DNA of 64,000 bases from Bacillota bacterium. Its GTDB lineage: Bacteria > Bacillota > Sulfobacillia > Sulfobacillales > Sulfobacillaceae. This document shows positions 1-64,000 of the stretch, piece after piece. The stretch is from assembly GCA_021799435.1 (NCBI GenBank), contig JAJZAN010000006.1:1-64000 (forward strand), given 5' to 3'. Positions within the stretch are counted from its first letter, which is position 1, and every line of letters begins with the position of its first letter. Both the position numbers and the translations under genes were made by a program. The notes under the pieces were generated by a model, which worked only from the letters and a program-made list of their open reading frames with translations, was not told the origin of the DNA and did not search any database.

Positions 1-349
1 CCTTGATGCGGTCAATCCCTGCTTGACAGGCCCTCAGGGCCTCTTCACGATGCGCTGAAGAGATGGCCACCAGTACCGCCGATTCGCCCAATGCCAGCTC
101 GCCTACGCGGTGCACCATGACGACATGGGCCACACCGAACTCCGCTTTCAACTCGGCAGCAATGGCGGCCATTTCGGCTTCGGCCAACTCTTGGTACGCT
201 TCATAGAACAGTCCCCGGCTGGGCCTTCCCTCAAACTGATTGCGGACCGTCCCTAAAAACAGCGCCTGCCCCCCGGATGCGGGATCCTGAATGGCATCCA
301 GCGCTTCTTGCACCTCAATAGCCCCATTCTGCACCCGTATAATATCCAT
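1..349 (-). CDS. moaE: Molybdopterin synthase catalytic subunit MoaE (partial, C-terminus outside window)
   Basis: Large subunit of molybdopterin synthase, which with thiocarboxylated MoaD converts precursor Z (cPMP) to molybdopterin in the cytoplasm. About 116 N-terminal residues are visible; they include a GTVRN-type segment and a later stretch with HRVGEL, both typical of MoaE. The ATG at 349 is preceded by GGAGG lying inside the last codons of moaD, one base upstream, so the pair is translationally coupled. The gene runs off the left edge. Confidence 0.88.
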   Translation of the reverse strand, partial: MDIIRVQNGAIEVQEALDAIQDPASGGQALFLGTVRNQFEGRPSRGLFYEAYQELAEAEMAAIAAELKAEFGVAHVVMVHRVGELALGESAVLVAISSAHREEALRACQAGIDRIK

Positions 350-350
350 C

Positions 351-593
351 TTATCCTCCACTCACCGGTGGGATGACGGCCACTTCGTCCCCGTCTTCCA
401 AGACGGTGGACGGATCAGCCCAAGCGGCATTCACACTGAACCGAAACTGCTGCACGGCGTCCCCCAGCGCCGGGGCCAGCTTCTCATCAAAGAGGGACTC
501 GATGGTCGTACCATCCTCGACGGAATAGCGGCGCTGGCGGCCATTCATACGATCAGCCGCGTAAGAGAAGAATAAAACCGTAATGTCTCTCAT
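351..593 (-). CDS. moaD: Molybdopterin synthase sulfur carrier subunit MoaD
   Basis: An 80-residue ubiquitin-fold sulfur carrier. The C-terminus is the diagnostic double glycine (PPVSGG), which is adenylated and thiocarboxylated before giving sulfur to the MoaE active site. Length matches the family (about 80 residues). It is followed after one base by moaE, so the two subunits are made from one message. The starting ATG at 593 is the only good candidate. Other moa genes are not in view. Confidence 0.92.
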   Translation of the reverse strand: MRDITVLFFSYAADRMNGRQRRYSVEDGTTIESLFDEKLAPALGDAVQQFRFSVNAAWADPSTVLEDGDEVAVIPPVSGG

Positions 594-625
594 ATCGACA
601 CCTCCGTCATCGCAAAGGGGATCTT

Positions 626-1498
626 ATGCGTCCATCATCACAGTTGCCGTTTTTAGCCCTTGCCAGCTTACTCCTCATCTCGGCCGCTCACTTCGTCCGG
701 CCGCCGGCGGCCCATGGAGACCCCATGGCCATGGCCGGGACTGCGGCACACTTTTCGCCCGTGCCCGCCATCGTCGGCATCGACGAGCCGGTTATCCTCA
801 CCTTAGACCACCCGGACAGTGTCCGCGACGTGGAACGCCATATTGCCGTCCGGCCGTCCGTTCCGGTGCGCGTGAAGCGCCTCGGACAGGATCGATATCA
901 AGTGTTGCCGGTCAGCTTCTGGCCCGGCGCGGAGCATATTGCCATCGGCTGGTCCGGCTTTCGAGACTACACTGAACTGACGACCGACGACAGCCGTGAA
1001 GTGGTGGTAGACCTCACCACCCAAAGCCTGAGCGGGCTCGAAGGCGGCCGTATCGTCCACACCAGCCGCGTGTCCACCGGCGTTTTCCCCAAGTGGACGA
1101 CCCCCTCCGGCACCTTTTGGATTTTTCGGCGGGTGAAGGACGACCACATGGTGGGCGGAAATCCTGGCGAGCCTGACCACTGGGACGTAAACCACGTGCC
1201 CTACGCACAATATATTCACGGCGGCATCGCTCTGCATGGAGCCTGGTGGAACCACCGGTTCGGCCGTCCAGTGAGTCACGGCTGCATTCAATTGCCCACT
1301 GCTGAGGGGCCAGACGGTCCCACCGGCCAGCCGGCTGAGGCGGAGTGGCTGTGGCACTTTACCCATCTCGGCACGCCGGTCCTCGTCATCGGCCATACCC
1401 CCGCGCTTAAGGAGTCGACGAAAGCTCCGCTGGCGTACCCGAATCCAGATTCTCGCGAGCCGAGGCCCGCCAAGTCCGCCACATCATCCAACCGGTAA
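626..1498 (+). CDS. Secreted L,D-transpeptidase (YkuD domain)
   Basis: A 290-residue protein with an N-terminal signal peptide (hydrophobic residues about 8-22, then PPAAHG). The C-terminal half holds the YkuD catalytic motif HGG...SHGC, with the nucleophile at Cys220 and His218 next to it. Such enzymes make 3-3 cross-links in peptidoglycan or anchor proteins to it outside the membrane. An AAAGGGG ribosome site precedes ATG 626. The 3' end overlaps the convergent lgt-like gene by 92 bases, an unusually long convergent overlap. The N-terminal half (about residues 30-130) has no domain I recognise. Confidence 0.88.
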   Translation: MRPSSQLPFLALASLLLISAAHFVRPPAAHGDPMAMAGTAAHFSPVPAIVGIDEPVILTLDHPDSVRDVERHIAVRPSVPVRVKRLGQDRYQVLPVSFWPGAEHIAIGWSGFRDYTELTTDDSREVVVDLTTQSLSGLEGGRIVHTSRVSTGVFPKWTTPSGTFWIFRRVKDDHMVGGNPGEPDHWDVNHVPYAQYIHGGIALHGAWWNHRFGRPVSHGCIQLPTAEGPDGPTGQPAEAEWLWHFTHLGTPVLVIGHTPALKESTKAPLAYPNPDSREPRPAKSATSSNR

Positions 1499-2216
1499 AA
1501 ACCAGGATCGGCGGGGTAAACCACTGCATCAAGGTCACGAAGCCGATCCCCCAGTGAGGGTTGAGATAATGCACAAAATAGATCGGATTGTCGCGCGTCG
1601 TCTCGCCGATAACCCCGCGGAGCAACGCGTAATAGAACATGGCGGACCAGAACTGGTACCCCGGAGGCGGAGTCCGGTGCCTCTCAATCCAGAAATACCG
1701 GATAATCAGGATGACGCCCCACGACGAGCCGATTAACTGTTCCGGCCATCTCCCGAAGCCCAGTTGGGTCATGTGACCCAGCACCTCGTGATTGAAGATG
1801 TTGCCGATGCGGACCATAAAGATGCCCATGCCAATCCCTGGAACCATCCAGTCCACCAAACGATTGTAGATAAGCGGCGTCTTGCGCAACTGCACCCACA
1901 GCGCCAAAATGCCCATGCCGACGGCGCCATCGTAGGCCAAGCCGCCATCCCAGATCTTCAACGCTTGTACCGGATCGGTCCAAATCCATTGAGGATCATT
2001 GGCCAGCACAAACAGCAGTCTCGCGCCCACAACGCCCCACAGAATGGTCCACAAAGTGATCGTGGACAATCGGTCGGCGTCCAATCCCAACTGGCGTCCG
2101 CGCTCCATCAGATACCATCCGCCGCCCAGAATCGCCAAAACCATGAATATGCCGTACCAATGCACACCAACGGGGCCAATTTTGAAGGCATAAGGGTCAA
2201 GCCACGGAATATACAT
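1407..2216 (-). CDS. lgt: Prolipoprotein diacylglyceryl transferase-like membrane protein (divergent Lgt)
   Basis: A 269-residue polytopic membrane protein matching Lgt in length and layout: an early HWYG, a GGL segment, an RIGNIFNHE version of the Lgt signature, and a later P-x-QL. Lgt transfers diacylglycerol from phosphatidylglycerol to the lipobox cysteine of lipoproteins. The signature is degenerate: the usual SHGG is YDGA, so the functionally important His (His103 in E. coli) is missing, and the C-terminal REPD-type arginine motif is not obvious. It follows hemL by 11 bases, with AAAGAGGTGAGAT before ATG 2216. It may be a true but divergent Lgt or an inactive paralogue. Confidence 0.75.
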   Translation of the reverse strand: MYIPWLDPYAFKIGPVGVHWYGIFMVLAILGGGWYLMERGRQLGLDADRLSTITLWTILWGVVGARLLFVLANDPQWIWTDPVQALKIWDGGLAYDGAVGMGILALWVQLRKTPLIYNRLVDWMVPGIGMGIFMVRIGNIFNHEVLGHMTQLGFGRWPEQLIGSSWGVILIIRYFWIERHRTPPPGYQFWSAMFYYALLRGVIGETTRDNPIYFVHYLNPHWGIGFVTLMQWFTPPILVFTGWMMWRTWRASARENLDSGTPAELSSTP

Positions 2217-2227
2217 ATCTCACCTCT

Positions 2228-3514
2228 TTATAGTGTCCGGAAGACCTCGTCGGCTGCTCGGAGCGTCTTCTCAATATCGCCGTCACTATGAGCCCATGAC
2301 GGAAACGCCGTTTCAAAGGGAGACGGCGGCATGAAAACGCCCCGCTCCAACATGCCATGAAAGTACCGTCGATAGCGCACGACGTCAGACGCGGACACCT
2401 CATCGAAATTCTTCGGTGGAGTCTCACGGAAAAATAAGCCAAACATCGCCCCCGCCTGATTCACGGAGATCGCCAGCCCGTGGCGCCGTCCACGCTCCAC
2501 CAGCCCTTCGGACAAGGTGCGGGTGCGCTCGATGAGGGTCGGATAGAATTCGGGTTGGGACACCACTCCCAATTGGGCCAGTCCCGCGGCCATGGCCAGG
2601 GCGTTGCCGGAAAATGTGCCGGCCTGATAGACGGGCCCCAAAGGCGCTACCAATCCCATGTAGGCGCGCTTGCCTCCGTACACGCCGACGGGCATGCCCG
2701 CCCCCACCACCTTGGCCAAGGTCACGAGATCCGGGGTCAGTCCGCGGGCTTCGGCAACCGTTCCAAAATTGACCCGAAATCCGGCCATCACCTCATCGCT
2801 GACCCAGAGGGCGCCATGGGTCTCCGTCAACTGGCGAATCGTCTCCAAGAATCCCGGCACCGGCAGCACTGTGCTCATATTGCCGGCCACCGGTTCCGCG
2901 ATGACCGCCGCAATCTCCGAACCATGGATGCGAAACGCCTCTTTTAACGCCTCGATATCGTTATAGGGGACGGTGAGGGTCAACGCAGCAACCTCTTCCG
3001 GAACCCCCGCCGAATCCGGCACACCCAGCGTCGCTGCTCCCGATCCGGCCTTAATCAGCAGAGAGTCATGATGCCCGTGATATGAGCCAGCAAACTTCAA
3101 CACCCGCCGCCGGCCCGTCACGCCGCGGGCCACGCGGAGAGCGCTCATGGTCGCCTCGGTACCGCTGTTGACCATGCGGAGCATCTCCATTACGGGAGCC
3201 GCGGCCCGAATACGCTCCGCCATCTCCACTTCAACTGCCGTGGGCACTCCATAGGACAGGCCGCTCTGGGCTTGTTGTTGGACCGCCTTCACCACCGTCG
3301 GATGGGCGTGGCCGAGAATCAGCGGGCCATAGCCCATGACATAATCCAAGAACTCGCGCCCATCGACCGTTTCCAGTACCGGTCCACGCCCAGCCTTGAC
3401 GAAGAACGGCTCACCGCCTACCCCGCGAAACGACCGCACAGGAGAGTTGACCCCGCCGGGCAGAACTGCGCCGGCACGGGCCCACAGCGAATCCGAATTT
3501 GTTGCGTCAGCCAT
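2228..3514 (-). CDS. hemL: Glutamate-1-semialdehyde 2,1-aminomutase
   Basis: A 428-residue PLP enzyme of the C5 tetrapyrrole route that turns glutamate-1-semialdehyde into 5-aminolevulinate. The N-terminal PGGVNSPVRSF, the SYHGHHD segment and the cofactor lysine in LAKVVGAGMPVG are diagnostic of HemL rather than other class III aminotransferases. A longer reading frame exists to 3550, but ATG 3514 has a strong AGGGGGGT ribosome site and gives the normal length. It starts 10 bases after ychF, and lgt follows, so the three probably form one transcript. No other hem gene is in the window. Confidence 0.95.
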   Translation of the reverse strand: MADATNSDSLWARAGAVLPGGVNSPVRSFRGVGGEPFFVKAGRGPVLETVDGREFLDYVMGYGPLILGHAHPTVVKAVQQQAQSGLSYGVPTAVEVEMAERIRAAAPVMEMLRMVNSGTEATMSALRVARGVTGRRRVLKFAGSYHGHHDSLLIKAGSGAATLGVPDSAGVPEEVAALTLTVPYNDIEALKEAFRIHGSEIAAVIAEPVAGNMSTVLPVPGFLETIRQLTETHGALWVSDEVMAGFRVNFGTVAEARGLTPDLVTLAKVVGAGMPVGVYGGKRAYMGLVAPLGPVYQAGTFSGNALAMAAGLAQLGVVSQPEFYPTLIERTRTLSEGLVERGRRHGLAISVNQAGAMFGLFFRETPPKNFDEVSASDVVRYRRYFHGMLERGVFMPPSPFETAFPSWAHSDGDIEKTLRAADEVFRTL

Positions 3515-3524
3515 GTATACCCCC

Positions 3525-4589
3525 CTAGACGTTGAACCGGAAGTTGACAATATCTCCGTCCTGCATCACATATTCCTTGCCTTCCAACCGCACTTGGCCC
3601 TGTTCTTTGGCCTTGACCATGCTGCCGGCCGCTTTTAGCGCCTCAAAGGCTGCCACTTCAGCCCGAATAAAGCCCCGCTCAATGTCGGAGTGGATTTTGC
3701 CGGCCGCTTCCTTGGCAGCGGTCCCGCGCTCAATGGTCCACGCCCTAACCTCATCCTCCCCCGCCGTCAGGAATGAAATGAGTCCCAAGTGGTCGTAGGC
3801 CGCTTTGGCCAGTCGCGCCGTGCCGGTCTCCTTAACGCCCAAATCGCGCATGAATTCGGCCCGATCATCCGCATCCAGATCCTGGATTTCCTGTTCAATG
3901 GCTCCTGCCATGAGCACCAAGGGAATATTCTTCTCGGAAGCCATGGCTTGAATGGCCGCCCGTTCCGGATATTCTCCACTCTTAAAACTGTCGTCGTCCA
4001 AATTGAGGAGCCAAATCATCGGTTTCAGGGTCAGAAATTGATAGCCGCTCAAAAGGCGCCGGTCATCCTCTGACAGTTCCAGTTGGTCCAGCCGCCGCCC
4101 CTCTTCGAGGGCTTGATAGAGAACGTCTAGAAGCTCCATTTCGTGCCGGTTTTCCGCGGTCATTTTCTTCCCGCTGTTGAGACGTTCGCGGCGCTTTTCC
4201 ACCAGGTCCAAATCCGAGAGCCCGATTTCCAGTTCCATATCTTCCAGATCTTTGAGAGGGGCGGCGGCCTCACCCAATTCCGACTCAAATCCGCGCACCA
4301 CATGAATCAAGGCATCTACGAGCCGCACATCATTTAAGAACCGGTTGGGCCCCTGGGATTCCCCCCGAGCCAAACCCGGCACGTCCACCACTTGCAGTTG
4401 AGCCGGCGTCAACTTTTTCGGTTGATACAGTCCCGCCAGCCAGTCCAGCCGCTCATCCGGCACTGGAGCCAGCCCCTTGCGGGACTCCGCCTTGCCGCCA
4501 TAGGCGCTGGTTTCAGCATGCGAGTGCGTTAGTAAGTTGAAAATCGTTGTTTTCCCCGATCGAGGCAGCCCGATCAATCCTATGTCCAC
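3525..4589 (-). CDS. ychF: Obg-family ribosome-associated ATPase YchF
   Basis: A 354-residue P-loop protein: Walker A GLPRSGKTT near the N-terminus, switch VVDVPGL, a coiled-coil insertion rich in Glu/Arg, and a C-terminal TGS domain ending MQDGDIVNFRFNV. YchF binds ATP in preference to GTP and associates with ribosomes. The GTG at 4589 is chosen because the protein then begins VDIGLIGLP like the family; 18 extra upstream codons to an ATG lack similarity. GGGGGAC precedes this GTG. First gene of the ychF-hemL-lgt run. Confidence 0.9.
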   Translation of the reverse strand: MDIGLIGLPRSGKTTIFNLLTHSHAETSAYGGKAESRKGLAPVPDERLDWLAGLYQPKKLTPAQLQVVDVPGLARGESQGPNRFLNDVRLVDALIHVVRGFESELGEAAAPLKDLEDMELEIGLSDLDLVEKRRERLNSGKKMTAENRHEMELLDVLYQALEEGRRLDQLELSEDDRRLLSGYQFLTLKPMIWLLNLDDDSFKSGEYPERAAIQAMASEKNIPLVLMAGAIEQEIQDLDADDRAEFMRDLGVKETGTARLAKAAYDHLGLISFLTAGEDEVRAWTIERGTAAKEAAGKIHSDIERGFIRAEVAAFEALKAAGSMVKAKEQGQVRLEGKEYVMQDGDIVNFRFNV

Positions 4590-4653
4590 GCCGGTCCCCC
4601 ATTTCCTTTCCCGATTATAGCGAAACCGGGAACGCCGCCACAAGCTTACTCGC

Positions 4654-4681
4654 TTGACATATGGGGCTCAGGTGGTATGAT
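4654..4681 (+). promoter_or_regulatory. Sigma-A type promoter of the metal-uptake operon
   Basis: TTGACA (4654-4659) and TATGAT (4676-4681) are separated by 16 bases, close to consensus. The 19-bp palindromic operator begins 10 bases after the -10 element and so would cover the transcription start, the normal arrangement for a metalloregulator repressing by blocking RNA polymerase. Confidence 0.75.
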
Positions 4682-4691
4682 GTGAACACAA

Positions 4692-4710
4692 ATTGATACA
4701 ATGTATCAAT
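4692..4710 (+). promoter_or_regulatory. Fur/Zur/MntR-type operator, perfect 9-1-9 palindrome
   Basis: ATTGATACAATGTATCAAT is a perfect inverted repeat of nine bases about a central A. It sits between the promoter and the ribosome site (AAGGAGG) of the solute-binding protein gene. The second gene of the operon encodes a Fur-family repressor, so autoregulation by zinc or manganese is the simplest reading. The metal cannot be told from the site. Confidence 0.75.
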
Positions 4711-4724
4711 AAGGAGGTTTGAAC

Positions 4725-5654
4725 ATGTTCGGCATCGTTGGCAAGGCCCGTTGGCTCTATGCGGCAGCAGCGCTGGTGGTTGCCCCCGTCTGCGCCGGGT
4801 GTGGCGTGGCCAGTCCCGCTCATCCGCCAGGCATTGTGAATGCCGTGGGTGCCGAAAACGAATATGCCAACGTGATTCATCAGATTGGCGGGCAGTATGT
4901 CCATGTCACCGCCATCATGAATAACCCCAACACCGACCCGCACAGCTTCGAAGCGAGTCCCCAGGACGCTCGTGACGTGGGACTGGCGCAAATTGTGGTG
5001 CAAAACGGGCTGGGCTATGACAGCTTCATGACGCGGCTGGAGCAGGCAACCCCCAGTACCCAGCGGACCGTCATTCAGGCTGGCCGCGTGCTCCATCTCG
5101 GCAAAGAGGTCAAAAACCCCCACCTGTTTTACATGCCGGGAGCCATGGCCAAGGTGGCAGGGCGCATCGCCCAGACCTTGGAAAAAATTCAGCCGCAGCA
5201 TCGAGCCTATTTCGCCCGTCACCTGGCGGCGTTCCAAGCCTCCCTCGTGCCCTGGCAAAGGACCCTGACCAAAATTCATCGCCAGTTTCCGGGGGCTCCA
5301 GTCGCGGTCACAGAACCGGTCGCCGACTACATGTTGCAGGCCGCAGGCTTGGATGTGAAAACCCCGTGGAGTTTTCAAGCGGCCGTTATGAACAGCACCG
5401 ATCCGTCGCCGGAAGCCGCAGCGCAAGTACGAGCGCTGCTGAAGCATCGCCGGGTGAAGGTGTTTGTGTATAACCAGCAGGCGGTCGATTCCACCACCCA
5501 GGCGTTGTTAGCGCTGGCCAAGCAAGCCGGCGTGCCCGTGGTTGGGGTGTATGAAACCATGCCCGCCGGCCACACCTACCAGACTTGGATGCAAGCAGAA
5601 GCAACCGCAGTGTATGAAGCGCTGAAGACAGGGCGCTCCTCGTTGACGATGTGA
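4725..5654 (+). CDS. znuA: Zinc/manganese ABC transporter substrate-binding lipoprotein (ZnuA/TroA family)
   Basis: A 309-residue cluster A-I binding protein. The signal peptide ends in a lipobox-like CAGC with the lipidated cysteine at Cys26. Metal-ligand motifs typical of the family are present: NPNTDPHSFE with the first His, NPHLFYMPG with the second, and an acidic ligand near VGVYETMP. The His usually found in the third motif is not evident (EPVADYML). It lacks the long His-rich loop of many ZnuA proteins, so Mn2+ is also possible. ATG 4725 is 7 bases after AAGGAGG. First gene of the five-gene operon. Confidence 0.85.
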   Translation: MFGIVGKARWLYAAAALVVAPVCAGCGVASPAHPPGIVNAVGAENEYANVIHQIGGQYVHVTAIMNNPNTDPHSFEASPQDARDVGLAQIVVQNGLGYDSFMTRLEQATPSTQRTVIQAGRVLHLGKEVKNPHLFYMPGAMAKVAGRIAQTLEKIQPQHRAYFARHLAAFQASLVPWQRTLTKIHRQFPGAPVAVTEPVADYMLQAAGLDVKTPWSFQAAVMNSTDPSPEAAAQVRALLKHRRVKVFVYNQQAVDSTTQALLALAKQAGVPVVGVYETMPAGHTYQTWMQAEATAVYEALKTGRSSLTM

Positions 5655-5672
5655 GCACGGGAGGAGGACGAC

Positions 5673-6227
5673 ATGCTAGAGAACACTCAGCAGGCTGCCG
5701 ACGCGGTGGTGCGCTCCGTGGAAGAACGATTGGCTCAAGAAGGATTCCGCGTAACGGGCGCGAGGCGTGCCATCATCGGTGTGATGGCCCAGTTTGAGCA
5801 CCCCTTTACCACCGGCGAGCTCGAGTCTGCGGTAAGCCAAGCCGGGCTCGGCGTGGGTCGTGCGTCCATCTACCGTACCCTGGCGCTTTTGGAGTCGCAA
5901 GGATTGGTGGAAAAGCTCCATCAAGCGGGCGCCGAACACTATACACTGTGTCTTCGGAGCGAGCACCACCACCATGTGACCTGCATCCGCTGCGGCAAGA
6001 CGGAGGACTTTCTGCTGCAGGACCGGGTTGACATCGTCGCCGCCGTGGAACGACTAACGCGTGATCTCGGTTACCTGCCGGAAAGCCATGTGCTGGAGGT
6101 GTACGGAACCTGTCCTGCCTGCCAAACCGATCCACCGTCGCCTGGCAGCCGCGGCGCCCACCCGCCGCACCGGCCCGGCCGGCCTGACCAGCCCGCAATC
6201 CATCATTCATTGGAGGGGACCTCATGA
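5673..6227 (+). CDS. Fur-family metalloregulator (probable Zur)
   Basis: A 184-residue repressor. An N-terminal winged helix (TGARRAIIGVM through GRASIYRTLALLESQGLVEK) is followed by the metal-sensing region EHHHHVTCIRCGK and a second structural zinc pair CPAC. The last 30 residues form a Pro/His/Arg-rich tail beyond the normal end of the family. It lies between the binding-protein and ATPase genes and overlaps the latter by ATGA, so it is an integral operon member. It most likely binds the palindrome at 4692-4710. Zur is favoured over PerR or MntR from context only. Confidence 0.88.
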   Translation: MLENTQQAADAVVRSVEERLAQEGFRVTGARRAIIGVMAQFEHPFTTGELESAVSQAGLGVGRASIYRTLALLESQGLVEKLHQAGAEHYTLCLRSEHHHHVTCIRCGKTEDFLLQDRVDIVAAVERLTRDLGYLPESHVLEVYGTCPACQTDPPSPGSRGAHPPHRPGRPDQPAIHHSLEGTS

Positions 6228-7045
6228 AGACAGAATCGACGATACAGCCCACGTCCCAGGCTGCCCTCGAAATTACGGACTTGGGTGTTGCGTACGAATC
6301 AACATGGGTGTTGGATCACATCAACTTAACTATTCAACAGGGCGAATTTATCGGCATTATCGGACCTAACGGAGCCGGCAAGAGCACCCTGTTGAAGACC
6401 GTAGCGGGTCTCATCCGCCCCACTCACGGCGAAATCCACTTCCCGACCGCACAGGGTCGAAGGCACCCGGTCGGCTACGTACCTCAACGGTTCGATCTGG
6501 ATCCGGACCTGCCGCTCCGCGCCTGCGACTTGGTTGGTCTAGGCCTGGATGGCCACCGCTGGGGTTTCGCCTGGCCCAACTCGCAGCGCCGCCGGAAAAT
6601 TGAGGAGGCTTTGGCCCAGGTGGACCTGGCCGGATTTGCCGACCACCCCGCCGGGAAGCTCTCGGGCGGCCAATTGCAGCGCGTACTGATTGCCCAAGCC
6701 CTCGTCTCGGATCCGGAGTTGCTGCTGCTGGACGAGCCGCTCTCCAGTCTTGACTTGGCCAGCGCGCAAACCGTGGTCGATGTCGTGCACCGCGTGTCCC
6801 AGGAGCTCTCCATGACGGTGCTTCTGGTGACGCACGACATGAACCCTCTCTTGTCCGTCATGGACCGCATTATCTACGTGGTAAACGGTCAAGCGGTGAT
6901 CGGCACGGTGGACCAGGTGGTGCAAAAAGACGTGTTGGACAAATTGTACGGTTATGATGTCGAGGTCTTGCGGCTTCGCGGGCGAATTTTAGTCGTCGGC
7001 GATGAGACAGCGTCCGGCGATGCGGCCGGCTTCGATCACAGATAG
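6224..7045 (+). CDS. znuC: Zinc/manganese ABC transporter ATP-binding protein
   Basis: A 273-residue ABC ATPase with Walker A GPNGAGKST, signature LSGGQLQRVLIAQAL, Walker B LLLLDEPLSSLD and switch His in VTHDM. The Q-loop appears as VGYVPQRFD, typical of metal-chelate importers. It begins inside the stop codon of the Fur-family gene (ATGA). Energises uptake together with the two permeases downstream. Confidence 0.92.
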   Translation: MKTESTIQPTSQAALEITDLGVAYESTWVLDHINLTIQQGEFIGIIGPNGAGKSTLLKTVAGLIRPTHGEIHFPTAQGRRHPVGYVPQRFDLDPDLPLRACDLVGLGLDGHRWGFAWPNSQRRRKIEEALAQVDLAGFADHPAGKLSGGQLQRVLIAQALVSDPELLLLDEPLSSLDLASAQTVVDVVHRVSQELSMTVLLVTHDMNPLLSVMDRIIYVVNGQAVIGTVDQVVQKDVLDKLYGYDVEVLRLRGRILVVGDETASGDAAGFDHR

Positions 7046-7061
7046 CGAGGGGGCTCTGACT

Positions 7062-7955
7062 ATGGCGTGGTACCAATACATCTGGGCTCCCGGCATCTGG
7101 GGAAACCCCGCGGTTCACACCGCTTGGACGGCGGGCACGTTAGTCGCCTTGGCCAGTGGAGCGGTCGGCGTGTTCGTGGTGATGCGGGGGCAATCCTTTA
7201 CGGGTCACGCCCTCGGCGACGTGGGAACAACGGGCGCGGCGGGGGCATTTTTGGCAGGCATCGGAGCCTTGTGGGGCTTCTTGGCTGCCGGGGCGGTGAC
7301 CGGCGGCGCGGTCGAGTGGTTGGGCCGGCGGGTTCGGGAACGAGACATTGCCACAGGCGTCGTGATGGCCTTCATGTTGGGCTTGGCTGCCTTATTTCTC
7401 TATTTGGTCAGCATCTACACTAATGCCAGCAACGCACCGATGACCATTTTGTTCGGCTCATTATTTACGGTTTCCCCATCGCTTCAGCCCGCCTTGGTGG
7501 CCCTCAGCGTGGCGGCTCTGGCCATTCTCGCACTCATATACCGGCCGCTCTTGTTCTCGACGGCCACCCCGGAGGTTGCTCGGTCTCGGGGAATCCGGGT
7601 TCGGTTAGTCGGCTTGGCGTTCATGCTGGCGCTGGTCATAGCAGCAGAAGAAGCCGCCCTAGCAGTCGGAGCCATCCTGTCGACAGCGCTGTTAATTGGA
7701 CCCGCCGCCACGGCCGCTCGCGCCGCCCGGCGCCCCGCCACAGCCGTGCTCTTAGGCGCAGGCCTCGCGGTCGGCAACATTTGGCTCGGCATTCTGCTCG
7801 CCTATGACAGCTATTGGTGGCCGCCTGTTCACACGGGATGGCCGGTCAGCTTTTTCGTCACGCTGCTCTCGTTGCTGATGTACGGGGTGGGCGGACTGCT
7901 CCAAAGAGGCCGCCGTATGCGAGCTCTCCCAGTTCCACAGGAAGGAGGCCAGTAA
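7062..7955 (+). CDS. znuB: Metal ABC transporter permease, ABC-3 family (first of two)
   Basis: A 297-residue polytopic membrane protein of the ZnuB/MntB type: VMRGQSFTGHALGDVGTTGAAGA in TM2, a coupling region with TPEVARSRGI, and the late GPAATAAR helix. ATG 7062 follows GCGAGGGGG, 16 bases after znuC; a longer reading frame overlapping znuC is less likely. One base separates it from a second permease, so the importer is probably a permease heterodimer rather than the usual homodimer. Confidence 0.88.
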   Translation: MAWYQYIWAPGIWGNPAVHTAWTAGTLVALASGAVGVFVVMRGQSFTGHALGDVGTTGAAGAFLAGIGALWGFLAAGAVTGGAVEWLGRRVRERDIATGVVMAFMLGLAALFLYLVSIYTNASNAPMTILFGSLFTVSPSLQPALVALSVAALAILALIYRPLLFSTATPEVARSRGIRVRLVGLAFMLALVIAAEEAALAVGAILSTALLIGPAATAARAARRPATAVLLGAGLAVGNIWLGILLAYDSYWWPPVHTGWPVSFFVTLLSLLMYGVGGLLQRGRRMRALPVPQEGGQ

Positions 7956-7956
7956 T

Positions 7957-8757
7957 ATGTTGTTTCCGCCGGGGCTCTTTACGCTCGAGTTCATGCAAAA
8001 CGCCTGGGTTGCTGGTACCGCCGTGGCGATTGTCGGCGGGGTGGTGGGGTTTTTCGTGGTATTGAGAGGCGCCACCTTTGTGGCCCATGCCGTCCCGCGA
8101 GCCTCGTTCGCCGGGGCTGCCGGTGCGGCCCTGGTGGGACAGAGCAGTGCGCTGGGTCTGGGCACCTTTGCCGTTCTCAGCGCTCTTGGCATCGCGTCGA
8201 TAAGCCGGGAGCGCCGCCACGGAGTCGCTACCGCGTTGATATTGGCGGCGGCCCTCGGTTTGGGCGACCTCTTTTTGACCATCGGCCACGTGTACGCGCC
8301 CGCCGTGTTCGCGCTCCTGTTCGGTCAGATCGTGGGAATTTCCACCCCGGACGTCCATGCCGTACTAATTGTCTCGGCCATCACCGTGGTGCTGTTCGCA
8401 GCGACGTTCCGTCCCTTGCTGCTTCAGACCGTCAGCCCCCATGTGGCCGAAGCGCGCGGCTTCTGGACGCGGGGACTGGAAGTGTGGTTTTTGCTCTTGG
8501 TCTCTGGCGCGGCGGCCGCTATGGTTCCGGTCGTGGGGGCCTTGTTGGCATTCAGCCTCATGGTAGGCCCGGCTGCCACCGGCAGCATCATCGGCAAAAG
8601 CCCGCTCAAAGCTCTCGGGTGGAGCATCGTCTTTGGGGTCCTGAGCCTGTGGCTCTCGGTCTGGCTGGCCTACCTGACCTTTTGGCCCATCGGATTTTTC
8701 GTCAGCGGCTTCTGCTTGTTGTTTTACGCGGCCGCTCGCCTGATCACACGACCCTAA
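7957..8757 (+). CDS. Metal ABC transporter permease, ABC-3 family (second)
   Basis: A 266-residue paralogue of the preceding permease, sharing the GFFVVLRGATFVAHAVPRASFAGAAG helix (compare the first permease's VMRGQSF), SPHVAEARGF and MVGPAATGS. Seven or eight hydrophobic helices. AAGGAGG lies within the end of the upstream gene. Last gene of the operon, followed at once by a strong terminator. Confidence 0.87.
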   Translation: MLFPPGLFTLEFMQNAWVAGTAVAIVGGVVGFFVVLRGATFVAHAVPRASFAGAAGAALVGQSSALGLGTFAVLSALGIASISRERRHGVATALILAAALGLGDLFLTIGHVYAPAVFALLFGQIVGISTPDVHAVLIVSAITVVLFAATFRPLLLQTVSPHVAEARGFWTRGLEVWFLLLVSGAAAAMVPVVGALLAFSLMVGPAATGSIIGKSPLKALGWSIVFGVLSLWLSVWLAYLTFWPIGFFVSGFCLLFYAAARLITRP

Positions 8758-8764
8758 CGGCAAG

Positions 8765-8802
8765 AAAAAAACGGAAGCCGAGAACCGGTCTTCCGTTTTT
8801 TT
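8765..8802. terminator. Intrinsic terminator after the metal operon (bidirectional)
   Basis: A perfect 13-bp stem, AAAAAAACGGAAG (8765-8777) with CTTCCGTTTTTTT (8790-8802), and a 12-base loop. It has a T-run on both strands, so it can also end the convergent minus-strand transcript that finishes at 8810. Confidence 0.9.
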
Positions 8803-8809
8803 CGGGTGG

Positions 8810-8983
8810 TCACGGCTGGGATTCGTCCTCGCCGTCCGCATGCAAATCCCGCTCAAGCTTTTGAATTTTGGCTTCCGGAAACCCAGCCCCGTGAATGTCG
8901 ATGCCGAGTTCCCGCGCCACTTCTTCTTGGAATCGCTCGCGCGTGAGCTGCCGGATTGTCTGCTGCTTGTCGTTTTCGGCCAT
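8810..8983 (-). CDS. Small hydrophilic protein, possible alpha/beta-type SASP relative
   Basis: A 57-residue charged protein. Its centre, FQEEVARELGIDI, resembles the germination-protease-type segment of alpha/beta small acid-soluble spore proteins (K-x-E-[IV]-A-x-E-[FL]-G-[IV]). The second conserved SASP block (GGxxTKRLV-like) is not clearly present, so the assignment is tentative. ATG 8983 lies 9 bases after AAGGGAGG; the earlier in-frame ATG overlaps that site. It follows osmC on the same strand and ends at a bidirectional terminator. The ger operon elsewhere in the window makes a spore role plausible. Confidence 0.6.
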   Translation of the reverse strand: MAENDKQQTIRQLTRERFQEEVARELGIDIHGAGFPEAKIQKLERDLHADGEDESQP

Positions 8984-9033
8984 AGCATGCATCCTCCCTT
9001 CCGGAAAGTAGCATGCCCGCTCACGTCCCTATT

Positions 9034-9504
9034 TCACACTGGACTTTGCTGGAGACCTCCGCCGCCGTGGCTGAGAGTCTCTTTCAAGGTACCGTTGATG
9101 TAAATCTCCGCATCAATGCGGGCGCTGGCCTCCAAAGTGGCCGAAACACTGCAATATTTTTCCTGACTTAAGCTGACCGCCCGCGTAATCTTTTCCAAGT
9201 CCGCTTCATCCGCCTCGAATTGATAGCGCACGGTAATGTACTGATATGCCTTGGGGTGCTCCTCGCGGCGCTTGCCCAAGATCTCCATATCGAAGCTCGT
9301 AAACTCGACGCGCATTTTATTCAAAATGGAGACCACATCCATCCCCGTACAACCGCCCAACGCGACCAGCACAGTCTCCATGGGGCGGATGCCCTGGTTC
9401 TCGCCGCCAGACTCCGGCGCCGAATCCATCATGACATGATGACCGGATCCACTGACACCTTCAAACAACATTTTACCTCGATAATGTATACGGGCATTCG
9501 GCAT
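9034..9504 (-). CDS. OsmC/YhfA-family peroxiredoxin-like protein
   Basis: A 156-residue OsmC-fold protein. The two conserved redox cysteines are in LGGCTGMDVVSIL and EKYCSVSATL, and the N-terminal strand region matches the family. OsmC proteins reduce organic hydroperoxides with thiol cofactors. ATG 9504 is 7 bases after GAGGAGG; a GTG immediately before it is in frame but less well placed. It is 18 bases after the Cas4-like nuclease gene and likely co-transcribed. Confidence 0.88.
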   Translation of the reverse strand: MPNARIHYRGKMLFEGVSGSGHHVMMDSAPESGGENQGIRPMETVLVALGGCTGMDVVSILNKMRVEFTSFDMEILGKRREEHPKAYQYITVRYQFEADEADLEKITRAVSLSQEKYCSVSATLEASARIDAEIYINGTLKETLSHGGGGLQQSPV

Positions 9505-9522
9505 CACGACACCTCCTCGTTG

Positions 9523-10230
9523 CTACGATACGATTTCCTCCGCCGATTGATAGGCGCTCATCTGAGGCAGACCGGGAATCGGTTCCCACTCAGGATGTGC
9601 CATCGCGGCCTCTCTTAAATCAGCTTCGGTGCGAAAACATCTCTGCCATCGGTCACAATAAAGGCATCCTGCACTGACTTCCCGCTCCGGCAGTTTGCGC
9701 GCGGATTGAAACGCTTTCACTTGACTCACCCGCTCCTCAATCCAACGAGCCCATTCGGGGTCGGGCCGGGTATGGAATATGAGGCGGCGCCCTGACGATC
9801 GTTCTTCCACCACCAAAGCGCCCCGGTCCATCCGGCCCACCGCCAAATAGAGCTGGAGCTGCGCCCAATGGGAAAGCAACGGACCATCCTGCTGGATACT
9901 TTGAAAGCGTTCGGACGACACGGTCTTATACTCTACTACCCAAGGACCGTCGGGAGCCTCGATGACCGCATCCATCCGGCCCGAGACACCCCAACTGTCG
10001 TCCTTCAAGGCAACCTCCACCTGAGCCATGGCATACGCTGAGAGCAGCTGCTGCTGAAACTCTTTATGCAATGCGGTGCCGGCCTGCATGGCCTGGCGGC
10101 TCTCAGGATCGATAAGGCGCCCGAATCCCAGCACCTCCATGACCGCGTAGCGCAGACAATGGCCCGCCAATGACGGCGGAAACCGCCGAGGCGCGCGCGG
10201 TTTCTTCTTGGGAGAATCCGCTACCGGCAT
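9523..10230 (-). CDS. Cas4/RecB-like PD-(D/E)XK nuclease with probable Fe-S cluster
   Basis: A 235-residue nuclease. The visible order is a first Cys in GHCLRYAV, a His in GTALHKEF, the catalytic Asp in SGRMDAVIE, the VVEYKT motif (E-x-K), a Gln in HWAQLQLYL, then GCLYCDRWQRC. The lone N-terminal Cys plus the C-x2-C-x5-C cluster is the pattern that binds [4Fe-4S] in Cas4 and AddB. There are no CRISPR repeats or other cas genes, so a repair or general exonuclease role is more likely. Its start overlaps the upstream UPF0173 gene by 10 bases. Confidence 0.82.
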   Translation of the reverse strand: MPVADSPKKKPRAPRRFPPSLAGHCLRYAVMEVLGFGRLIDPESRQAMQAGTALHKEFQQQLLSAYAMAQVEVALKDDSWGVSGRMDAVIEAPDGPWVVEYKTVSSERFQSIQQDGPLLSHWAQLQLYLAVGRMDRGALVVEERSSGRRLIFHTRPDPEWARWIEERVSQVKAFQSARKLPEREVSAGCLYCDRWQRCFRTEADLREAAMAHPEWEPIPGLPQMSAYQSAEEIVS

Positions 10231-10931
10231 TGCCCGCCGGGCTGAAGCGCAATCACCTCGACTGATTCGCCCGCCAAGAGGTCCTTTAAGGCTTCCGGCG
10301 TCCCAGTCAAGGCGTCGAAGGTGCCATAGTGCATGGGGATGACGGCCTTAGGCTTCAGCAATTTGACGGCATAGGCCGCTTCCTTGGGGCTCATCGTAAA
10401 GTGGCCGCCAATGGGCAGGAGCGCAATGTCGGGAGCATACAGGTCGCGAATGATGGCCATGTCGGAAAATACGTTGGTGTCGCCGGCGTGGTAGATGGTC
10501 ACGCCGTTCTCCAATGTCACGACAAACCCGCTGGCTTCGCCCCCGTAAATGGTCTCACCATTCGGTCCCGCAATGCCCGATGAGTGGTCCGCGTGAACCA
10601 TGGTGATTTTAATGTCGCCCAGCGTCACGGTTCCACCCTTGTTCATGCCGATGGTGTTCTCCACCCCTTGGCTGGCCAAGAAGCTCCCAATCTCGAAATT
10701 GCTGATAACCGGGGCCCCAGTCCGCTGCGCCAAATCGACTGCGCTGCCCATGTGGTCAAAGTGACCATGGGAAATCAAGATCGCATCAGCCTGGTTGAGT
10801 TCCTGATACTCTTCGGGACACTTGGGGTTGCCATTTAGCCAAGGGTCCATCACGATATGTTTTCCGCCCGGCGTTTCGATCAAAAACGTCGCGTGTCCCA
10901 GCCACGTAATGGTGGCTCCTTCCAACTGCAT
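10221..10931 (-). CDS. UPF0173 metal-dependent hydrolase (metallo-beta-lactamase fold)
   Basis: A 236-residue protein matching UPF0173 (YtkL type): WLGHATFLIET at the start, HGHFDHMG zinc motif, then AGDTNVFSDM and PIGGHFTM with PMHYGTF, the usual downstream metal ligands. Physiological substrate unknown. ATG 10931 follows GAGGTGATCGC. It lies between ppaX (15 bases upstream) and the nuclease gene, which it overlaps. Confidence 0.9.
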   Translation of the reverse strand: MQLEGATITWLGHATFLIETPGGKHIVMDPWLNGNPKCPEEYQELNQADAILISHGHFDHMGSAVDLAQRTGAPVISNFEIGSFLASQGVENTIGMNKGGTVTLGDIKITMVHADHSSGIAGPNGETIYGGEASGFVVTLENGVTIYHAGDTNVFSDMAIIRDLYAPDIALLPIGGHFTMSPKEAAYAVKLLKPKAVIPMHYGTFDALTGTPEALKDLLAGESVEVIALQPGGQCR

Positions 10932-10946
10932 TGCGATCACCTCGTT

Positions 10947-11621
10947 TTAAGAATGGGGCTTAGGCTCTCCTTCGGCCCAACCCAACAACGTCTCCACAAT
11001 CTCCGACCAACGATGGACGGTGACGTCCGCCCCTGCCTCCCGAAGCACGGCATCCGTAAACGTGTTGTAGATCAGTCCCAGGGTCCGAACGCCCGCCTCC
11101 TTGCCGGAGGTCATATCATACGGGCTGTCGCCCACATAGGCTGCCTGCTCCGGCCGCCCGCCCATCAGACTTAAGGCGTGCTGAACCGGTTCCGGATGAG
11201 GCTTGTGGCGCGGCGTACTGTCCATATGCACCACCACTTGGAATAAATCCAAGAGTCCGAACTGCCTCAGGCCATGCTCGGTTAAATCCAAGCGCTTGGA
11301 GGTCACAATACCCAGCGGGAACCCTTTGTCATAGAGGGCTCTTAGCCCCTTGTCAGCTCCCGGCACCACCGCAACAAATCGATCGTGCTCGGTCTCATTG
11401 TGTTGGCGGTATATCTGCACCAAGCGATGGATGTCGGCATCCTCAAGGCTGGGCCGCATGACCCGAAATTGGGTCTCCAAGGGACGCCCAAAGTGAACCA
11501 TGAGTTCGTCCTCGGTTACGGTCTCCCCCAACCCTTCTCGAAAGGCATGGACGAAACTGTTCAAAATCAACTCCGTGGTGTCTAAGATGGTGCCATCCAA
11601 GTCAAACAAAAACTGCCACAA
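10947..11621 (-). CDS. HAD phosphatase, PpaX/phosphoglycolate phosphatase-like
   Basis: A 224-residue HAD subfamily IA enzyme: motif I FLFDLDGTILDT, motif II VTSKR, motif III lysine in HKPHPEPV and motif IV YVGDSPYDM. Similar in size to pyrophosphatase PpaX and phosphoglycolate phosphatase, which cannot be separated by eye. The start is a TTG at 11621 placed 9 bases after AAAGGAGG. First gene of a five-gene minus-strand run to 8810. Confidence 0.85.
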   Translation of the reverse strand: MWQFLFDLDGTILDTTELILNSFVHAFREGLGETVTEDELMVHFGRPLETQFRVMRPSLEDADIHRLVQIYRQHNETEHDRFVAVVPGADKGLRALYDKGFPLGIVTSKRLDLTEHGLRQFGLLDLFQVVVHMDSTPRHKPHPEPVQHALSLMGGRPEQAAYVGDSPYDMTSGKEAGVRTLGLIYNTFTDAVLREAGADVTVHRWSEIVETLLGWAEGEPKPHS

Positions 11622-11925
11622 ACGGGATGTCCTCCTTTGTCTGCCTCTTCATCATACCATCTCCAAGACGTTCCGGAACCGTTCCGCTGAGCGCCGCGAC
11701 TGCGTGAAAGACCATGGATAATTCTTTGGTCAGAACAACGGCCCAAGGCGCTGCACTCGGTGTCAACCCGGTACGAAGCCTCCGCGTTGATGCATTGGAG
11801 CTGGGGCAGACGATGAGGCGAGACTTTAGCCTATGATACAGCTGTGCACCTGCCCAAGGAATAGCGCGCTTAGAGTCCCCGACCGTGCCGGAAGTGCCGG
11901 CGCAACCCATGGAGGAGGTTAACGC
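11622..11925. other. Intergenic region between divergent ppaX-like and hydrolase genes
   Basis: About 300 bases with no convincing gene. It must hold promoters for both divergent genes. A minus-strand reading frame of 125 codons crosses it and runs into the hydrolase gene, but it has no ribosome site and resembles nothing. GGAGGAGG just before 11926 belongs to the hydrolase. Confidence 0.5.
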
Positions 11926-12909
11926 ATGAACGGACGCAATGACGAGGTTCAATGGGATATTGGTCCAACAACTGTCCATGGCACGCTGGTGAGGCCCGAG
12001 GGGCCGGGCCCCTTCCCGGCCGTCATCATGGTTGCTGGAAGCGGCCCCACCGACCGCGACTGGAACTCCCCGCTTCTACCCGGGCCCAACGGCAGCGCGC
12101 GACTCATCGCGGAAGCTTTGGCTCAGGCCGGCTTCGCCTCACTGCGCTACGACAAGCGCGCCTCGGGGCCCCACGCCCGCGAGAATCTGCAACACATGCT
12201 GGGATCTTTCAGCATGCAGGCCCATCAGGACGAGGTTCAAGGCGGCGTCGCGCTGCTTTCCAACCACCCGAATATCGACAGGGACCACATTTTTGGTCTC
12301 GGCAACAGCGAAGGCACCTTGCACCTCTTGCACTATCAGCTCGACAATCCCCCTATTCCGTTGGCCGGTCTCATTCTGACCGGTCTTCCAGGACGCTCTG
12401 TGGGGGCTGTCGCACGATCGCAGTTGGCGGCTCAAGCCGCCATGGTTCCGAACGGCGATGCCTTGTTGACCCTGTACGATGAAGCGATCGCCCGCTATGT
12501 GGCGGGGCAGCCAGCCAACCCGGATCCGGCACTGCCGGCCGACGTAAAAACCTTTATTCAAGCGCTGGAGGTGCCTATGAACCTGCCATTTGCCCGTGAA
12601 CTGTGGGTCGCCGACGGGGCGAGCCTGCTCTCCCACGTGAATGTGCCCTCGCTGGTGATTATCGGCAAGAAAGATATCCAGGTCGACTGGGAGGAGGATG
12701 GCGAGCCTCTCGCGGAAGCGTCGCAAGGTCTCCATGACGTCACCCTGGCATTTCCGGAAAACGCCAACCACATTTTGAAGTATGAACCGCAGGAACGACA
12801 GGAACTGTCGGCACCATCAGTCATGCCCCGCTACAACGCCGAGGATACCCATCTCGATCCAGAGACCATGGAAACCCTGATTCACTGGCTGTCGGCCCAC
12901 ACCTCCTAA
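11926..12909 (+). CDS. Alpha/beta hydrolase (serine hydrolase)
   Basis: A 327-residue alpha/beta hydrolase. Strand and oxyanion region VIMVAGSGPTDRDWNSP, nucleophile elbow GLGNSEGT, an acidic residue region around KKDIQVDW, and the catalytic His in ENANHILKY near the C-terminus. The GSGPTDRDWN segment is common in esterases often annotated as BAAT/dienelactone-hydrolase-like. No signal peptide, so it is cytoplasmic. Strong GGAGGAGG ribosome site. Substrate unknown. Confidence 0.85.
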   Translation: MNGRNDEVQWDIGPTTVHGTLVRPEGPGPFPAVIMVAGSGPTDRDWNSPLLPGPNGSARLIAEALAQAGFASLRYDKRASGPHARENLQHMLGSFSMQAHQDEVQGGVALLSNHPNIDRDHIFGLGNSEGTLHLLHYQLDNPPIPLAGLILTGLPGRSVGAVARSQLAAQAAMVPNGDALLTLYDEAIARYVAGQPANPDPALPADVKTFIQALEVPMNLPFARELWVADGASLLSHVNVPSLVIIGKKDIQVDWEEDGEPLAEASQGLHDVTLAFPENANHILKYEPQERQELSAPSVMPRYNAEDTHLDPETMETLIHWLSAHTS

Positions 12910-13032
12910 CGATTTAGACAATAGCGCGGGACGACGGTCACGCTTTAGCTTTCAGTCATGGGTCGACCCATTGAGATCGATGCTGGCACAGCCTCTTTGT
13001 TCGTGTCGAATAGGTTGTGCCGGCTTCGATTC

Positions 13033-13353
13033 TTATCGTCTCCACAGCATGACAGTCACCCCAACAAGACAAATCGCCGCTCCCACCACCTCCGAAAGAC
13101 CCGGACGGCGGTGATCAATCCCCCATCCCCAGAGGACCGCTAGGACGATAAAAACCCCGCCGTAGGCGGCGTACACTTTGCCGAAGGCGGCGAATTCCTG
13201 CCGGGTGGCGATGACCCCATACAGGAACAGTACGAATCCGCCCAGGATCCCCATCCACACTGGCTTTCCTTGACGCAGCCACTGCCACACCAAATATCCC
13301 CCGCCGATTTCGGCAAGGCCTGCCAATATGAAGAGCGCGTACGCGCGAAGCAT
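13033..13353 (-). CDS. YnfA/UPF0060 small membrane protein
   Basis: A 106-residue protein with four transmembrane helices. The pattern AGLAEIGGGYLVWQWLR, LYGVIATRQ, FGKVYAAYGGVFIVLAVLWGW is the UPF0060 signature, a small-multidrug-resistance-like family of uncertain function. ATG 13353 has AAGGAGGGG 3 to 10 bases upstream; the longer frame to 13371 includes the ribosome site itself. It follows the HAD gene by 45 bases on the same strand. Confidence 0.9.
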   Translation of the reverse strand: MLRAYALFILAGLAEIGGGYLVWQWLRQGKPVWMGILGGFVLFLYGVIATRQEFAAFGKVYAAYGGVFIVLAVLWGWGIDHRRPGLSEVVGAAICLVGVTVMLWRR

Positions 13354-13398
13354 TTGCCCCTCCTTGGTCACGTCATGGTCGCGCGGTGCACCGCCGAC

Positions 13399-14043
13399 TT
13401 AGAATGCCGTCAACGCGTCCAATGTGACACCCTCCAATGTCGGAAGGCGCACCACCCCATCCGGAAATGTCAGAGCCTCCGTGGAGGGGTTGGGCACCAC
13501 CACGCATTTCAGGCCCGCCCCCAACGCTGCACTGGAGCCGTGGGGAGAGTCTTCGATGGCGACAGCTTGTTCCGGTCCAATGGACAAGCGAGACAGGGCT
13601 ACACGATAGACGGCAGGATCCGGCTTGCCCATGGCCACATCGTCGGCGGTGGCGAGGGCCCGAAAATACGACTCTACATGGTGCAGTTGAAGAAAGGCCT
13701 GAATCCAGTCCCGATGGGAACTCGAGGCGATGGCTTGGGGGATTTGCGCCGAACGAGCGGCCTCCATAAGCGACATGACCCCTGGCCTGAGCGGCGCTTC
13801 CATGATGTATTGAGTAACCAGGGCGCCAGCGCGGCGATTGGTTTTGAGCCGCGGAACACCGGGTACTCGCTCCACCAAGATGTCGATGAGTTCGACGTCG
13901 CTCCAGGTTCCCACCATGCGCCCCCAATCCTCGGCGGTAAGCTCGTCTCCGTATTCGGCAAAAATCTCCGACCAGGCCCGGAATTGCGGCGTCTCCGTGT
14001 CAACAATGGTCCCGTCAAAATCCCAAATTAATCCCGACAGCAC
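13399..14043 (-). CDS. HAD-superfamily phosphatase, beta-phosphoglucomutase-like
   Basis: A 214-residue HAD subfamily IA protein with motif I IWDFDGTIVDTET, motif II ASSS, motif III GKPDPAVY and motif IV AIEDSPHGSSAALGAG, a combination typical of beta-phosphoglucomutase or sugar-phosphate phosphatases. GTG start at 14043 after AGAGGGGGA. Substrate cannot be told from sequence. Confidence 0.86.
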   Translation of the reverse strand: MLSGLIWDFDGTIVDTETPQFRAWSEIFAEYGDELTAEDWGRMVGTWSDVELIDILVERVPGVPRLKTNRRAGALVTQYIMEAPLRPGVMSLMEAARSAQIPQAIASSSHRDWIQAFLQLHHVESYFRALATADDVAMGKPDPAVYRVALSRLSIGPEQAVAIEDSPHGSSAALGAGLKCVVVPNPSTEALTFPDGVVRLPTLEGVTLDALTAF

Positions 14044-14112
14044 GAGAGCGGTCCCCCTCTGTAATTTTGGCCCGTAAGCGCGCCGCTCCGGTTAGGGCTT
14101 GTACCCCCAACC

Positions 14113-14133
14113 GGTATACAATAAAGATATACC
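14113..14133 (+). promoter_or_regulatory. Inverted repeat GGTATA-N9-TATACC upstream of the kelch-like gene
   Basis: A perfect 6-bp inverted repeat ending 16 bases before ATG 14150 and close to the ribosome site. Its position suggests an operator or the -10 region of the promoter. No regulator gene is adjacent, so the role is a guess. Confidence 0.3.
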
Positions 14134-14149
14134 AGACTGGGAGGCTTTC

Positions 14150-15193
14150 ATGAAAGCACGGCGGCGTCGCCCCAATGGAAGGTTTTGGACCCTATTGGCA
14201 CTCGTTGCAATAATCATTGCCGCGGCGGGTTTCCTTCATCGCGGCCCGCGGTCGGCGGCGCCCTCTCAAGCTCGCCATGCGGCCCAGAACTCAGCCCCCC
14301 AATCCGCCGCAAGTTTCGCTCTGTCGCATTGGTCGACAGTTCCTTTGACGTTGAACCAGCCCATGATGGGATTCGCGGCCGTTCATACCCCCGGGGCCAT
14401 TTGGATCTTGGGAGGCCTGATTAACGACCAAAGCATCACCTACATACAAAAGATGGGGATTAGCGCCAACGGCAGGCTGCACTCTGTCCGCAATGTTCCA
14501 CCCGGCCTGCCCATCGCCAATCACGACGGCGCCGCGGTGCTATTGGGGCGGCAGGTCATCCTGCTGGGCGGCGGGTCCTATCTCTCCAGCAACGCCGTCT
14601 TTCGCCTCCCCCTCCCGCGCATGAATCCAGCCACGACCTGGAACGCGCTTCCGCTTCCGCTCTCCGACCTTCAAGCTGTCACCGACCAGAACCGCATTCT
14701 GGTGGTGGGGGGACACGATTCAGGCGCGCCCTCCTCCACCATCTGGGTCTATAATCCCGGACATCCGACCAAAGTTTGGGCCCACCTGCCGATCGGCGTC
14801 CGCTATGCGGCGGTAGCCCGCGACAGCCACATGCTCTACAGCATCGGCGGTCTCAGTGCGGCCGGGGTGACACGCCAAGCTGTCGCCTACAATCTCGCGA
14901 CCGGAAAAATGACCAAACTGCCTCCCTACCCCATGGCTGTCCAATATGCCGAGGCCGCCGTCATCGGCGGCCATCTCGTGGTAGCTGGAGGCAAAACCGC
15001 CTCTAATTGGACCAATGCGGTGTACTGGTACAACTCCCTCAAGCACCGCTGGGTGTCGGCTCCGGCCATGCCCGCGCCGGCCGGATATGGCGCTCTAGTG
15101 GCCATTTCCCCTACCCAAGCGGTGTGGCTGGGCGGCGAGGGACCCTCCGGGACTTTGGATGTCGTGTGGCGGGTATCAGCTAATACACGGTGA
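14150..15193 (+). CDS. Membrane-anchored kelch-like beta-propeller protein
   Basis: A 347-residue protein with an Arg-rich start, one transmembrane helix (about residues 13-30), a Pro/Ala/Ser-rich linker and then repeated 45-50 residue units of the kelch type: [48 protein letters not shown]. Each GG doublet marks a blade, giving about six. The propeller should be outside the membrane. ATG 14150 follows GGGAGG. Ligand or enzymatic role unknown. The 3' end overlaps glnA by 14 bases in convergent orientation. Confidence 0.8.
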
Positions 15194-16502
15194 GGTACTG
15201 GTCAATCTCCCAGGGATGCACCTCATGGCGGAAAATATCCCATTCCAACCGCTTGGCTTCCAGAAACCGTTGCGCGATGTGATCGCCCAACGCATCCCAG
15301 ATCACGGGATCATTTTCGAGATATTGCAGGGCCTCCTGCAGGCTCTCAGGCAAGCTGTCAATGCCCAATTCACGCCGCTCCGCCTCGTGCATGCGATAGA
15401 TGTTGCGGGTAATGGGGGCTGGCAGGTCATATCGGCGTTTGAGGCCGTCTAATCCCGCTTTAATGGTAACGGCCAGCGCCAGATAGGGATTGCAGGACGG
15501 GTCCGGCGAGCGGAGTTCGATGCGGGTGTCGGGACCATGCGACTTCGGCACCCGAATCATGGGGCTTCGGTTGCCCATCGACCAGGCAATATAGACCGGC
15601 GCCTCATATCCTGGCACCAAGCGTTTATAGCTGTTGACGAGCGGATTGGTCACGGCCGTAAAGGCGCGCGCGTGAACCATCAGTCCCGAGATGTAGCGCA
15701 TGGCCACGCGGCTCAGACCATTGGGCTGCTTTGAATCAAAGAACGCGTTGCCGTTTTCGTCAAAGAGCGACTGATGCAGATGCAGGCCGGATCCGTTTAC
15801 CCCCGCAATAGGTTTGGGCATAAAAGTGGCATGGAATCCATGGCGGCGGGCTACCGTTCGCGCCACCACCCGGAACGTGACGATGGCGTCCGCGGTGGCA
15901 AGGGCATTCGCATAACGAAAATCGATTTCGTGCTGGCCAGGAGACACCTCGTGATGAGTGGCCTCAATCTCAAAGCCCATTTCCTCCAAGGAAAGCACGA
16001 TGTCGCGGCGCGCATCCTCGCCCACATCGCTGGGCGACAAATCAAAGTACCCGCCTTCATCGGTGGTTTTTATGGTCGGCGTGCCCTCCGAAGACAATTG
16101 GAACAAGAAGAATTCCGGCTCCGGCCCCACCATGATGTCGTAACCCATCTCCTTCGCCTCGCGCAGCACCCGTTTCAGAGCGCTGCGGGGGCATCCCGCA
16201 AAGGGTGACCCATCGGGATTTTTGATGTCACATAAGATCCGCGCTGTGAGCCCGGTGCTTTCCGTCCAGGGCAGAATCACGAACGTGTCCGGATCGGGAT
16301 CCAAATACATGTCGGACTCCTCGATGCGGACAAATCCCTCAATGGAGGACCCGTCGAACATCATGCGCCCCTCGAGAGCCTCGGGGAGCAACTTAGCCGG
16401 AATCGAAACATTCTTGACGACACCCAAAATGTCTGTAAATTGCAGACGCACAAATTTCACGTTAAGCTGGCGAGCCTTCTCCAGGACTTGCTCCTTGGTC
16501 AC
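15180..16502 (-). CDS. glnA: Glutamine synthetase, type I
   Basis: A 440-residue Gln[12 protein letters not shown] near the N-terminus, the GPEPEFFLF metal motif, [10 protein letters not shown], and the [13 protein letters not shown]/glutamate segment. The length and the lack of a 25-residue insertion fit the GSI-alpha group of Firmicutes, which is feedback regulated rather than adenylylated. GTG start at 16502 after GGAGG. It stands alone, without glnR next to it. Confidence 0.96.
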
Positions 16503-16640
16503 AGCGACCTCCCTAATCTTTGCCTTGCCGCCATTCTAGCAAAATCCCCGTCCTAGACACGAATCCGGCGGGGAAAATGTATGAGTGGCGAGGCGGCGGC
16601 TTATCCTAGGAAAAATTCGTGTTCTGCCGGGAGGCGCTTG

Positions 16641-17186
16641 ATGGAAGCTTTGATGCTGGTAGCGCGGACAGCAATACTCTGGCTTACAGCCCTGGTGGTG
16701 TTCCGCATTATGGGGAAACGCACGTTGGGAAAGATGGGGCCTTTTGACTTTGCGGTGGTTATCATGATTGGAGAAGCGGTCGCCATTGGCATGGAGGACA
16801 CCCGCGAGCCGATTATCCACGCCATTGCGATTACAGCCGCGCTAGGATTCCTGCAGTGGCTTCTGACCTGGCTAAACTATCGGTTCCGCTGGCTGGAAAA
16901 GATTACCCAAGGACAGGCGGCCACTGTAGTGGTCAACGGGGTCATCAAGACCAAGGCGCTGCGAAAAGAGCGCATGTCCAAGGCAGACCTCCTCATGGAG
17001 CTCCGACAAAGCCAGGCGAAGCTGAAGGATATCAAGGAAGCACGCTTGGAAGCATCTGGCAAGGTCAGCGTCGTCAACAAGCCTTCCGGCTCCTCATCAT
17101 CTTCGTCATCTTCGTCCTCTTCATCAAAAAAAGGCGGTCAAAAGCCGCCGAAGAGTCCGGGCGAGCAGGGAGGCTCCGGCTCCTAG
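16641..17186 (+). CDS. DUF421 (YetF/YcaP-type) membrane protein with polyserine tail
   Basis: A 181-residue protein. Two or three helices at the N-terminus, containing VFRIMGKRTLGKMGPFDFAVVIMIGEA, and the following VVVNGVIKTKALRKERMSKADLLMELR match DUF421, found in sporulating Firmicutes. The C-terminus then departs from the family: an uninterrupted run of twelve serines encoded by TCN repeats, then a Lys/Gly/Pro-rich end. ATG 16641 follows CGGGAGG. It overlaps the convergent zinc-ribbon gene by 4 bases. Confidence 0.85.
   Translation: MEALMLVARTAILWLTALVVFRIMGKRTLGKMGPFDFAVVIMIGEAVAIGMEDTREPIIHAIAITAALGFLQWLLTWLNYRFRWLEKITQGQAATVVVNGVIKTKALRKERMSKADLLMELRQSQAKLKDIKEARLEASGKVSVVNKPSGSSSSSSSSSSSSKKGGQKPPKSPGEQGGSGS
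17090..17125 (+). repeat. TCN trinucleotide tract encoding twelve serines
   Basis: A run of TCA/TCT/TCG/TCC codons inside the DUF421 gene. The length change of such a tract by slippage would keep the frame and alter the linker only. The low sequence complexity contrasts with the surrounding gene. Confidence 0.8.
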
Positions 17187-17887
17187 CTTACCCCGACAGT
17201 TTTAGCGATGGCATAGAGCCAGTCAATGTGGTTAATCGGCACGGTCATTTGGACCTCCACCCATTGATGATGGTCCCACGTGATATACATCGCCTGCTCC
17301 GCACTGGTGCCGGTCTTCTGGATGGAGGTGCCAAAAGTCTGAGGCCCAAGGTTGACACTGGCGCTGGCCGGCTTCTGACTGACGACATCCAGGCTCACGC
17401 CAAACGGCGTCCCGTGTTGACCCCAACGCCAGGCCTTCGCTGACGCGAGCAGGGACGTGCTGAGACTCGCAGGCACCCGGAGGCTAATCTGGACCTTTTG
17501 GTAGGATTCCACCTCCGGAACCCACTTGGCCGATGAGGGCAAGTTGGGTGGATACGTGGTCGTGGTGGTGACCACCGGATGAATCGGCGGTGCGTTGGGA
17601 TTCTGAGAACGACCCGTGCGGGATTGGGCTTCGAGATGATGAATAATCACACTTTGCCGATGCACGATAAACCCAGTTCCTGCCAACAAGCCCACCGCGA
17701 GGACAGCCAACACCCATTGGGCAACGGGACGCCGCACCCGCGCGGCGGTGTCTTTGAGGTCGGTCGGGGTCCCGTCCTTGGGAAGAAGTCGGCGCCCGCA
17801 ATGAAAACAAAACTTGTCATCGGGCAAGATGGTTTCGCCGCACTTTGGACAACTCAGTGCCGCTTTGGCTTGTTTGTTTTCGGGCAT
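17183..17887 (-). CDS. Zinc-ribbon membrane protein of unknown function
   Basis: A 234-residue protein. The N-terminal zinc ribbon is SCPKCGETILPDDKFCFHCGRRL (CPxCG-x12-CxxCG). A single transmembrane helix (QWVLAVLAVGLLAGTGFIV) follows, then a Thr/Pro-rich linker and an extracytoplasmic domain of about 110 residues that I do not recognise. ATG 17887 lies after GGAGGGAAGAC and is preferred over an ATG ten codons earlier. This topology, a zinc ribbon in front of one helix, is common in Firmicute membrane proteins of unknown role. Confidence 0.78.
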   Translation of the reverse strand: MPENKQAKAALSCPKCGETILPDDKFCFHCGRRLLPKDGTPTDLKDTAARVRRPVAQWVLAVLAVGLLAGTGFIVHRQSVIIHHLEAQSRTGRSQNPNAPPIHPVVTTTTTYPPNLPSSAKWVPEVESYQKVQISLRVPASLSTSLLASAKAWRWGQHGTPFGVSLDVVSQKPASASVNLGPQTFGTSIQKTGTSAEQAMYITWDHHQWVEVQMTVPINHIDWLYAIAKTVGVS

Positions 17888-18069
17888 GCCTGTCTTCCCT
17901 CCGTTTCGTGTAGACATCGCATCTTTTCCCCTATTGTAACGATCTGCCAGAGAGATGGAACACTTTAGCCGTCATTATGAGCCACAAATCCCGGCACACC
18001 GGTTGTCACTGATGGCGTATTGCGATACCCTGGGATAGTCCAAAAATTCCCAGAGGAGGTAGGTATTGC

Positions 18070-18552
18070 ATGGATGCCGCATTGAAGAAACAAGCCCTGC
18101 GACTCTTCACATATGGCCTATACGTCGCCACTGCCGGCAGTGGCGAAGAGGTGGCTGCCGGCACCATCAACTGGGTGTCCCAGGCCTCATTTCAACCGCC
18201 CTTAGTGATGGCGGCCATCAAATCAGATAGTCATCTGCATGCCTTGGTCGAATCCGGCGGAACCTTCGCCCTGAACGTTTTAGGGGCCGATCAGCAAGCC
18301 ATCGCCTCCGACTTTTTCCGCCCCAGCCAACGGGAAGGCAACACGCTCAACGGCCATGCCTTCGAGCCCGGTCCCGCCACGGGAGCACCACTCTTGACGG
18401 AACTGCCCGCGTGGGTGGAATGCCGCGTGGTTGGGAGCGTGAAACACGGTGACCACAGTGTCTACGTTGCGGAAGTGGTGGAAGCCGGGGTCCGACCCGG
18501 CGACGCCAAAGCGCTGGACATGTGGAACACCGGTTGGTTTTACGCCGGCTAG
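18070..18552 (+). CDS. Flavin reductase-like FMN-binding protein
   Basis: A 160-residue split-barrel flavoprotein: LRLFTYGLYVATA, NWVSQASFQPPLVMAAIKSDS and FALNVLG are the family's FMN-binding and core segments. Such proteins supply reduced flavin to a partner monooxygenase or act as electron carriers. No monooxygenase is adjacent. GAGGAGG precedes ATG 18070 at a somewhat long spacing. Confidence 0.88.
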   Translation: MDAALKKQALRLFTYGLYVATAGSGEEVAAGTINWVSQASFQPPLVMAAIKSDSHLHALVESGGTFALNVLGADQQAIASDFFRPSQREGNTLNGHAFEPGPATGAPLLTELPAWVECRVVGSVKHGDHSVYVAEVVEAGVRPGDAKALDMWNTGWFYAG

Positions 18553-18565
18553 CTCGGGTGCTCAA

Positions 18566-18594
18566 AAGCGCGTCCCACTTACGCGGACGCGCTT
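18566..18594 (+). terminator. Hairpin between convergent flavin-reductase and acyl-ACP-reductase-like genes
   Basis: A perfect 10-bp GC-rich stem, AAGCGCGTCC (18566-18575) with GGACGCGCTT (18585-18594). It follows the flavin reductase stop by 14 bases and overlaps the last codons of the convergent gene. No long T-run, so efficiency is uncertain. Confidence 0.6.
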
Positions 18595-19661
18595 CGAGCT
18601 TCCAATCGGATGCGCTCTACCTCGCCATCATCGATGGCGCGCTCAAAACGACGGAACCCCGCCATAGAGAATCCATGCACTTCGGCCAACTGCCGGATTT
18701 CCCGCACTCGGTCCACATCGATGGTGGGGCCGAGAGTAAAGCACTCTAATCGTCCCTCCAGCGCCAATATCATGGTTTCGGCCATGCACGCCTCGACCAT
18801 CTTAGGCGGGAAGCCAAAATCAAATCCCATGTCAGCGGTCTCACCCGGCACCTGAATGACGCCGCCGTCCAGCACCAGCACATCGCGCCGCTTTTCCATC
18901 ACAGCGCGCGACAGATTGCGGGGCCGAGCCACATCCGTCACCACGGCCCCTGGCTTGAGATCTTCCGGCTCCACAATCACGCCGGTTGCAGAGGAGACAG
19001 CTACCACAATATCGGCAGGCCGCACAGCCTCAGGAATGTTGGTGGTCCACTCCACATCAGTGTCCGGAAAATTCTCCCGGATTTCCGCCTGCAGCGCTTC
19101 CAAATGCTCAGGGGTCCGAGCCACCAAAGTCAAATGGCGAACCTGTTCAGCCAAGAGCAAGGTAGCCGCCCGCCCGATAGATCCCGTCGCACCGATAACT
19201 GTGGCTCCGGCCGAACGGAAGTCAATTTGCATTCGTTCCGCCGCTTTGAGAGCTCCCTCGACGGCCGTTGCCGTGGTGTAGGAGTTTCCCGTGGTCACGG
19301 GAATGGACAGCCGCTTGGACAGGGTAATGCCCCGATCGCCAGCAATCTTGGTGAAGGCACCCAGCCCCAAAATGTCAGCCCCTAGTTCTTCGGCCAAGTG
19401 CCCCGCCCGCTCAAGCTTCTTCAACACCCATTCATAGGGAGCGTTCAGCAAAATTTCGGGCGTCAGCGGCAACCCCAACAGCCAACCTTCCAGTTCTTCG
19501 CCGGTCTTTGACCGCACGCCGGTAACATGGCCTGTCTTCATGGGGCCAACCTGCTTGAAGCTCCACTCCACCAGCTTTGGGGGCAAGTATTGTGTCACCG
19601 GGAACTTGCGGGCGAAATCATCAAAGCGCAGCGGATGAATGATAAAGGCAAATTTACGCAT
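18579..19661 (-). CDS. Acyl-[acyl-carrier-protein] reductase-like dehydrogenase (COG5322 type)
   Basis: A 360-residue NAD(P)-binding protein whose layout matches cyanobacterial long-chain acyl-ACP reductase (AAR): ADILGLGAFTKI, then TTGNSYTTA, the Rossmann motif GATGSIGRA, VTDVARPRNLS, VLDGGVIQVPG and finally ACMAETMIL. The last aligns with the AAR segment holding the acyl-thioester cysteine (ACFAESMLL), so the key Cys is kept. AAR makes fatty aldehydes from acyl-ACP. No aldehyde-deformylating oxygenase gene is here. ATG 19661 follows GGAGGTGCC. Automatic annotation may call it shikimate dehydrogenase-like. Confidence 0.75.
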   Translation of the reverse strand: MRKFAFIIHPLRFDDFARKFPVTQYLPPKLVEWSFKQVGPMKTGHVTGVRSKTGEELEGWLLGLPLTPEILLNAPYEWVLKKLERAGHLAEELGADILGLGAFTKIAGDRGITLSKRLSIPVTTGNSYTTATAVEGALKAAERMQIDFRSAGATVIGATGSIGRAATLLLAEQVRHLTLVARTPEHLEALQAEIRENFPDTDVEWTTNIPEAVRPADIVVAVSSATGVIVEPEDLKPGAVVTDVARPRNLSRAVMEKRRDVLVLDGGVIQVPGETADMGFDFGFPPKMVEACMAETMILALEGRLECFTLGPTIDVDRVREIRQLAEVHGFSMAGFRRFERAIDDGEVERIRLEARSASA

Positions 19662-19672
19662 CAGGCACCTCC

Positions 19673-19696
19673 GTGCACAAAACTGTGCACATTTTA
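19673..19696 (-). promoter_or_regulatory. Paired GTGCAC half-sites and -10-like TAAAAT upstream of the AAR-like gene
   Basis: Two copies of the self-complementary hexamer GTGCAC (19673-19678 and 19685-19690) are separated by 6 bases, so the whole is both a direct and an inverted repeat. TAAAAT (19691-19696 read on the minus strand) lies just upstream and the ribosome site just downstream, an operator-like position. No good -35 is visible. Confidence 0.4.
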
Positions 19697-19763
19697 CCAT
19701 AGGTGCAAGGCGTCATCCATTGAAACCCGCCGACAAACGAGTCGAAACGGCTCTAACGCGTCT

Positions 19764-20201
19764 CTAGGCGGGCCGCAAGCGCATCAGGGCGGCGCCTTCG
19801 GTAGCCATAACCGACGTGCCGTCCTGATTCTGAACCTCGAAGCGGAATCGGATAATCCCGCGCGGTTTGGAGTTCGACCGACGGGTTTCGGTAATCGTTA
19901 CCGTGGTGTACAAGGTATCGCCGGGGCGGACCGGGGCCAACCATTGAACGGTATCGAGACCCGGTCCCCCCATCGATTCGTCCCCCATGACATTGGCTTG
20001 CACCCATCGCGACCACACCACGGCCAACGTGTGATACCCCGAGGCAATGAGGCCGCCGAAAGGTCCTTCAGCGGCGAACTCCTCATCAACGTGGATTTTT
20101 TGCGGATCATACTGCTCAGCAAACTGAATGATATCTTCACGACTGACCTGGATCGGTTTCAGTGGATACTCCGTACCGATCTGGAATTCCTCGAAGTACA
20201 T
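19764..20201 (-). CDS. MaoC-like (R)-hydratase domain protein
   Basis: A 145-residue hot-dog protein. FAEQYDPQKIHVDEEFA carries the hydratase Asp/His pair, followed by GGLIASGYHTLAV, a MaoC/enoyl-CoA hydratase signature. Family members hydrate enoyl-CoA or act in PHA and fatty-acid metabolism. ATG 20201 follows GGGAGG; a longer open frame upstream crosses pntB and is a shadow. It lies between pntB and the AAR-like gene on the same strand; a lipid role for the two is possible but unproven. Confidence 0.86.
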   Translation of the reverse strand: MYFEEFQIGTEYPLKPIQVSREDIIQFAEQYDPQKIHVDEEFAAEGPFGGLIASGYHTLAVVWSRWVQANVMGDESMGGPGLDTVQWLAPVRPGDTLYTTVTITETRRSNSKPRGIIRFRFEVQNQDGTSVMATEGAALMRLRPA

Positions 20202-20286
20202 CGCACGCCTCCCTGACAGCTCTTCCGCAAGCCTCTCAGGGCAGAGTACTCCCTCCTGTGCTCCAGGCGCAAGAGTATGCTGTGGC

Positions 20287-21648
20287 CTACTGGGCCGTCT
20301 CCAGTTCCCGGACCAAGGCACCCAGCGAATGTTTGGCATCCCCAAACAACATACGAGTTTTGGCGTCAACGTAGAGCGGATTGTCGACACCAGCAAATCC
20401 TCGGCCCATAGAACGTTTCAAGACAATCACATTTCGCGCCTCATCGACATTCAGGATGGGCATCCCGTACAGGGGACTCCCCACCGCCGTGCGCGCGGCG
20501 GGGTTCGTGACGTCGTTGGCCCCCACCACCAAGACCACGTCGGTGTCGCGAAAGCGCGGGTTAATGCGGTCCATCTCCCACAACTGGTCGTAGGACACGT
20601 CCGCTTCCGCCAACAGCACGTTCATATGCCCGGGCATGCGGCCCGCCACGGGGTGGATGCCAAACAGCACTTCTACGCCGAAGCCTTGCAGCAAGTCAAT
20701 CACTTGCTTGACCTCGAGCTGAGCCCGGGCTACAGCCAACCCATATCCGGGCACGACCACCACTTTTTTGGCGTAGCGGAGCAGCATCGCTGTGTCATCT
20801 GGGGTGATGGGCTGTACCGTCCCGTCGGCGGACAGGGCCTCCCCTTGGGCAACCTGCCCGCCCCAGATGACGTTTATCAACGAGCGGTGCATAGCCCGAC
20901 TCATTTGTTGGGTCAAGATGGTGCCAGAAGCCCCGACCAGGGTTCCGGCAATAATCAGCAGCTGGTTTTGCAACACAAACCCTGTGGCTGCCGCGGAAAG
21001 ACCCGTGAGTGCATTCAGCAGCGATATGACCACGGGCATGTCGGCTCCGCCAATAGGCAGGGTCAAGAGCGCGCCGCCAGCCGCGGCCGCGGCCATCACA
21101 CCCAAAGCCGCCCCGACACCCCCATGGCCGGATGCACCCATCAACCCGGCACCGGCCACCGCCGCCGCCACCACCGCCAAACCCAACACGCGCAATGCCA
21201 GAGAGAGACGCATATCGACTCGAAGCCACTCTTGGAGCTTCAAAAACGCGATGATGCTCCCGCCAAAGCTCACGGCGCCCAACAGCATGGTGAGCAAGGC
21301 CAGCCAGGCGGCAGACCCTGATGCTCCGGACCATCCCCCTGCCGCCACCAAGGCAGCAGAGCCTCCGCCCAAGCCATTAAAGACGGCCACCATCTGCGGC
21401 ATGGCGGTCATGCGCACACGCCGCGCTGAGACCACCCCAATGGTCCCACCCACTAGGGCAACTAACGCCACCCAGGCAACATGGTCGTAGCGGGGCGCGA
21501 ACGCCACCGTGGTCCCCAATGCCAACAGCATCCCGATCGCCAATAACCGGTTTCCCGAGCGGGCCGAGGCTGGCGATCCCAAAAACCGCACGCCCAGGAC
21601 GAACAGCGTGGCTGAAGCCATATAGAGCAGTTGCGCCAGTGCGCTCAC
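20287..21648 (-). CDS. pntB: NAD(P) transhydrogenase subunit beta
   Basis: A 453-residue PntB: an N-terminal membrane half of about nine helices and the C-terminal NADP(H)-binding domain III with VVPGYGLAVARAQ, GIHPVAGRMPGHMNVLLAEADV, DVVLVVGANDVTNPAA and VLKRSMGRGFAGVDNPL. Couples hydride transfer from NADH to NADP+ with proton inflow. GTG start at 21648 overlaps the pntA2 stop (GTGA). Length is normal. Confidence 0.96.
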   Translation of the reverse strand: MSALAQLLYMASATLFVLGVRFLGSPASARSGNRLLAIGMLLALGTTVAFAPRYDHVAWVALVALVGGTIGVVSARRVRMTAMPQMVAVFNGLGGGSAALVAAGGWSGASGSAAWLALLTMLLGAVSFGGSIIAFLKLQEWLRVDMRLSLALRVLGLAVVAAAVAGAGLMGASGHGGVGAALGVMAAAAAGGALLTLPIGGADMPVVISLLNALTGLSAAATGFVLQNQLLIIAGTLVGASGTILTQQMSRAMHRSLINVIWGGQVAQGEALSADGTVQPITPDDTAMLLRYAKKVVVVPGYGLAVARAQLEVKQVIDLLQGFGVEVLFGIHPVAGRMPGHMNVLLAEADVSYDQLWEMDRINPRFRDTDVVLVVGANDVTNPAARTAVGSPLYGMPILNVDEARNVIVLKRSMGRGFAGVDNPLYVDAKTRMLFGDAKHSLGALVRELETAQ

Positions 21649-21941
21649 GAGGACCGCCCCGCTTCCCGGTCCGACCGAAACATCCCTAAAATGCGGTCGG
21701 TGACGACAAATCCCCCGACCAGATTGATGCTCGCAAACAACACCGCCGTCAAGGCGATGGCCAGACTGGCGGTGCCGTGCACAGAGAATGCCAGCACCAG
21801 AGCCCCCACCAGGATGATGCCGTGGATCGCGTTAGTGGCAGACATCAGCGGCGTATGCAGGATAGAGGGCACCTTGGCGATAACCTGAAAGCCAGCTAAG
21901 ACGGCGAGGACGAAAATGTAAAGTTCAGCGATGAGCGACAC
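21645..21941 (-). CDS. pntA2: NAD(P) transhydrogenase subunit alpha, membrane part
   Basis: A 98-residue, three-to-four-helix protein matching the membrane-spanning C-terminal part of PntA (HTPLMSATNAIHGI is diagnostic). In this organism alpha is split, as in Rhodospirillum and many Gram-positives. The GTG at 21941 has AAGGAGG at an ideal 8-base distance; the upstream in-frame GTG at 21950 overlaps that site. It overlaps the end of pntA1 by 17 bases and pntB by 4. Confidence 0.9.
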   Translation of the reverse strand: MSLIAELYIFVLAVLAGFQVIAKVPSILHTPLMSATNAIHGIILVGALVLAFSVHGTASLAIALTAVLFASINLVGGFVVTDRILGMFRSDREAGRSS

Positions 21942-23097
21942 CCAAGACACCTCCTTGTTGACGTTTTAGCAACCCGCCGTGGACCAACTGCCCGTGATGA
22001 ACCACAATCATGCGATTCACAATTTCGTCGTCCGGCACGGATGCCGCGTGGTCTGCATCCCAGGTGAGACCGGCCTGATGGAGGTACAAGAGGAAATTGG
22101 CCAAGTTGCGTCCATAGAGCTGGCTCGCATCGCGAGGCAGCTCAGAGGCCAAATTCTGCGCTCCCACGATCTGGACGCCGGCGTGGAACACCGCCCGCCC
22201 AGCTTCTGTCACCTCGGTGTTGCCGCCACTCTCAGCGGCCAGATCGATAATCACCGAGCCCGGCTTCATACCGGAAATCATGTCCCGAGTAATCAAGATG
22301 GGTGCACGCTGACCGGGGATTTGAGCCGTGGTAATAATGGCATCCGCTCGTGCCACCGGTTCGCGAAGACGCTCGTTTTCCTTTTGGTGGGCTTCCTGGC
22401 CCAGCTCTGTAGCGTAGCCGTCTTGTGTCGCGGTTGCCTCCACATCCAGAGTCAGAAATGCCGCTCCTAGACTCTCGACTTGCTCCCGCACCTCGGGCCG
22501 TGTGTCAAACGCCTCAACCTTCGCTCCCAGGCGATGGGCGGTGGCGATCGCTTGCAGCCCCGCAACACCAGCCCCCAGCACCAATACCCGCGAGGGTGGA
22601 ATTGTCCCCGCCGCAGTCATCAACAGCGGAAAAAATTTTCTGAGCCGTTCAGCCGCCACAACGGCGGCGCGATACCCGATCACCGTGCTCAGAGAGGAAA
22701 GAACGTCCATGCTCTGCGCACGGCTGACACGGGGCAACGCATCCATGCTGAGAGCGGTCACGCCTTGTTCGGCCCAGTATTCGAAGACCTCAATGGGAGC
22801 GGTGAACGGCTTCAACAGGCCCACTACGACCGTTCCCTGGGGCACGTCGCCCCACTCCTCTGCATCACGGGGAGCATTGACTACGGCCAGCAAATCGCTC
22901 GCCGCGAGAACGGCGCTGCGGTCCGGCTGAATTTCCGCCCCTGCTTCCTGGTATTGCTCGTCGTCAAACCCAGCCCCATTGCCGGCACCTGACTCCACCG
23001 CGACCGCATGGCCTTGGGAAACTAGACGCCCGACGCTGTCCGGGGTCAACGCGACCAGCGTCTCCCCATGACTTTCCCGCAGCAGTCCTATCTTCAG
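21925..23097 (-). CDS. pntA1: NAD(P) transhydrogenase subunit alpha, NAD-binding part, probable CTG start
   Basis: A 390-residue alanine-dehydrogenase-like domain I protein: VLVLGAGVAGLQAIATAHRLGA is the NAD motif, followed by VEAFDTRPEVREQVESLGA and GYATELG. The conserved family start (KIGLLRESHGE...VALTPDSV) is in frame but has no ATG, GTG or TTG ahead of it. A CTG at 23097 lies 8 bases after GGGGG and is the likely start; an ATT six bases earlier is too near the ribosome site. Starting at the TTG at 23049 would remove a conserved strand. First gene of the pnt operon. Confidence 0.88.
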   Translation of the reverse strand: MKIGLLRESHGETLVALTPDSVGRLVSQGHAVAVESGAGNGAGFDDEQYQEAGAEIQPDRSAVLAASDLLAVVNAPRDAEEWGDVPQGTVVVGLLKPFTAPIEVFEYWAEQGVTALSMDALPRVSRAQSMDVLSSLSTVIGYRAAVVAAERLRKFFPLLMTAAGTIPPSRVLVLGAGVAGLQAIATAHRLGAKVEAFDTRPEVREQVESLGAAFLTLDVEATATQDGYATELGQEAHQKENERLREPVARADAIITTAQIPGQRAPILITRDMISGMKPGSVIIDLAAESGGNTEVTEAGRAVFHAGVQIVGAQNLASELPRDASQLYGRNLANFLLYLHQAGLTWDADHAASVPDDEIVNRMIVVHHGQLVHGGLLKRQQGGVLGVAHR

Positions 23098-23361
23098 CGC
23101 AATCGCCCCCTAAGGAATTTCCATGATATTTTGGGTAGCCGCGGACCGATTGGCAATCAATCCGCCGTGAACGGCCGGTTTTTAAGCGCAGATGGCGTCT
23201 GTTCGCCACATCGTCCCTGTCAACAAAATGCCAAGCCCTGCGAAACATTATTTTTCAATCCCAACATGACAACTCCATGACAGCGCTCGTCCCGGGCCCG
23301 CTTTGTCTAGACCGTCAACAACGGGGAATAATACGGGCAAACTGTAAAGGAGGTAAACCAC
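23098..23361. other. Divergent promoter region between pntA1 and a small membrane protein gene
   Basis: About 260 bases with no gene. It contains the GGGGG ribosome site of pntA1 (23106-23110) and AAAGGAGG of the + strand gene (23347-23354). Promoters for both directions must lie here, but none is close to consensus. No riboswitch or clear palindrome was found. Confidence 0.5.
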
Positions 23362-23529
23362 ATGTGGTTAACCATCGGGATTATCCTGCTGGTTATCTGG
23401 GGACTGGGATTCTTCCTCTGGCATCTTGGGACCTTTATCTGGCTGGCGCTCATCCTGGCTGCAGCCGCCTTCGTGTGGCATTGGGTCAGCCATCGGCCTA
23501 AGGTCAATGCGCGCCAAGGAGAGCATTAA
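23362..23529 (+). CDS. Lmo0937/DUF5670-like small membrane protein
   Basis: A 55-residue protein with two hydrophobic helices (about residues 4-20 and 24-41) and a basic C-terminus. The pattern LLVIWGLGFFLWHLGTFIWLAL resembles the lmo0937/DUF5670 family of tiny membrane proteins. Strong TAAAGGAGG at 8 bases from ATG 23362, third-position GC bias and a terminator directly downstream support a real gene. Function unknown; relatives are often stress-induced. Confidence 0.8.
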   Translation: MWLTIGIILLVIWGLGFFLWHLGTFIWLALILAAAAFVWHWVSHRPKVNARQGEH

Positions 23530-23541
23530 ATCGTGAAACAA

Positions 23542-23575
23542 AAGCCGGTGCCACTCAGGACATCGGCTTCTTTTT
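23542..23575 (+). terminator. Intrinsic terminator of the DUF5670-like gene
   Basis: AAGCCGGTG (23542-23550) pairs with CATCGGCTT (23561-23569), with one G-T pair, and is followed by CTTTTT. It starts 12 bases after the stop codon at 23529. Confidence 0.8.
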
Positions 23576-23695
23576 CGCGAAACACGATATTACGTACATC
23601 GGTAATCGAACAACCAACGGCAACTCAGCGCCGCTGTCGTTCCGGGAGCCAAGGCTCAGACTCGCCGAGCCCTGGCGGCGTTCCCTGGAGTTTTC

Positions 23696-24799
23696 TTATC
23701 CCCACACGTCGCGGGCAATCCGTACGACGTGGGAGAGCTTGGCCCATTGCTCCTCTTCTGTCAGCAGATTGCCCTCTTCCGTGGAAGCGAAGCCACATTG
23801 AGGACTTAAGGCCAACCGATCTCCATCGACATAGCGAGACGCCTCGTCGATGCGCCGCTTAATCTGGTCGGCATCCTCCAAAGCTCCCGACTTAGATGTC
23901 ACGAGCCCGAGCACAATCTTCAAATCGGATCGCTGGGCAAAGCGCAACGGTTCGAACCCGCCGGCCCGCTCGCTGTCGTATTCCAAAAAGAAAGCATCGA
24001 CATTGACAGTTCCAAACAGTGTTTCCGCCACGGGTTCGTAACCGCCGGAGGCAATCCAGGCCGAGCGGAAGTTGCCGCGACAGATATGCATGGTCACGGT
24101 GAGGTCTTCCGGCCGATCCTGGAGAGCCTGATTGATGGTGCGGGCGTAGAGGCGCTGCACCGTCTCCGGATCCCAGCCGCGCGACTCAAGTTCGGCACGC
24201 TGCTCGGTCGAGCACAAGTACGCCCATGATGTGTCATCCAGCTGCAAATATCGGCAGCCCAGATCGTAGAAGGCCCGAATAGCTTTTTGATAGGCGCGGC
24301 CTAAGTCGGAAAAGAAGACGTCGAGGTCGGGATACACGCCTTCGCCGACCTTTCCCCGGAAGTGGAGCATGCTGGGGCTGGGAATGGTCATCTTGGGCAG
24401 AGCCGGGCCAGCGTTCTCCTGGAGAAACAGAAAGTGCTGCAGCATGGGATGGCGGCCAAAGTCCACCCGCTTGACCACCCGGATACTGTGGGACTGCAAC
24501 GTTTGCCCTTGAAAGTGAATGCCGTTGTCCTCAGTGTCGAAGGACTCCACGCCTTCCAGACCCTCAAGAAAGTCGAAGTGCCAATAGGCACGGCGAAATT
24601 CCCCGTCGGTAACGGACGAAAGACCCAGCTCCTGCTGGCGGCCAATAATCCGACGAATCTCCTGATTCTCTAATTCGGTCAACAGATCTGGGCTCAGCTG
24701 GCCATGCTGGTAGCGATGGCGCGCTTCTTTCAATATCTCAGGGCGCAACAGGCTGCCCACGTGATCGGCATGAAATGGAGCCAGTTTCTTGGATGACAT
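23696..24799 (-). CDS. MetE-like cobalamin-independent methionine synthase family (YxjG/YxjH type)
   Basis: A 367-residue protein equal to the C-terminal catalytic half of MetE: FHADHVGSLLRP, SVTDGEFRR, QLDDTSWAYL, HICRGNF and a late zinc-ligand Cys in LSPQCGFAS. The N-terminal half of full MetE is absent, as in the Bacillus YxjG/YxjH group. It probably transfers methyl groups to homocysteine; the donor is uncertain. ATG 24799 lies after GAGGG. A SAM-I riboswitch with its own terminator sits 125 bases upstream, which directly links the gene to methionine supply. Confidence 0.9.
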   Translation of the reverse strand: MSSKKLAPFHADHVGSLLRPEILKEARHRYQHGQLSPDLLTELENQEIRRIIGRQQELGLSSVTDGEFRRAYWHFDFLEGLEGVESFDTEDNGIHFQGQTLQSHSIRVVKRVDFGRHPMLQHFLFLQENAGPALPKMTIPSPSMLHFRGKVGEGVYPDLDVFFSDLGRAYQKAIRAFYDLGCRYLQLDDTSWAYLCSTEQRAELESRGWDPETVQRLYARTINQALQDRPEDLTVTMHICRGNFRSAWIASGGYEPVAETLFGTVNVDAFFLEYDSERAGGFEPLRFAQRSDLKIVLGLVTSKSGALEDADQIKRRIDEASRYVDGDRLALSPQCGFASTEEGNLLTEEEQWAKLSHVVRIARDVWG

Positions 24800-24923
24800 G
24801 GCAATCATCCCTCATTTCCTCGATAGTCCGACTGGGACCGATCCTGCTGAGAAGGGTGGATGGATTCTATTGCTTGGGAAGGCATGAAACTCAAATCGAT
24901 GCGCAGTGTCCCACAAACCATAG

Positions 24924-24945
24924 AAAAAGCCCCCTTGGTCGGGGC
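24924..24945 (-). terminator. Riboswitch-controlled intrinsic terminator
   Basis: On the minus strand GCCCC (24941-24945) pairs with GGGGC (24929-24934 region) and a run of T follows (24924-24928). It lies 41 bases after the SAM-I aptamer and before the MetE-like gene, as expected for the off state. Confidence 0.85.
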
Positions 24946-24985
24946 CCATCAAATGATGCTCAGATGTGGAAAATACCATCTGCCT

Positions 24986-25087
24986 CTCATCTCTCCCTCT
25001 TCTGGAGGGAAGGAATTAGCACCATGCCAACCTCAGGCAGGTTGCTGCAGCGTCATCGGGCCAGTCCCTCGGCTGCTCTTGATAAGG
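24986..25087 (-). promoter_or_regulatory. SAM-I (S-box) riboswitch aptamer
   Basis: Read on the minus strand it contains, in order, CTTATCAAGAG, GAGGGACTGGCCC, GATGA, GCAACC, GGTGCTAATTCC and GAGATGAG: the conserved core of the S-box leader. CTTATC (about 25081-25086) and GATGAG (24986-24991) pair as P1. With SAM bound, the downstream terminator at 24924-24945 forms and the MetE-like gene is off. A further hairpin CAGATG/CATCTG between aptamer and terminator may belong to the antiterminator. Confidence 0.97.
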
Positions 25088-25103
25088 GCCAGTCTTGGGA
25101 CGT

Positions 25104-25132
25104 ATTATGCACGCGGTGGGCCATGTCGTCAA
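25104..25132 (-). promoter_or_regulatory. Sigma-A promoter of the S-box transcript
   Basis: On the minus strand TTGACG (25132-25127) and CATAAT (25109-25104) are separated by exactly 17 bases. Transcription should begin near 25097, about 10 bases before the riboswitch P1 stem. Confidence 0.85.
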
Positions 25133-25291
25133 GTGAAAATTCCCCTGGGCCAACCGCAACGGAGATCGCCATCCTCGCGAGGTTTATGACCACGGAGCTT
25201 GCCGTCCGTTCCATTCTCCATCCGGCTGAAACATGGTACGTTAGCTATCAGCAGCTTCGTGATCCAAACCCGATCCCAAGGAGAGATCGCC
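25133..25291. other. Intergenic region upstream of the nucleoside phosphorylase-like gene
   Basis: About 160 bases between the S-box promoter and ATG 25292. Only the AAGGAG ribosome site of the + strand gene is evident. An open frame runs through it in phase with the gene but has no ribosome site of its own and is treated as noncoding. Confidence 0.5.
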
Positions 25292-26017
25292 ATGCATGAA
25301 TTTCCGAATGACCCGCCCCATTTCACGGCCGATCAATTTGTTGCCTATATCGCCCGCCAGGCGGAGACTGACCTCCACTCTTTCGGCATCCAGCCTGACG
25401 TCTTGTTGACCTATGTCAGCCACTTTGCGCTGTTGGACGACTGGAACCTGAAAGAGCCCCCAATGCGGCTCTTTCCGCCCCCCGTCCTGACCGGGCCGGA
25501 CCTCACCGTCATGCGCGGTCCCTTGGGAGCGCCGCTTGCGGCAGCCACCCTGGAAGAGCTGAAAGCTCTGGGGGCCCAGCGAATTTGGGTATTGGGGTAT
25601 GCTGGGAGCCTTGACCCGCGATTCCAATTGGGCGATGTGGCAGTGGTGGACCGGGCTTTCAGCGACGAGGGGACCTTCCGCCACTATCACCAGGATGGCT
25701 GGGGTGCGCCGTCCCCGGAAAGCCTGCACGCGTTTCCGGACGCCCTTCCCCGCACCGCCCTGTGGACGACCGACGGCATCTATCGCGAAACCGCCCAAAA
25801 GATCGCCTATTTCCGCGATCTGGGCTGCCAACTGGTTGATATGGAAACATCCTGCTATTTTCATGTCGGCAGGGCTCTGGGATTGCACGTCGGCGCCCTG
25901 ATGGTAGTCAGCGACGAACTGTTCCACCCATGGAAACCTGGGTTTGGTTCCCCTCCCGTTGTGGCGGGCGTTAACCGGGCTTACCATCTCTTCCGAACCC
26001 TCTTAGTCCGCCAGTAA
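25292..26017 (+). CDS. PNP/UDP-family nucleoside phosphorylase-like protein
   Basis: A 241-residue protein. GPLGAPLAAATLEELKALGAQRIWVLGYAGSL is the family's phosphate/ribose region, GDVAVVDRAFSDEG follows, and VDMETSCYFHVGRALG is the ribose-binding Met-Glu motif of uridine phosphorylase and related nucleosidases. The substrate (uridine, MTA or another nucleoside) cannot be read off. ATG 25292 lies 7 bases after AAGGAGAG. The LhgO-like gene follows after 15 bases. Confidence 0.85.
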   Translation: MHEFPNDPPHFTADQFVAYIARQAETDLHSFGIQPDVLLTYVSHFALLDDWNLKEPPMRLFPPPVLTGPDLTVMRGPLGAPLAAATLEELKALGAQRIWVLGYAGSLDPRFQLGDVAVVDRAFSDEGTFRHYHQDGWGAPSPESLHAFPDALPRTALWTTDGIYRETAQKIAYFRDLGCQLVDMETSCYFHVGRALGLHVGALMVVSDELFHPWKPGFGSPPVVAGVNRAYHLFRTLLVRQ

Positions 26018-26032
26018 TCCCGGAGGTAAGCG

Positions 26033-27265
26033 TTGGAGACTTATGACGTGATGATCGTCGGCGCCGGCATTGTCGGATTGACCATCGCCCGGGAACTATC
26101 GCAGCGTTGGCCGGATGCCCGTCTCCTGCTATTGGAGCAGGAGCACAGCCTCGCCGCTCACCAAAGCGGCCACAACAGCGGCGTAATCCATTCCGGTATT
26201 TACTATCGGCCCGGATCGTTGAAAGCACGGCTCACCCTCGAGAGCCGCGCCCGCCTGTTGCGATTTTTAGACGAAGAGAAGCTGCCCTATGAGATTTCCG
26301 GAAAACTGGTCGTGGCCGTGCGGCCCGAGGAGTTAGCCAAGCTGCGCGATCTCTACGAAAATGGCCGTGTCAATCACGTTCCGGGTATCCGCTTGATGGG
26401 GCAGGAAGCCATGCGGGAGGTTGAACCGCATGTGCGCGGACTGAAGGCCATCTACGTGCCCAGCACCGGCATCACCGACTATCGGCAAATCGCCTTGAGA
26501 GTGGCAGAACGTCTCGCCGAGCGGGGGGTGATAATCCAGACGGGAGAGGCGGTCAAGCGCCTCCAGATTCAACCTCATATGGTGGTGGCAGAAACCCAAA
26601 CAGGACTTCAAGCTGCGGCCCGTTATCTCATCGCCGCGGCGGGCATCCAGGCTGATCGCCTCGCTCGGGCCGCCGGGTTGAAGCCAGCTTCTCGCATCAT
26701 TCCGGTCCGTGGCGGGTATTGGACGCTTCTGCCGCACAGCCGACATCTAGTCCGTTCTCTTATTTACCCAGTGCCGGATCCTCGCCTGCCCTTTTTGGGC
26801 GTCCATTTCACCCGCCGCATCAGCGACCAGGCTGTGTGGGTCGGTCCCAATGCGGTGTTGGCCAGCCATCGCACCCAACACCGCCGCGGCGCGCTCAACC
26901 TTCGCGATCTGGCGGACACGGCCGGGTTCCCGGGATTTTGGCGGTTGGCCCGCCGTTTCTGGAGATTTGGAGCGGGAGAATGGTACCGGGACCATTGGAT
27001 TTTCGCCTACCTACGCCAGGCCCAAGCTTACGTCCCGGAACTCACGCGTCAGGACTTAAGTCCGGGCCCCTTCGGCATCCGGGCCCAGTTAGTAGACGCG
27101 GATGGCGCCATGGTGGACGATTTCCGCATCATGTCGGCCGGTCGTGCCATATTTGTCTTGAATGCACCATCCCCCGCGGCCACCGCCTCTTTCGCCATTG
27201 CCCGCCATGTGGTGGACGAAGGCGCCCGAAATTTCGGATGGACGCTTCTGCCTCCTCAGCTGTGA
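26033..27265 (+). CDS. FAD-dependent oxidoreductase, L-2-hydroxyglutarate oxidase (LhgO)-like
   Basis: A 410-residue DAO-family flavoprotein. The N-terminal FAD motif is VMIVGAGIVGLTIARELSQ, then SGHNSGVIHSGIYYRPGSLKA, the diagnostic LhgO stretch, and IRAQLVDADGAMVDDF near the C-terminus. LhgO oxidises L-2-hydroxyglutarate to 2-oxoglutarate and passes electrons to the quinone pool. TTG start at 26033, 6 bases after CGGAGG. Other 2-hydroxyacid or amino-acid substrates are possible. Confidence 0.87.
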   Translation: METYDVMIVGAGIVGLTIARELSQRWPDARLLLLEQEHSLAAHQSGHNSGVIHSGIYYRPGSLKARLTLESRARLLRFLDEEKLPYEISGKLVVAVRPEELAKLRDLYENGRVNHVPGIRLMGQEAMREVEPHVRGLKAIYVPSTGITDYRQIALRVAERLAERGVIIQTGEAVKRLQIQPHMVVAETQTGLQAAARYLIAAAGIQADRLARAAGLKPASRIIPVRGGYWTLLPHSRHLVRSLIYPVPDPRLPFLGVHFTRRISDQAVWVGPNAVLASHRTQHRRGALNLRDLADTAGFPGFWRLARRFWRFGAGEWYRDHWIFAYLRQAQAYVPELTRQDLSPGPFGIRAQLVDADGAMVDDFRIMSAGRAIFVLNAPSPAATASFAIARHVVDEGARNFGWTLLPPQL

Positions 27266-27314
27266 CGATCCTGCAAAAACCGCGCCGGGTCCAACTTCGC
27301 ACCTTCCACGACTA

Positions 27315-27350
27315 GGGAGATCGCCATCTGTGAAAAACATGGCATCTCCC
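27315..27350. terminator. Hairpin between LhgO-like and LysE-family genes
   Basis: A near-perfect 12-bp stem (GGGAGAT-c-GCCAT at 27315-27327 with ATGGC-ATCTCCC at 27339-27350) and an 11-base loop, 50 bases after the LhgO stop and 125 bases beyond the convergent LysE stop. No T-run, so its efficiency is unknown. Nothing else was seen between 27266 and 27475. Confidence 0.5.
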
Positions 27351-27475
27351 CCCGCGACCGGAACGGTCATCCCATCCTCTCCGGATGCCGCGCCTTATTC
27401 CAGTGCCCAAATAATGTGGCGTCCCATCACCAGACCAACATCGTCATTAGATTAGAGCCATTTGAGGAATCCTGC

Positions 27476-28141
27476 CTAGGCAATGAGCCCGGAAATGCCG
27501 TGAACGGCCAGCAGAACCGCCACAATCGCCAATCCCAGTGCCGCGGCTCGGAGCGTCCAGACCTGAAACCGGCTGCCCATCCATTCCACGCCACGGTCCG
27601 CCAACACCGACAGTCCGATCTTCAGCCCAATCATCCCCACGTAAAACATCAAAATGAAGAGGATGCCCCAGACCGCTCCATGGTGGAGCGCGCGCACAGC
27701 AACAGGAGCTCCCACAACCATCCAAAAGAGCCATGGGTGGGGATTCAAGAAATTGACCAGCACAGCCCTCGCATACGAAACCTCACCTGCTCGGCTCCTG
27801 GGAGGCGGTGCAGAACGGGTAGTCCCCCCATCCGCCACCGCGGCTAGAGCCGGTTCGACATAGGCCGCTCGCCGCGCTGCCCGTCCGGTATCCCAGGCAA
27901 TATAGCCCACCAGCACCCCTCCGGCCAGACTAATGCCATTTAGCCACACCGCCGGCACCAGCCGAACCAGGCCCACGGCCACCACGACGATGACCAGGTC
28001 TGACGCCAGCGGCGCCAATGCCATCAAGGCACCTGCACGCCACCCCCGGAGCACCGCTTGGGAGATGACCAGTGTTTGCAAGGGCCCGGGCGAAACCGCC
28101 GACCCCAGCCCCAGGACCAAACCCAGTATTGCAAAGTGCAT
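27476..28141 (-). CDS. LysE/RhtB-family amino-acid exporter
   Basis: A 221-residue membrane protein with six predicted helices. SAVSPGPLQTLVISQAVLRGWRAG is the LysE-family N-terminal signature and VLVNFLNPHPWLFWMVVG the central NPxP motif. Exports amino acids or related metabolites. The middle loop (about residues 80-120) is Ala/Arg/Ser-rich and longer than usual. ATG 28141 is the only strong start. Confidence 0.87.
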   Translation of the reverse strand: MHFAILGLVLGLGSAVSPGPLQTLVISQAVLRGWRAGALMALAPLASDLVIVVVAVGLVRLVPAVWLNGISLAGGVLVGYIAWDTGRAARRAAYVEPALAAVADGGTTRSAPPPRSRAGEVSYARAVLVNFLNPHPWLFWMVVGAPVAVRALHHGAVWGILFILMFYVGMIGLKIGLSVLADRGVEWMGSRFQVWTLRAAALGLAIVAVLLAVHGISGLIA

Positions 28142-28231
28142 TGCCGTATTCCCCTTTCATTGAGCCTGAGGAATCCTTTCCCAGTCACTGTGGCAGTCTA
28201 CGGGCTAACGAATCTTCTGAGGAGGCTTCTT

Positions 28232-28480
28232 GTGAAAAGGCTTATTCTAGCGCTCGTGTTCGCGATAATCGTCACCGCCTTCGCGCTGCAAAACAATCGG
28301 CCCTTTGCCATCACATTGCTGGTCTGGCGAGTTCCCCGCCTCTCGGCGGCTTTGGTGATTATCTCCAGCGTGCTCTTCGGCGTGATTCTGGGAGCCCTCT
28401 TGGCCTGGCGAGAACGCCTGCGTCTGGGTCGCCTCAGGGAGACCAAGCCCACCCCGCATGCTCCGGGAGAACCGCAGTGA
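28232..28480 (+). CDS. LapA/DUF1049-domain small membrane protein
   Basis: An 82-residue protein with two helices: ALVFAIIVTAFALQNNRPFAITLLVWRV is the LapA (YciS) signature, then SAALVIISSVLFGVILGALL and a basic tail. In E. coli the relative helps control LPS assembly; in Firmicutes the role is unknown. GTG start at 28232, 6 bases after GAGGAGG. It overlaps the YjbQ gene by GTGA. Confidence 0.82.
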   Translation: MKRLILALVFAIIVTAFALQNNRPFAITLLVWRVPRLSAALVIISSVLFGVILGALLAWRERLRLGRLRETKPTPHAPGEPQ

Positions 28481-28881
28481 AGGTGCTGGAACTCCTCACC
28501 CATTCTCGTGAAGAAATGCAGGACATCTCGGATTCCCTAAAATCCATGGTTCGAAACTCGGGCATTCAGAGCGGCATTCTGGTCGTGCAATCGCCCCATA
28601 CCACTCTAGGACTCACGGTGAACGAAAATGCCGACCTCGACGTCCAAACTGACATGCTCGGCCATCTTCGCGACCTCATTCCCCAAAACCCGGCGTTCAA
28701 ACATCGCGAGGGCAACTCCGACAGTCACATCAAAGTCACGTTGGTGGGTCCCTCCCTCACGCTTCTTGTGGAAGCAGGCGCCCTCGTGTTAGGGACCTGG
28801 CAAGGCGTTTATGCCATGGAGTTCGACGGCCCCCGTCACCGACAGGTTTGGGTGCAAGTCATCGGCACCGCAGATCGCTAA
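28477..28881 (+). CDS. YjbQ/UPF0047 family protein
   Basis: A 134-residue protein with the full UPF0047 pattern: VQSPHTTLGLTVNENAD, then HREGNSDSHIKVTLVGPSLTLLVEAGALVLGTWQGVYAMEFDGPRHR in separate conserved blocks. Family members such as YjbQ have weak thiamine-phosphate synthase activity, but their true function is unsettled. GTG start at 28477 overlaps the lapA stop. The 3' end overlaps the convergent thioesterase by 4 bases. Confidence 0.9.
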   Translation: MKVLELLTHSREEMQDISDSLKSMVRNSGIQSGILVVQSPHTTLGLTVNENADLDVQTDMLGHLRDLIPQNPAFKHREGNSDSHIKVTLVGPSLTLLVEAGALVLGTWQGVYAMEFDGPRHRQVWVQVIGTADR

Positions 28882-29360
28882 TTCGACTGACCGAAGTTCT
28901 CGGGGACCCGCACGGCGATTACGTCGCCTCGGGCCGTCACCAGACCTCCTGCGGTAAGTTCGCTCACCACCCGCACTTTCCTGGCCCCTACCTCGGCAAT
29001 GGTGCCTCGCGCCACCAGCGGAACCCCCAGCGGGGTGGGCTTCAAATAGTCGACTTTCAACGACCCGGTGACGCATCGCGGCGTGGCCGCGCCATCCCCC
29101 AACACGTGGCCATCTTGCCGGTGGAGGGCGAGCGCGCCCGACCCGGTTGAGTGGCAGTCTATCAGCGCCGCCAGCAGCCCGCCGTACACGAACCCAGGAA
29201 TGGCCGTATACTCCGGTCCCGGCTCAAACACGGTCAGTGTCTCCTCACCATCCCACCGGGTGCGAAAGTGATGTCCAGCGCCGTTCAATCGACCGCATCC
29301 GTAGCACCAAGCAAATTCCTCGGCATAGAAATCCTGCACGGCAAGAAATGACTCACTCAT
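28878..29360 (-). CDS. Hot-dog fold PaaI-like thioesterase
   Basis: A 160-residue hot-dog protein. CYGCGRLNGAGHHF near the N-terminus is a CxxCG motif seen in a group of PaaI-like thioesterases; AIPGFVYGGLLAALIDCHS carries the catalytic helix region. ATG 29360 follows GAAGGAGG; a longer frame covers the upstream intergenic hairpin. It follows the S9 peptidase gene by 58 bases, in which GGGGCC...GGCCCC can fold. Confidence 0.85.
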   Translation of the reverse strand: MSESFLAVQDFYAEEFAWCYGCGRLNGAGHHFRTRWDGEETLTVFEPGPEYTAIPGFVYGGLLAALIDCHSTGSGALALHRQDGHVLGDGAATPRCVTGSLKVDYLKPTPLGVPLVARGTIAEVGARKVRVVSELTAGGLVTARGDVIAVRVPENFGQSN

Positions 29361-29418
29361 CGAAGCGCCTCCTTCAGACAAGTACGGGGCCAGCCCCCAC
29401 AAAAGCCGGCCCCACGGG

Positions 29419-31539
29419 TTAGTGTGTGGTCTCTGTAACCGCAATGCCGCCATATCGTGCCAGCCATTCATCAATGCGCTTTAGTCGGTCGATGGCCCGC
29501 TGGGGGCGGGTGATGGCGTGGTGCTCGCCTGGATAAATCACCAGCTCCGTCGGCACGCCGCGCTTCTTCAAGGCCACATAAAGCTCTTCGGCCTGATTCA
29601 GTGGACAACGCCAGTCGTGCTCCCCCGCTGTAATCAGGAGCGGAGTGCGGATGTTGGCGAGTCCGCTCATGGGAGAAATCCGATAATAGGTCTCGGGGTT
29701 CTGCCACGGAACACCGATGTCATCCTGCCACCACAGATGGCAGTCATCGGTGCCAAAGGCGCTCACATAGTCCCACATCCCGTGCTCGGTGACCGCTGCC
29801 CGGAAACGATCGGTATGGCCGACAGCCCAGTTCGTCATGATGCCGCCCTGGGAGAATCCTGTACAAAACAGCTGATCCTCACGGGTCCAGCCGTGTTCGA
29901 CCAAGTAATCCACGCCGCACATCACATCGTCATGCTCCCGGGGACCCCAGTCGCCCTGAATGCTCTGGCAAAATGCCTCGCCATAGGAAATCGAACCGCG
30001 ATAGTTCACCATCAGCACCAAGTAGCCTCGATTGGCCCAATACTGGGTGTCGAATTCGAATTGCGGCGTGTCATACCACATGGGGCCGCCATGGATGTTC
30101 ACCAAGAGCGGTGCTTGGTCGCGTCCCGGCTCAAATCCGGGCGGTGTCAGGACCAGTGCTTCCACCGCCCCCCCGTCGTGATTGACGTATTGAATCCAGT
30201 GGTACGTCCCCACCGTACGGTCGTCCAGCCAGGCTCCGGTGTGGGTCAGGCGGCGGAACTGACCATTGTCGGAAAAGTAGAGTTCCCCGCCGTGCTGCGG
30301 CAGATTGTAAATGACCGCTATGCCCTGGGGATTGGCGTCCGCTTGCGACACCGTACCCATGCGTTCGTGGGGAATCAATATCTCGAACCCGCCTTCGGTC
30401 GAAAACTGGATCAATTTGGACTGAGCCTGGTCATGCGCCAACGCCAAAATGGCGCCGCCGCTATGCCATGCCACAAGCCGCGACACCACACCGGAGAACT
30501 CGCGGCTTACCAGCTGCATCGGGGTCCGGCCGGCCGCGACGGGATAGACTCGGGCATGCTCGACGGGGTCGCCTTCCACCTGGTCGGGCACGATTCCGCC
30601 CACTGAGGACCAGCCTTGACCGATGCACTCGTGAAGTGACGCAACAGGCGTGGCATCCCCGACCGCAATAGTATAAAGCCGCTCCAACACGTAGCTGTTT
30701 TCCGGCCGCTCCGAGGTAATCAACGCCACCTGCCGGCTGTCTGGGGAAAAGAGAGCCGACGAGACACCGACATCGCCCTGGGTCAGTCGGAACGTCTGGC
30801 TGCCGTCGGGCCGGATGAGCCACAAGTCTGTGCGGCCATTATTGTCCGCGTCCCCGGTACGGTTGGAAAAGAATAAAATCCAAGCGCCATCCGGCGACCA
30901 ACGAGGATTCGTCTCGTCCGCCGGCCCGTCCGTCAGCCGCGTGACGGCCCGCTGGGACAAGTCCACGATAAACAGGTGCGTCCTGACATTGTCCAAGTAC
31001 CCGTCTCCATCGTGCTTGTGCTGCATACGGGTGATCACTAAGGGTCCCGGCTTCTTGTCGTCGCGGATACCCTTTAGGTACCGCTCCTCCTCGTCCGACG
31101 GATCGCGGCTGGCAAACACCAGCCGGGTAGAATCCGGCGACCAGTCAAAGCTGTCCACGCCTTCCCCTCGATTGGTGACCTGGCGGGGCTCTCCGCCCAT
31201 CAGGCGGTCAAACACCCAAATCTGCGACTTGGGCTCCGACTCCGACTTTTCCCAGTCTTCGTCGGTCATCAGCTCCATCTCTTTGGGTCGGGAGGACAGG
31301 AAAGCCAGATACCGTCCATCTGGTGACCATTTCGGTTGGCCATCCTGGGACCGACTGCGTGTCAGGCGTTGGGCGTCTCCACCCCCCGTGGACACCAGCC
31401 ACAGGTTCCGGCTCACCGCATCGGCTCCCCGAATGGGTTCCGACACAATGTAGGCTGCGTAGTCTCCCGACGGAGAGAGCGCGACAGACTGAATCGTCCG
31501 GGTACGGTAGAAATCATCAAGAGCAATCTTTTCGGCCAT
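29419..31539 (-). CDS. Prolyl oligopeptidase family (S9) serine peptidase
   Basis: A 706-residue S9 peptidase. The first 430 residues form a WD/PD40-type beta-propeller with repeats such as PKWSPDGRYLAF, FDWSPDSTRLVF and PRWSPDGAWILF. The C-terminal alpha/beta hydrolase domain has the nucleophile in GFSQGGIMTNW, Asp in ITAGEHDWRCP and His in GEHHAI. No signal peptide. Acylaminoacyl peptidase or dipeptidyl peptidase-type action on short cytoplasmic peptides is likely. ATG 31539 lies after AAAGGAG. Confidence 0.94.
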   Translation of the reverse strand: MAEKIALDDFYRTRTIQSVALSPSGDYAAYIVSEPIRGADAVSRNLWLVSTGGGDAQRLTRSRSQDGQPKWSPDGRYLAFLSSRPKEMELMTDEDWEKSESEPKSQIWVFDRLMGGEPRQVTNRGEGVDSFDWSPDSTRLVFASRDPSDEEERYLKGIRDDKKPGPLVITRMQHKHDGDGYLDNVRTHLFIVDLSQRAVTRLTDGPADETNPRWSPDGAWILFFSNRTGDADNNGRTDLWLIRPDGSQTFRLTQGDVGVSSALFSPDSRQVALITSERPENSYVLERLYTIAVGDATPVASLHECIGQGWSSVGGIVPDQVEGDPVEHARVYPVAAGRTPMQLVSREFSGVVSRLVAWHSGGAILALAHDQAQSKLIQFSTEGGFEILIPHERMGTVSQADANPQGIAVIYNLPQHGGELYFSDNGQFRRLTHTGAWLDDRTVGTYHWIQYVNHDGGAVEALVLTPPGFEPGRDQAPLLVNIHGGPMWYDTPQFEFDTQYWANRGYLVLMVNYRGSISYGEAFCQSIQGDWGPREHDDVMCGVDYLVEHGWTREDQLFCTGFSQGGIMTNWAVGHTDRFRAAVTEHGMWDYVSAFGTDDCHLWWQDDIGVPWQNPETYYRISPMSGLANIRTPLLITAGEHDWRCPLNQAEELYVALKKRGVPTELVIYPGEHHAITRPQRAIDRLKRIDEWLARYGGIAVTETTH

Positions 31540-31641
31540 GATTACGCTCCTTTGCGTGGAATGAGCATTCTCTTCCCTATTCGAGAGATAAATCCCTGCT
31601 GTCAGCGCATTTCCTGGTAGCGGTCCCGCCTCTCTACAGTG

Positions 31642-31660
31642 TATAGTGTTGACTAGTCAG
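31642..31660 (+). promoter_or_regulatory. Promoter -10 and palindromic operator upstream of the GntR gene
   Basis: TATAGT (31642-31647) resembles a -10 element, and the perfect palindrome TGACTAGTCA (31650-31659) follows at the expected start point. HutC-type GntR repressors bind palindromes with a similar core, such as GTCTAGAC, so autoregulation of this salvage operon is plausible. Confidence 0.5.
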
Positions 31661-31680
31661 GAGAGGAGGCGATTCTTGTC

Positions 31681-32418
31681 ATGGCCGCAAGCCCTGTCCA
31701 ATCCAAACACCAGCAAATTGTCCGCTGGATGAACGCCCAGATTGATTCGGGTGCCTGGGGACCGCACCACAAACTTAAGTCTGAGCCGGAACTGGCATCT
31801 GAGCTGAAGGTAGCCCGCGGCACAGTCCAAAAGGCTCTCAACGAGTTGGTGCGGGCCCGCCGCCTATATCGCGTCCGTGGCAAGGGCACCTTCGTGTCCA
31901 GCCATGTTGTCGAGCCCTCGTTGGCGCAGAGTCTGCTCTCCCTGTCAGAAGCGCTGGACTTGGAGGGACTGACCGTCAGCACGTCGGTGCTGGCTGTCAA
32001 GGTTCTCAGAACCGCTCCCGTTTGGGTGCGAGAAGCCCTGACGACAGACAGCCGCACGCCGATTCTGTATCTGCAGCGCATCAAGCACATGCCGGACGGT
32101 CCCGTCGCCGTACTCGACAATTACCTCAGTTTGAACGACTTTCCCGGACTGCAACGGGTTGATTTCAAGGAACGACGCCTATTTGACGTGATTGAACGCG
32201 ACTACGGCTTCAGCATCGATTGGGGATCCCGGGTATTCGATATCGTCCAGGCCACTCCAGCCCTGAGCCGCCACTTGATAGTGGCAACGGGGACACCGCT
32301 TGTACGGCTGGAACAGGTAGCATATACCGTCGGCAATACCCCCATTGAATGTTCGCATGTCTGGATTCGTCCCGACCGAGTGAGACTTCGCTCCGTCATT
32401 AAACGGGAGCACACCTGA
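31681..32418 (+). CDS. GntR-family (HutC/UTRA) transcriptional regulator
   Basis: A 245-residue repressor. An N-terminal winged helix (KSEPELASELKVARGTVQKALNELVRARRLYRVRGKGTFV) is followed by a UTRA effector domain from about residue 90. UTRA proteins sense sugars or nucleoside-related metabolites. It heads a row with deoC, a ribokinase-like gene and a nucleoside hydrolase, so a nucleoside or deoxyribose phosphate is a sensible effector. ATG 31681 is 11 bases after GAGGAGG. Probably binds the palindrome at 31650-31659. Confidence 0.92.
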   Translation: MAASPVQSKHQQIVRWMNAQIDSGAWGPHHKLKSEPELASELKVARGTVQKALNELVRARRLYRVRGKGTFVSSHVVEPSLAQSLLSLSEALDLEGLTVSTSVLAVKVLRTAPVWVREALTTDSRTPILYLQRIKHMPDGPVAVLDNYLSLNDFPGLQRVDFKERRLFDVIERDYGFSIDWGSRVFDIVQATPALSRHLIVATGTPLVRLEQVAYTVGNTPIECSHVWIRPDRVRLRSVIKREHT

Positions 32419-32470
32419 GCCGGTACACCCTGCAACTCCCATTGACCGAAGCTTCGAAGGAGTGATTCAC

Positions 32471-33148
32471 ATGAGTCAGGAACTAGCCCAGCATATCCAG
32501 CAGACGCTGGTACGCCCGGATGCCTCCTTGATCGAAATTGAACAGTTTTGCGAGGAGTGCCGAACCTATGGATTCCAAGGCGCCATGATTTCGCCCCTCT
32601 GGCTCAGCGTGGTCAAAGAGCGGCTCGAAGGGGCGCCAACCATCTTGTGCACGGCGCTCGGCTACCCCATGGGGGGCATGACATCGTTGTCCAAGGCCTT
32701 TGAGGTGCGCGACGTCGTCGCGCGCGGCGCCCAGCAAATCGACTTCATGCCGGCGGTCGGCTATCTGAAGTCTGGCTGGTACGGTGCCTATCGTCGGGAC
32801 ATCGCGGCCGTAGTCGAGGCAGCCGAAGGCGTCCCCATTAAAGTGATGCTGGAATTCGGCATGCTGACCGAGGATGAAAAGCGCGCCGCCGCCGAACTGG
32901 CCATCGAGGGGGGCGCCGCCTATCTCAAGAACTCCAGTGGGTGGGGTCAAGGCGGAACAGCAACGGTGGAGGATATCCAACTACTCACGTCGATCGCTCA
33001 AGGACGGGTGCAGGTAAAGGCGTCCGGCGGCATTCGCACCGCTGAACAGGCTCGGGCCATGCTGGACGCGGGAGCCGCACTCTTAGGCACGAGTGCGGGC
33101 GTGCAAATTGTCTCCGGAGAAGCCCAGACCGTCAAGGATCAGTATTAG
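32471..33148 (+). CDS. deoC: Deoxyribose-phosphate aldolase
   Basis: A 225-residue class I aldolase that cleaves 2-deoxyribose-5-phosphate to glyceraldehyde-3-phosphate and acetaldehyde. Family landmarks: QIDFMPAVGYLKSG, the Schiff-base lysine in YLKNSSGW and the second lysine in VKASGGIRT. ATG 32471 follows GAAGGAG by 8 bases. It is 53 bases downstream of the regulator and 11 upstream of the kinase. Confidence 0.92.
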   Translation: MSQELAQHIQQTLVRPDASLIEIEQFCEECRTYGFQGAMISPLWLSVVKERLEGAPTILCTALGYPMGGMTSLSKAFEVRDVVARGAQQIDFMPAVGYLKSGWYGAYRRDIAAVVEAAEGVPIKVMLEFGMLTEDEKRAAAELAIEGGAAYLKNSSGWGQGGTATVEDIQLLTSIAQGRVQVKASGGIRTAEQARAMLDAGAALLGTSAGVQIVSGEAQTVKDQY

Positions 33149-33159
33149 CGGAGGGGAGC

Positions 33160-34107
33160 ATGAAGAGAGGACGGGTTGCCGTTGTCGGCAGCTACAATCT
33201 CGGCATCACGTATCGCGTGAGCCATCTGCCGGTGTGGGGAGAAACCCTGGCGGGCCAATCGGCCCGGTTCGACCACGGGGGCAAGGGGTCTAATCAAGCG
33301 GTGGCCTGCGCGCGCCTGGGCGCATACACCTCGTTTGTGGGGTGTGTGGGTATGGACCCGGCGGGACATTCGGCGCGTCAGTTATTGGCCGCCGAAGGAA
33401 TCGATATGGGAGCGCTCGAGACTCTGGAGGGATATGCGACCGGGGTCGGCAGCATCTTTTTGGATGACGCCGGTGAAAACGCCATCGTGATCGATTTGGG
33501 CGCCAACGCGCAACTGACCCCCCAAGCTCTGGCCGCTCGTTCCCATGCCCCTTGGCGTACCGCAGACGTCGTGCTGGCGCAATGGGAAGTGCCATGGGAT
33601 ACCGTCCAGTGCGCATTTCAGGAAGCGGCAGGGCTTACCCTGTTGAACCCTGCCCCGGCGTGCCGGGAAATGGCGCATGCCGACTTGGTCGGCGTGGACA
33701 TTTTGACCCCCAATGCGACGGAAGCGCGCCTTTTAGCGGGGCTCGATCCAGCGTCCCCCATCTCCGACCGGGAGGTGCTGCAGCGGTTGCGGGATCGCAC
33801 CCAGGTCCCCCGAATCATTCTCACCCGGGGTCCGGCCGGGTCCCTGATCTGGGACGGAGAGCAGGCTTGGAGCGTGCCGGCCTTGCCCGTTCTGGCGGTT
33901 GACAGCACCGGGGCCGGGGATGTGTTTAACGGGGTGCTGGCCGCCGCCTTGTCCCAAGGGACGCCGTTCATGGACGCCGTGTGCTTGGGGAGCGCCGCCG
34001 CATCACTCAGTGTCGAAGTCCCGGGGGTCATCCCCGCCATACCCGCGGCCGAACTGATTCACCGCCGAGCCCGCGACATCAAGCCCCAATCGGCGCACCT
34101 CGACTAA
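33160..34107 (+). CDS. PfkB-family sugar kinase, ribokinase-like
   Basis: A 315-residue ribokinase-type enzyme. DHGGKGSNQAVACARLGA is the N-terminal PfkB motif and DSTGAGDVFNGVLAAAL holds the anion hole and catalytic Asp. The early sequence VVGSYNLGITYRV is close to ribokinases. In this operon it would phosphorylate ribose (or deoxyribose) released by the downstream hydrolase, giving the aldolase its substrate. GGAGGGG precedes ATG 33160. Confidence 0.9.
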   Translation: MKRGRVAVVGSYNLGITYRVSHLPVWGETLAGQSARFDHGGKGSNQAVACARLGAYTSFVGCVGMDPAGHSARQLLAAEGIDMGALETLEGYATGVGSIFLDDAGENAIVIDLGANAQLTPQALAARSHAPWRTADVVLAQWEVPWDTVQCAFQEAAGLTLLNPAPACREMAHADLVGVDILTPNATEARLLAGLDPASPISDREVLQRLRDRTQVPRIILTRGPAGSLIWDGEQAWSVPALPVLAVDSTGAGDVFNGVLAAALSQGTPFMDAVCLGSAAASLSVEVPGVIPAIPAAELIHRRARDIKPQSAHLD

Positions 34108-34125
34108 TCGAAGGAGGACAACCAA

Positions 34126-35088
34126 ATGCACCTCGTGATTGACACTGACACCGCTGGAGACGACGTAGTCTCGCTCTTGCTGGCTCTGCACACCCCCTGG
34201 GTCGACCTCCACGGTATCACCATCAACTGCGGCAACGTAAACTTTGACCAACAGATTGAAAATGCCCTAAAGACCGTCGAGATCTCTGGCAAAGCCCATC
34301 AAGTACCTGTGTATGCAGGAGCCCGATATCCCCTTCTGCGGGCGTGGGAAGGCGCCGAATATGTGCATGGGCAGGATGGCATGGGTGAATCCCACTTCGC
34401 CCCTGCAAAACAGCGGCCCGAACGCCAAGGCGCGGTCGAATTTCTCCTGGAGGCGTCGCGCCGCTACGACGGGGAACTGGTCATCATCGGACAAGCTCCC
34501 CTGACGAACCTGGCCCTGGCGGTCCGAGAAGACCCTGCTTTTCCCACCCGCGTCAAGGAACTGTGGGTGATGGGCGGGAGTGCCAATGCCCAAGGCAACG
34601 TCGATCCCTTGTCGGAATACAACTTCTACGTGGATCCGGAAGCCGCCGCCATCGTCTTCTCGGCCGGCTTCAACCTCTACATGGTGGGTTGGGACGTTGC
34701 ACTGCAAGACAGCCTTTTGAGTATGGCGGACCTCGACCGGATTCGCGCCATGGATACCCCGCTCTGCCGGTTCTTTTTGCAAACGCAGGCCAAGGTCTTG
34801 GAATTCAACCTGAAAGAAGGCATCCAAGGCACCAGCCATCCTGACTCCCTCACCATGGCGATGGCACTTGAGCGGGCTATTTGGAAGCGTGGCGGGGACT
34901 GGTTCGTAGCCATTGAAACCCAGGGGGAATACACCCGGGGCACCTCGGTGGTGGACCAGTTAAACCTCTGGAAGAAGAAGCCCAACACGCACGTCTGTTT
35001 AGAAGCAGACGGCCCGCACTTTCGAGAGGTCTTATTTAACATGCTGGAGCATGGCAACACCCGCATTTCGCCACCGCAGCAACACTAG
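34126..35088 (+). CDS. Nucleoside hydrolase (IUNH family)
   Basis: A 320-residue N-ribosyl hydrolase. The calcium and ribose-binding motif DTDTAGDDV begins at residue 6; GQAPLTNLALAV, VMGGSANAQGNV and YNFYVDPEAA follow as in the family. Cleaves nucleosides to base plus ribose. Last gene of the GntR-deoC-kinase operon, 18 bases after the kinase. The specificity is unknown. Confidence 0.93.
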   Translation: MHLVIDTDTAGDDVVSLLLALHTPWVDLHGITINCGNVNFDQQIENALKTVEISGKAHQVPVYAGARYPLLRAWEGAEYVHGQDGMGESHFAPAKQRPERQGAVEFLLEASRRYDGELVIIGQAPLTNLALAVREDPAFPTRVKELWVMGGSANAQGNVDPLSEYNFYVDPEAAAIVFSAGFNLYMVGWDVALQDSLLSMADLDRIRAMDTPLCRFFLQTQAKVLEFNLKEGIQGTSHPDSLTMAMALERAIWKRGGDWFVAIETQGEYTRGTSVVDQLNLWKKKPNTHVCLEADGPHFREVLFNMLEHGNTRISPPQQH

Positions 35089-35094
35089 CCGAAC

Positions 35095-35134
35095 GAGCCT
35101 GGTCTCACCCGGTACACACGGGTGAATCAGGCTC
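35095..35134 (+). terminator. Long hairpin after the nucleoside hydrolase gene
   Basis: The inner stem TCACCCG/CGGGTGA and the outer stem GAGCCTG-type/CAGGCTC (with a small internal loop) form a strong structure just after the operon. There is no T-run, so termination may need help. Confidence 0.55.
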
Positions 35135-35498
35135 AATTGACGCGGCGGCCCTCGGCTCTATTGGATCCAGGGCTGCGTTGGAGCTGTTGCAAGACCGTCC
35201 GTTAAGGTGCGGATACTGTCCAGGGTTCGAAAAATTTCGGTGCAAGTGACGCCCGGATATTGACTCTATCGACATCGTTGTAGACAATAATTCCGCAAAA
35301 TCTGACGGCACTGACTCGCGACAAGCCCGAAGCCGTGATGGGCAGTAATTTTAAACCCGCCGCCCAAGAGTGCTCCGCCAGAGCTATACAATCGGACAAA
35401 GGACGTGACCTCTCATAGACGCCCTGAGGCAACTGCTTCAAACTGATCTGACGGACACTGACATCGTTCGGTTAATTCGCGACGCCCTCGCGGAGGGG
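35135..35498. other. Region upstream of the methyltransferase gene
   Basis: The first 270 bases look noncoding. TTGACT (near 35257) and several AT-rich hexamers (such as TATACA near 35386) could be promoter parts. From 35409 to 35498 the methyltransferase frame is open with protein-like codons (IDALRQLLQTDLTD...) but no ATG, GTG or TTG at its start. The true start of that gene may therefore be a rare codon here. Minus-strand frames in the region look like chance. Confidence 0.45.
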
Positions 35499-36911
35499 GT
35501 GGTCCTTGACACCTGGATGAATAGCGAGCGAGAAGAACAGATCGCACCTGAGGCTTTGGAATGGTTGGCCGACGCCGAGACCCAAAGGATCGCCCCCGCG
35601 GTCGTCGCTGGCCCGCCCCTGGTGGGGCGTCTTGACGATGTGGTGGCGGCAGTGCGGGAAATTATCCTGGGGACAGCGCTGTATCATGCCCAAAAAAAAT
35701 GGGGGCGGCGCACAATCGACTGCCCGGATATCGAAATCGCTATGGACCGCGTGGAGGCATTCGTGCATCGGCAGCGTTGGGGCTGGGTGGCGCTTCGGGT
35801 CCTCTATCTGGTGGTTTCCACCCACGAGGACTTGAGCGCACTAGCCTATTACGGCTCGATGCGCCAAGACGATTTTCTCATGGGGACGCTGCACCGCCCC
35901 TGGTCGGAGGGCGTATTCTACGGCCAGCTCACACATTATCGGCGCCTAGGCTTTGTGGATGTTCAATATCGAGGGCAGGGGGACACCGTCATGTTAACCC
36001 CCGCAGGTCACACACTACTAGCTCAGCTTCGGGACCTGCTGGAGGAGTCCGGTGAATTCGCATGGCGCGCCGAGGCGCAGCGTTGGACAATATTTGGCGA
36101 GTTGGATTATGACGTGGTCATTCCGCACGTCTTCCCGGAGGCCACGCGGTTGACGGTCGACTTTTTGTCGCGGCTTGAAATCGCCCCAGGAATGCAAGTC
36201 CTGGAGGTGGGTTGCGGCACCGGACGCGCCACCATCGATTTGGGTCTTTGTCGTCAAGTTGGTGAAACAGGCCGGCTGGTTGCCCTCGATCCGTCGCGCG
36301 CCTTTCTGGACCGCTTGGAGGCCAAGCGGCAAGCGGCAAACATTCGCCACGTCGAGGTTGTCCAAGGCATGGCAGAGCACCTGCCGTTTGCGGACCACAC
36401 CTTTGACGTCTGTGTTGCAGTGGCATCGCTGCACTTCACGGAGATAGCCCAAGCCGTAAAAGAAATGACCCGCGTTACCAAACCCGGCGGTCTCGTAGCC
36501 GCGCTGTGTCCTCCTCCCCAAACGGATTTTCGGTCGATCCCCATGGTAGCCTTGTGGCTTCGTCCGCTGGCAGATCTCGCGGAGGCTTGGGACCTGCCCT
36601 TTGGCGAGCGCACGGGACTGGCGGCCGGCGTCCTTGAACAAACCTTTCAGCGTCATCTTGAATCGGTCAGGTATACCACCCTGCCGTCGACCGTATCGGC
36701 CAGCGACCCCGACGCCTTTCTGGCATTCGTGCTGAAGGGAGGCGCTTTCTATCAGAATCTACTCTGCCGGGTGCCTTATGCCGACCGCTGGGACCTGATT
36801 CGTCGGCTTGAACGGGCTGGCCAGGACTTGATTCAACACACCACGCTCGAAGAGCAAACTGCGCCCTTGGCCAATGAAGCCGTCTTCGGCCGTGTGCCGC
36901 GGAGCGCATAA
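35499..36911 (+). CDS. SAM-dependent methyltransferase fused to an N-terminal winged-helix-like domain
   Basis: A protein of at least 470 residues. Residues about 100-190 look like a winged-helix fold (ALAYYGSMRQDDFLMGTLHRP, then LTHYRRLGFVDVQYRGQG with a basic wing). The class I methyltransferase domain follows with VLEVGCGTGRATIDLG, LVALDPS, ...FDVCVAVASLHF and KPGG. The substrate is unknown. GTG 35499 is the first normal start codon, but its ribosome site (GGAGG) is only about 2 bases away and coding-like sequence extends 90 bases upstream, so the start is uncertain. Confidence 0.75.
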   Translation: MVLDTWMNSEREEQIAPEALEWLADAETQRIAPAVVAGPPLVGRLDDVVAAVREIILGTALYHAQKKWGRRTIDCPDIEIAMDRVEAFVHRQRWGWVALRVLYLVVSTHEDLSALAYYGSMRQDDFLMGTLHRPWSEGVFYGQLTHYRRLGFVDVQYRGQGDTVMLTPAGHTLLAQLRDLLEESGEFAWRAEAQRWTIFGELDYDVVIPHVFPEATRLTVDFLSRLEIAPGMQVLEVGCGTGRATIDLGLCRQVGETGRLVALDPSRAFLDRLEAKRQAANIRHVEVVQGMAEHLPFADHTFDVCVAVASLHFTEIAQAVKEMTRVTKPGGLVAALCPPPQTDFRSIPMVALWLRPLADLAEAWDLPFGERTGLAAGVLEQTFQRHLESVRYTTLPSTVSASDPDAFLAFVLKGGAFYQNLLCRVPYADRWDLIRRLERAGQDLIQHTTLEEQTAPLANEAVFGRVPRSA

Positions 36912-37077
36912 TCAGGAATTGGCAGCGAGTGAAGACGCTTTTGAGTTGCCTCATGTTCTGCCGGTGTAGCGAGCCGATATCAATTGTGCCGGCCCGTATG
37001 GAGTCAGCCAAGAGGCAGGGTTTGTCGTTGATGAGGCCGAAGTGATTATTATGACTTATGCCCGTATCGCTCTGTGA

Positions 37078-39315
<2,238 letters not shown>

Positions 39316-39330
39316 TCGTCTAACAAAAGC

Positions 39331-39366
39331 AACGAGGAAGCTGTCCTAAAGGACAGCTTCCTCGTT
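39331..39366 (+). terminator. Terminator of katG
   Basis: A perfect 16-bp stem, AACGAGGAAGCTGTCC (39331-39346) with GGACAGCTTCCTCGTT (39351-39366), and a TAAA loop, 16 bases after the katG stop. Confidence 0.88.
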
Positions 39367-39445
39367 AGTTGAACTTGTACCCCACGGAGAAGAGATATCC
39401 GGGATTGGACGGCAGGCACCAAAGGAAGCTGAGGCGCGAACAGCT

Positions 39446-39880
39446 CTACCCAAACAGGGGCGAATTGGAGAAGATGACGCGGAAAATCGAGGGCCCGAAC
39501 AACAACAAAGCCCCTAGCCCCAAAAGACCAACCACAATAATAATGGAGACCAAGCGGTGCTGGGGACGATTGGAACGGGCATCGCCGAACGCCCTCAACA
39601 CGTGCTGCCTGACCTCACAATAGTGATCGAACCGCTCCCGCGAAAAGTTGACCAACAGTTGGCTCCGAACCGCCTCGAGATACGATTCATCCCAGGATGT
39701 GCTGGGCTTGACGTTGGTCTCGCCATCGTGGATATCCCAAAGCTCCGGCACCCGGGCTTCGGCCGCTGCTATCCGGCCTTCAATACCGGCCAATGGCACG
39801 CTCGCCACGAGCGCCGTGCGCAACGCGGCGATGTCCTGGCCTTGCATGGCTCGCTTGAAATCCAAGGGTTGAATGGACAC
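39446..39880 (-). CDS. Hypothetical tail-anchored membrane protein
   Basis: A 144-residue protein that I do not recognise. It has a soluble, mainly helical N-terminal part (AALRTALVASVPLAGIEGRIAAAEARVPELW, later FDHYCEVRQHVLRAFGDARS) and one C-terminal transmembrane helix (LVSIIIVVGLLGLGALLLF) ending nine or so residues from the stop. The GTG at 39880 is chosen because GGGAGG lies 8 bases upstream; longer upstream frames overlap the GH4 remnant. Isolated between katG and that remnant. Confidence 0.65.
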   Translation of the reverse strand: MSIQPLDFKRAMQGQDIAALRTALVASVPLAGIEGRIAAAEARVPELWDIHDGETNVKPSTSWDESYLEAVRSQLLVNFSRERFDHYCEVRQHVLRAFGDARSNRPQHRLVSIIIVVGLLGLGALLLFGPSIFRVIFSNSPLFG

Positions 39881-40031
39881 GCCCCCAGCCTCCCCTGAAA
39901 TGTCCCTGCTAGAACGGGACCGATGATTCTCAGCATACCATCTCCAACCGTTGTCGAAAACTAGGTAATCCGGCCCCGCTGGCAGCAAAACCCCGGATCC
40001 AACGGGCTTTCTTATGACTTGAGTCCCTCCC

Positions 40032-40262
40032 ATGATGGAGTTCCCACACGGGAGCGAGATCGCCCATGACGTCTGGGAAGGGCTGGTCCTCAGCATCAAG
40101 GAGTATGAACGCCTCACGCTCGAAGCGGCCGTGACCGGCAACCGCGAGCGGGCAGTGGAGGCCTTGACCGTGCATCCCTTGGTCCCATCGTATAGGGTAG
40201 CCAAACAACTGGTGGACGAATATCTTAAAGAACTTTCGCCCTGGCTTCCGCAGTTTGCCTAG
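40032..40262 (+). pseudogene. C-terminal remnant of a GH4 6-phospho-glycosidase
   Basis: A 76-codon open frame whose sequence LSIKEYERLTLEAAVTGNRERAVEALTVHPLVPSY and the final WLPQF match the extreme C-terminus of family 4 glycosidases (6-phospho-beta-glucosidase, LicH/CelF type). The other 350 or so residues, including the NAD and Mn sites, are missing. A TGA at 40020-40022 closes the frame upstream. It has no ribosome site, and a terminator-like hairpin remains downstream. I read it as the relic of a deleted gene. Confidence 0.7.
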
Positions 40263-40284
40263 GCTGTACCCACGGATTCGATCC

Positions 40285-40322
40285 GACCCGGGAGATGGGA
40301 CCGTGCGTCCTTCTCCCGGGTC
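40285..40322 (+). terminator. Hairpin downstream of the GH4 remnant
   Basis: GACCCGGGAG (40285-40294) pairs with CTCCCGGGTC (40313-40322), with further pairing inside the loop. Probably the original terminator of the lost GH4 gene; it lies 86 bases before the next gene. Confidence 0.65.
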
Positions 40323-40407
40323 TCTTGTGTCGCATCCCGGACAAATGGCGCATGAGGCTAATTTGTGGCGGGTATGCTGATCCCATCCCGATTCCCGAGG
40401 TGGGCCC

Positions 40408-41802
40408 ATGAACACCCGAATCGCCGCACGACCGTTTCATTGGATGACTCTAGCGTGGTTATGGCTGGACATCCCGACCATACTGTGGTGCACCGGCGTC
40501 TCGCATCTCTCGACCCTGCTGAAATCCCCGCTCGGACTTTTGAGTGCCAACCTCCCTCTCGACCGCACCTATGCCGCCCTCTGGTACGGTCTGGGCGTAG
40601 GATTCCTAATTTGGACCTACCAGCATGTTGGCCAAGCTTGGAGCCAAGGAAAGCGTCCTTGGGGACTCATCGCTGTCATCCTGATGCTGAGCGCCGTGTC
40701 TTTCCCTTTCGTCTCGCATGACATCTTCGTTTATTTTGGCGAGTGGCGCACCATCACCATCTACCACCACAACCCCATGGTCACCCCCATCGCCGCCATC
40801 CCGCGTTGGCACCGGGATGTGTGGCTCGTGCGAGCCGGCTGGCAGAAGTCCGTCAATCCCTATGGACCCGGCTGGTTTTTATGGTTGGAAGCCTGGAGCC
40901 GGATACTGCCCCAAGACTTTGGTGCATTCTTTGTTTGGTGGAAGAGTATGACCCTCCTAGGCACCACTCTCAGCGCATGGATGCTGAACAAGATGCGCGC
41001 CGGCAGCGGCGTTCGATTTCTTCTGCACCCCGTCATCGGAATCGAGTTCCTGGCTAATGGACATAACGATGTCTTGATGATGGTGCTGGCGGTGTTGAGC
41101 TTGTGGCTCTGGCGGCGAAAGGCCTGGGTTTGGGCTGGCCTCGCGGCCGGTCTCTCCGCCGCCATGAAATATGTCTCCGTTTTGCCCCTGGCTTGGCTCG
41201 CCTTAAAACCGCAGCGATGGTCGCAACGCTTTACGGTGGCCGGATTTGCCGTCGCCGCAGGCCTCCTCTGCCTCGTCCCCTTGTGGCGCGGTCCCAACAC
41301 ACTCCTGGGACCCTTGGGCACCACCCACTTGTATCTGCGCTCACCGGCTTTCATCGTCCAAGGAACCCTCGTCCACCTCACCCATCTGTCGCGGGCTCAC
41401 AGCCGGATGTGGGCGTCTTTGGCCGTCACCGCCGCCTTTCTCGCTCTGTATGTCCGGGCGGCCCACCAGTTTTATAAGACCCAAGATCCCGTCTACCTGG
41501 GCGATGCCCTCTTGGCGACCGCATTGGTGTTGATGTCCTGGCTGCAATTTTGGTATCTCTCCTGGTCCCTGCCCTTCTACCTGGTCAGCCGCCGGGAACG
41601 GGCGGCCCGCTTGGTGCAATACCTCGCTTATCTGGAGATTGTGCGCACCACCGGGTGGCCGCTGGGCCTCCCCGCCGCCCTTCAAATTCTGCAGGTGTTG
41701 ATGATTTGGGTACCGCTCAACTGGATACTCTGGCCATCCCTCAAAGAGCATGCCCGAGGCCTTCGGGCGTGGCATCTGCGATCCCCCGTGGAGCGTCCCT
41801 AG
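40408..41802 (+). CDS. GT-C fold membrane glycosyltransferase-like protein
   Basis: A 464-residue polytopic membrane protein with 10-12 helices. The first large loop holds SHDIFVYFGEWRTITIYHHNPMVTP and then NPYGPGW, the acidic/aromatic loop pattern of polyprenol-phosphate-dependent mannosyltransferases (GT-C, DUF2029/MptB-like). Later NGHNDVLMM and AAMKYVSVLPL are also typical. Likely adds sugars outside the membrane to a lipid or polymer. Acceptor unknown. GAGGTGGG precedes ATG 40408. Confidence 0.75.
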   Translation: MNTRIAARPFHWMTLAWLWLDIPTILWCTGVSHLSTLLKSPLGLLSANLPLDRTYAALWYGLGVGFLIWTYQHVGQAWSQGKRPWGLIAVILMLSAVSFPFVSHDIFVYFGEWRTITIYHHNPMVTPIAAIPRWHRDVWLVRAGWQKSVNPYGPGWFLWLEAWSRILPQDFGAFFVWWKSMTLLGTTLSAWMLNKMRAGSGVRFLLHPVIGIEFLANGHNDVLMMVLAVLSLWLWRRKAWVWAGLAAGLSAAMKYVSVLPLAWLALKPQRWSQRFTVAGFAVAAGLLCLVPLWRGPNTLLGPLGTTHLYLRSPAFIVQGTLVHLTHLSRAHSRMWASLAVTAAFLALYVRAAHQFYKTQDPVYLGDALLATALVLMSWLQFWYLSWSLPFYLVSRRERAARLVQYLAYLEIVRTTGWPLGLPAALQILQVLMIWVPLNWILWPSLKEHARGLRAWHLRSPVERP

Positions 41803-41938
41803 GTCCCGTAGACAAAGAAGCTCATCCGCATTACCATGAGTTCACCGCAGAAATTCTTGCACTATTCGAATTTTTGTAGGCCCGGGCAGAACACGGCACA
41901 CCCGAGCATGCGGATTTTATCTAAGGGAGTGGTTCTCC

Positions 41939-43555
41939 ATGATGCAAACACCGCTAAATCTCTACGGGCTGTTCAAATATGCCCAGCAAATGTACCCCAA
42001 CCAATGGATTATCAGCCGCGGACCGGCTGGAAGGCACCGCTACCAATACCGGCAATTTGGCGAACGCGTGCGGCGCTTGTCCGCGGCGCTCCGCGCTTTG
42101 GGCGTCCAGCCTGGGGAACGCATCGGCACCATTGCCTGGAATGATTACCGCCATTTGGAAGCCTATTTCGCTATTCCGTTAATGGGCAACGTGATTCATA
42201 CCATCAATCTCCGTCTGCCCACCGACCACCTCCGCTACGTCATTCACCATGCAGAAGACCGAGTTTTGCTGGTCGACGAAGGCCTCCTGCCCCTTTTGCG
42301 GTCAATCCACGACCAGTTGCCTCTCGTACGAGCCATTGTCGTGCTCGGAGATCATCCCGACCTCACCCAAAGCCCCATCCAGCCCGCCTACGCATATGAA
42401 GATCTCATCGCCCAGGCCGCCCCCAATGTCTCCTATGACCCCGACATGCGGGAGGACGCCCCCCTGGGCATTTGCTACACCTCGGCGACCACTGGCAACC
42501 CCAAAGGGGTGATGTACAGCCACCGGGGCCTATACCTGCACACGCTGGGCATTGGGATGGCAAACGGCATCGGTCTCTCTGACACAGACACGGTGCTCCC
42601 AGTGGTACCCATGTTCCACGTCAATGCCTGGGGCCTCCCCTATGCCGCCGTAGCGTTCGGCTCCCATGTGGTGCTGCCCGGTTCCCAACCCACCCCTCAG
42701 GACCTGGTCGACCTGATGAAAGAAGAACACGTAACCCTTGCCGCGGGAGTCCCTACCGTATGGCTGGGCGTTGCGCAAATCCTCGAAAAATCCCCCGTCC
42801 CCCTGGCGCTCCGGATGGTGCTGTGCGGCGGGTCGGCAGCGCCCCCCGCCCTTATCCGAACCTACGAGGAGGACTTTCACATCCCCTTCACCCACGCCTA
42901 TGGCATGACAGAAACAACCCCGTTGGCGACCGTGGCGCGGATCAAAGGCTCCCTGCGAGATCGGCCCGCCGACGAAATCGCCCGCATCAAGTCCAGCCAA
43001 GGGTTGCTGACCTTGGGGCTCGACATGCGGCTGGTGCGGGACGGGCAGGACGCCCCCTGGGACGGCGAAACCATGGGCGAACTGTGGCTTCGGGGCCCTT
43101 GGGTGACCGACCAATACTACAACGACGAGCGGACCCCGATGAGCTTCGAGGACGGCTGGCTGAAGACCGGCGACATCGCCACGATTGATCCGGAAGGCTA
43201 TGTAAGGCTGGTGGACCGGGCCAAAGATGTGGTCAAGAGCGGCGGCGAGTGGATTTCTTCCGTCGACTTGGAAAACGCGCTAATGGCGCATCCGGCAGTC
43301 TTTGAGGCAGCTGTGGTGGGAGTGCCCCATCCCAAATGGGATGAGCGGCCTTTGGCCTTCGTGGTAACCAAACCGGAGAAAACGGTCAGCAAAGAGGAGC
43401 TTCTGGCACACTTGGCGCAATATTATCCCCGATGGTGGATGCCAGACGACGTCCTGTTTCTCGCGGAGATTCCCAAAACCACCGTCGGCAAGTTCTTGAA
43501 GCGATCCTTGCGCGACCAATACCGCGGGCACCTAAGCTCATACCAGGGGGATTGA
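41939..43555 (+). CDS. Fatty acyl-CoA synthetase (AMP-dependent ligase)
   Basis: A 538-residue ANL-superfamily ligase. The phosphate loop is [16 protein letters not shown]; the usual SGTTG glycine is alanine. Adenylate motifs AYGMTETTP and GWLKTGD, the hinge [15 protein letters not shown] and the late lysine in [11 protein letters not shown] are present. Closest in pattern to medium/long-chain acyl-CoA synthetases. Activates fatty acids to acyl-CoA with ATP. ATG 41939 follows AAGGGAG. A small ABM protein gene follows after 5 bases. Confidence 0.92.
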
Positions 43556-43560
43556 ACCGA

Positions 43561-43863
43561 ATGGTGATATTGACCGCCCACAACACAATGCAAGCGGACG
43601 CTCTCGAGCAAGCCCTCAAAGATTACGAGGAAATGACGCGATTGGTGCGGGCCAACGAGCCCGGCTGCATCCTGTATCAGGTGCACCAAAACCCGGAATC
43701 CCCGGTGGACTTTATGGTCTATGAGGTATACCGAGACAGGGCGGCCTTTGAGGAGCACGTGAACACACCTTATTTTCAAGAGATTGTGGCAACCCGCATT
43801 CGCCCCCATGTGACAGCCCAACACCGGACATTCTGGGAGACCGTGGAACCGTCAGCCTATTAG
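43561..43863 (+). CDS. Antibiotic biosynthesis monooxygenase (ABM)-domain protein
   Basis: A 100-residue dimeric ferredoxin-like fold protein: ANEPGCILYQVHQNPESPVDFMVYEVYRDRAAFEEHVNTPYF is split into the standard ABM strand-helix blocks with the conserved Glu-His of the second helix. Relatives are quinol monooxygenase YgiN and haem-degrading or detoxifying proteins. ATG 43561 has AGGGGGATT upstream and begins 5 bases after the acyl-CoA ligase stop, so they share a transcript. Confidence 0.85.
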   Translation: MVILTAHNTMQADALEQALKDYEEMTRLVRANEPGCILYQVHQNPESPVDFMVYEVYRDRAAFEEHVNTPYFQEIVATRIRPHVTAQHRTFWETVEPSAY

Positions 43864-43885
43864 TGTCGTGCCACAGTCAAAGCCA

Positions 43886-43908
43886 ACGGGCGGACTGAGT
43901 CCGTCCGT
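43886..43908. terminator. Bidirectional terminator between ABM and TPR-like genes
   Basis: ACGGGCGGAC (43886-43895) pairs with GTCCGTCCGT (43899-43908), one G-T pair, loop TGA, followed by TTCGTT on the + strand. It lies between two convergent genes. Confidence 0.7.
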
Positions 43909-43915
43909 TTCGTTG

Positions 43916-44899
43916 TCACACGCCGGCCATCGCCCAGTAGGAGGCCCAGCCCGGATATCCATTGGCCCGGCACCAGGCAATATGCGACGCCAGATGGGGC
44001 GACGCTTCCCGCATGCCGCGGCCCATCTGATACCAAAGCCAGTCCGCGTACAAGTCCAGCCAAGCGCCCCGGCCTATAGTTTGCAGGGTAATCGAATCGT
44101 GCAGGGCCGCTTGAACCCGTTCCGCCGCACCGTCCTCATCTTCCGACCCAGCCGCCGCCAAAAGGTCGAGTCCCCACAAGGCCCGATCCCAATGGGTACT
44201 CCACGTCAACCCAAAGGTTCGCAGACTGGCATCGCGCACGGAGCGCAGGCGCTCGGGGGATTGCCGCAAGGCCATATGGCCCATTAGCCACCAGTAGGTG
44301 GCCCATGTGAACGGCGCATCCGGAAACAGCCGGGTGCTCTGGTCTACCCGCAGCGCATCGATGGGGCGAAACTGATACACATAAATGCTTTGACGGCTCA
44401 AGTAGAACGTGACGCGATAGAGAGGAGCCATCTGAGTCCAGACTTCCATGTCGTCCTCTAGCGCCTGGTAAGCCTCCAGCGCGCGATCGAGAAATCCCAA
44501 CATGTGAAGGGCGACGGCGCGGTTTCTCTTGACACGGCCTCGCACATCGGCCGTCTGGCCACCCACGGCCAATAACGTCTCGTTGGTCTCCAGCGCCTCT
44601 GCCCAGTTTTCGGCCATGGCGGCTCGGTGGGCTGCTTCGGCCAGTTGATTGGAGGTGCGGAGGGCGGTCAAAGCCGGAAAAGGTCTATCGGCGACAGGCT
44701 CCAGCCACTCCCGGAGGGCCAGCGCCCGTTCCTGTTCACCATGGCGGACGGCCGTCCGAATCAGGTGGACGACTAAACGGTATGCCTGTCCAGGGCGGCC
44801 TTTGCGCTGCGAGCGCATCACTTGGCGCAACGCCAGAAGGCTGTTCCATCTGCGCGTCCGCCCCAGCGTGTACTGCCGAATCCAACGGGGTGCCGTCAC
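43916..44899 (-). CDS. TPR-like helical protein, possible peptide receptor (Rap-like)
   Basis: A 327-residue, all-helical protein without signal peptide or DNA-binding domain. Repeated helix pairs such as AYRLVVHLIRTAVRHGEQERALALREWL, AAMAENWAEALETNETLLAVGG and AVALHMLGFLDRALEAYQALEDD suggest TPR-type repeats. GTG start at 44899 after GAGGGG. Divergent, 142 bases away, is a gene for a tiny secreted peptide. That geometry recalls Rap/Phr pairs, though in those the peptide gene is usually downstream and same-strand. The function is inference; no family was firmly recognised. Confidence 0.65.
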   Translation of the reverse strand: MTAPRWIRQYTLGRTRRWNSLLALRQVMRSQRKGRPGQAYRLVVHLIRTAVRHGEQERALALREWLEPVADRPFPALTALRTSNQLAEAAHRAAMAENWAEALETNETLLAVGGQTADVRGRVKRNRAVALHMLGFLDRALEAYQALEDDMEVWTQMAPLYRVTFYLSRQSIYVYQFRPIDALRVDQSTRLFPDAPFTWATYWWLMGHMALRQSPERLRSVRDASLRTFGLTWSTHWDRALWGLDLLAAAGSEDEDGAAERVQAALHDSITLQTIGRGAWLDLYADWLWYQMGRGMREASPHLASHIAWCRANGYPGWASYWAMAGV

Positions 44900-45041
44900 T
44901 CATATGCCCCTCTCAAGATGTCATAACCGTCTGACAGCCATTCTGCACCCGAGAGCGGTCGATCTGCAAGCTAATAGGCGCCAAAAGGTTGACCCGGAAC
45001 TCCCGCCTTTGGCACGCTCAGGTCAAAGGAGGCAATACCCA
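44900..45041. promoter_or_regulatory. Divergent promoter region of the TPR-like/peptide pair
   Basis: 142 bases carrying both ribosome sites. On the + strand TTGACC (44989-44994) and CACGCT (45013-45018) are 18 bases apart and may be the peptide promoter. TTGACC and GGTCAA (45021-45026) also form an inverted repeat with a 26-base gap. No minus-strand promoter is clear. Confidence 0.4.
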
Positions 45042-45206
45042 ATGAAGGCTGTCCGAACCTGGATTATCGCCGCGCTGAGCCTCACCATTCTGACGTTCAC
45101 CCTCATCGCGCACACGCCCATGCAGACCCACCATGACGTCGCTTCGAGCATCGCCGCGACAACCACGATCTTGTCGCCGGACGGGCCTCCGCCGTGGGAA
45201 CCGTAA
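45042..45206 (+). CDS. Small secreted peptide, candidate signalling pro-peptide
   Basis: A 54-residue product. Positive N-terminus (MKAVR), a hydrophobic helix (TWIIAALSLTILTFTLIAH, about residues 6-24), then a polar stretch and a Pro-rich C-terminus SPDGPPPWEP. It has a strong AAAGGAGG at 8 bases from ATG 45042 and a terminator directly after. Size and layout resemble Phr-type pro-peptides that are exported, trimmed and sensed by TPR proteins; its divergent neighbour is TPR-like. It could equally be a small secreted or membrane protein. Confidence 0.7.
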   Translation: MKAVRTWIIAALSLTILTFTLIAHTPMQTHHDVASSIAATTTILSPDGPPPWEP

Positions 45207-45224
45207 CGATCGACGACGTATAAG

Positions 45225-45245
45225 AGGCGGCCCGGAGGGCCGCCT
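45225..45245. terminator. Terminator between peptide gene and ferredoxin
   Basis: AGGCGGCCC (45225-45233) and GGGCCGCCT (45237-45245) form a perfect 9-bp stem with a GGA loop, between the two convergent genes. A short T-rich tail follows on the + strand. Confidence 0.72.
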
Positions 45246-45258
45246 TCACTGTCCTTAC

Positions 45259-45537
45259 TTACGCTTGCCGGTTCTGATAGAAAAGGCGGTTAGTCTCAAT
45301 GGAGTCGGCGAATTCCTCCGACAGATCACCGATATAGAAGATGGCTTCGACCGGGCATTCGGGTATGCAGGCCCCACAATCAATACACACGTCCGGATCG
45401 ATGTAGAGTTGGGGGGCGAGTTCAAATTCGGCCGGATCATCCATATCGGAGCTGGGATGAATGCAATCCACCGGACACACCGCGACACAGCTCTGATCCT
45501 TCTCATCGATGCAGCGTCGGGTAATTACATGAGCCAT
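45259..45537 (-). CDS. Ferredoxin with two Fe-S cluster motifs
   Basis: A 92-residue bacterial ferredoxin. The first cluster region is CIDEKDQSCVAVCPVDC, spaced as in 7Fe (3Fe-4S plus 4Fe-4S) ferredoxins; the second is CIDCGACIPECPVEAI. The acidic body and 10-residue basic tail fit a low-potential electron carrier. ATG 45537 follows GGGAGG. A TGTGA-N6-TCACA box lies 86 bases upstream, at the end of the DUF488 gene, with a -10-like TACCAT 30 bases beyond the box centre. Confidence 0.92.
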   Translation of the reverse strand: MAHVITRRCIDEKDQSCVAVCPVDCIHPSSDMDDPAEFELAPQLYIDPDVCIDCGACIPECPVEAIFYIGDLSEEFADSIETNRLFYQNRQA

Positions 45538-45622
45538 TCTGAGTCCTCCCAAGGGGCTGGCAATCTCTGCCTGGTGCCCAAAATCTCCCGTTTTATGGTA
45601 CCCCACGGGCCGCGTCGATGGT

Positions 45623-45638
45623 TGTGACCACGATCACA
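45623..45638 (-). promoter_or_regulatory. CRP/FNR-type box upstream of ferredoxin
   Basis: TGTGA-CCACGA-TCACA, a perfect 5-6-5 inverted repeat. It overlaps the DUF488 stop codon, so it probably serves the ferredoxin transcript. On the minus strand TACCAT (45600-45595) starts 30.5 bases from the centre, close to class II activator spacing. Confidence 0.7.
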
Positions 45639-46020
45639 CACCTAGTGCGCCTTCTTGGGCAGCCACATTCAGCAGGAACTCCCGCAGTACGGAGACATGA
45701 CTTAGATCCAGCTTCCGGCTGGCGGTGAGGAGCATGACAGGTTTCTCGCGCCAAAGCGCCAGCACATTCTCCACATCGGAATTGGGGAGCGAGGCGGTAA
45801 GTTCGGCAACGTAGCGCTCACGAAACTCCTCATAACGTGCCGGATCGTGTCCATACCACTGCCTCAGCGTTGTGCTGGGCGCCATCCCTTGAGCCCATAG
45901 ATCCCAGGGCGCCGACAGCTTAGACACTCCGCGAGGCCACAAGCGATCCACCAGCACCCGTGCCGCGTCAGGCGGGTCCGAAGGCGTGCTGATCCGCCCC
46001 GTCGTCAATGGCTTCACCAC
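45634..46020 (-). CDS. DUF488 (YeaO-like) protein
   Basis: A 128-residue protein with the DUF488 pattern RVLVDRLWPRGVSK near the N-terminus, WYGHDP in the middle and LLTASRKLD (the usual YSAKD/E-type segment) later. Function unknown. GTG start at 46020, two bases after the stop of the small upstream gene, so the two are co-transcribed. Confidence 0.88.
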   Translation of the reverse strand: MVKPLTTGRISTPSDPPDAARVLVDRLWPRGVSKLSAPWDLWAQGMAPSTTLRQWYGHDPARYEEFRERYVAELTASLPNSDVENVLALWREKPVMLLTASRKLDLSHVSVLREFLLNVAAQEGALGV

Positions 46021-46022
46021 GT

Positions 46023-46202
46023 CTAATCCTCCAGCGGTCCAAACTCAATTTCCAAAATCTCATCGACTGCGTGATTATCCGCCCATTCAATCACCAAGGT
46101 GCGCATGAGACACGCGGGATTTCTGATAACTTCGATCACCTCACCCATGCGCGGGTCACTTAGCCGTGGATCTCTCACCTGGTCGCCCACTTGGATGGAC
46201 AT
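46023..46202 (-). CDS. Small conserved-looking protein of unknown function
   Basis: A 59-residue acidic protein beginning MSIQVGDQVRDPRLSDPRMG, with a beta-rich pattern (EVIEVIRN, RTLVIEWADN, ILEIEFGPLED) like a small SH3-type or KOW-like barrel. I recognise no family. ATG 46202 has AAAGGAGG 6 bases upstream, good support for a real gene. First gene ahead of DUF488. Confidence 0.7.
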   Translation of the reverse strand: MSIQVGDQVRDPRLSDPRMGEVIEVIRNPACLMRTLVIEWADNHAVDEILEIEFGPLED

Positions 46203-46292
46203 GACCGGCCTCCTTTTCTCCGCAAACAACGATGCGCTGTGACTCCATCATACGCCAAATGCGCACACCGTTCGTACCTCCGGATCACCCGT

Positions 46293-48467
46293 CTAATCCT
46301 CGATAAAAGAATGGTCCGCAACCCGGGCCGCTGGTCGAGGCGTGGACGGCCAGAGTGCCCAATCCCCCAGGATTGTTGTAATGGCCGGGACTAAGAGCGA
46401 CCGCACCACAAAAGTGTCCAAGAGCACCCCAATGGCAGCCACTGACCCGAACTCCAGCAAAATTCGCAGAGGCAGTCCGGTTAGCACGGCGAACGTGCCG
46501 GCCAAAATTAACCCCGCCGCACTAATCACGGGACCAGAGGTCCGAATTCCCCAGCGAATGGCATCAGTCATGGGCGCCTCTCGCCGCCTTGACCAAATGG
46601 CTGACAACATAAAGATATTGTAGTCCTCACCGAGAGCCACCAAAAACACAAACGCGTACAGGGTCACGCCCCCCGCCCAGCCGGATATGCCGAGCACGTT
46701 GTGCAACAGAATCCAACCTGCCCCCAAGGCAGCGAAGAAGGAGAGAATGACCGTCAATATGAGGTAGACGGCTGCCACAATCGAGCGCAAGTACACCAGC
46801 AGCAGGACGAAGATTATGGCGAGCACCAACGGAATCACCCAATGCGTATCGTGCGCAATGGCAGCTCTGCTGTCGGCGTTTTGGGAGGTCTCCCCGCCCA
46901 GGTACACATGCGTTCCCGCTGGGAGGGCCTGCAACGCGGCATGCCGTATGCTTCCCAATTGCTGCATCGCGCTCTCCGAAAGGGGATTGCGGGAGATTTC
47001 AACTTGGTACACGGCCACCGAGCTGCCCTTCCAGTACCCGAATCGGGGAGACTGAACCGTGGTGACGCCGGGCGATCCTAACAGCGCCTTTTCAATAGTA
47101 TGGTGGGCGGCAGGTCCTTCCACCACCACCGCCACCGGACTTAACGCCCCAGGACCCTCTGCGCGCGAAAGGAGGCGGAATCCCTGTACCGACTGAGACG
47201 ACGCCGGAAGCTCCGACAAGAGATTATATGTCGTCCGTATGTGGCCTGCGTTGATAGCCAGCCCTCCCAGCAGGATCACGGCCCCGATAGCCACCGGCCA
47301 TGCCCGGCGCGTCACCAGAGCTGCCAACCAGGTGCGGCCCTTGGGGGCGGTCTTCCCAACCTTTGGCGTATACGGCCAGAAAGCCGGCCGTCCCAAGATA
47401 CTGAGGAGCGCCGGGACCAACGTCAACGAGGCCAGGGCGGTCATGCCGACGCCTACCGCGAAGGGGACGGCAAATCGATGGTCGGAGCCATAGACGGACA
47501 CCAGCAGTGTCAACAGCGCCGCCATCACCGTGCCGGCACTCATCGCCACGGCGCCTGATACGTCGCGATAAGCAGGACGCAGAGCTTGGATGGGATCTTG
47601 GTGACGCCATAGCTCGCGACGGTATCGCGACACGACAAATAGGGTATAATCCGTTCCCGCACCGAACATCAATACGGTCATGATGGATATAGTTTCAGCA
47701 TCCACCACAATCGCGTGGGCTCTGACCAGGGCTGATAAAATTCCCGACGTCACGGCGTAGCTCAATCCGACACTGAGCAAAGGAATCCACGGCAAGAGCG
47801 GGGAGCGGTAGATAAGCAGCAATAAGACCAATATGAGCACGGTCGTGCCGGCCAACAACGTCACGTCAGCGTTTTTGAAGAGGCCGGTGGTGTCTATTGC
47901 AATGCCCGTAGGGCCGGTCAGCCGGGCGGACAAGTGCCCCGACGCCGTGGATACACGCAGCAGATTTTGACCCGTGCTGACTTGCAGCGATCGGCCGGTA
48001 TCCCGTTTGATAGCGGACAGGATCCTGCTGTCTCCGGTTTGATGAAAGAGCAAAGGCACGACCAAGGTTGTTCCCGATCTCAGGGCCAAGCGGTGCAATT
48101 GGTTTGCTTGGACCCCAACGTATGGCACGGACCCCGTTTGATCGGGCAAGCGATGGCGGTCCAAGCGACTCAGGAATTGTGCAATGCCCGCGTAGTCTTT
48201 CGGCATCAATCCGCCCCTGCGGTAGAAGACCAGCAAGCCTGGACTGGCGTGCGTCCCGGGAAAGGCACCGTTTTCGATTTTACTCGCTTGGACAGAAGAA
48301 GCGGTCGTTGGCAAGTTAGCCGGGTTGGGCGATTCTACCTTAGAGATTGAGGGCAATACGGCGGTCATCACAATGGCGGCCACAACCCAGACAGCAACCG
48401 TCAGCCACCGGGCGCGCCGCCCCGTGAACCACGTTGAAACACGCTCCCATCCGCGAAATCTTCCCAT
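46293..48467 (-). CDS. MMPL-family RND transporter
   Basis: A 724-residue exporter with two repeats of six helices. The halves show the family motifs VDAETISIMTVLMFGAGTDYTLFVVSRYRREL and GEDYNIFMLSAIWSRRREAPMTDAI, including Asp residues in TM4-type helices for proton transport. MMPL proteins move lipids or drugs in actinobacteria and Firmicutes. ATG 48467 is 8 bases after TTGGAGG. Alone, with no adjacent regulator. Confidence 0.93.
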   Translation of the reverse strand: MGRFRGWERVSTWFTGRRARWLTVAVWVVAAIVMTAVLPSISKVESPNPANLPTTASSVQASKIENGAFPGTHASPGLLVFYRRGGLMPKDYAGIAQFLSRLDRHRLPDQTGSVPYVGVQANQLHRLALRSGTTLVVPLLFHQTGDSRILSAIKRDTGRSLQVSTGQNLLRVSTASGHLSARLTGPTGIAIDTTGLFKNADVTLLAGTTVLILVLLLLIYRSPLLPWIPLLSVGLSYAVTSGILSALVRAHAIVVDAETISIMTVLMFGAGTDYTLFVVSRYRRELWRHQDPIQALRPAYRDVSGAVAMSAGTVMAALLTLLVSVYGSDHRFAVPFAVGVGMTALASLTLVPALLSILGRPAFWPYTPKVGKTAPKGRTWLAALVTRRAWPVAIGAVILLGGLAINAGHIRTTYNLLSELPASSQSVQGFRLLSRAEGPGALSPVAVVVEGPAAHHTIEKALLGSPGVTTVQSPRFGYWKGSSVAVYQVEISRNPLSESAMQQLGSIRHAALQALPAGTHVYLGGETSQNADSRAAIAHDTHWVIPLVLAIIFVLLLVYLRSIVAAVYLILTVILSFFAALGAGWILLHNVLGISGWAGGVTLYAFVFLVALGEDYNIFMLSAIWSRRREAPMTDAIRWGIRTSGPVISAAGLILAGTFAVLTGLPLRILLEFGSVAAIGVLLDTFVVRSLLVPAITTILGDWALWPSTPRPAARVADHSFIED

Positions 48468-48581
48468 TTGTCGGTCCTCCAATATAATTAACTTCCCGGT
48501 ATAAATAAATACCCAAATGGGCGAATCGTGTCAATGGATTTTTTAAGTTCCTAGTCCGCGCCCCTCGTTGATTGTTAAAGA

Positions 48582-49745
48582 TTAGCTGCCGCTCCCGCTT
48601 CCAGTCGGGGTAGGAGAGCGTGAAGTGCTTCTTTGCGTGACCGACCCGGCCCCCGCTGGCTCCGTGATTGACGATGTCCCACGCTGCTTGGGCGCAGGTT
48701 GTTTCATGAAGAGCCGGCTTGCCGCCAGGATAAGCAACTCCATCCCCAAGTACAGGGGTACCACTGGATCAATCCAATGCAAAACGATTTGCGTCGCAGC
48801 ATGAGGCGAGGTGATGAGCAAGCTTCCCACCCACCACCATCCGGTCACGGGGATCGGGGTCCACCGGGCGGTACGGGGCCATCGATAACTTACCACCCAT
48901 TGGGTTAGCCGCAAGTGCACGATGAATCCCATCCCCATGCCAATGGTCCACGTCAGGATGACCATGATACCGATACGGGAGAGAAAGAATGTGCTATCCA
49001 AGGTGACGTGGTCCAAAACAAAGACCAACGGCCACCGCACTTGAATAAGAGCTTCAGGCCCCAGGGATCCCATGGCAACCACATACAGGAGTATGAAAAA
49101 CAGAATGGGAATCTCAATAGATACCAAGCGCCATGCCCAACTCGGGGGTTCGGCCGCAAACGAACTCGCCATGCGCAGGGTGACCCCAACCGACAGGCCG
49201 ATGAAGGCCTCCACACCCGCGGCCCGAATCACGGGGATGACCTGCACAACCTGATTAGGCTCTAATGGTCTCAGGTGGTGTACGGTCGTGAACGAGATGC
49301 CCAAGATAATCACAGCTCCCGCCGCTAAGATGGGTACCCACAAGGCAACGACCCGCCACGGAACATTGCCGCGGCGCATGGCGGCGGACGCGCTGGCAAC
49401 AAGAAGCGGAGTGGAGAGCACCCACCGCGGGGTTTCAAAATAATAGAAAGTCTGCAGCATACCGGAGAGTTCGGACACCATCACCGCATCGAGGATGACC
49501 ACGCCTAATACCCCCAAAATGTTGAGCCCGCGAAAAATCATCTGCCAGAGCGCAGGCTGGTTCTCTCGCGCGGGATTTAGCAAGGCCACCGCTATACCCC
49601 AGAGCCCCGTCAACATGAGAGTGATATCGGCGTTCTGACCTGCCGCCATAACAATGTGAAGCGGCCACACAAACAAGCCGTCCGTCACAATGCTCGCAAA
49701 CGCGATCCAGATAATGGCCATGGAATTTAGCGGGGTCTCTCTCAC
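48582..49745 (-). CDS. gerKB: Spore germination receptor permease subunit (GerAB/GerKB)
   Basis: A 387-residue APC-type membrane protein with about ten helices, ending in a Ser/Thr/Pro-rich soluble tail (residues about 350-387) that is unusual for the family. Germinant-binding B subunit of a Ger receptor in the spore inner membrane. Its sequence is diverged, so identity rests partly on gerKA and gerKC immediately upstream. GTG start at 49745 follows GGAGGGGG by 7 bases and overlaps the gerKC stop as GTGA. Confidence 0.85.
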   Translation of the reverse strand: MRETPLNSMAIIWIAFASIVTDGLFVWPLHIVMAAGQNADITLMLTGLWGIAVALLNPARENQPALWQMIFRGLNILGVLGVVILDAVMVSELSGMLQTFYYFETPRWVLSTPLLVASASAAMRRGNVPWRVVALWVPILAAGAVIILGISFTTVHHLRPLEPNQVVQVIPVIRAAGVEAFIGLSVGVTLRMASSFAAEPPSWAWRLVSIEIPILFFILLYVVAMGSLGPEALIQVRWPLVFVLDHVTLDSTFFLSRIGIMVILTWTIGMGMGFIVHLRLTQWVVSYRWPRTARWTPIPVTGWWWVGSLLITSPHAATQIVLHWIDPVVPLYLGMELLILAASRLFMKQPAPKQRGTSSITEPAGAGSVTQRSTSRSPTPTGSGSGS

Positions 49746-50839
49746 CGAAGCACCCCCTCCTCCCGCAACGTAAACCGCACTTGGGTTTCCAGTGTCCACC
49801 CTGACCAGTTGGCCACATTGTCATCAATGTTTGCATCCGACCAATGGCCCAACCGGTGAAAGCCCATCGGGTCCGTATGCGTCACGACAGCCTCATGCCA
49901 AGCCGCCACCACCTTCTGCTGAATGAGGTCAGCCGTTCTCTTCTCCACCTGCCGGTCCATGGCGATGCTGTCTCCCTGTCCCATCATCCCTCCTACCACC
50001 ACGCCGGAACAGCGCAGGTGCAATTGCACCGTCACCCCGTTTGGGGTCTGTACCACCCGGGTCTGGGCATGCCCGCGAATCAACCCGACGGAGTCGGGTT
50101 GATTGCCGACCATCACCGTCTCCGTTGTTCGCTGGACCCGCCCTACCGCATACGCCCACCCATCCGTCTCCGTGGTGCTCCAGAGTAAGATGCCGTGAGG
50201 GCTTAGGACCGCCAACTGGTGGAGAGCCACTTGCTGCCCGGTGGGATGTACCTCCATCACAGCCGGCGAGATGCCAGGAGTGGCCATTTCCGCCCAAATC
50301 CGCCAACCGCGGCCTGGCCAAAGCACGGGTTGTATGCGGCTGTTGAGGGCGCGGTAGAGCGCCACATCGGGCACCACCTCGCTGGGCGGGGTAATCTCCA
50401 GCGCCTTCCGAGCATCGGGCGATGTCAGAACCCAGAAGGTCATGACAAATCGTCCTGAATCGGCCGTCTCTTGGAGGGTCGATGTCCAGACCTTCAGAGG
50501 AAGGCGTGATGACATGCACAAAATGCGAATCTGCCCTAAGTATAGGGCTCGGCTTTGGCGCCGCTGCACCGAATCAATTGCCTTTGTCAGGGTCGGCGCC
50601 TGCACGGAAATTGAATAAAACTGTTCGCTGGGCGGTATTGTCGCAATACTGGAGGCGGTAACAGTCACATTGGGAAAGAGAAAGGTGAAGTCATATTGAT
50701 CCGGTTCCCGAGTTGGGTCGACCGAAATGCCAGCCACGGGAGCACGAAATTCCACCGGATGCTGATCCCAACACCCGGTCAAACTCGTCCCGAGCAGGAG
50801 CGTTGCCAGGGTTCCCCGAACCCATCGCCAGGCCCGCAT
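49742..50839 (-). CDS. gerKC: Spore germination lipoprotein (GerAC/GerKC)
   Basis: A 365-residue lipoprotein with signal peptide and lipobox LTGC, lipidated at Cys23, followed by WD as in Ger(x)C proteins. The mature body carries family features such as VEFRAPVAGISVD and SRALYLGQIRILCMSS. C subunit of the receptor, on the outer face of the spore inner membrane. It begins directly after the gerKA stop (TAG-ATG). Confidence 0.92.
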   Translation of the reverse strand: MRAWRWVRGTLATLLLGTSLTGCWDQHPVEFRAPVAGISVDPTREPDQYDFTFLFPNVTVTASSIATIPPSEQFYSISVQAPTLTKAIDSVQRRQSRALYLGQIRILCMSSRLPLKVWTSTLQETADSGRFVMTFWVLTSPDARKALEITPPSEVVPDVALYRALNSRIQPVLWPGRGWRIWAEMATPGISPAVMEVHPTGQQVALHQLAVLSPHGILLWSTTETDGWAYAVGRVQRTTETVMVGNQPDSVGLIRGHAQTRVVQTPNGVTVQLHLRCSGVVVGGMMGQGDSIAMDRQVEKRTADLIQQKVVAAWHEAVVTHTDPMGFHRLGHWSDANIDDNVANWSGWTLETQVRFTLREEGVLR

Positions 50840-52348
50840 CTATGATTGGTCCATCCAACGCAGATCTTGGGTCCGCGATTCCGTGAGGCGGCGCCGCAAG
50901 TATGCCCAGGGCGTGCGCCACAAAAAGTTAGCCCAATCCTTGGGGCGCCACGGACTGAAGGGTGCAAAATACGGTGTGCCGAATGAGCTCAGGCTCACCA
51001 GTTCGATAGACAGCCATAGCGCGGACAGCAGCATGCCATAAATGCCGAGGACGAAAGCGCTCAGGAGCATGACCCAGTTAAGCATTCTCCAGCTGGCGAT
51101 CAACTCATAGGCAGGGCCGCTGAACAAGCTTAAGGCCGTCATGGTCATCACCACAATGATTTGCGCACTGACGAAACCGGCCTTAACCACGGAGGTTCCC
51201 ACCACAATGGCGCCCACGGTGCCGATGGTGGAGGCCAAGACGGTGGGCAGCCTCAGCGCCGCTTCGCGCAGAATCTCGACGACGAGGATCATTACCAACA
51301 CCTCGACAAAAGGCGTAAACGGAAGTCCGGTGTGACTTCCGGCGACAATATCCAATAGCGAGGGCGAGATGAGATCCGGGTTGACCTCAGTCAGGGCGAT
51401 ATAGAGTCCAGGTAGGAAAATGCCAAACCCCCAAGCCACCAATCGAATAATGCGGACGAAAGATGCATCGTACCAAGGAGTCGAATAATCTGCGGAGGTG
51501 CGGTAAAAATCTGCTATGGTGGCGGGCACGGTGATGGCGAACGGGTCCCCTGCCACCAATATGGCAACCTTGCCGCTCTGCAGTTGCAGGGCGGCCAAAT
51601 CCACCCGCTCCGTGTACCGCACGGTGGGCATAAAAGTCCAGTTATGGTCGCGAATGAGGCTGCCGATTCGGGTTGCATTAGTGGGCGTGTCGATTTTAAT
51701 GGCGTTCAGCCTCTCTCTCACGGTATTCAACACCGTCGGTGACGCCAGACCATCGACATAGACCATGTAGCAAGCTGTCGGCATACGTTCACCAATGGTG
51801 ATTTGCTCTGCAGCTAGTTGCGGCGTCGGCAGACGCTGCCGCAATTGAGCCAACTGGACGGTAAGTGTCTCCACGAACGCTTCCTGCGGGCCGCGGATAG
51901 CCAGCTCCGTTTGAGGAATATCCACCGCGCGATGAGGCGGTTTCTTGAGATCCACCAGCACCACACCCGGGGTGCCGGACTCTGCGACCACCACCTCGCC
52001 GGTGAGATAACCTTGGAGCAGATCCTCCCAGCGTTGGGCCTGACGGGAAGCGACACCGCTGCCGCTCAGAACGCTGGGGAGTTGCCCGGTCGTAAGAACC
52101 GTAGTCAAGCGTTCTGTGTCGACCATGCCGTCCAAATAGATCACAAGGCACGGCCCCTGAGAACCTGGTGTCTCCTGGACGACCAGATCGGGGGCTCGCT
52201 TCTGCATTTCGGCCATGAGCCTTTTTATGATCGCCACATCGCCGCGGTCCAGTGCTGCTTGTCCGACAAGTTCTTGGACCGTGGGAATCCAGTGGCTTAA
52301 AACGTCCAGCAGATGGTCTGCCTGTTGAGCCCACAGCGACGCTCGCAT
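50840..52348 (-). CDS. gerKA: Spore germination receptor subunit A (GerKA)
   Basis: A 502-residue GerA-family protein. The soluble N-terminal half contains GRDHNWTFMPTVRYTERVD-type strands and LVAGDPFAITVP, and the membrane half has GLYIALTEVNPDLI, PFTPFVEVLVMILVVEILREA and RLP, all typical. First gene of the ger operon. An AGGCAGGG site precedes ATG 52348. Expression in the forespore would need sigma-G; no confident sigma-G promoter was seen. Confidence 0.94.
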   Translation of the reverse strand: MRASLWAQQADHLLDVLSHWIPTVQELVGQAALDRGDVAIIKRLMAEMQKRAPDLVVQETPGSQGPCLVIYLDGMVDTERLTTVLTTGQLPSVLSGSGVASRQAQRWEDLLQGYLTGEVVVAESGTPGVVLVDLKKPPHRAVDIPQTELAIRGPQEAFVETLTVQLAQLRQRLPTPQLAAEQITIGERMPTACYMVYVDGLASPTVLNTVRERLNAIKIDTPTNATRIGSLIRDHNWTFMPTVRYTERVDLAALQLQSGKVAILVAGDPFAITVPATIADFYRTSADYSTPWYDASFVRIIRLVAWGFGIFLPGLYIALTEVNPDLISPSLLDIVAGSHTGLPFTPFVEVLVMILVVEILREAALRLPTVLASTIGTVGAIVVGTSVVKAGFVSAQIIVVMTMTALSLFSGPAYELIASWRMLNWVMLLSAFVLGIYGMLLSALWLSIELVSLSSFGTPYFAPFSPWRPKDWANFLWRTPWAYLRRRLTESRTQDLRWMDQS

Positions 52349-52918
52349 CGAAAACCCTGCCTTTCATGTCACTAATGGGTAGAGTTTCCGCGATCCATCC
52401 AACTTATCCCATGCGCAGTGCTGCCGCGATAGGGCCAAACGGTTACCTGCGTTTGAAATGGGTGTTGCGAAGAGGTCGCTCCCAGCCTGGAACCGCAGTC
52501 TTCCCAGCCAAACTCTTGGCGGGTCCATGGCTCGCGTTATTTTTGACGGTGGAGTCGTACTGTAATGGACTGTTTATTACTTCGCACATGGCTGCCATCG
52601 TTGGAGGACTCATTTTGAAACCAAGTTCATTACGCGAGCGAAGGCCGGCAATAATACCACCGCGGAGCACCGCCGGATTCAGGTCAGTCCCCCCTCCGCC
52701 GCTAACGCTCCCTAAGAGCGAGGGGTCACTCGTCTGAACTGGGGGATCCGGCTGCTAAACTAGCCATGGACGCTGCCTACGCGGTGGCGCATGCGCGGCC
52801 TGTATAAATGCATCGTGCGGACGCTCTCGGCCATCGTCATGGCGTTTGGTCTTTATATGGGCATGACAATATTGTAGGCATTCAGCGCGCAGCGCCGGGT
52901 GCGATCGCTTCCGAGATC
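52349..52918. other. Intergenic region between ger operon and lipA
   Basis: About 570 bases with no supported gene. It contains the promoter of the ger operon, a small CGCTC/GAGCG hairpin near 52707-52721 and, at 52791-52877, a 28-codon frame ending in a hydrophobic helix but without a ribosome site. lipA ends at 52919 on the minus strand. Confidence 0.5.
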
Positions 52919-53812
52919 TCAGGATTTAACCGCAGCCGTCGCCTGCCGCGCCTGACGAGCCGCATGATATGAGGTCCGCACCAAGGGACCGGACTCCACG
53001 TGGAGAAATCCCCGCTTCATCCCTTCTTCCTGCAAAGCGGCAAATTCATTTGGAGTGTAGAAGCGTACCATCTCCATCTGCTTGTGCGTAGGACGCAAGT
53101 ATTGGCCAATGGTGACGATGTCCACGCCCACACCCCGCAAGTCATCCAGTGTCTCTAAAATCTCGTCCCAGTGCTCCCCTACCCCGAGCATCATGCTTGA
53201 CTTGGTGCGCTGGCCGGGATTCATAATCTTGGCGTTGCGCAACACCTCCAAAGAGCGGTCATATGTAGCCCGGGAGCGCACCTTTGGCGTCATTCGGCGC
53301 ACCGTTTCTATGTTGTGATCGAGCAGCTCCGGCTTCTTATCCACCACAAGTTGCAAGGCAATTTCATCGCCTGCGAAGTCCGGGATTAACAGCTCCACCT
53401 GACATCCGGGGGCTTCGCGGCGAATGGCCAAAACCGTCGCCCCAAAAATTGACGCCCCGCCATCGGGAAGATCGTCGCGGTCCACGCTGGTAATCACAGC
53501 ATGATCCAACTGCATGTCCCGTACAGCGTCCGCCACCCGGTCCGGTTCCTCCCAATCCACGCGGCCTCCCGGGCGCCCGCTCTTAACGGCGCAAAACCGA
53601 CAATTCCGGGTGCAGGTGTCGCCCAATATCATAAACGTGGCCGTTTTATCCTTGTCCCAACACTCAAAGATGTTGGGACAATGCGCTTCCTCGCAGACGG
53701 TATGAAGCGTTTTGCCCCGCATGATTCCCTTCAGCCTCTGATAATTTGGGCCCGGAGTCGCTTTTATCGTGAGCCACGGCGGCTTTTCACCAACGATACC
53801 CATTCTCGTCAT
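52919..53812 (-). CDS. lipA: Lipoyl synthase
   Basis: A 297-residue radical-SAM enzyme that inserts two sulfurs into protein-bound octanoate. The auxiliary cluster motif CEEAHCPNIFEC, the radical-SAM motif CTRNCRFC and the C-terminal RTSYHA serine are present, covering all known cluster ligands. ATG 53812 follows AAAGGAGTGGC; a 16-codon longer frame is less likely. No lipB or lipM gene is adjacent. Confidence 0.96.
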   Translation of the reverse strand: MTRMGIVGEKPPWLTIKATPGPNYQRLKGIMRGKTLHTVCEEAHCPNIFECWDKDKTATFMILGDTCTRNCRFCAVKSGRPGGRVDWEEPDRVADAVRDMQLDHAVITSVDRDDLPDGGASIFGATVLAIRREAPGCQVELLIPDFAGDEIALQLVVDKKPELLDHNIETVRRMTPKVRSRATYDRSLEVLRNAKIMNPGQRTKSSMMLGVGEHWDEILETLDDLRGVGVDIVTIGQYLRPTHKQMEMVRFYTPNEFAALQEEGMKRGFLHVESGPLVRTSYHAARQARQATAAVKS

Positions 53813-53946
53813 GCCACTCCTTTCGGGTTTCTCAAACAGTCGGCGCCGCCCTCCTGGCATGGAGGCCTCAAGCGCTCATCACACTCTGTGCCAAAGGCCG
53901 CTCAGGCCGGGCTTCGTTCCACCCACAAGGACCTCGCCAGCGCCTC

Positions 53947-54147
53947 CTAGGCCGAGTTCCTCTCACCCCCGCTCAACACCCATGCGGCGTATAGGCGCCC
54001 CGCCTCTTCAGCGTGTTCGGCGCAATAGTAGTAGTCCGTATTCGGCAGGTAGTGGGTCGCTGGCCGGTCACAAAAACAAGCGGGAACTCCCATTTCATTC
54101 GTCGATGCATCACCTAGTGGCTTAAGAACCGGCAACTCTGGTGCCAT
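53947..54147 (-). CDS. Small Cys/His-rich protein, probable metal binder
   Basis: A 66-residue protein with CFCDRPATHYLPNTDYYYCAEHAEEAG: three cysteines and several histidines in a zinc-finger-like layout (CxC...CxxH). I recognise no named family. ATG 54147 follows AAAGG by 11 bases. A CRP/FNR box at 54365-54380 with a matching -10 (54338-54343) points toward this gene, leaving a leader of about 180 bases. Confidence 0.6.
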   Translation of the reverse strand: MAPELPVLKPLGDASTNEMGVPACFCDRPATHYLPNTDYYYCAEHAEEAGRLYAAWVLSGGERNSA

Positions 54148-54337
54148 CCTGCACACATCCTTTCCCGTGTATGTTTTAACGTCCTAAGCAGGAATCAACG
54201 CCCTTGGGGCGCGCTCGAAACCGTCTCTGTTTCCACTTCAAGACGGCTCTGGCACGGCACTTTTCGACGCTGGCATTCTTGCGGTCGGGCGCAGGCAAAC
54301 CCAAAACCTTCGACGTGCCGGATAGGACATTTCCTGA

Positions 54338-54380
54338 AACATATGTCATCACGGGAAAGCAATGCGTGACAAAAATCACG
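54338..54380 (-). promoter_or_regulatory. CRP/FNR-type box with -10, directed toward the small Cys/His gene
   Basis: Box CGTGA-CAAAAA-TCACG at 54365-54380. On the minus strand TATGTT (54343-54338) begins 29.5 bases from the box centre, the same spacing as at the DUF2249 promoters. The predicted start is near 54331. The + strand shows no matching -10. Confidence 0.6.
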
Positions 54381-54512
54381 AATCCGGCAAAAAGCGACCT
54401 TGGGAAGCGATAAGCGTGCCGCCGCATGGAACCTACATCTGGTTCGGCGACGGACCTGGCGACTCTCGCGGAGCTGGGACGCCATCAAGCCATAATTTCC
54501 TTAAATAGCCAC

Positions 54513-54554
54513 CGTGACTTGGATCACGACGCGATGATTCTGGGATGCTATGCT
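54513..54554 (+). promoter_or_regulatory. CRP/FNR-type class II promoter of the first DUF2249 gene
   Basis: Box CGTGA-CTTGGA-TCACG (54513-54528) and -10 TATGCT (54549-54554), 28.5 bases from centre to -10. This puts the box centre near -41, the classic class II activator position, with no separate -35 needed. Confidence 0.75.
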
Positions 54555-54584
54555 CGAAGTCGCACATAGGAGGAGGAAGAATCC

Positions 54585-54854
54585 ATGGACTATCCATCAG
54601 CGATGACACTTAACGCCTGGACCTTACCGTCCAACATCCGGCATGACGTCATATTTCGCGTGCTGGATGCACTACCGCCCTATCAGGCCGTCACACTCAT
54701 CAACGATCATGACCCTAAGCCTTTGTTCTATCAATTGGACGCCGAGCAACCCGGGGTATTTGCACGAGAAACGGTGAACCCCCCACGCCCCGACTTTTTC
54801 GCCGTGCTAATCACACGCCGGCCCAAGGCGGGCGAAATCACCCTACTCTCATAG
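54585..54854 (+). CDS. DUF2249-domain protein (first copy)
   Basis: An 89-residue protein. The core LINDHDPKPLFYQLDAEQPGVF is the DUF2249 signature. These proteins occur in nitrogen-oxide and anaerobic respiration clusters and may bind metal or haem partners; the function is not known. It has GGAGGAGG before ATG 54585, a CRP/FNR class II promoter, and a paralogue at 58813-59046. A decayed ABC exporter begins 22 bases downstream. Confidence 0.88.
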   Translation: MDYPSAMTLNAWTLPSNIRHDVIFRVLDALPPYQAVTLINDHDPKPLFYQLDAEQPGVFARETVNPPRPDFFAVLITRRPKAGEITLLS

Positions 54855-54875
54855 GCGCGCGGAAGAAGAACTTTC

Positions 54876-55805
54876 ATGACGGATTGAGTGTTTCAGGGGC
54901 TGTCCAAGCAATTTGGCTCGGTATGGGCCAACCGCGATATCTCCCTCCCGGTGAAGCCGGGCACCATCGTCGGTTTGCTGGGCCCCAATGGGGCTGGGAA
55001 AACCACGTTGCTGAGGCTGCTGGTGGGGCTCAGTCGCCCCACCTCTGGACACATTGTGATTGGCGGACGAACTGTGGTGCCCGGGAAGTCATGGGTAAAG
55101 GAAACCATCGCTTATCTTCCCCAGCATCCATTGCCCTTGGGCGATTTAACGGTGGAAGAGGCCATCCGTTCAAGCGCCCTCTTGCGCGGACAAAGCCGCG
55201 ATGAGGCGAATCGTAATACCGAACAACTGCTGGAGTCCTTCGATTTACAGCCCCTGCGCCACCGTCAGGTGGCCGGATTGTCAGGAGGCGAACACCGTCT
55301 CGTAGGTATTGCGGGCGTGGGGGTCGCCCCCACGCCCATTTTGGTCTTGGATGAACCGACCAATGAGTTGGGTCCCCTTATGCGGCGCTGCGTCTAGGAT
55401 TTTATTGAGGGGCCGCGGAATCCCGACCGCGTTGTCCCTATTGGTCTCTCACAATGTCTTGGAAGCGGAGCGAGTCTTGGATCGGGTTCTCGTCATGACC
55501 CACGGACAGATTCGCCACGATGGCCATCCCCGGGCACTGTGCGAAGAAGCCGGCGACTTTTTGACGGTGTCCGTCACGGCGACACACGACGTGACCATGC
55601 TGGCTGACGATGTGAGCGGCGTCAGCGACCGCGTCCACTCCCATCCCCCACATTGGAATTTACCGCACCCCGACCGGCTGCTTTGTCTCTTTTGGCTCGC
55701 TGGTTGACTGAACCAGGCCTCATTAGCAGCGTTTCTGTCAATGAGCCGAGCTTGGAAGATGCTTATCTGGCCCTGCGGTACAACAGCGAGGAGAATCCCT
55801 CATGA
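54876..55805 (+). pseudogene. ABC transporter ATP-binding protein, inactivated
   Basis: The remains of a roughly 300-residue ATPase: Walker A GPNGAGKTT, signature LSGGE, Walker B LVLDEPTNE, then LLVSHNVLEAERVLDRV and the C-terminal NEPSLEDAYLAL. It is broken by a TGA at codon 4 (54885-54887), a TAG in the VWDFI position (55396-55398 region), a frameshift near 55430 and another before 55690. The ATGA junction to the permease is still visible. The number and variety of lesions argue against sequencing error. It belongs with the permease and, by position, the DUF2249 gene. Confidence 0.85.
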
Positions 55806-56587
55806 ATGCCATACGACGCGCCTCAGTCGGGACCATGTTTCACGTCCTGCTGCATATGCAATTTGCCCGCCTGCGGCGCAGTTGGCGCCCCTATATTGTG
55901 TTCAGCGTCGTGATGCCTGCCGGGATTGTGTTGCTCCTGCACATCACCAGTCTGGAGCGGAACGCCTCAACATTATTTCCGGGGCCGTGCTGTTATCGGA
56001 GTCTATCGCCACCATTGTCATGCTGTCGCAATACGTGGCCTGGCTCAAAGTCAGCCGCGCGTTGGATCACTATCGCGTTCTCCCCATCTCGTTAGCACTG
56101 CTCATGATTGCGCTGACCACGGTCTATGGGCTCTTTGCCTGGCCGGGAATCTTCCTAATCGCCGCAGAAGGATTTTGGCTCGACCATTTGTCGCTGCACT
56201 TTTCTCTCATGCTTATCCCGCTGTTGCTGTTTACCAGTGTCGCCATGGGATCCCTCGGCAGTCTCATCGGCCTCATGGCCCCCGACGAGGGTCTGGCGGG
56301 ACTGTTTGGCAACCTTGTCATGATGGGGGTCCTGTTCCTGGGGATGGTGCCCGTCGATTCCGTGGGACAATGGTCGTTGGCGTTTTGGATTCTTCCCTCG
56401 ACGGGACCCTTGGATTCTCAAAGGGATTATGTTTCACGGGCCTTTTAACACATGGCCCCATTGGTTGGGACTCGCTCTGTACGCAGCCGTCGCCATGACG
56501 TTGAGCGCAGACGTGATCAAAAAGCCCCAACAGACGGCTACGGGCCCAACCCCTCGTAGGCAACGGGCCCGCCAGCAACGATTTTAG
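55802..56587 (+). pseudogene. ABC-2 type membrane permease, inactivated
   Basis: Partner of the broken ATPase. Three frames together give one protein with about six helices: MNAIRRASVGTMF to LLLHITSLERNA in the first frame, then IISGAVLLSESIATIVML to FWILPS in the second (shift near 55970), then KGIMFHGPFNTWPHWLGLALY to the stop at 56587 in a third (shift near 56410). It overlaps the NIPSNAP gene end. Not functional as it stands. Confidence 0.82.
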
Positions 56588-56883
56588 ACTCGGTAGTAGA
56601 CGCTGGTCGTGAACGAATCGGCGGTAAATGCTTGCCGAGCTTCGTCAGACATGCGCTGATAGGCGGGATCCCTTCGGATGGCCGCGGCCAATGTCTCTAA
56701 TTGGGCTAAACTGTCAAAGTCCATAACCGCTTGAAATGTACCCGGTGCTCCAAACGCCTGATAGTACACCTCCAGGGTCTTTTGGTGGTTACTCTGAAAG
56801 TACTCTTTCATTTGCCGGAAGAGCCCCATCGCTTTATCGCCTTCGCCGGGGTTGGTTCGAAATTCGACCACATAACGGGTCAT
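56584..56883 (-). CDS. NIPSNAP-like dimeric alpha-beta barrel protein
   Basis: A 99-residue protein in the dimeric ferredoxin-like fold group: VVEFRTNPGEGDKAMGLF, LEVYYQAFGAPGTFQAVMDFDSLAQLETLAAAIRRDPAY. Pattern and size fit the NIPSNAP/EthD-like families, which include small stress and degradation proteins. AGGAGAGGAG precedes ATG 56883. Divergent from the AhpD-like gene, sharing 150 bases of promoter region. Confidence 0.75.
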   Translation of the reverse strand: MTRYVVEFRTNPGEGDKAMGLFRQMKEYFQSNHQKTLEVYYQAFGAPGTFQAVMDFDSLAQLETLAAAIRRDPAYQRMSDEARQAFTADSFTTSVYYRV

Positions 56884-56969
56884 GCTCTCGTCTCCTCTCC
56901 TATCTCATCCTAGTTCCTAATTTTAGCAAAATACCCATCATGCACCAAGCGGGACGAATTACTGGCGGC

Positions 56970-57011
56970 CGTGACACACATCACGCCATTTCCTGCCAGA
57001 TGTGGCATGCT
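56970..57011 (+). promoter_or_regulatory. CRP/FNR-type class II promoter of the AhpD-like gene
   Basis: Box CGTGA-CACACA-TCACG (56970-56985) with -10 CATGCT (57006-57011), 28.5 bases from centre to -10. Same geometry as upstream of the first DUF2249 gene. Confidence 0.75.
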
Positions 57012-57034
57012 GTTGAGCGGGAGGAGATGCTTGG

Positions 57035-57514
57035 ATGACTGACAACGTTGACGAATCTATGCGGTTAGATTGGAGCACCGTGTTGCCCGAAGCGCGCGAC
57101 GCCATGGTTCAACTGGAGTCGGTGGCCCACCATGCCGGGCTCCCGCGAGAATTACTTGAGCTAGTCAAAATCCGCGTTTCCCAGGTCAACGGCTGCGCCT
57201 ACTGTCTAGACATGCACACCAAGGAGGCGCGCAATCTGGGTGAGCGGGAACAACGCATTTATGCGCTCCCAGCTTGGCGCGAGACCCCGTTTTACACCCC
57301 GCGAGAGCGAGCCGCCCTTGAATGGGCAGAAGCGGTGACCAAGGTATCCGACGGGGTCCCCGATGCTCTCGTTAAGGCGCTTGAAGAACAATTCAGCGCC
57401 CGGGAAATTGCGGGATTGACGGCTGCCGTCATCGCTATTAATTCCTGGAATCGCTGGGCTATAAGCCTCAAGGCTGAGCAGCCCGGAGCCTATCGCCCAG
57501 ATTTGGCGCGATAA
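57035..57514 (+). CDS. Carboxymuconolactone decarboxylase (AhpD-like) family protein
   Basis: A 159-residue all-helical protein. The redox motif NGCAYCLDMHTKEA (CxxC-x3-H) is the AhpD-type peroxidase centre, followed by ARNLGE and a helix with AALEWAEAVT. Probably removes peroxides with thiol cofactors. GGGAGGAG lies 8 bases before ATG 57035. Preceded by a CRP/FNR class II promoter and followed by a strong terminator: a single-gene unit. Confidence 0.9.
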   Translation: MTDNVDESMRLDWSTVLPEARDAMVQLESVAHHAGLPRELLELVKIRVSQVNGCAYCLDMHTKEARNLGEREQRIYALPAWRETPFYTPRERAALEWAEAVTKVSDGVPDALVKALEEQFSAREIAGLTAAVIAINSWNRWAISLKAEQPGAYRPDLAR

Positions 57515-57550
57515 ACGAGAGGGGCGGTACTCAGACCGCCCCTCTCGTTT
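57513..57550. terminator. Terminator of the AhpD-like gene
   Basis: A perfect 16-bp stem, AAACGAGAGGGGCGGT (57513-57528) with ACCGCCCCTCTCGTTT (57535-57550), six-base loop. The stem begins inside the stop codon. Confidence 0.9.
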
Positions 57551-57643
57551 ATTCAACGGGATGCAAAGAAGGGGCCCAGAGCCGTGCACCCCCATCTTCC
57601 ATCGACCGTTATTGTCGCACCACGCCAACACCATAACAGTGGC

Positions 57644-58515
57644 TTAACCAAAACGGATTGTCCAAGTTCTGGATTTTGACCCTCTGCCCCTGTGGGCGTC
57701 GATGAAGGCTTGCCGCAGTCCCTGTCGACGATCGGCACCGATATAGATGCCAACGTGCGATGCGCCAGAAGCATAGGTCAGAAAGAAGACCCAGTCGCCC
57801 GGCGCCAGTCGGGACCGGGGTACATGGCGGACGGCACGATATAGCTCCCAAGTTGTGCGGCCAATGTGAATGCCGTTTTCGGCCCGCATGCATTGGACCA
57901 GACACGAGCAGTCGAATCCGTGCGGACTCTCTCCTCCCCACACATAGGGCACGCCGCGATAGCGCAGGACCGTTGCAATCACTCGGTGACTCAACCGCCA
58001 GGCCGTGTGGGCCCATCGGGGGGATGCTGCACGGATCGTGATGAAGCTCCCCGCCCGCAATTGGTCAGGATGGCCCAAGTGATTGAGTGCGGCTAATTTT
58101 GGCCAAGTAGTGTGAAAGCGGCGGGCGATGGAGACCAGCGTGTCGCCCCGCTTCACGCGGTATCGCAAGGAGATGATGTGCTTCGTGCGATGGGAGGGTA
58201 CGAGTAGAATAATCTGCCCGGCGCTCGGCTGGTGCAAGTGATTAATCCGCGCCAACGTGACCCAACTGACATGAAAGCGCCCAGCAATCCCCGACAGCGT
58301 ATCGCCCGGCTTGACGCGATACGTGCGGGGCGGAGCCGCTTCGAACGCGGGTGAAGCAAACGACGCCGTGCCACGTTCGCGGGCCGCACGCAGGGGGGTT
58401 CGGTTCGCGGACCTACCACGCCATTACTGCGGAAATAATGGGCACTTTGAAACGATTCACCAACGTGCATTCCCCCGTACATACTTAACACCACGGTACT
58501 GGGAGTCGCCAGCAT
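57644..58515 (-). pseudogene. LysM-LysM-NlpC/P60 cell-wall hydrolase with a frameshift in its N-terminal part
   Basis: Two LysM domains (YRVKPGDTLSGIAGRF and YRVKRGDTLVSIARRF) precede an NlpC/P60 domain with the catalytic Cys in GFDCSC (usually FDCSG), His in SHVGIYIG and a late FIDAHRG. The domain frame is open back to about 58420 but has no normal start there. The frame with a start (ATG 58515, after AAGG) joins it if one base is lost or gained in a run of six C/G at 58393-58398. So the gene is disrupted, phase-variable or misassembled. An alternative start at TTG 58255 would lose the first LysM domain. Confidence 0.65.
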
Positions 58516-58760
58516 TGTACAAGCCTTGTCATGCCATGGTCAATCCTGGCCCCTGGCAGGTAGTCAGCAACTCCATCGGTCAACTTCCGCCAGAAGTGTC
58601 GCGATTACGGCCAATAACGGGGAGCGTGGATTTTGACTTTATACGTGAATTTGTTGTCCTAACACGATCGTCCGTTAAATTTCTACCAAAATCGCCCACG
58701 TGGTCGAATCTTCCAATCAGCGAATTGCGACACGGCCGTCTTCGTGCCGGGGATTTCCGC
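58516..58760. other. Intergenic region between LysM-NlpC/P60 gene and DUF2249 copy 2
   Basis: About 245 bases with no gene recognised. It should contain the promoter for the minus-strand cell-wall hydrolase. Two + strand frames here lack ribosome sites and run across the neighbouring terminator, so they were set aside. Confidence 0.5.
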
Positions 58761-58761
58761 G

Positions 58762-58794
58762 AAAAACAAAACGGGGCGGGTTAAGTGCCGCCCC
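58762..58794 (-). terminator. Terminator of the second DUF2249 gene
   Basis: On the minus strand GGGGCGG (58794-58788) pairs with CCGCCCC (58779-58773), followed by a T-rich tail (GTTTTGTTTTT). It starts 19 bases after the stop at 58813. Confidence 0.85.
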
Positions 58795-58812
58795 AGAACC
58801 TTTTTATACGGC

Positions 58813-59046
58813 TCAATTCCGCGTCAACAAAATTGCAAAACGCGCAGGACCCGATTCTTGGTACTCCACCGAAAACACGCCCGGCTGCTCTGCCTCCAAC
58901 TGGTACAGAAGCGGCTTCGGATCATGGTCGTTGATGAGTAGCGCCGAGAAGCCCTGGGGAACCGCATCAAACGTCGCTAAGATCGTCTGATGCTTAACCG
59001 GCGGCGGCAACAGCGGTGCGTTAATGATAATAACTGGATCAGCCAT
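58813..59046 (-). CDS. DUF2249-domain protein (second copy)
   Basis: A 77-residue paralogue of the gene at 54585-54854: LLINDHDPKPLLYQLEAEQPGVFSVEYQESGPARFAILLTR repeats the same core, with a different N-terminus (PVIIINAPLLPPPVKHQTIL). ATG 59046 lies 10 bases after GGAGGT. It has its own CRP/FNR promoter and terminator, so it is a single-gene unit although 99 bases behind the mevalonate operon. Confidence 0.88.
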   Translation of the reverse strand: MADPVIIINAPLLPPPVKHQTILATFDAVPQGFSALLINDHDPKPLLYQLEAEQPGVFSVEYQESGPARFAILLTRN

Positions 59047-59088
59047 GTGAAACGGTACCTCCCAGTTGCGAAGTGTGTATCCATCCAA

Positions 59089-59131
59089 AGCATACGGCCC
59101 ACGCACAAGAGGCACGGTGACCAGGATCACA
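59089..59131 (-). promoter_or_regulatory. CRP/FNR-type class II promoter of the second DUF2249 gene
   Basis: Minus-strand box TGTGA-TCCTGG-TCACC (59131-59116), one mismatch between half-sites, and -10 TATGCT (59094-59089), 29.5 bases from centre to -10. It sits between the mvaK2 stop and the DUF2249 gene. Confidence 0.72.
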
Positions 59132-59145
59132 CCAACGGGGACAAT

Positions 59146-60243
59146 TTATGCAAAATCGTCCGTGTCGGACAGCACCACCCCCACGGTATCGAGATTCAAC
59201 GGAAGCACTTCAATGCCTCGCCGATTCCACGTCTGGCCCAGCCGGGAGTGCTGCGATCCGGGCATCCACGCTACGATAATGTCGCCACCCCCAGCACCGG
59301 ACGACTTGCCGGCCCCTCCCCACTCTTCTGCCATGTCTAAGGCACTCGTCATCATGGGCGTTTCGATGTCGAGTTGGGCTCGGTTGCTAAATTCCGCGAG
59401 GGCCTGTCGGTTTTTCCTCACCGCCGCAATGAGTTGTGGCCCATCATCGGTTTGCAGTGCTTGGACAAAAGCGCCGACGGCCGCATCGCTTTGGATGAGG
59501 AAACGATTAAAGACATCGGGATGCCGTGCCCGGAACTGGGCTGCACGGTCCAATAAGGCGGGCGTCGAGGCGGCACGACCGGTCCAGCCAACCAGCCATG
59601 GTGGAGCCCGCCGCGCATCGAGAGTCTGGACTCCGAGACCTGGCCAAGGACGGGTAATCAGCTCCACCAGCGAATGACTCGAACCAGCCTGGTTCATCCA
59701 TTCAGGGTCGACGCGCTGGTAATACATAAGGCCGCCGAAAACACTGGCCGCTACGTCCGCCAAGGATCCGCGCGGCTGCGTGGAAAAATGAGCCAAGGAA
59801 GCCAACTTGAAAATCTCCTGCGGGCGCGGGGACCTTGGCAGGGCCCATTTGAGGATCGCCGCAACCATGGCGGCTGTCACTGCGGCGCTGGATCCCAGCC
59901 CATACTTCTCTCCTGATGGTGCGCGAAGTTCACTCGTTGTGGCCAATCGAAAGGGCCATGGAACGCAGTGCAGTTCCCGAAAATAGCGATCCAAGAGAGA
60001 TAGCACCCGAGACGCCAGCTTGAGATCTGGTTCCTGAGTCAACCGATCCACGAGCCGCCCCCACCCGTCGGCGGCAACGCTTGGCGTATTCCCAAACGAT
60101 GCGGAAAAGGTTTTCCCGCTGGTGACCCGGCAGTACAAATAGCGGTCGACCGCTGCCACAAGCCCGGGATGTCCCGGTTCCGTCACAGCATATTCGCCCA
60201 TCAGCATCAGCTTACCGGGGGCACGGGCTGCAACGCGCATCAT
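59146..60243 (-). CDS. mvaK2: Phosphomevalonate kinase
   Basis: A 365-residue GHMP kinase. APGKLMLMGEYAVTEPGHPGLVAAVD is the GHMP N-terminal motif with the phosphomevalonate kinase E-Y-A-V, EKYGLGSSAAVTAA the ATP-binding glycine-rich loop, and GAGGGD in the C-terminal motif. Converts mevalonate-5-phosphate to the diphosphate. It starts inside the mvaD stop (ATGATG). Last gene of the mevalonate operon in this window. Confidence 0.92.
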   Translation of the reverse strand: MMRVAARAPGKLMLMGEYAVTEPGHPGLVAAVDRYLYCRVTSGKTFSASFGNTPSVAADGWGRLVDRLTQEPDLKLASRVLSLLDRYFRELHCVPWPFRLATTSELRAPSGEKYGLGSSAAVTAAMVAAILKWALPRSPRPQEIFKLASLAHFSTQPRGSLADVAASVFGGLMYYQRVDPEWMNQAGSSHSLVELITRPWPGLGVQTLDARRAPPWLVGWTGRAASTPALLDRAAQFRARHPDVFNRFLIQSDAAVGAFVQALQTDDGPQLIAAVRKNRQALAEFSNRAQLDIETPMMTSALDMAEEWGGAGKSSGAGGGDIIVAWMPGSQHSRLGQTWNRRGIEVLPLNLDTVGVVLSDTDDFA

Positions 60244-61229
60244 ATCGAGGATACCGCCTCCACGCCGGGGCCGGGCCGTGTGATGACGACCCCGGTCACG
60301 CCGGGTATACGGGACAGCAGGTCGGCAACGATCCCAGCCTGATGGTGTTCCACCAAAACGACGGGATGAGGTCCGGCATCAATCGTGACGTAGACCTCGA
60401 ACCCTTCCTCTCGCAGTTCTTGAACGCGGCGAATCACGGAGACCGTGGCGCCTGTCCAATACAGCAATGGGGGGACTGCGGCAAGACCCGTGGCATGCAT
60501 CTTTAAGGCATTGGATTCAGCGGCTAATCCGAGCTGAGACAAGTTCTTTTCGTGAATAGCATCCCGAACCCGGGTCAAATCCTCGTTTATGCTGGCAAGC
60601 CACCCCGGATATAAGGGCGAGGTCCGAACCACCCGTTGCATGCCATCTCGACTGGACACGGCCTTGGGTCCTGACTCCACCCGAACCACCACAAAAGCCA
60701 ACAACGGCCAACTGTCCATAGTCCTCAGCGGAACCGCGTAAGAGTCTTGGCCGTCATCCCGGTTCCCTCTCAGCCACTCGACGAATCCGCCATGAATGGA
60801 CCGGCTCGCGGAACCAGACCCGAGACGGGCAAGCCGCGACAGCTCCGGGAGAGACCAAGGAAGCCGCAGAGTGAGTGCAAATGCCTTCGTTAACGCCGCG
60901 AACGCCGCCGACGAGGACGCCAATCCCGCAGCTATCGGCATGTTGGCCGTCGTACGCGCTGTGACTCCCCCCGAAACTCCCGCGCAGGCCCTGAGTCGGC
61001 TGAAAAAGTCTGAGGCACGCTGCGTTTCTTGCGATGACGCCGGAACCCCGTTCACGAATAGACAGTCATCCTGCTGAAGAGGTTCCACAACCACAGAAGC
61101 GGTGACTGAATAGTGGTCCAGGGTGACGGAAATGCTCCCGTTCATGGGAAGGTTAAGGTACGGGTCGCGCTTCCCCCAGTATTTCACCAGCGCAATGTTG
61201 ATGTGGGCCCGGGCGATCCCTTCTTCCAT
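60240..61229 (-). CDS. mvaD: Diphosphomevalonate decarboxylase
   Basis: A 329-residue GHMP protein with ALVKYWGKRD near the N-terminus, MPIAAGLASSSAAFAALTKA and GSGSASRSIHGGFVEW, the signature of mevalonate diphosphate decarboxylases, including the catalytic-lysine region and substrate-binding Arg. It yields isopentenyl diphosphate. ATG 61229 follows GAAGGGG; a longer frame to 61292 overlaps the kinase upstream. Confidence 0.95.
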   Translation of the reverse strand: MEEGIARAHINIALVKYWGKRDPYLNLPMNGSISVTLDHYSVTASVVVEPLQQDDCLFVNGVPASSQETQRASDFFSRLRACAGVSGGVTARTTANMPIAAGLASSSAAFAALTKAFALTLRLPWSLPELSRLARLGSGSASRSIHGGFVEWLRGNRDDGQDSYAVPLRTMDSWPLLAFVVVRVESGPKAVSSRDGMQRVVRTSPLYPGWLASINEDLTRVRDAIHEKNLSQLGLAAESNALKMHATGLAAVPPLLYWTGATVSVIRRVQELREEGFEVYVTIDAGPHPVVLVEHHQAGIVADLLSRIPGVTGVVITRPGPGVEAVSSI

Positions 61230-61242
61230 TCCACTCACCCCT

Positions 61243-62196
61243 TCAGTTAATGGCGGAGAGACCCGTCCCCCGGACAATGGGTGTCCACACACGGGTTGCC
61301 CCGGCTGACATTAGAACATCCGCCAATTGCCGCTGTTGCTGAATGTCTTTTGCCAGAACAACCATGGAACCCCCGCCGCCGCCGCCCGTCAGTTTCGCTC
61401 CCAGAGCTTCATGACGGAGGGCCGCTGCAACCAGTTGCTCCACTTCCGACGTTGCAGCGTTTAAGGCCGCCAATTCCCGATGCACTTCAATCATTAAGGC
61501 GCCTAAATAGGGATAATCCCCGTGCTCGATGGCGGGCCGCGACGCTGCGGTTAATGCACCGATGCGATCAATAGGCCCGGTTCCCGATCCTAGTCGCTCC
61601 TGCAGGGCCCGAACCTGCTGCACGGTATGCCGGGTGTTCCCCGGTTGCGATGATGCGGCCACGACCAGGTACATCGGAGTCGGAATGGCGACGATTTCAG
61701 GACTTCTCCCTCGCACAAACCACAGTGGGTCCAGTCCGGTTGTCGCCTGAGCATCCACCCCGCTCGGTTCTCCATGGCACATAGTTTCACTGACGGCCAC
61801 CAATTCCAGCAATGTCTCACGGGGGAGCGGGGCGCCGGCCAAGTGATACAAAGCCCGAGCCACCGCTGCCGCCACCGCCGCACTCGAGCCCAAGCCATAA
61901 CCGGCAGGAATATCCGATCGGATGGTGATGCCAATCGGCCTCCGCCATTTTATCCGCTCGAGACCTTCCACAATGAGAAGACGAAGCCCTGCCAATTCGC
62001 TTGGGGCATTCTGAAGTGGGCCCCGATAATAGGTGCAGTCAAGCCAGTCATCGCCCTCCCGTGAGGTGGCTTCAGCGCTGACTTTGATTTCTGGAAGCGG
62101 CACAGCCACTGCCGGAAACCCGTAGACCACGGCGTGCTCGCCCATCAGAATGGCCTTTCCGTGCGCATCCCCTCTCCCGCTTTTCCCATGGGTCAT
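61243..62196 (-). CDS. mvaK1: Mevalonate kinase
   Basis: A 317-residue GHMP kinase. GKAILMGEHAVVYGFPAVAVPL is the mevalonate kinase N-terminus with the E-H-A-V-V-Y motif, PAGYGLGSSAAVAAAVARAL binds ATP and LTGGGGGGSMVVL is the C-terminal glycine motif. Phosphorylates mevalonate. Overlaps the mvaA stop by ATGA and is 13 bases ahead of mvaD. Confidence 0.95.
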   Translation of the reverse strand: MTHGKSGRGDAHGKAILMGEHAVVYGFPAVAVPLPEIKVSAEATSREGDDWLDCTYYRGPLQNAPSELAGLRLLIVEGLERIKWRRPIGITIRSDIPAGYGLGSSAAVAAAVARALYHLAGAPLPRETLLELVAVSETMCHGEPSGVDAQATTGLDPLWFVRGRSPEIVAIPTPMYLVVAASSQPGNTRHTVQQVRALQERLGSGTGPIDRIGALTAASRPAIEHGDYPYLGALMIEVHRELAALNAATSEVEQLVAAALRHEALGAKLTGGGGGGSMVVLAKDIQQQRQLADVLMSAGATRVWTPIVRGTGLSAIN

Positions 62197-63392
62197 GGCT
62201 GCACCTTCGAAAGAGACGCTCCGCGGGCCCGCGCATGAAGCGCCATATGACCGCGCTGAATGCCCTCGGTGACTAATGCCCGAAGTGCGGCAAGATTTTG
62301 CCCCAACCCCACCGACACCATCACTTCAGCCAATTCGGACGCGTGGGTCACATTGAGGATTTTGAGCGCCGTTATGGCGACAGGGTTGACGCGGGTGGCA
62401 CCACCCACAGTGCCCACGGGCATGGGCAATTCCAAATTTCCGATTAATTCCCCGTTCTCCCCCTGCTTCCATTTGGTCATGGAGCGATACCTCCCCTGGC
62501 GGGCCGCATAGGCGTGCGCCGCCGCCTCGAGCGCCCGCCAATCCTGTCCCGTTGCCACAGCCACCGCATCAATGCCGTTCATAATCCCCTTGTTGTGCGT
62601 TACGGCCCGGTATATGTCTCTTTCCGCAAAGGCGTAGGCCGCAATAATTCGGTCGCGGACCTCCTCTCCTTCCATGGTGTCCGTCGCCAGAAGTTCTGGG
62701 GGGATGGTGCATTGTGCCCGGGCCAAACAGGCATCCGTATAATTCGAGAGAATGCGCAGGTAGACTACCCCGCCGGTTATCGCCTCAACATCCGGAGCGA
62801 TAGCCTCCATCATGGTGTCGATGACATTGGCTCCCATCGCGTCACGCGTATCGATGGCCACATGGACAACCAGCATGGGAGGCCATCCGCTGTCTCCTTG
62901 GTCGTCCAACAGCTTGACTTCCAAATCAAGGGCGCCTCCGCCGCGAGCCTGCATGGCGGGATGCGATGCGTTGGCCCGGCCCAGCAAGTCAGCTTTCTTC
63001 GCGAGAAGACCATCCTGGGCCGTTTGCCAGTCGGCGCAGCGCAGAACTTGGATTTGACCAATCATTCGTCGTCCCGTTGAGGAAGCAGCAAATCCGCCAG
63101 ACTTTCGGACAATCTTAGCCACGTTGCTGGCTGAAGCCACAATGGACGGTTCCTCCACCACCATGGGCACAAATCGACTCTCTTGATTAATAAGGAAATT
63201 GGTCGCAATCCCAAAGGGGATCGTCATGACCCCTAAGGCGTTTTCGATCATGATGTCAGCTTGCTCCAAGGTCAGCCCATGGCGAGGCAACAAACACTGG
63301 GCTTCGTGTGGCGTTAAGTCACACAACGCGGTGACCAGTCGCAGTCGTTCCTCAACGGGAAGCGAGTAAAAACCCGGCAACCGCGATGTCAT
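62193..63392 (-). CDS. mvaA: Hydroxymethylglutaryl-CoA reductase, class II
   Basis: A 399-residue soluble class II HMG-CoA reductase: ENALGVMTIPFGIATNFLINQ, IDTRDAMGANVID and PVGTVGGATRVNP are diagnostic; a catalytic Lys and His are expected in NKGIMNGIDAVAVATGQD and the C-terminal GHMALHAR. Commits HMG-CoA to mevalonate. ATG 63392 is 7 bases after GGAGG. HMG-CoA synthase and IPP isomerase are not in view. Confidence 0.96.
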   Translation of the reverse strand: MTSRLPGFYSLPVEERLRLVTALCDLTPHEAQCLLPRHGLTLEQADIMIENALGVMTIPFGIATNFLINQESRFVPMVVEEPSIVASASNVAKIVRKSGGFAASSTGRRMIGQIQVLRCADWQTAQDGLLAKKADLLGRANASHPAMQARGGGALDLEVKLLDDQGDSGWPPMLVVHVAIDTRDAMGANVIDTMMEAIAPDVEAITGGVVYLRILSNYTDACLARAQCTIPPELLATDTMEGEEVRDRIIAAYAFAERDIYRAVTHNKGIMNGIDAVAVATGQDWRALEAAAHAYAARQGRYRSMTKWKQGENGELIGNLELPMPVGTVGGATRVNPVAITALKILNVTHASELAEVMVSVGLGQNLAALRALVTEGIQRGHMALHARARGASLSKVQP

Positions 63393-63423
63393 CAAACATC
63401 CTCCTCAACATGGCTGTTCGGCC

Positions 63424-63993
63424 TCAGGCGTGAAAGACCCGAGCACTTCGCACGTATTCGATTTCAGCCTGTCCATTGCGGGCGTTGGCCACCCGTGCCA
63501 GCACAAACAGCAAATCTGACAAGCGGTTGAGATACACAATGGTTGTGGGATGAATGGCTTCCATGCGCTGCAAGTGCACCACATCTCGCTCGGCGCGGCG
63601 GACGGCCGTGCACGCCCAATGCAACAGCGCTGCTGCCGGCGTGCCTCCACGCAAAATAAACCGCTCTAATGGGGGGCATTGCTTTTGCACGTCATCGATG
63701 TAGTGCTCAAGACGCTCCACATCCTGAGGGGTGGTCCGATACGGATGTTGGTCATCATCTACACGCGCCAAGTCGGCTCCGACATCCCACAGCGTTTGCT
63801 GAACAGACATGAGAATCGTCTGCATGTCCTGAAGCCTCTCATCAGACCCCAGAAAACTCAGTACACCCCCAATGACAGCTCCCGCCTCATCCACCGCGCC
63901 GTACGCCTGGATGCGGGCATCGTCTTTAAAGCGTCGGACGCTGCCAATTACCTGTGTCTTTCCTAAATCGCCCCTGCGTGTGTATATTGGCAT
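63424..63993 (-). CDS. Cob(I)alamin adenosyltransferase, PduO type
   Basis: A 189-residue trimeric ATP:cob(I)alamin adenosyltransferase. N-terminal YTRRGDLGKTQVIG corresponds to the ATP-binding YTRTGDxGTT loop, slightly altered; FILRGGTPAAALLHWACTAVRRAERDVV and YLNRLSDLLFVLAR carry the conserved Arg and Asn-Arg-Leu-Ser-Asp motif. Makes adenosylcobalamin. It lies 31 bases ahead of mvaA on the same strand and may head the same transcript. Its own upstream region is outside the window. Confidence 0.93.
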   Translation of the reverse strand: MPIYTRRGDLGKTQVIGSVRRFKDDARIQAYGAVDEAGAVIGGVLSFLGSDERLQDMQTILMSVQQTLWDVGADLARVDDDQHPYRTTPQDVERLEHYIDDVQKQCPPLERFILRGGTPAAALLHWACTAVRRAERDVVHLQRMEAIHPTTIVYLNRLSDLLFVLARVANARNGQAEIEYVRSARVFHA

Positions 63994-64000
63994 CCTACCC

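Follow-up and report, generated by a model that had tools for sequence, protein, structure and literature searches.

Five inverted repeats lie in the window, a 64,000-nucleotide stretch from a Sulfobacillus metagenome-assembled genome (MAG, 90% complete): four exact copies of YGTGA-N6-TCACR and one GGTGA variant. A sequence-only reading had picked out all five, together with a TATGCT-like -10 hexamer at 28.5 or 29.5 bases from the centre of four of them and a TACCAT at 30.5 before a ferredoxin gene, and each element was recovered as described (Table 1). The five targets assigned to these boxes fared less evenly. The boxes of the two DUF2249 genes and of the AhpD-like gene are conserved in relatives, whereas no conservation was found for the small Cys/His ORF, an orphan, and the ferredoxin box is the weakest of the five because it is absent upstream of the nearest orthologue (G002, 88% identical); its spacing to the -10 is also off the class II distance. 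A paralogue of this FdxA-like ferredoxin is encoded at contig position 69766, within an operon bearing a conserved box. One DUF2249 ORF was listed as 58813-59130, with a start falling inside the box at 59116, and the ATG at 59046 is its likely start.

Table 1. Boxes, -10 hexamers and genes of the locus, and the candidate regulator; distances are in bases from the box centre to the start of the -10.
Feature	Position	Strand	Remarks
Box TGTGACCACGATCACA (given as TGTGATCGTGGTCACA on -)	45623..45638	-	Upstream of ferredoxin; overlaps stop of DUF488 gene
-10 TACCAT	45600-45595	-	30.5
FdxA-like 4Fe-4S ferredoxin, 92 aa	45259..45537	-	
Box CGTGACAAAAATCACG (given as CGTGATTTTTGTCACG on -)	54365..54380	-	
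-10 TATGTT	54343-54338	-	29.5
Small Cys/His ORF, 69 aa	53947..54156	-	216 bases from centre of box 54365
Box CGTGACTTGGATCACG	54513..54528	+	Conserved in G005, G009
-10 TATGCT	54549-54554	+	28.5
DUF2249 protein, 89 aa	54585..54854	+	Pfam E 7e-15
Box CGTGACACACATCACG	56970..56985	+	Conserved in G003, G006, G001
-10 CATGCT	57006-57011	+	28.5
AhpD-core carboxymuconolactone decarboxylase family protein	57035..57514	+	Putative thiol peroxidase
Box GGTGACCAGGATCACA (given as TGTGATCCTGGTCACC on -)	59116..59131	-	Conserved in G002, G006, G005, G009; box also in G003
-10 TATGCT	59094-59089	-	29.5
DUF2249 protein, 77 aa	58813..59046	-	From ATG 59046
Operon PduO, HMG-CoA reductase, mevalonate kinase, diphosphomevalonate decarboxylase, phosphomevalonate kinase	59146..63993	-	
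Sixth box TGTGACTTTTGTCACC, of mevalonate operon	Contig position 64054		54 bases beyond window end; conserved in G006, G001, G009
-10 AATGAT of sixth box			28.5
CRP/FNR-family protein, 218 aa	C13:23520-24176		Last gene of operon hyp112-DUF2249-crp, box in front

The GTGAY-N4-RTCAC core occurs five times in the window, against a mean of 0.21 and a maximum of 3 in 300 dinucleotide shuffles, and the core followed by [CT]AT[AG]NT at 28.5 or 29.5 occurs four times (shuffle mean 0.003, maximum 1, again over 300 shuffles). When one mismatch was allowed in the box alone, the enrichment was unimpressive (11 found, 6.3 expected). The signal in the window thus resides in the exact core and its spacing rather than in a mismatch-tolerant box. 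Scanning the whole genome with fixed IUPAC patterns and reversed-pattern controls returned 40 exact cores (12 in the control), of which 18 fall on three contigs totalling 114 kb of 3,970 kb, or 2.9% of the assembly (binomial p ~1e-17). The combined box and -10 pattern was matched 10 times, always on contig C63 or C13, and never in the control. The clustering proposed for this regulon stands, but the regulon as a whole is roughly four times the size seen in the window. According to gene calls from a home-made ORF scorer, the three box-rich contigs encode narGHJI, sufB/sufT/mrp, HdrD, NnrS-like proteins, several DUF2249 proteins, hemerythrins, peroxidases and the sole full CRP/FNR gene. The nar promoter of this genome carries only a weak -10 (CACCAT at 29.5) and nar may for this reason need a second factor. 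The box before ctaB (C13:18303), from which no -10 lies at class II spacing, was left out of the target count.

The class II geometry suggested from the window extends to promoters that played no part in its definition: of 60 promoters other than the five of the window, 46 have a -10 at 28.5 or 29.5, against 2.1 in shuffles, these final counts being made by weighted score (an initial strict -10 pattern had caught 32 of 64). Around 28 orthologues of the CRP/FNR gene in relatives, reaching order level, we counted 25 cores where 0.3 were expected. One orthologue, 91% identical, comes from the cultured S. harzensis DSM 109850. In G026 the promoter of nar itself, and in G008 that of a ferredoxin preceding nar, display the box with TATGCT/TATACT at 29.5. 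Four genomes devoid of both CRP and narG gave 0, 1, 0 and 0 matches to box plus -10, and within the family the presence of CRP was associated with box counts (p 0.008), an association whose significance is only moderate because of G024 (93% complete, six matches, CRP not found) and that must be read with the caveat that targets disappear together with their regulator. Some of the relatives are MAGs and might be mixtures; in G003, for instance, a full CRP copy on contig C47 is accompanied by a fragment on C46. Palindromes that arose by chance, or that some unrelated factor recognises, would fit the mild enrichment in the window with one mismatch, but the exact core, the clustering, the fixed spacing and the conservation across genera make this reading highly improbable.

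As the sequence-only reading had stated, the window contains no CRP/FNR gene. The assembly has a single full CRP/FNR ORF, on contig C13, although a further one could be missing since this MAG is 90% complete; a second CRP-like match, on contig C12, is of ArsR type by reading of its sequence. The C13 protein matches PF00027 (E 1.6e-14), PF13545 (1.2e-16) and PF00325 (1.8e-7), which places it, with an N-terminal barrel of the cNMP-binding type and a C-terminal HTH_Crp domain, in the CRP/FNR superfamily. Its recognition helix HRETVSR, in which RETVSR aligns with RETVGR, keeps R180 and E181, residues correlated with G3 and A6 of the box (PMC1274295), and has the Arg180/Glu181/Arg185 combination of CRP-type GTGA specificity, as expected of the reader of these boxes. 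Not one cysteine occurs in the protein; most orthologues have none either, and the few present occupy unshared positions. A true FNR, an oxygen sensor dimerising on a 4Fe-4S cluster, would suit the target functions (narGHJI, ferredoxins) and a class II geometry like that of FNR regulons, but it requires direct ligation by cysteines and is accordingly very hard to reconcile with this protein. Nor is a cAMP receptor protein, heading a carbon or global regulon that incidentally contains respiration genes, at all likely: the core matches the E. coli CRP consensus TGTGA-N6-TCACA, the RETV-R helix is common to both and, a few kb upstream of the gene on C13, there is a glycerol operon, but the position of Glu72 is occupied by Ile or Met, that of Arg82 is unconserved within the family motif GIAGLWD..GYPASAR, and the targets serve respiration, NO and Fe-S functions rather than sugar use. 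Orthologues hardly vary in the pocket motif TTGLW...GIAGLWD..GYPASARAL..PT..GW or at His111, which suggests a bound ligand; His111 may be taken as a lead, and only that, toward heme or NO sensing. An AlphaFold model built with 12 sequences had a pLDDT of 56.

We consider, with a probability of about 0.85, that the boxes are operators of one class II, autoregulated CRP/FNR-family activator governing a nitrate, NO and low-oxygen regulon. Strong support for a clustered class II regulon comes from the unseen promoters, the conservation in other genera and the linked regulator with its matching helix; the reading starts from what the sequences show, namely boxes, spacing, conservation, linkage, helix match and a cysteine-free regulator, and predicts binding, activation and signal. 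A CRP dimer would recruit RNA polymerase by class II activation from CGTGAY-N4-RTCACG sites centred some 41.5 bases ahead of the start, including at its own operon hyp112-DUF2249-crp, in a gene neighbourhood shared with its targets. Very probably this single activator uses some 18 like boxes for nitrate respiration, Fe-S repair, peroxidases and a spare isoprenoid pathway. Its predicted members include narGHJI, DUF2249 proteins, hemerythrins and three membrane proteins that resemble NnrS; SufB/SufT/Mrp for Fe-S assembly, a Rieske/NuoF module, ferredoxin and an HdrD-like oxidoreductase with Fe-S centres are further ones; and Tpx, OsmC, the AhpD-like protein, a peroxiredoxin and the mevalonate operon would complete the regulon. 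The redox, nitrosative or oxygen cue initially suggested becomes sharper because the box is shared by narGHJI, by genes for NnrS-like proteins, DUF2249 proteins, hemerythrins and Fe-S assembly and, in relatives, by a NirK-like gene. The signal would most likely be NO or something else that follows from nitrate respiration, or else the switch may be driven by concentration. In the last case, a variant of the main reading that we regard as a serious possibility although short of even odds, the activator would be signal-independent and a partner such as DUF2249 or hyp112 would sense. Thermus DnrT offers a precedent, since it is without the cysteine motif, does not respond to oxygen and activates both the nar operon and its own (PMC5748679), the DUF2249 protein DrpA has been put forward as a nitrate sensor (PMC6282519, PMC11218638), and crp here ends an operon containing both candidates; the near-invariant pocket and His111 point instead to a ligand.

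The mevalonate operon is complete, yet IspG is also encoded in the genome. Since the Fe-S-dependent IspG and IspH would be vulnerable under NO, we tentatively propose, as a rather doubtful extension, that the cysteine-free protein senses NO or a product of nitrate respiration through a new ligand pocket and, besides nitrate respiration and Fe-S repair, also switches on the mevalonate pathway, which needs no Fe-S, as a back-up to the MEP pathway. If true, a redox regulator would exchange one isoprenoid route that depends on Fe-S for another that does not. For Sulfobacillus, acid-loving biomining bacteria, the broader reading provides a concrete regulon with one candidate activator of anaerobic and nitrosative life, and it would bring several function-unassigned DUF2249 proteins under control of the nitrate type, with parallels in Thermus and haloarchaea. 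We found no description of such a regulator in Sulfobacillus in the literature searched; a Sulfobacillus comparison found narGHJI in only one analysed genome and does not mention its control (PMC4378227).

Systems of this kind are already known, though not, in the literature searched, the Sulfobacillus version. Bacillus subtilis Fnr has TGTGA-N6-TCACA-like boxes at -41.5 before narGHJI and narK, and holds its Fe-S cluster through cysteines; its regulon resembles the one described here in having such boxes before nar in a Firmicute, and the regulator described here differs in being cysteine-free. E. coli CRP, whose class II distance to the -10 is about 29.5, shares the core box, spacing, RETV-R helix and class II distance, but is 24% identical and its cAMP-binding residues are unconserved in the Sulfobacillus protein. 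An orthologue of Bacillus Fnr (Crp2) has been treated as having CRP-like sites, and Desulfovibrio HcpR, with R180 and the box wTGTGAnnnnnnTCACAw, targets among others ferredoxin and hemerythrin-like genes (PMC1274295); the likeness to HcpR is by box and R180 rule only, and the stretches of contig that were read showed no hcp gene. With the nitrate respiration element of Thermus thermophilus (DnrS/DnrT, DrpA/DrpB) the locus shares a cysteine-free, apparently autoregulated CRP-like activator beside nar, ferredoxin, DUF2249 proteins and a module of its own resembling NADH dehydrogenase. DnrT is nevertheless only 28-31% identical and has the helix PEAVSR where RETVSR is found here, so that the C13 protein falls outside the DNR/DnrT group. 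DnrT also has a site overlapping a CTTGACC-type palindrome in place of GTGA, and an accompanying GAF protein, DnrS, that is absent from hyp112-DUF2249-crp. In our best reading of these sequences, the Sulfobacillus regulator is neither FNR nor cAMP-CRP and would work in the manner of Bacillus Fnr and Thermus DnrT.

All five inverted repeats (YGTGA-N6-TCACR, with GGTGA as one half-site in a single case; termed boxes) that the sequence-only reading had described in the window are present, with -10 hexamers at the positions it had assigned. Compared with 300 dinucleotide-preserving shuffles, the exact core GTGAY-N4-RTCAC occurs five times in the window (shuffled mean 0.21), and the core with [CT]AT[AG]NT placed 28.5 or 29.5 bases away from the box centre four times (mean 0.003). 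Because the box alone, with one mismatch tolerated, is weak evidence in the window, our argument relies on the exact cores and their spacing. The class II activator spacing proposed from the window was recovered outside it: when this genome and eight relatives were examined for cores at most 130 bases from a predicted gene start (window boxes excluded), a -10-like hexamer was found at 28.5 or 29.5 in 46 of 60 promoters, a figure that overstates the number of independent events since the set includes mutually dependent orthologues, against 2.1 (maximum 8) in shuffled downstream sequence and at most 7 of 60 for any other offset. As these sites had not suggested the geometry, we conclude that it is a property of the whole box set.

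The assembly (3.97 Mb, 228 contigs, 90% complete) contains 40 exact cores, versus 12 for the reversed control pattern. Eighteen of them lie on three contigs amounting to 2.9% of the assembly (binomial p ~1e-17), namely C63 (71,900 bases, of which 1-64000 are the window; 10 cores), C13 (4) and C73 (4), and the ten matches to box plus -10 are all on C63 or C13 (reversed control, 0). The ends of C63 and C73 have about 100 bases in common around one box, and the gene sets of the three contigs share contigs in related genomes (G005:C89, G003:C46, G006:C354), so that C63, C13 and C73 probably form one island. The common stretch covers C63 71790-71900, and the two sequences diverge beyond it.

Genes behind boxes on the three contigs of the assembly
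Contig	Genes	Position	Remarks
C63	DUF2249	54585
C63	AhpD-like	57035
C63	DUF2249	58813
C63	PduO (cobalamin adenosyltransferase)-HMG-CoA reductase-mevalonate kinase-decarboxylase-phosphomevalonate kinase	box 64054	complete mevalonate operon and PduO, window 59146-63993
C63	Peroxiredoxin-like	64231 (box)	gene 64300-64940, beyond the window; also G003, G006, G001
C63	Rieske ferredoxin-NuoF-DUF2249 run	65077
C63	Cupin-ferredoxin-NnrS-like	70478
C73	Hemerythrin-like-narGHJI	1965
C73	HdrD-like	13005
C73	SufB	13088
C73	SufT-Mrp	16369
C13	DUF2249x2 with two NnrS-like proteins	19600
C13	hyp112-DUF2249-CRP	22790
C13	Tpx-MarR-OsmC	24193

The window sites were not equally conserved. Those at 56970 (AhpD-like), 59116 and 54513 (both DUF2249) are kept, correctly spaced, in two to five relatives; 54365 is well spaced and its target ORF lacks conservation; 45623 is off-spaced (30.5), and no box was found upstream of the 88% identical G002 orthologue of its ferredoxin, where a -10-like sequence is kept. 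A paralogous ferredoxin at 69766 sits downstream of the cupin box, and in G008 the ferredoxin preceding nar has a box. ABC transporter ATPase and permease frames 3' of a DUF2249 gene (54888-56448) look fragmented relative to G005. On C13, a box at 18303-18316 precedes ctaB (putative protoheme IX farnesyltransferase) with no -10 at class II distance.

The mevalonate box is conserved in G000, G006, G001 and G009. The operon behind it is unexpected because IspG, a MEP-pathway enzyme, is encoded in the genome as well; an Fe-S-free isoprenoid route might serve as a stand-by, sensible under NO. In four genomes, the peroxidatic cysteine position of the peroxiredoxin-like gene reads TGA (ADFTPV*TSEF), and a stem-loop, TCGCCTTGGCAAGGCGA, clearest in the three relatives, lies 3' of the TGA; the gene product is a candidate selenoprotein. 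Our assembly shows an additional frame break further on.

HTH_Crp_2 and Crp profiles detected one full CRP/FNR ORF in the assembly (C13:23520-24176), 91% identical to Sulfobacillus harzensis CRP, which puts the organism in Sulfobacillus or very close to it. The protein is devoid of cysteine; in 39 orthologue sequences (some representing one gene twice) the few cysteines occupy positions that are not common to the family. Its recognition helix, HRETVSR, resembles RETVGR of E. coli CRP; R180 and E181 have been correlated with G and A of the box (Rodionov and colleagues, PMC1274295). The cAMP contacts are not conserved in the family, which has in common TTGLW, GIAGLWD..GYPASARAL..PT..GW and His111, motifs that we interpret as a different ligand site. 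In the neighbourhood of 28 orthologous crp loci, other families of the order included, 25 cores were counted (0.3 expected). Four of the five family genomes with no detected crp orthologue also lack narG and have 0, 1, 0 and 0 box plus -10 matches, G024 being the exception (crp presence versus boxes, p 0.008). In G003, the conserved island contains a fragment of CRP (C46 1696-1827), and a more distant full copy lies elsewhere (C47 44408-45028), suggesting either a mixed MAG or replacement.

The sequences thus offer a common operator, fixed distance, linkage, a box on crp's own operon and a helix-operator match. CRP would bind the boxes as a dimer, activate by a class II mechanism and be autoregulated through the box ahead of hyp112-DUF2249-CRP. 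Nitrate reductase, NirK-like (in relatives), NnrS-like, hemerythrin, Fe-S assembly and peroxidase targets point to nitrate respiration and nitrosative stress as the cue. The NirK-like gene of G005 and G001 (under the curated cut-off) has a box with correctly spaced TATACT. The NnrS label is weak, one protein reaching E 8e-4 to PF05940, under cut-off, and the others being named from similar length and context. Since the -10 of the organism's own nar promoter is weak, a second factor likely acts there.

Our literature search found no earlier description of this regulon. Fnr of Bacillus uses a box of the same kind and position, yet carries Fe-S, whereas the CRP described here has no cysteine. A repeated promoter motif and DUF2249 genes are hallmarks of the denitrification clusters of Haloferax mediterranei (PMC11218638). 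As a functional analogue, the Thermus nitrate element comes closest; it has DrpA/DrpB (PMC6282519; DUF2249 according to PMC11218638) and, in a plasmid copy, a GAF protein in its layout. Its DnrT, an autoregulated, oxygen-insensitive activator adjoining nar (PMC5748679), is, like our CRP, cysteine-free, CRP-like, linked to nar and accompanied by DUF2249 proteins; recognition helix and sequence identity differ, and we therefore rejected CRP as DnrT itself.
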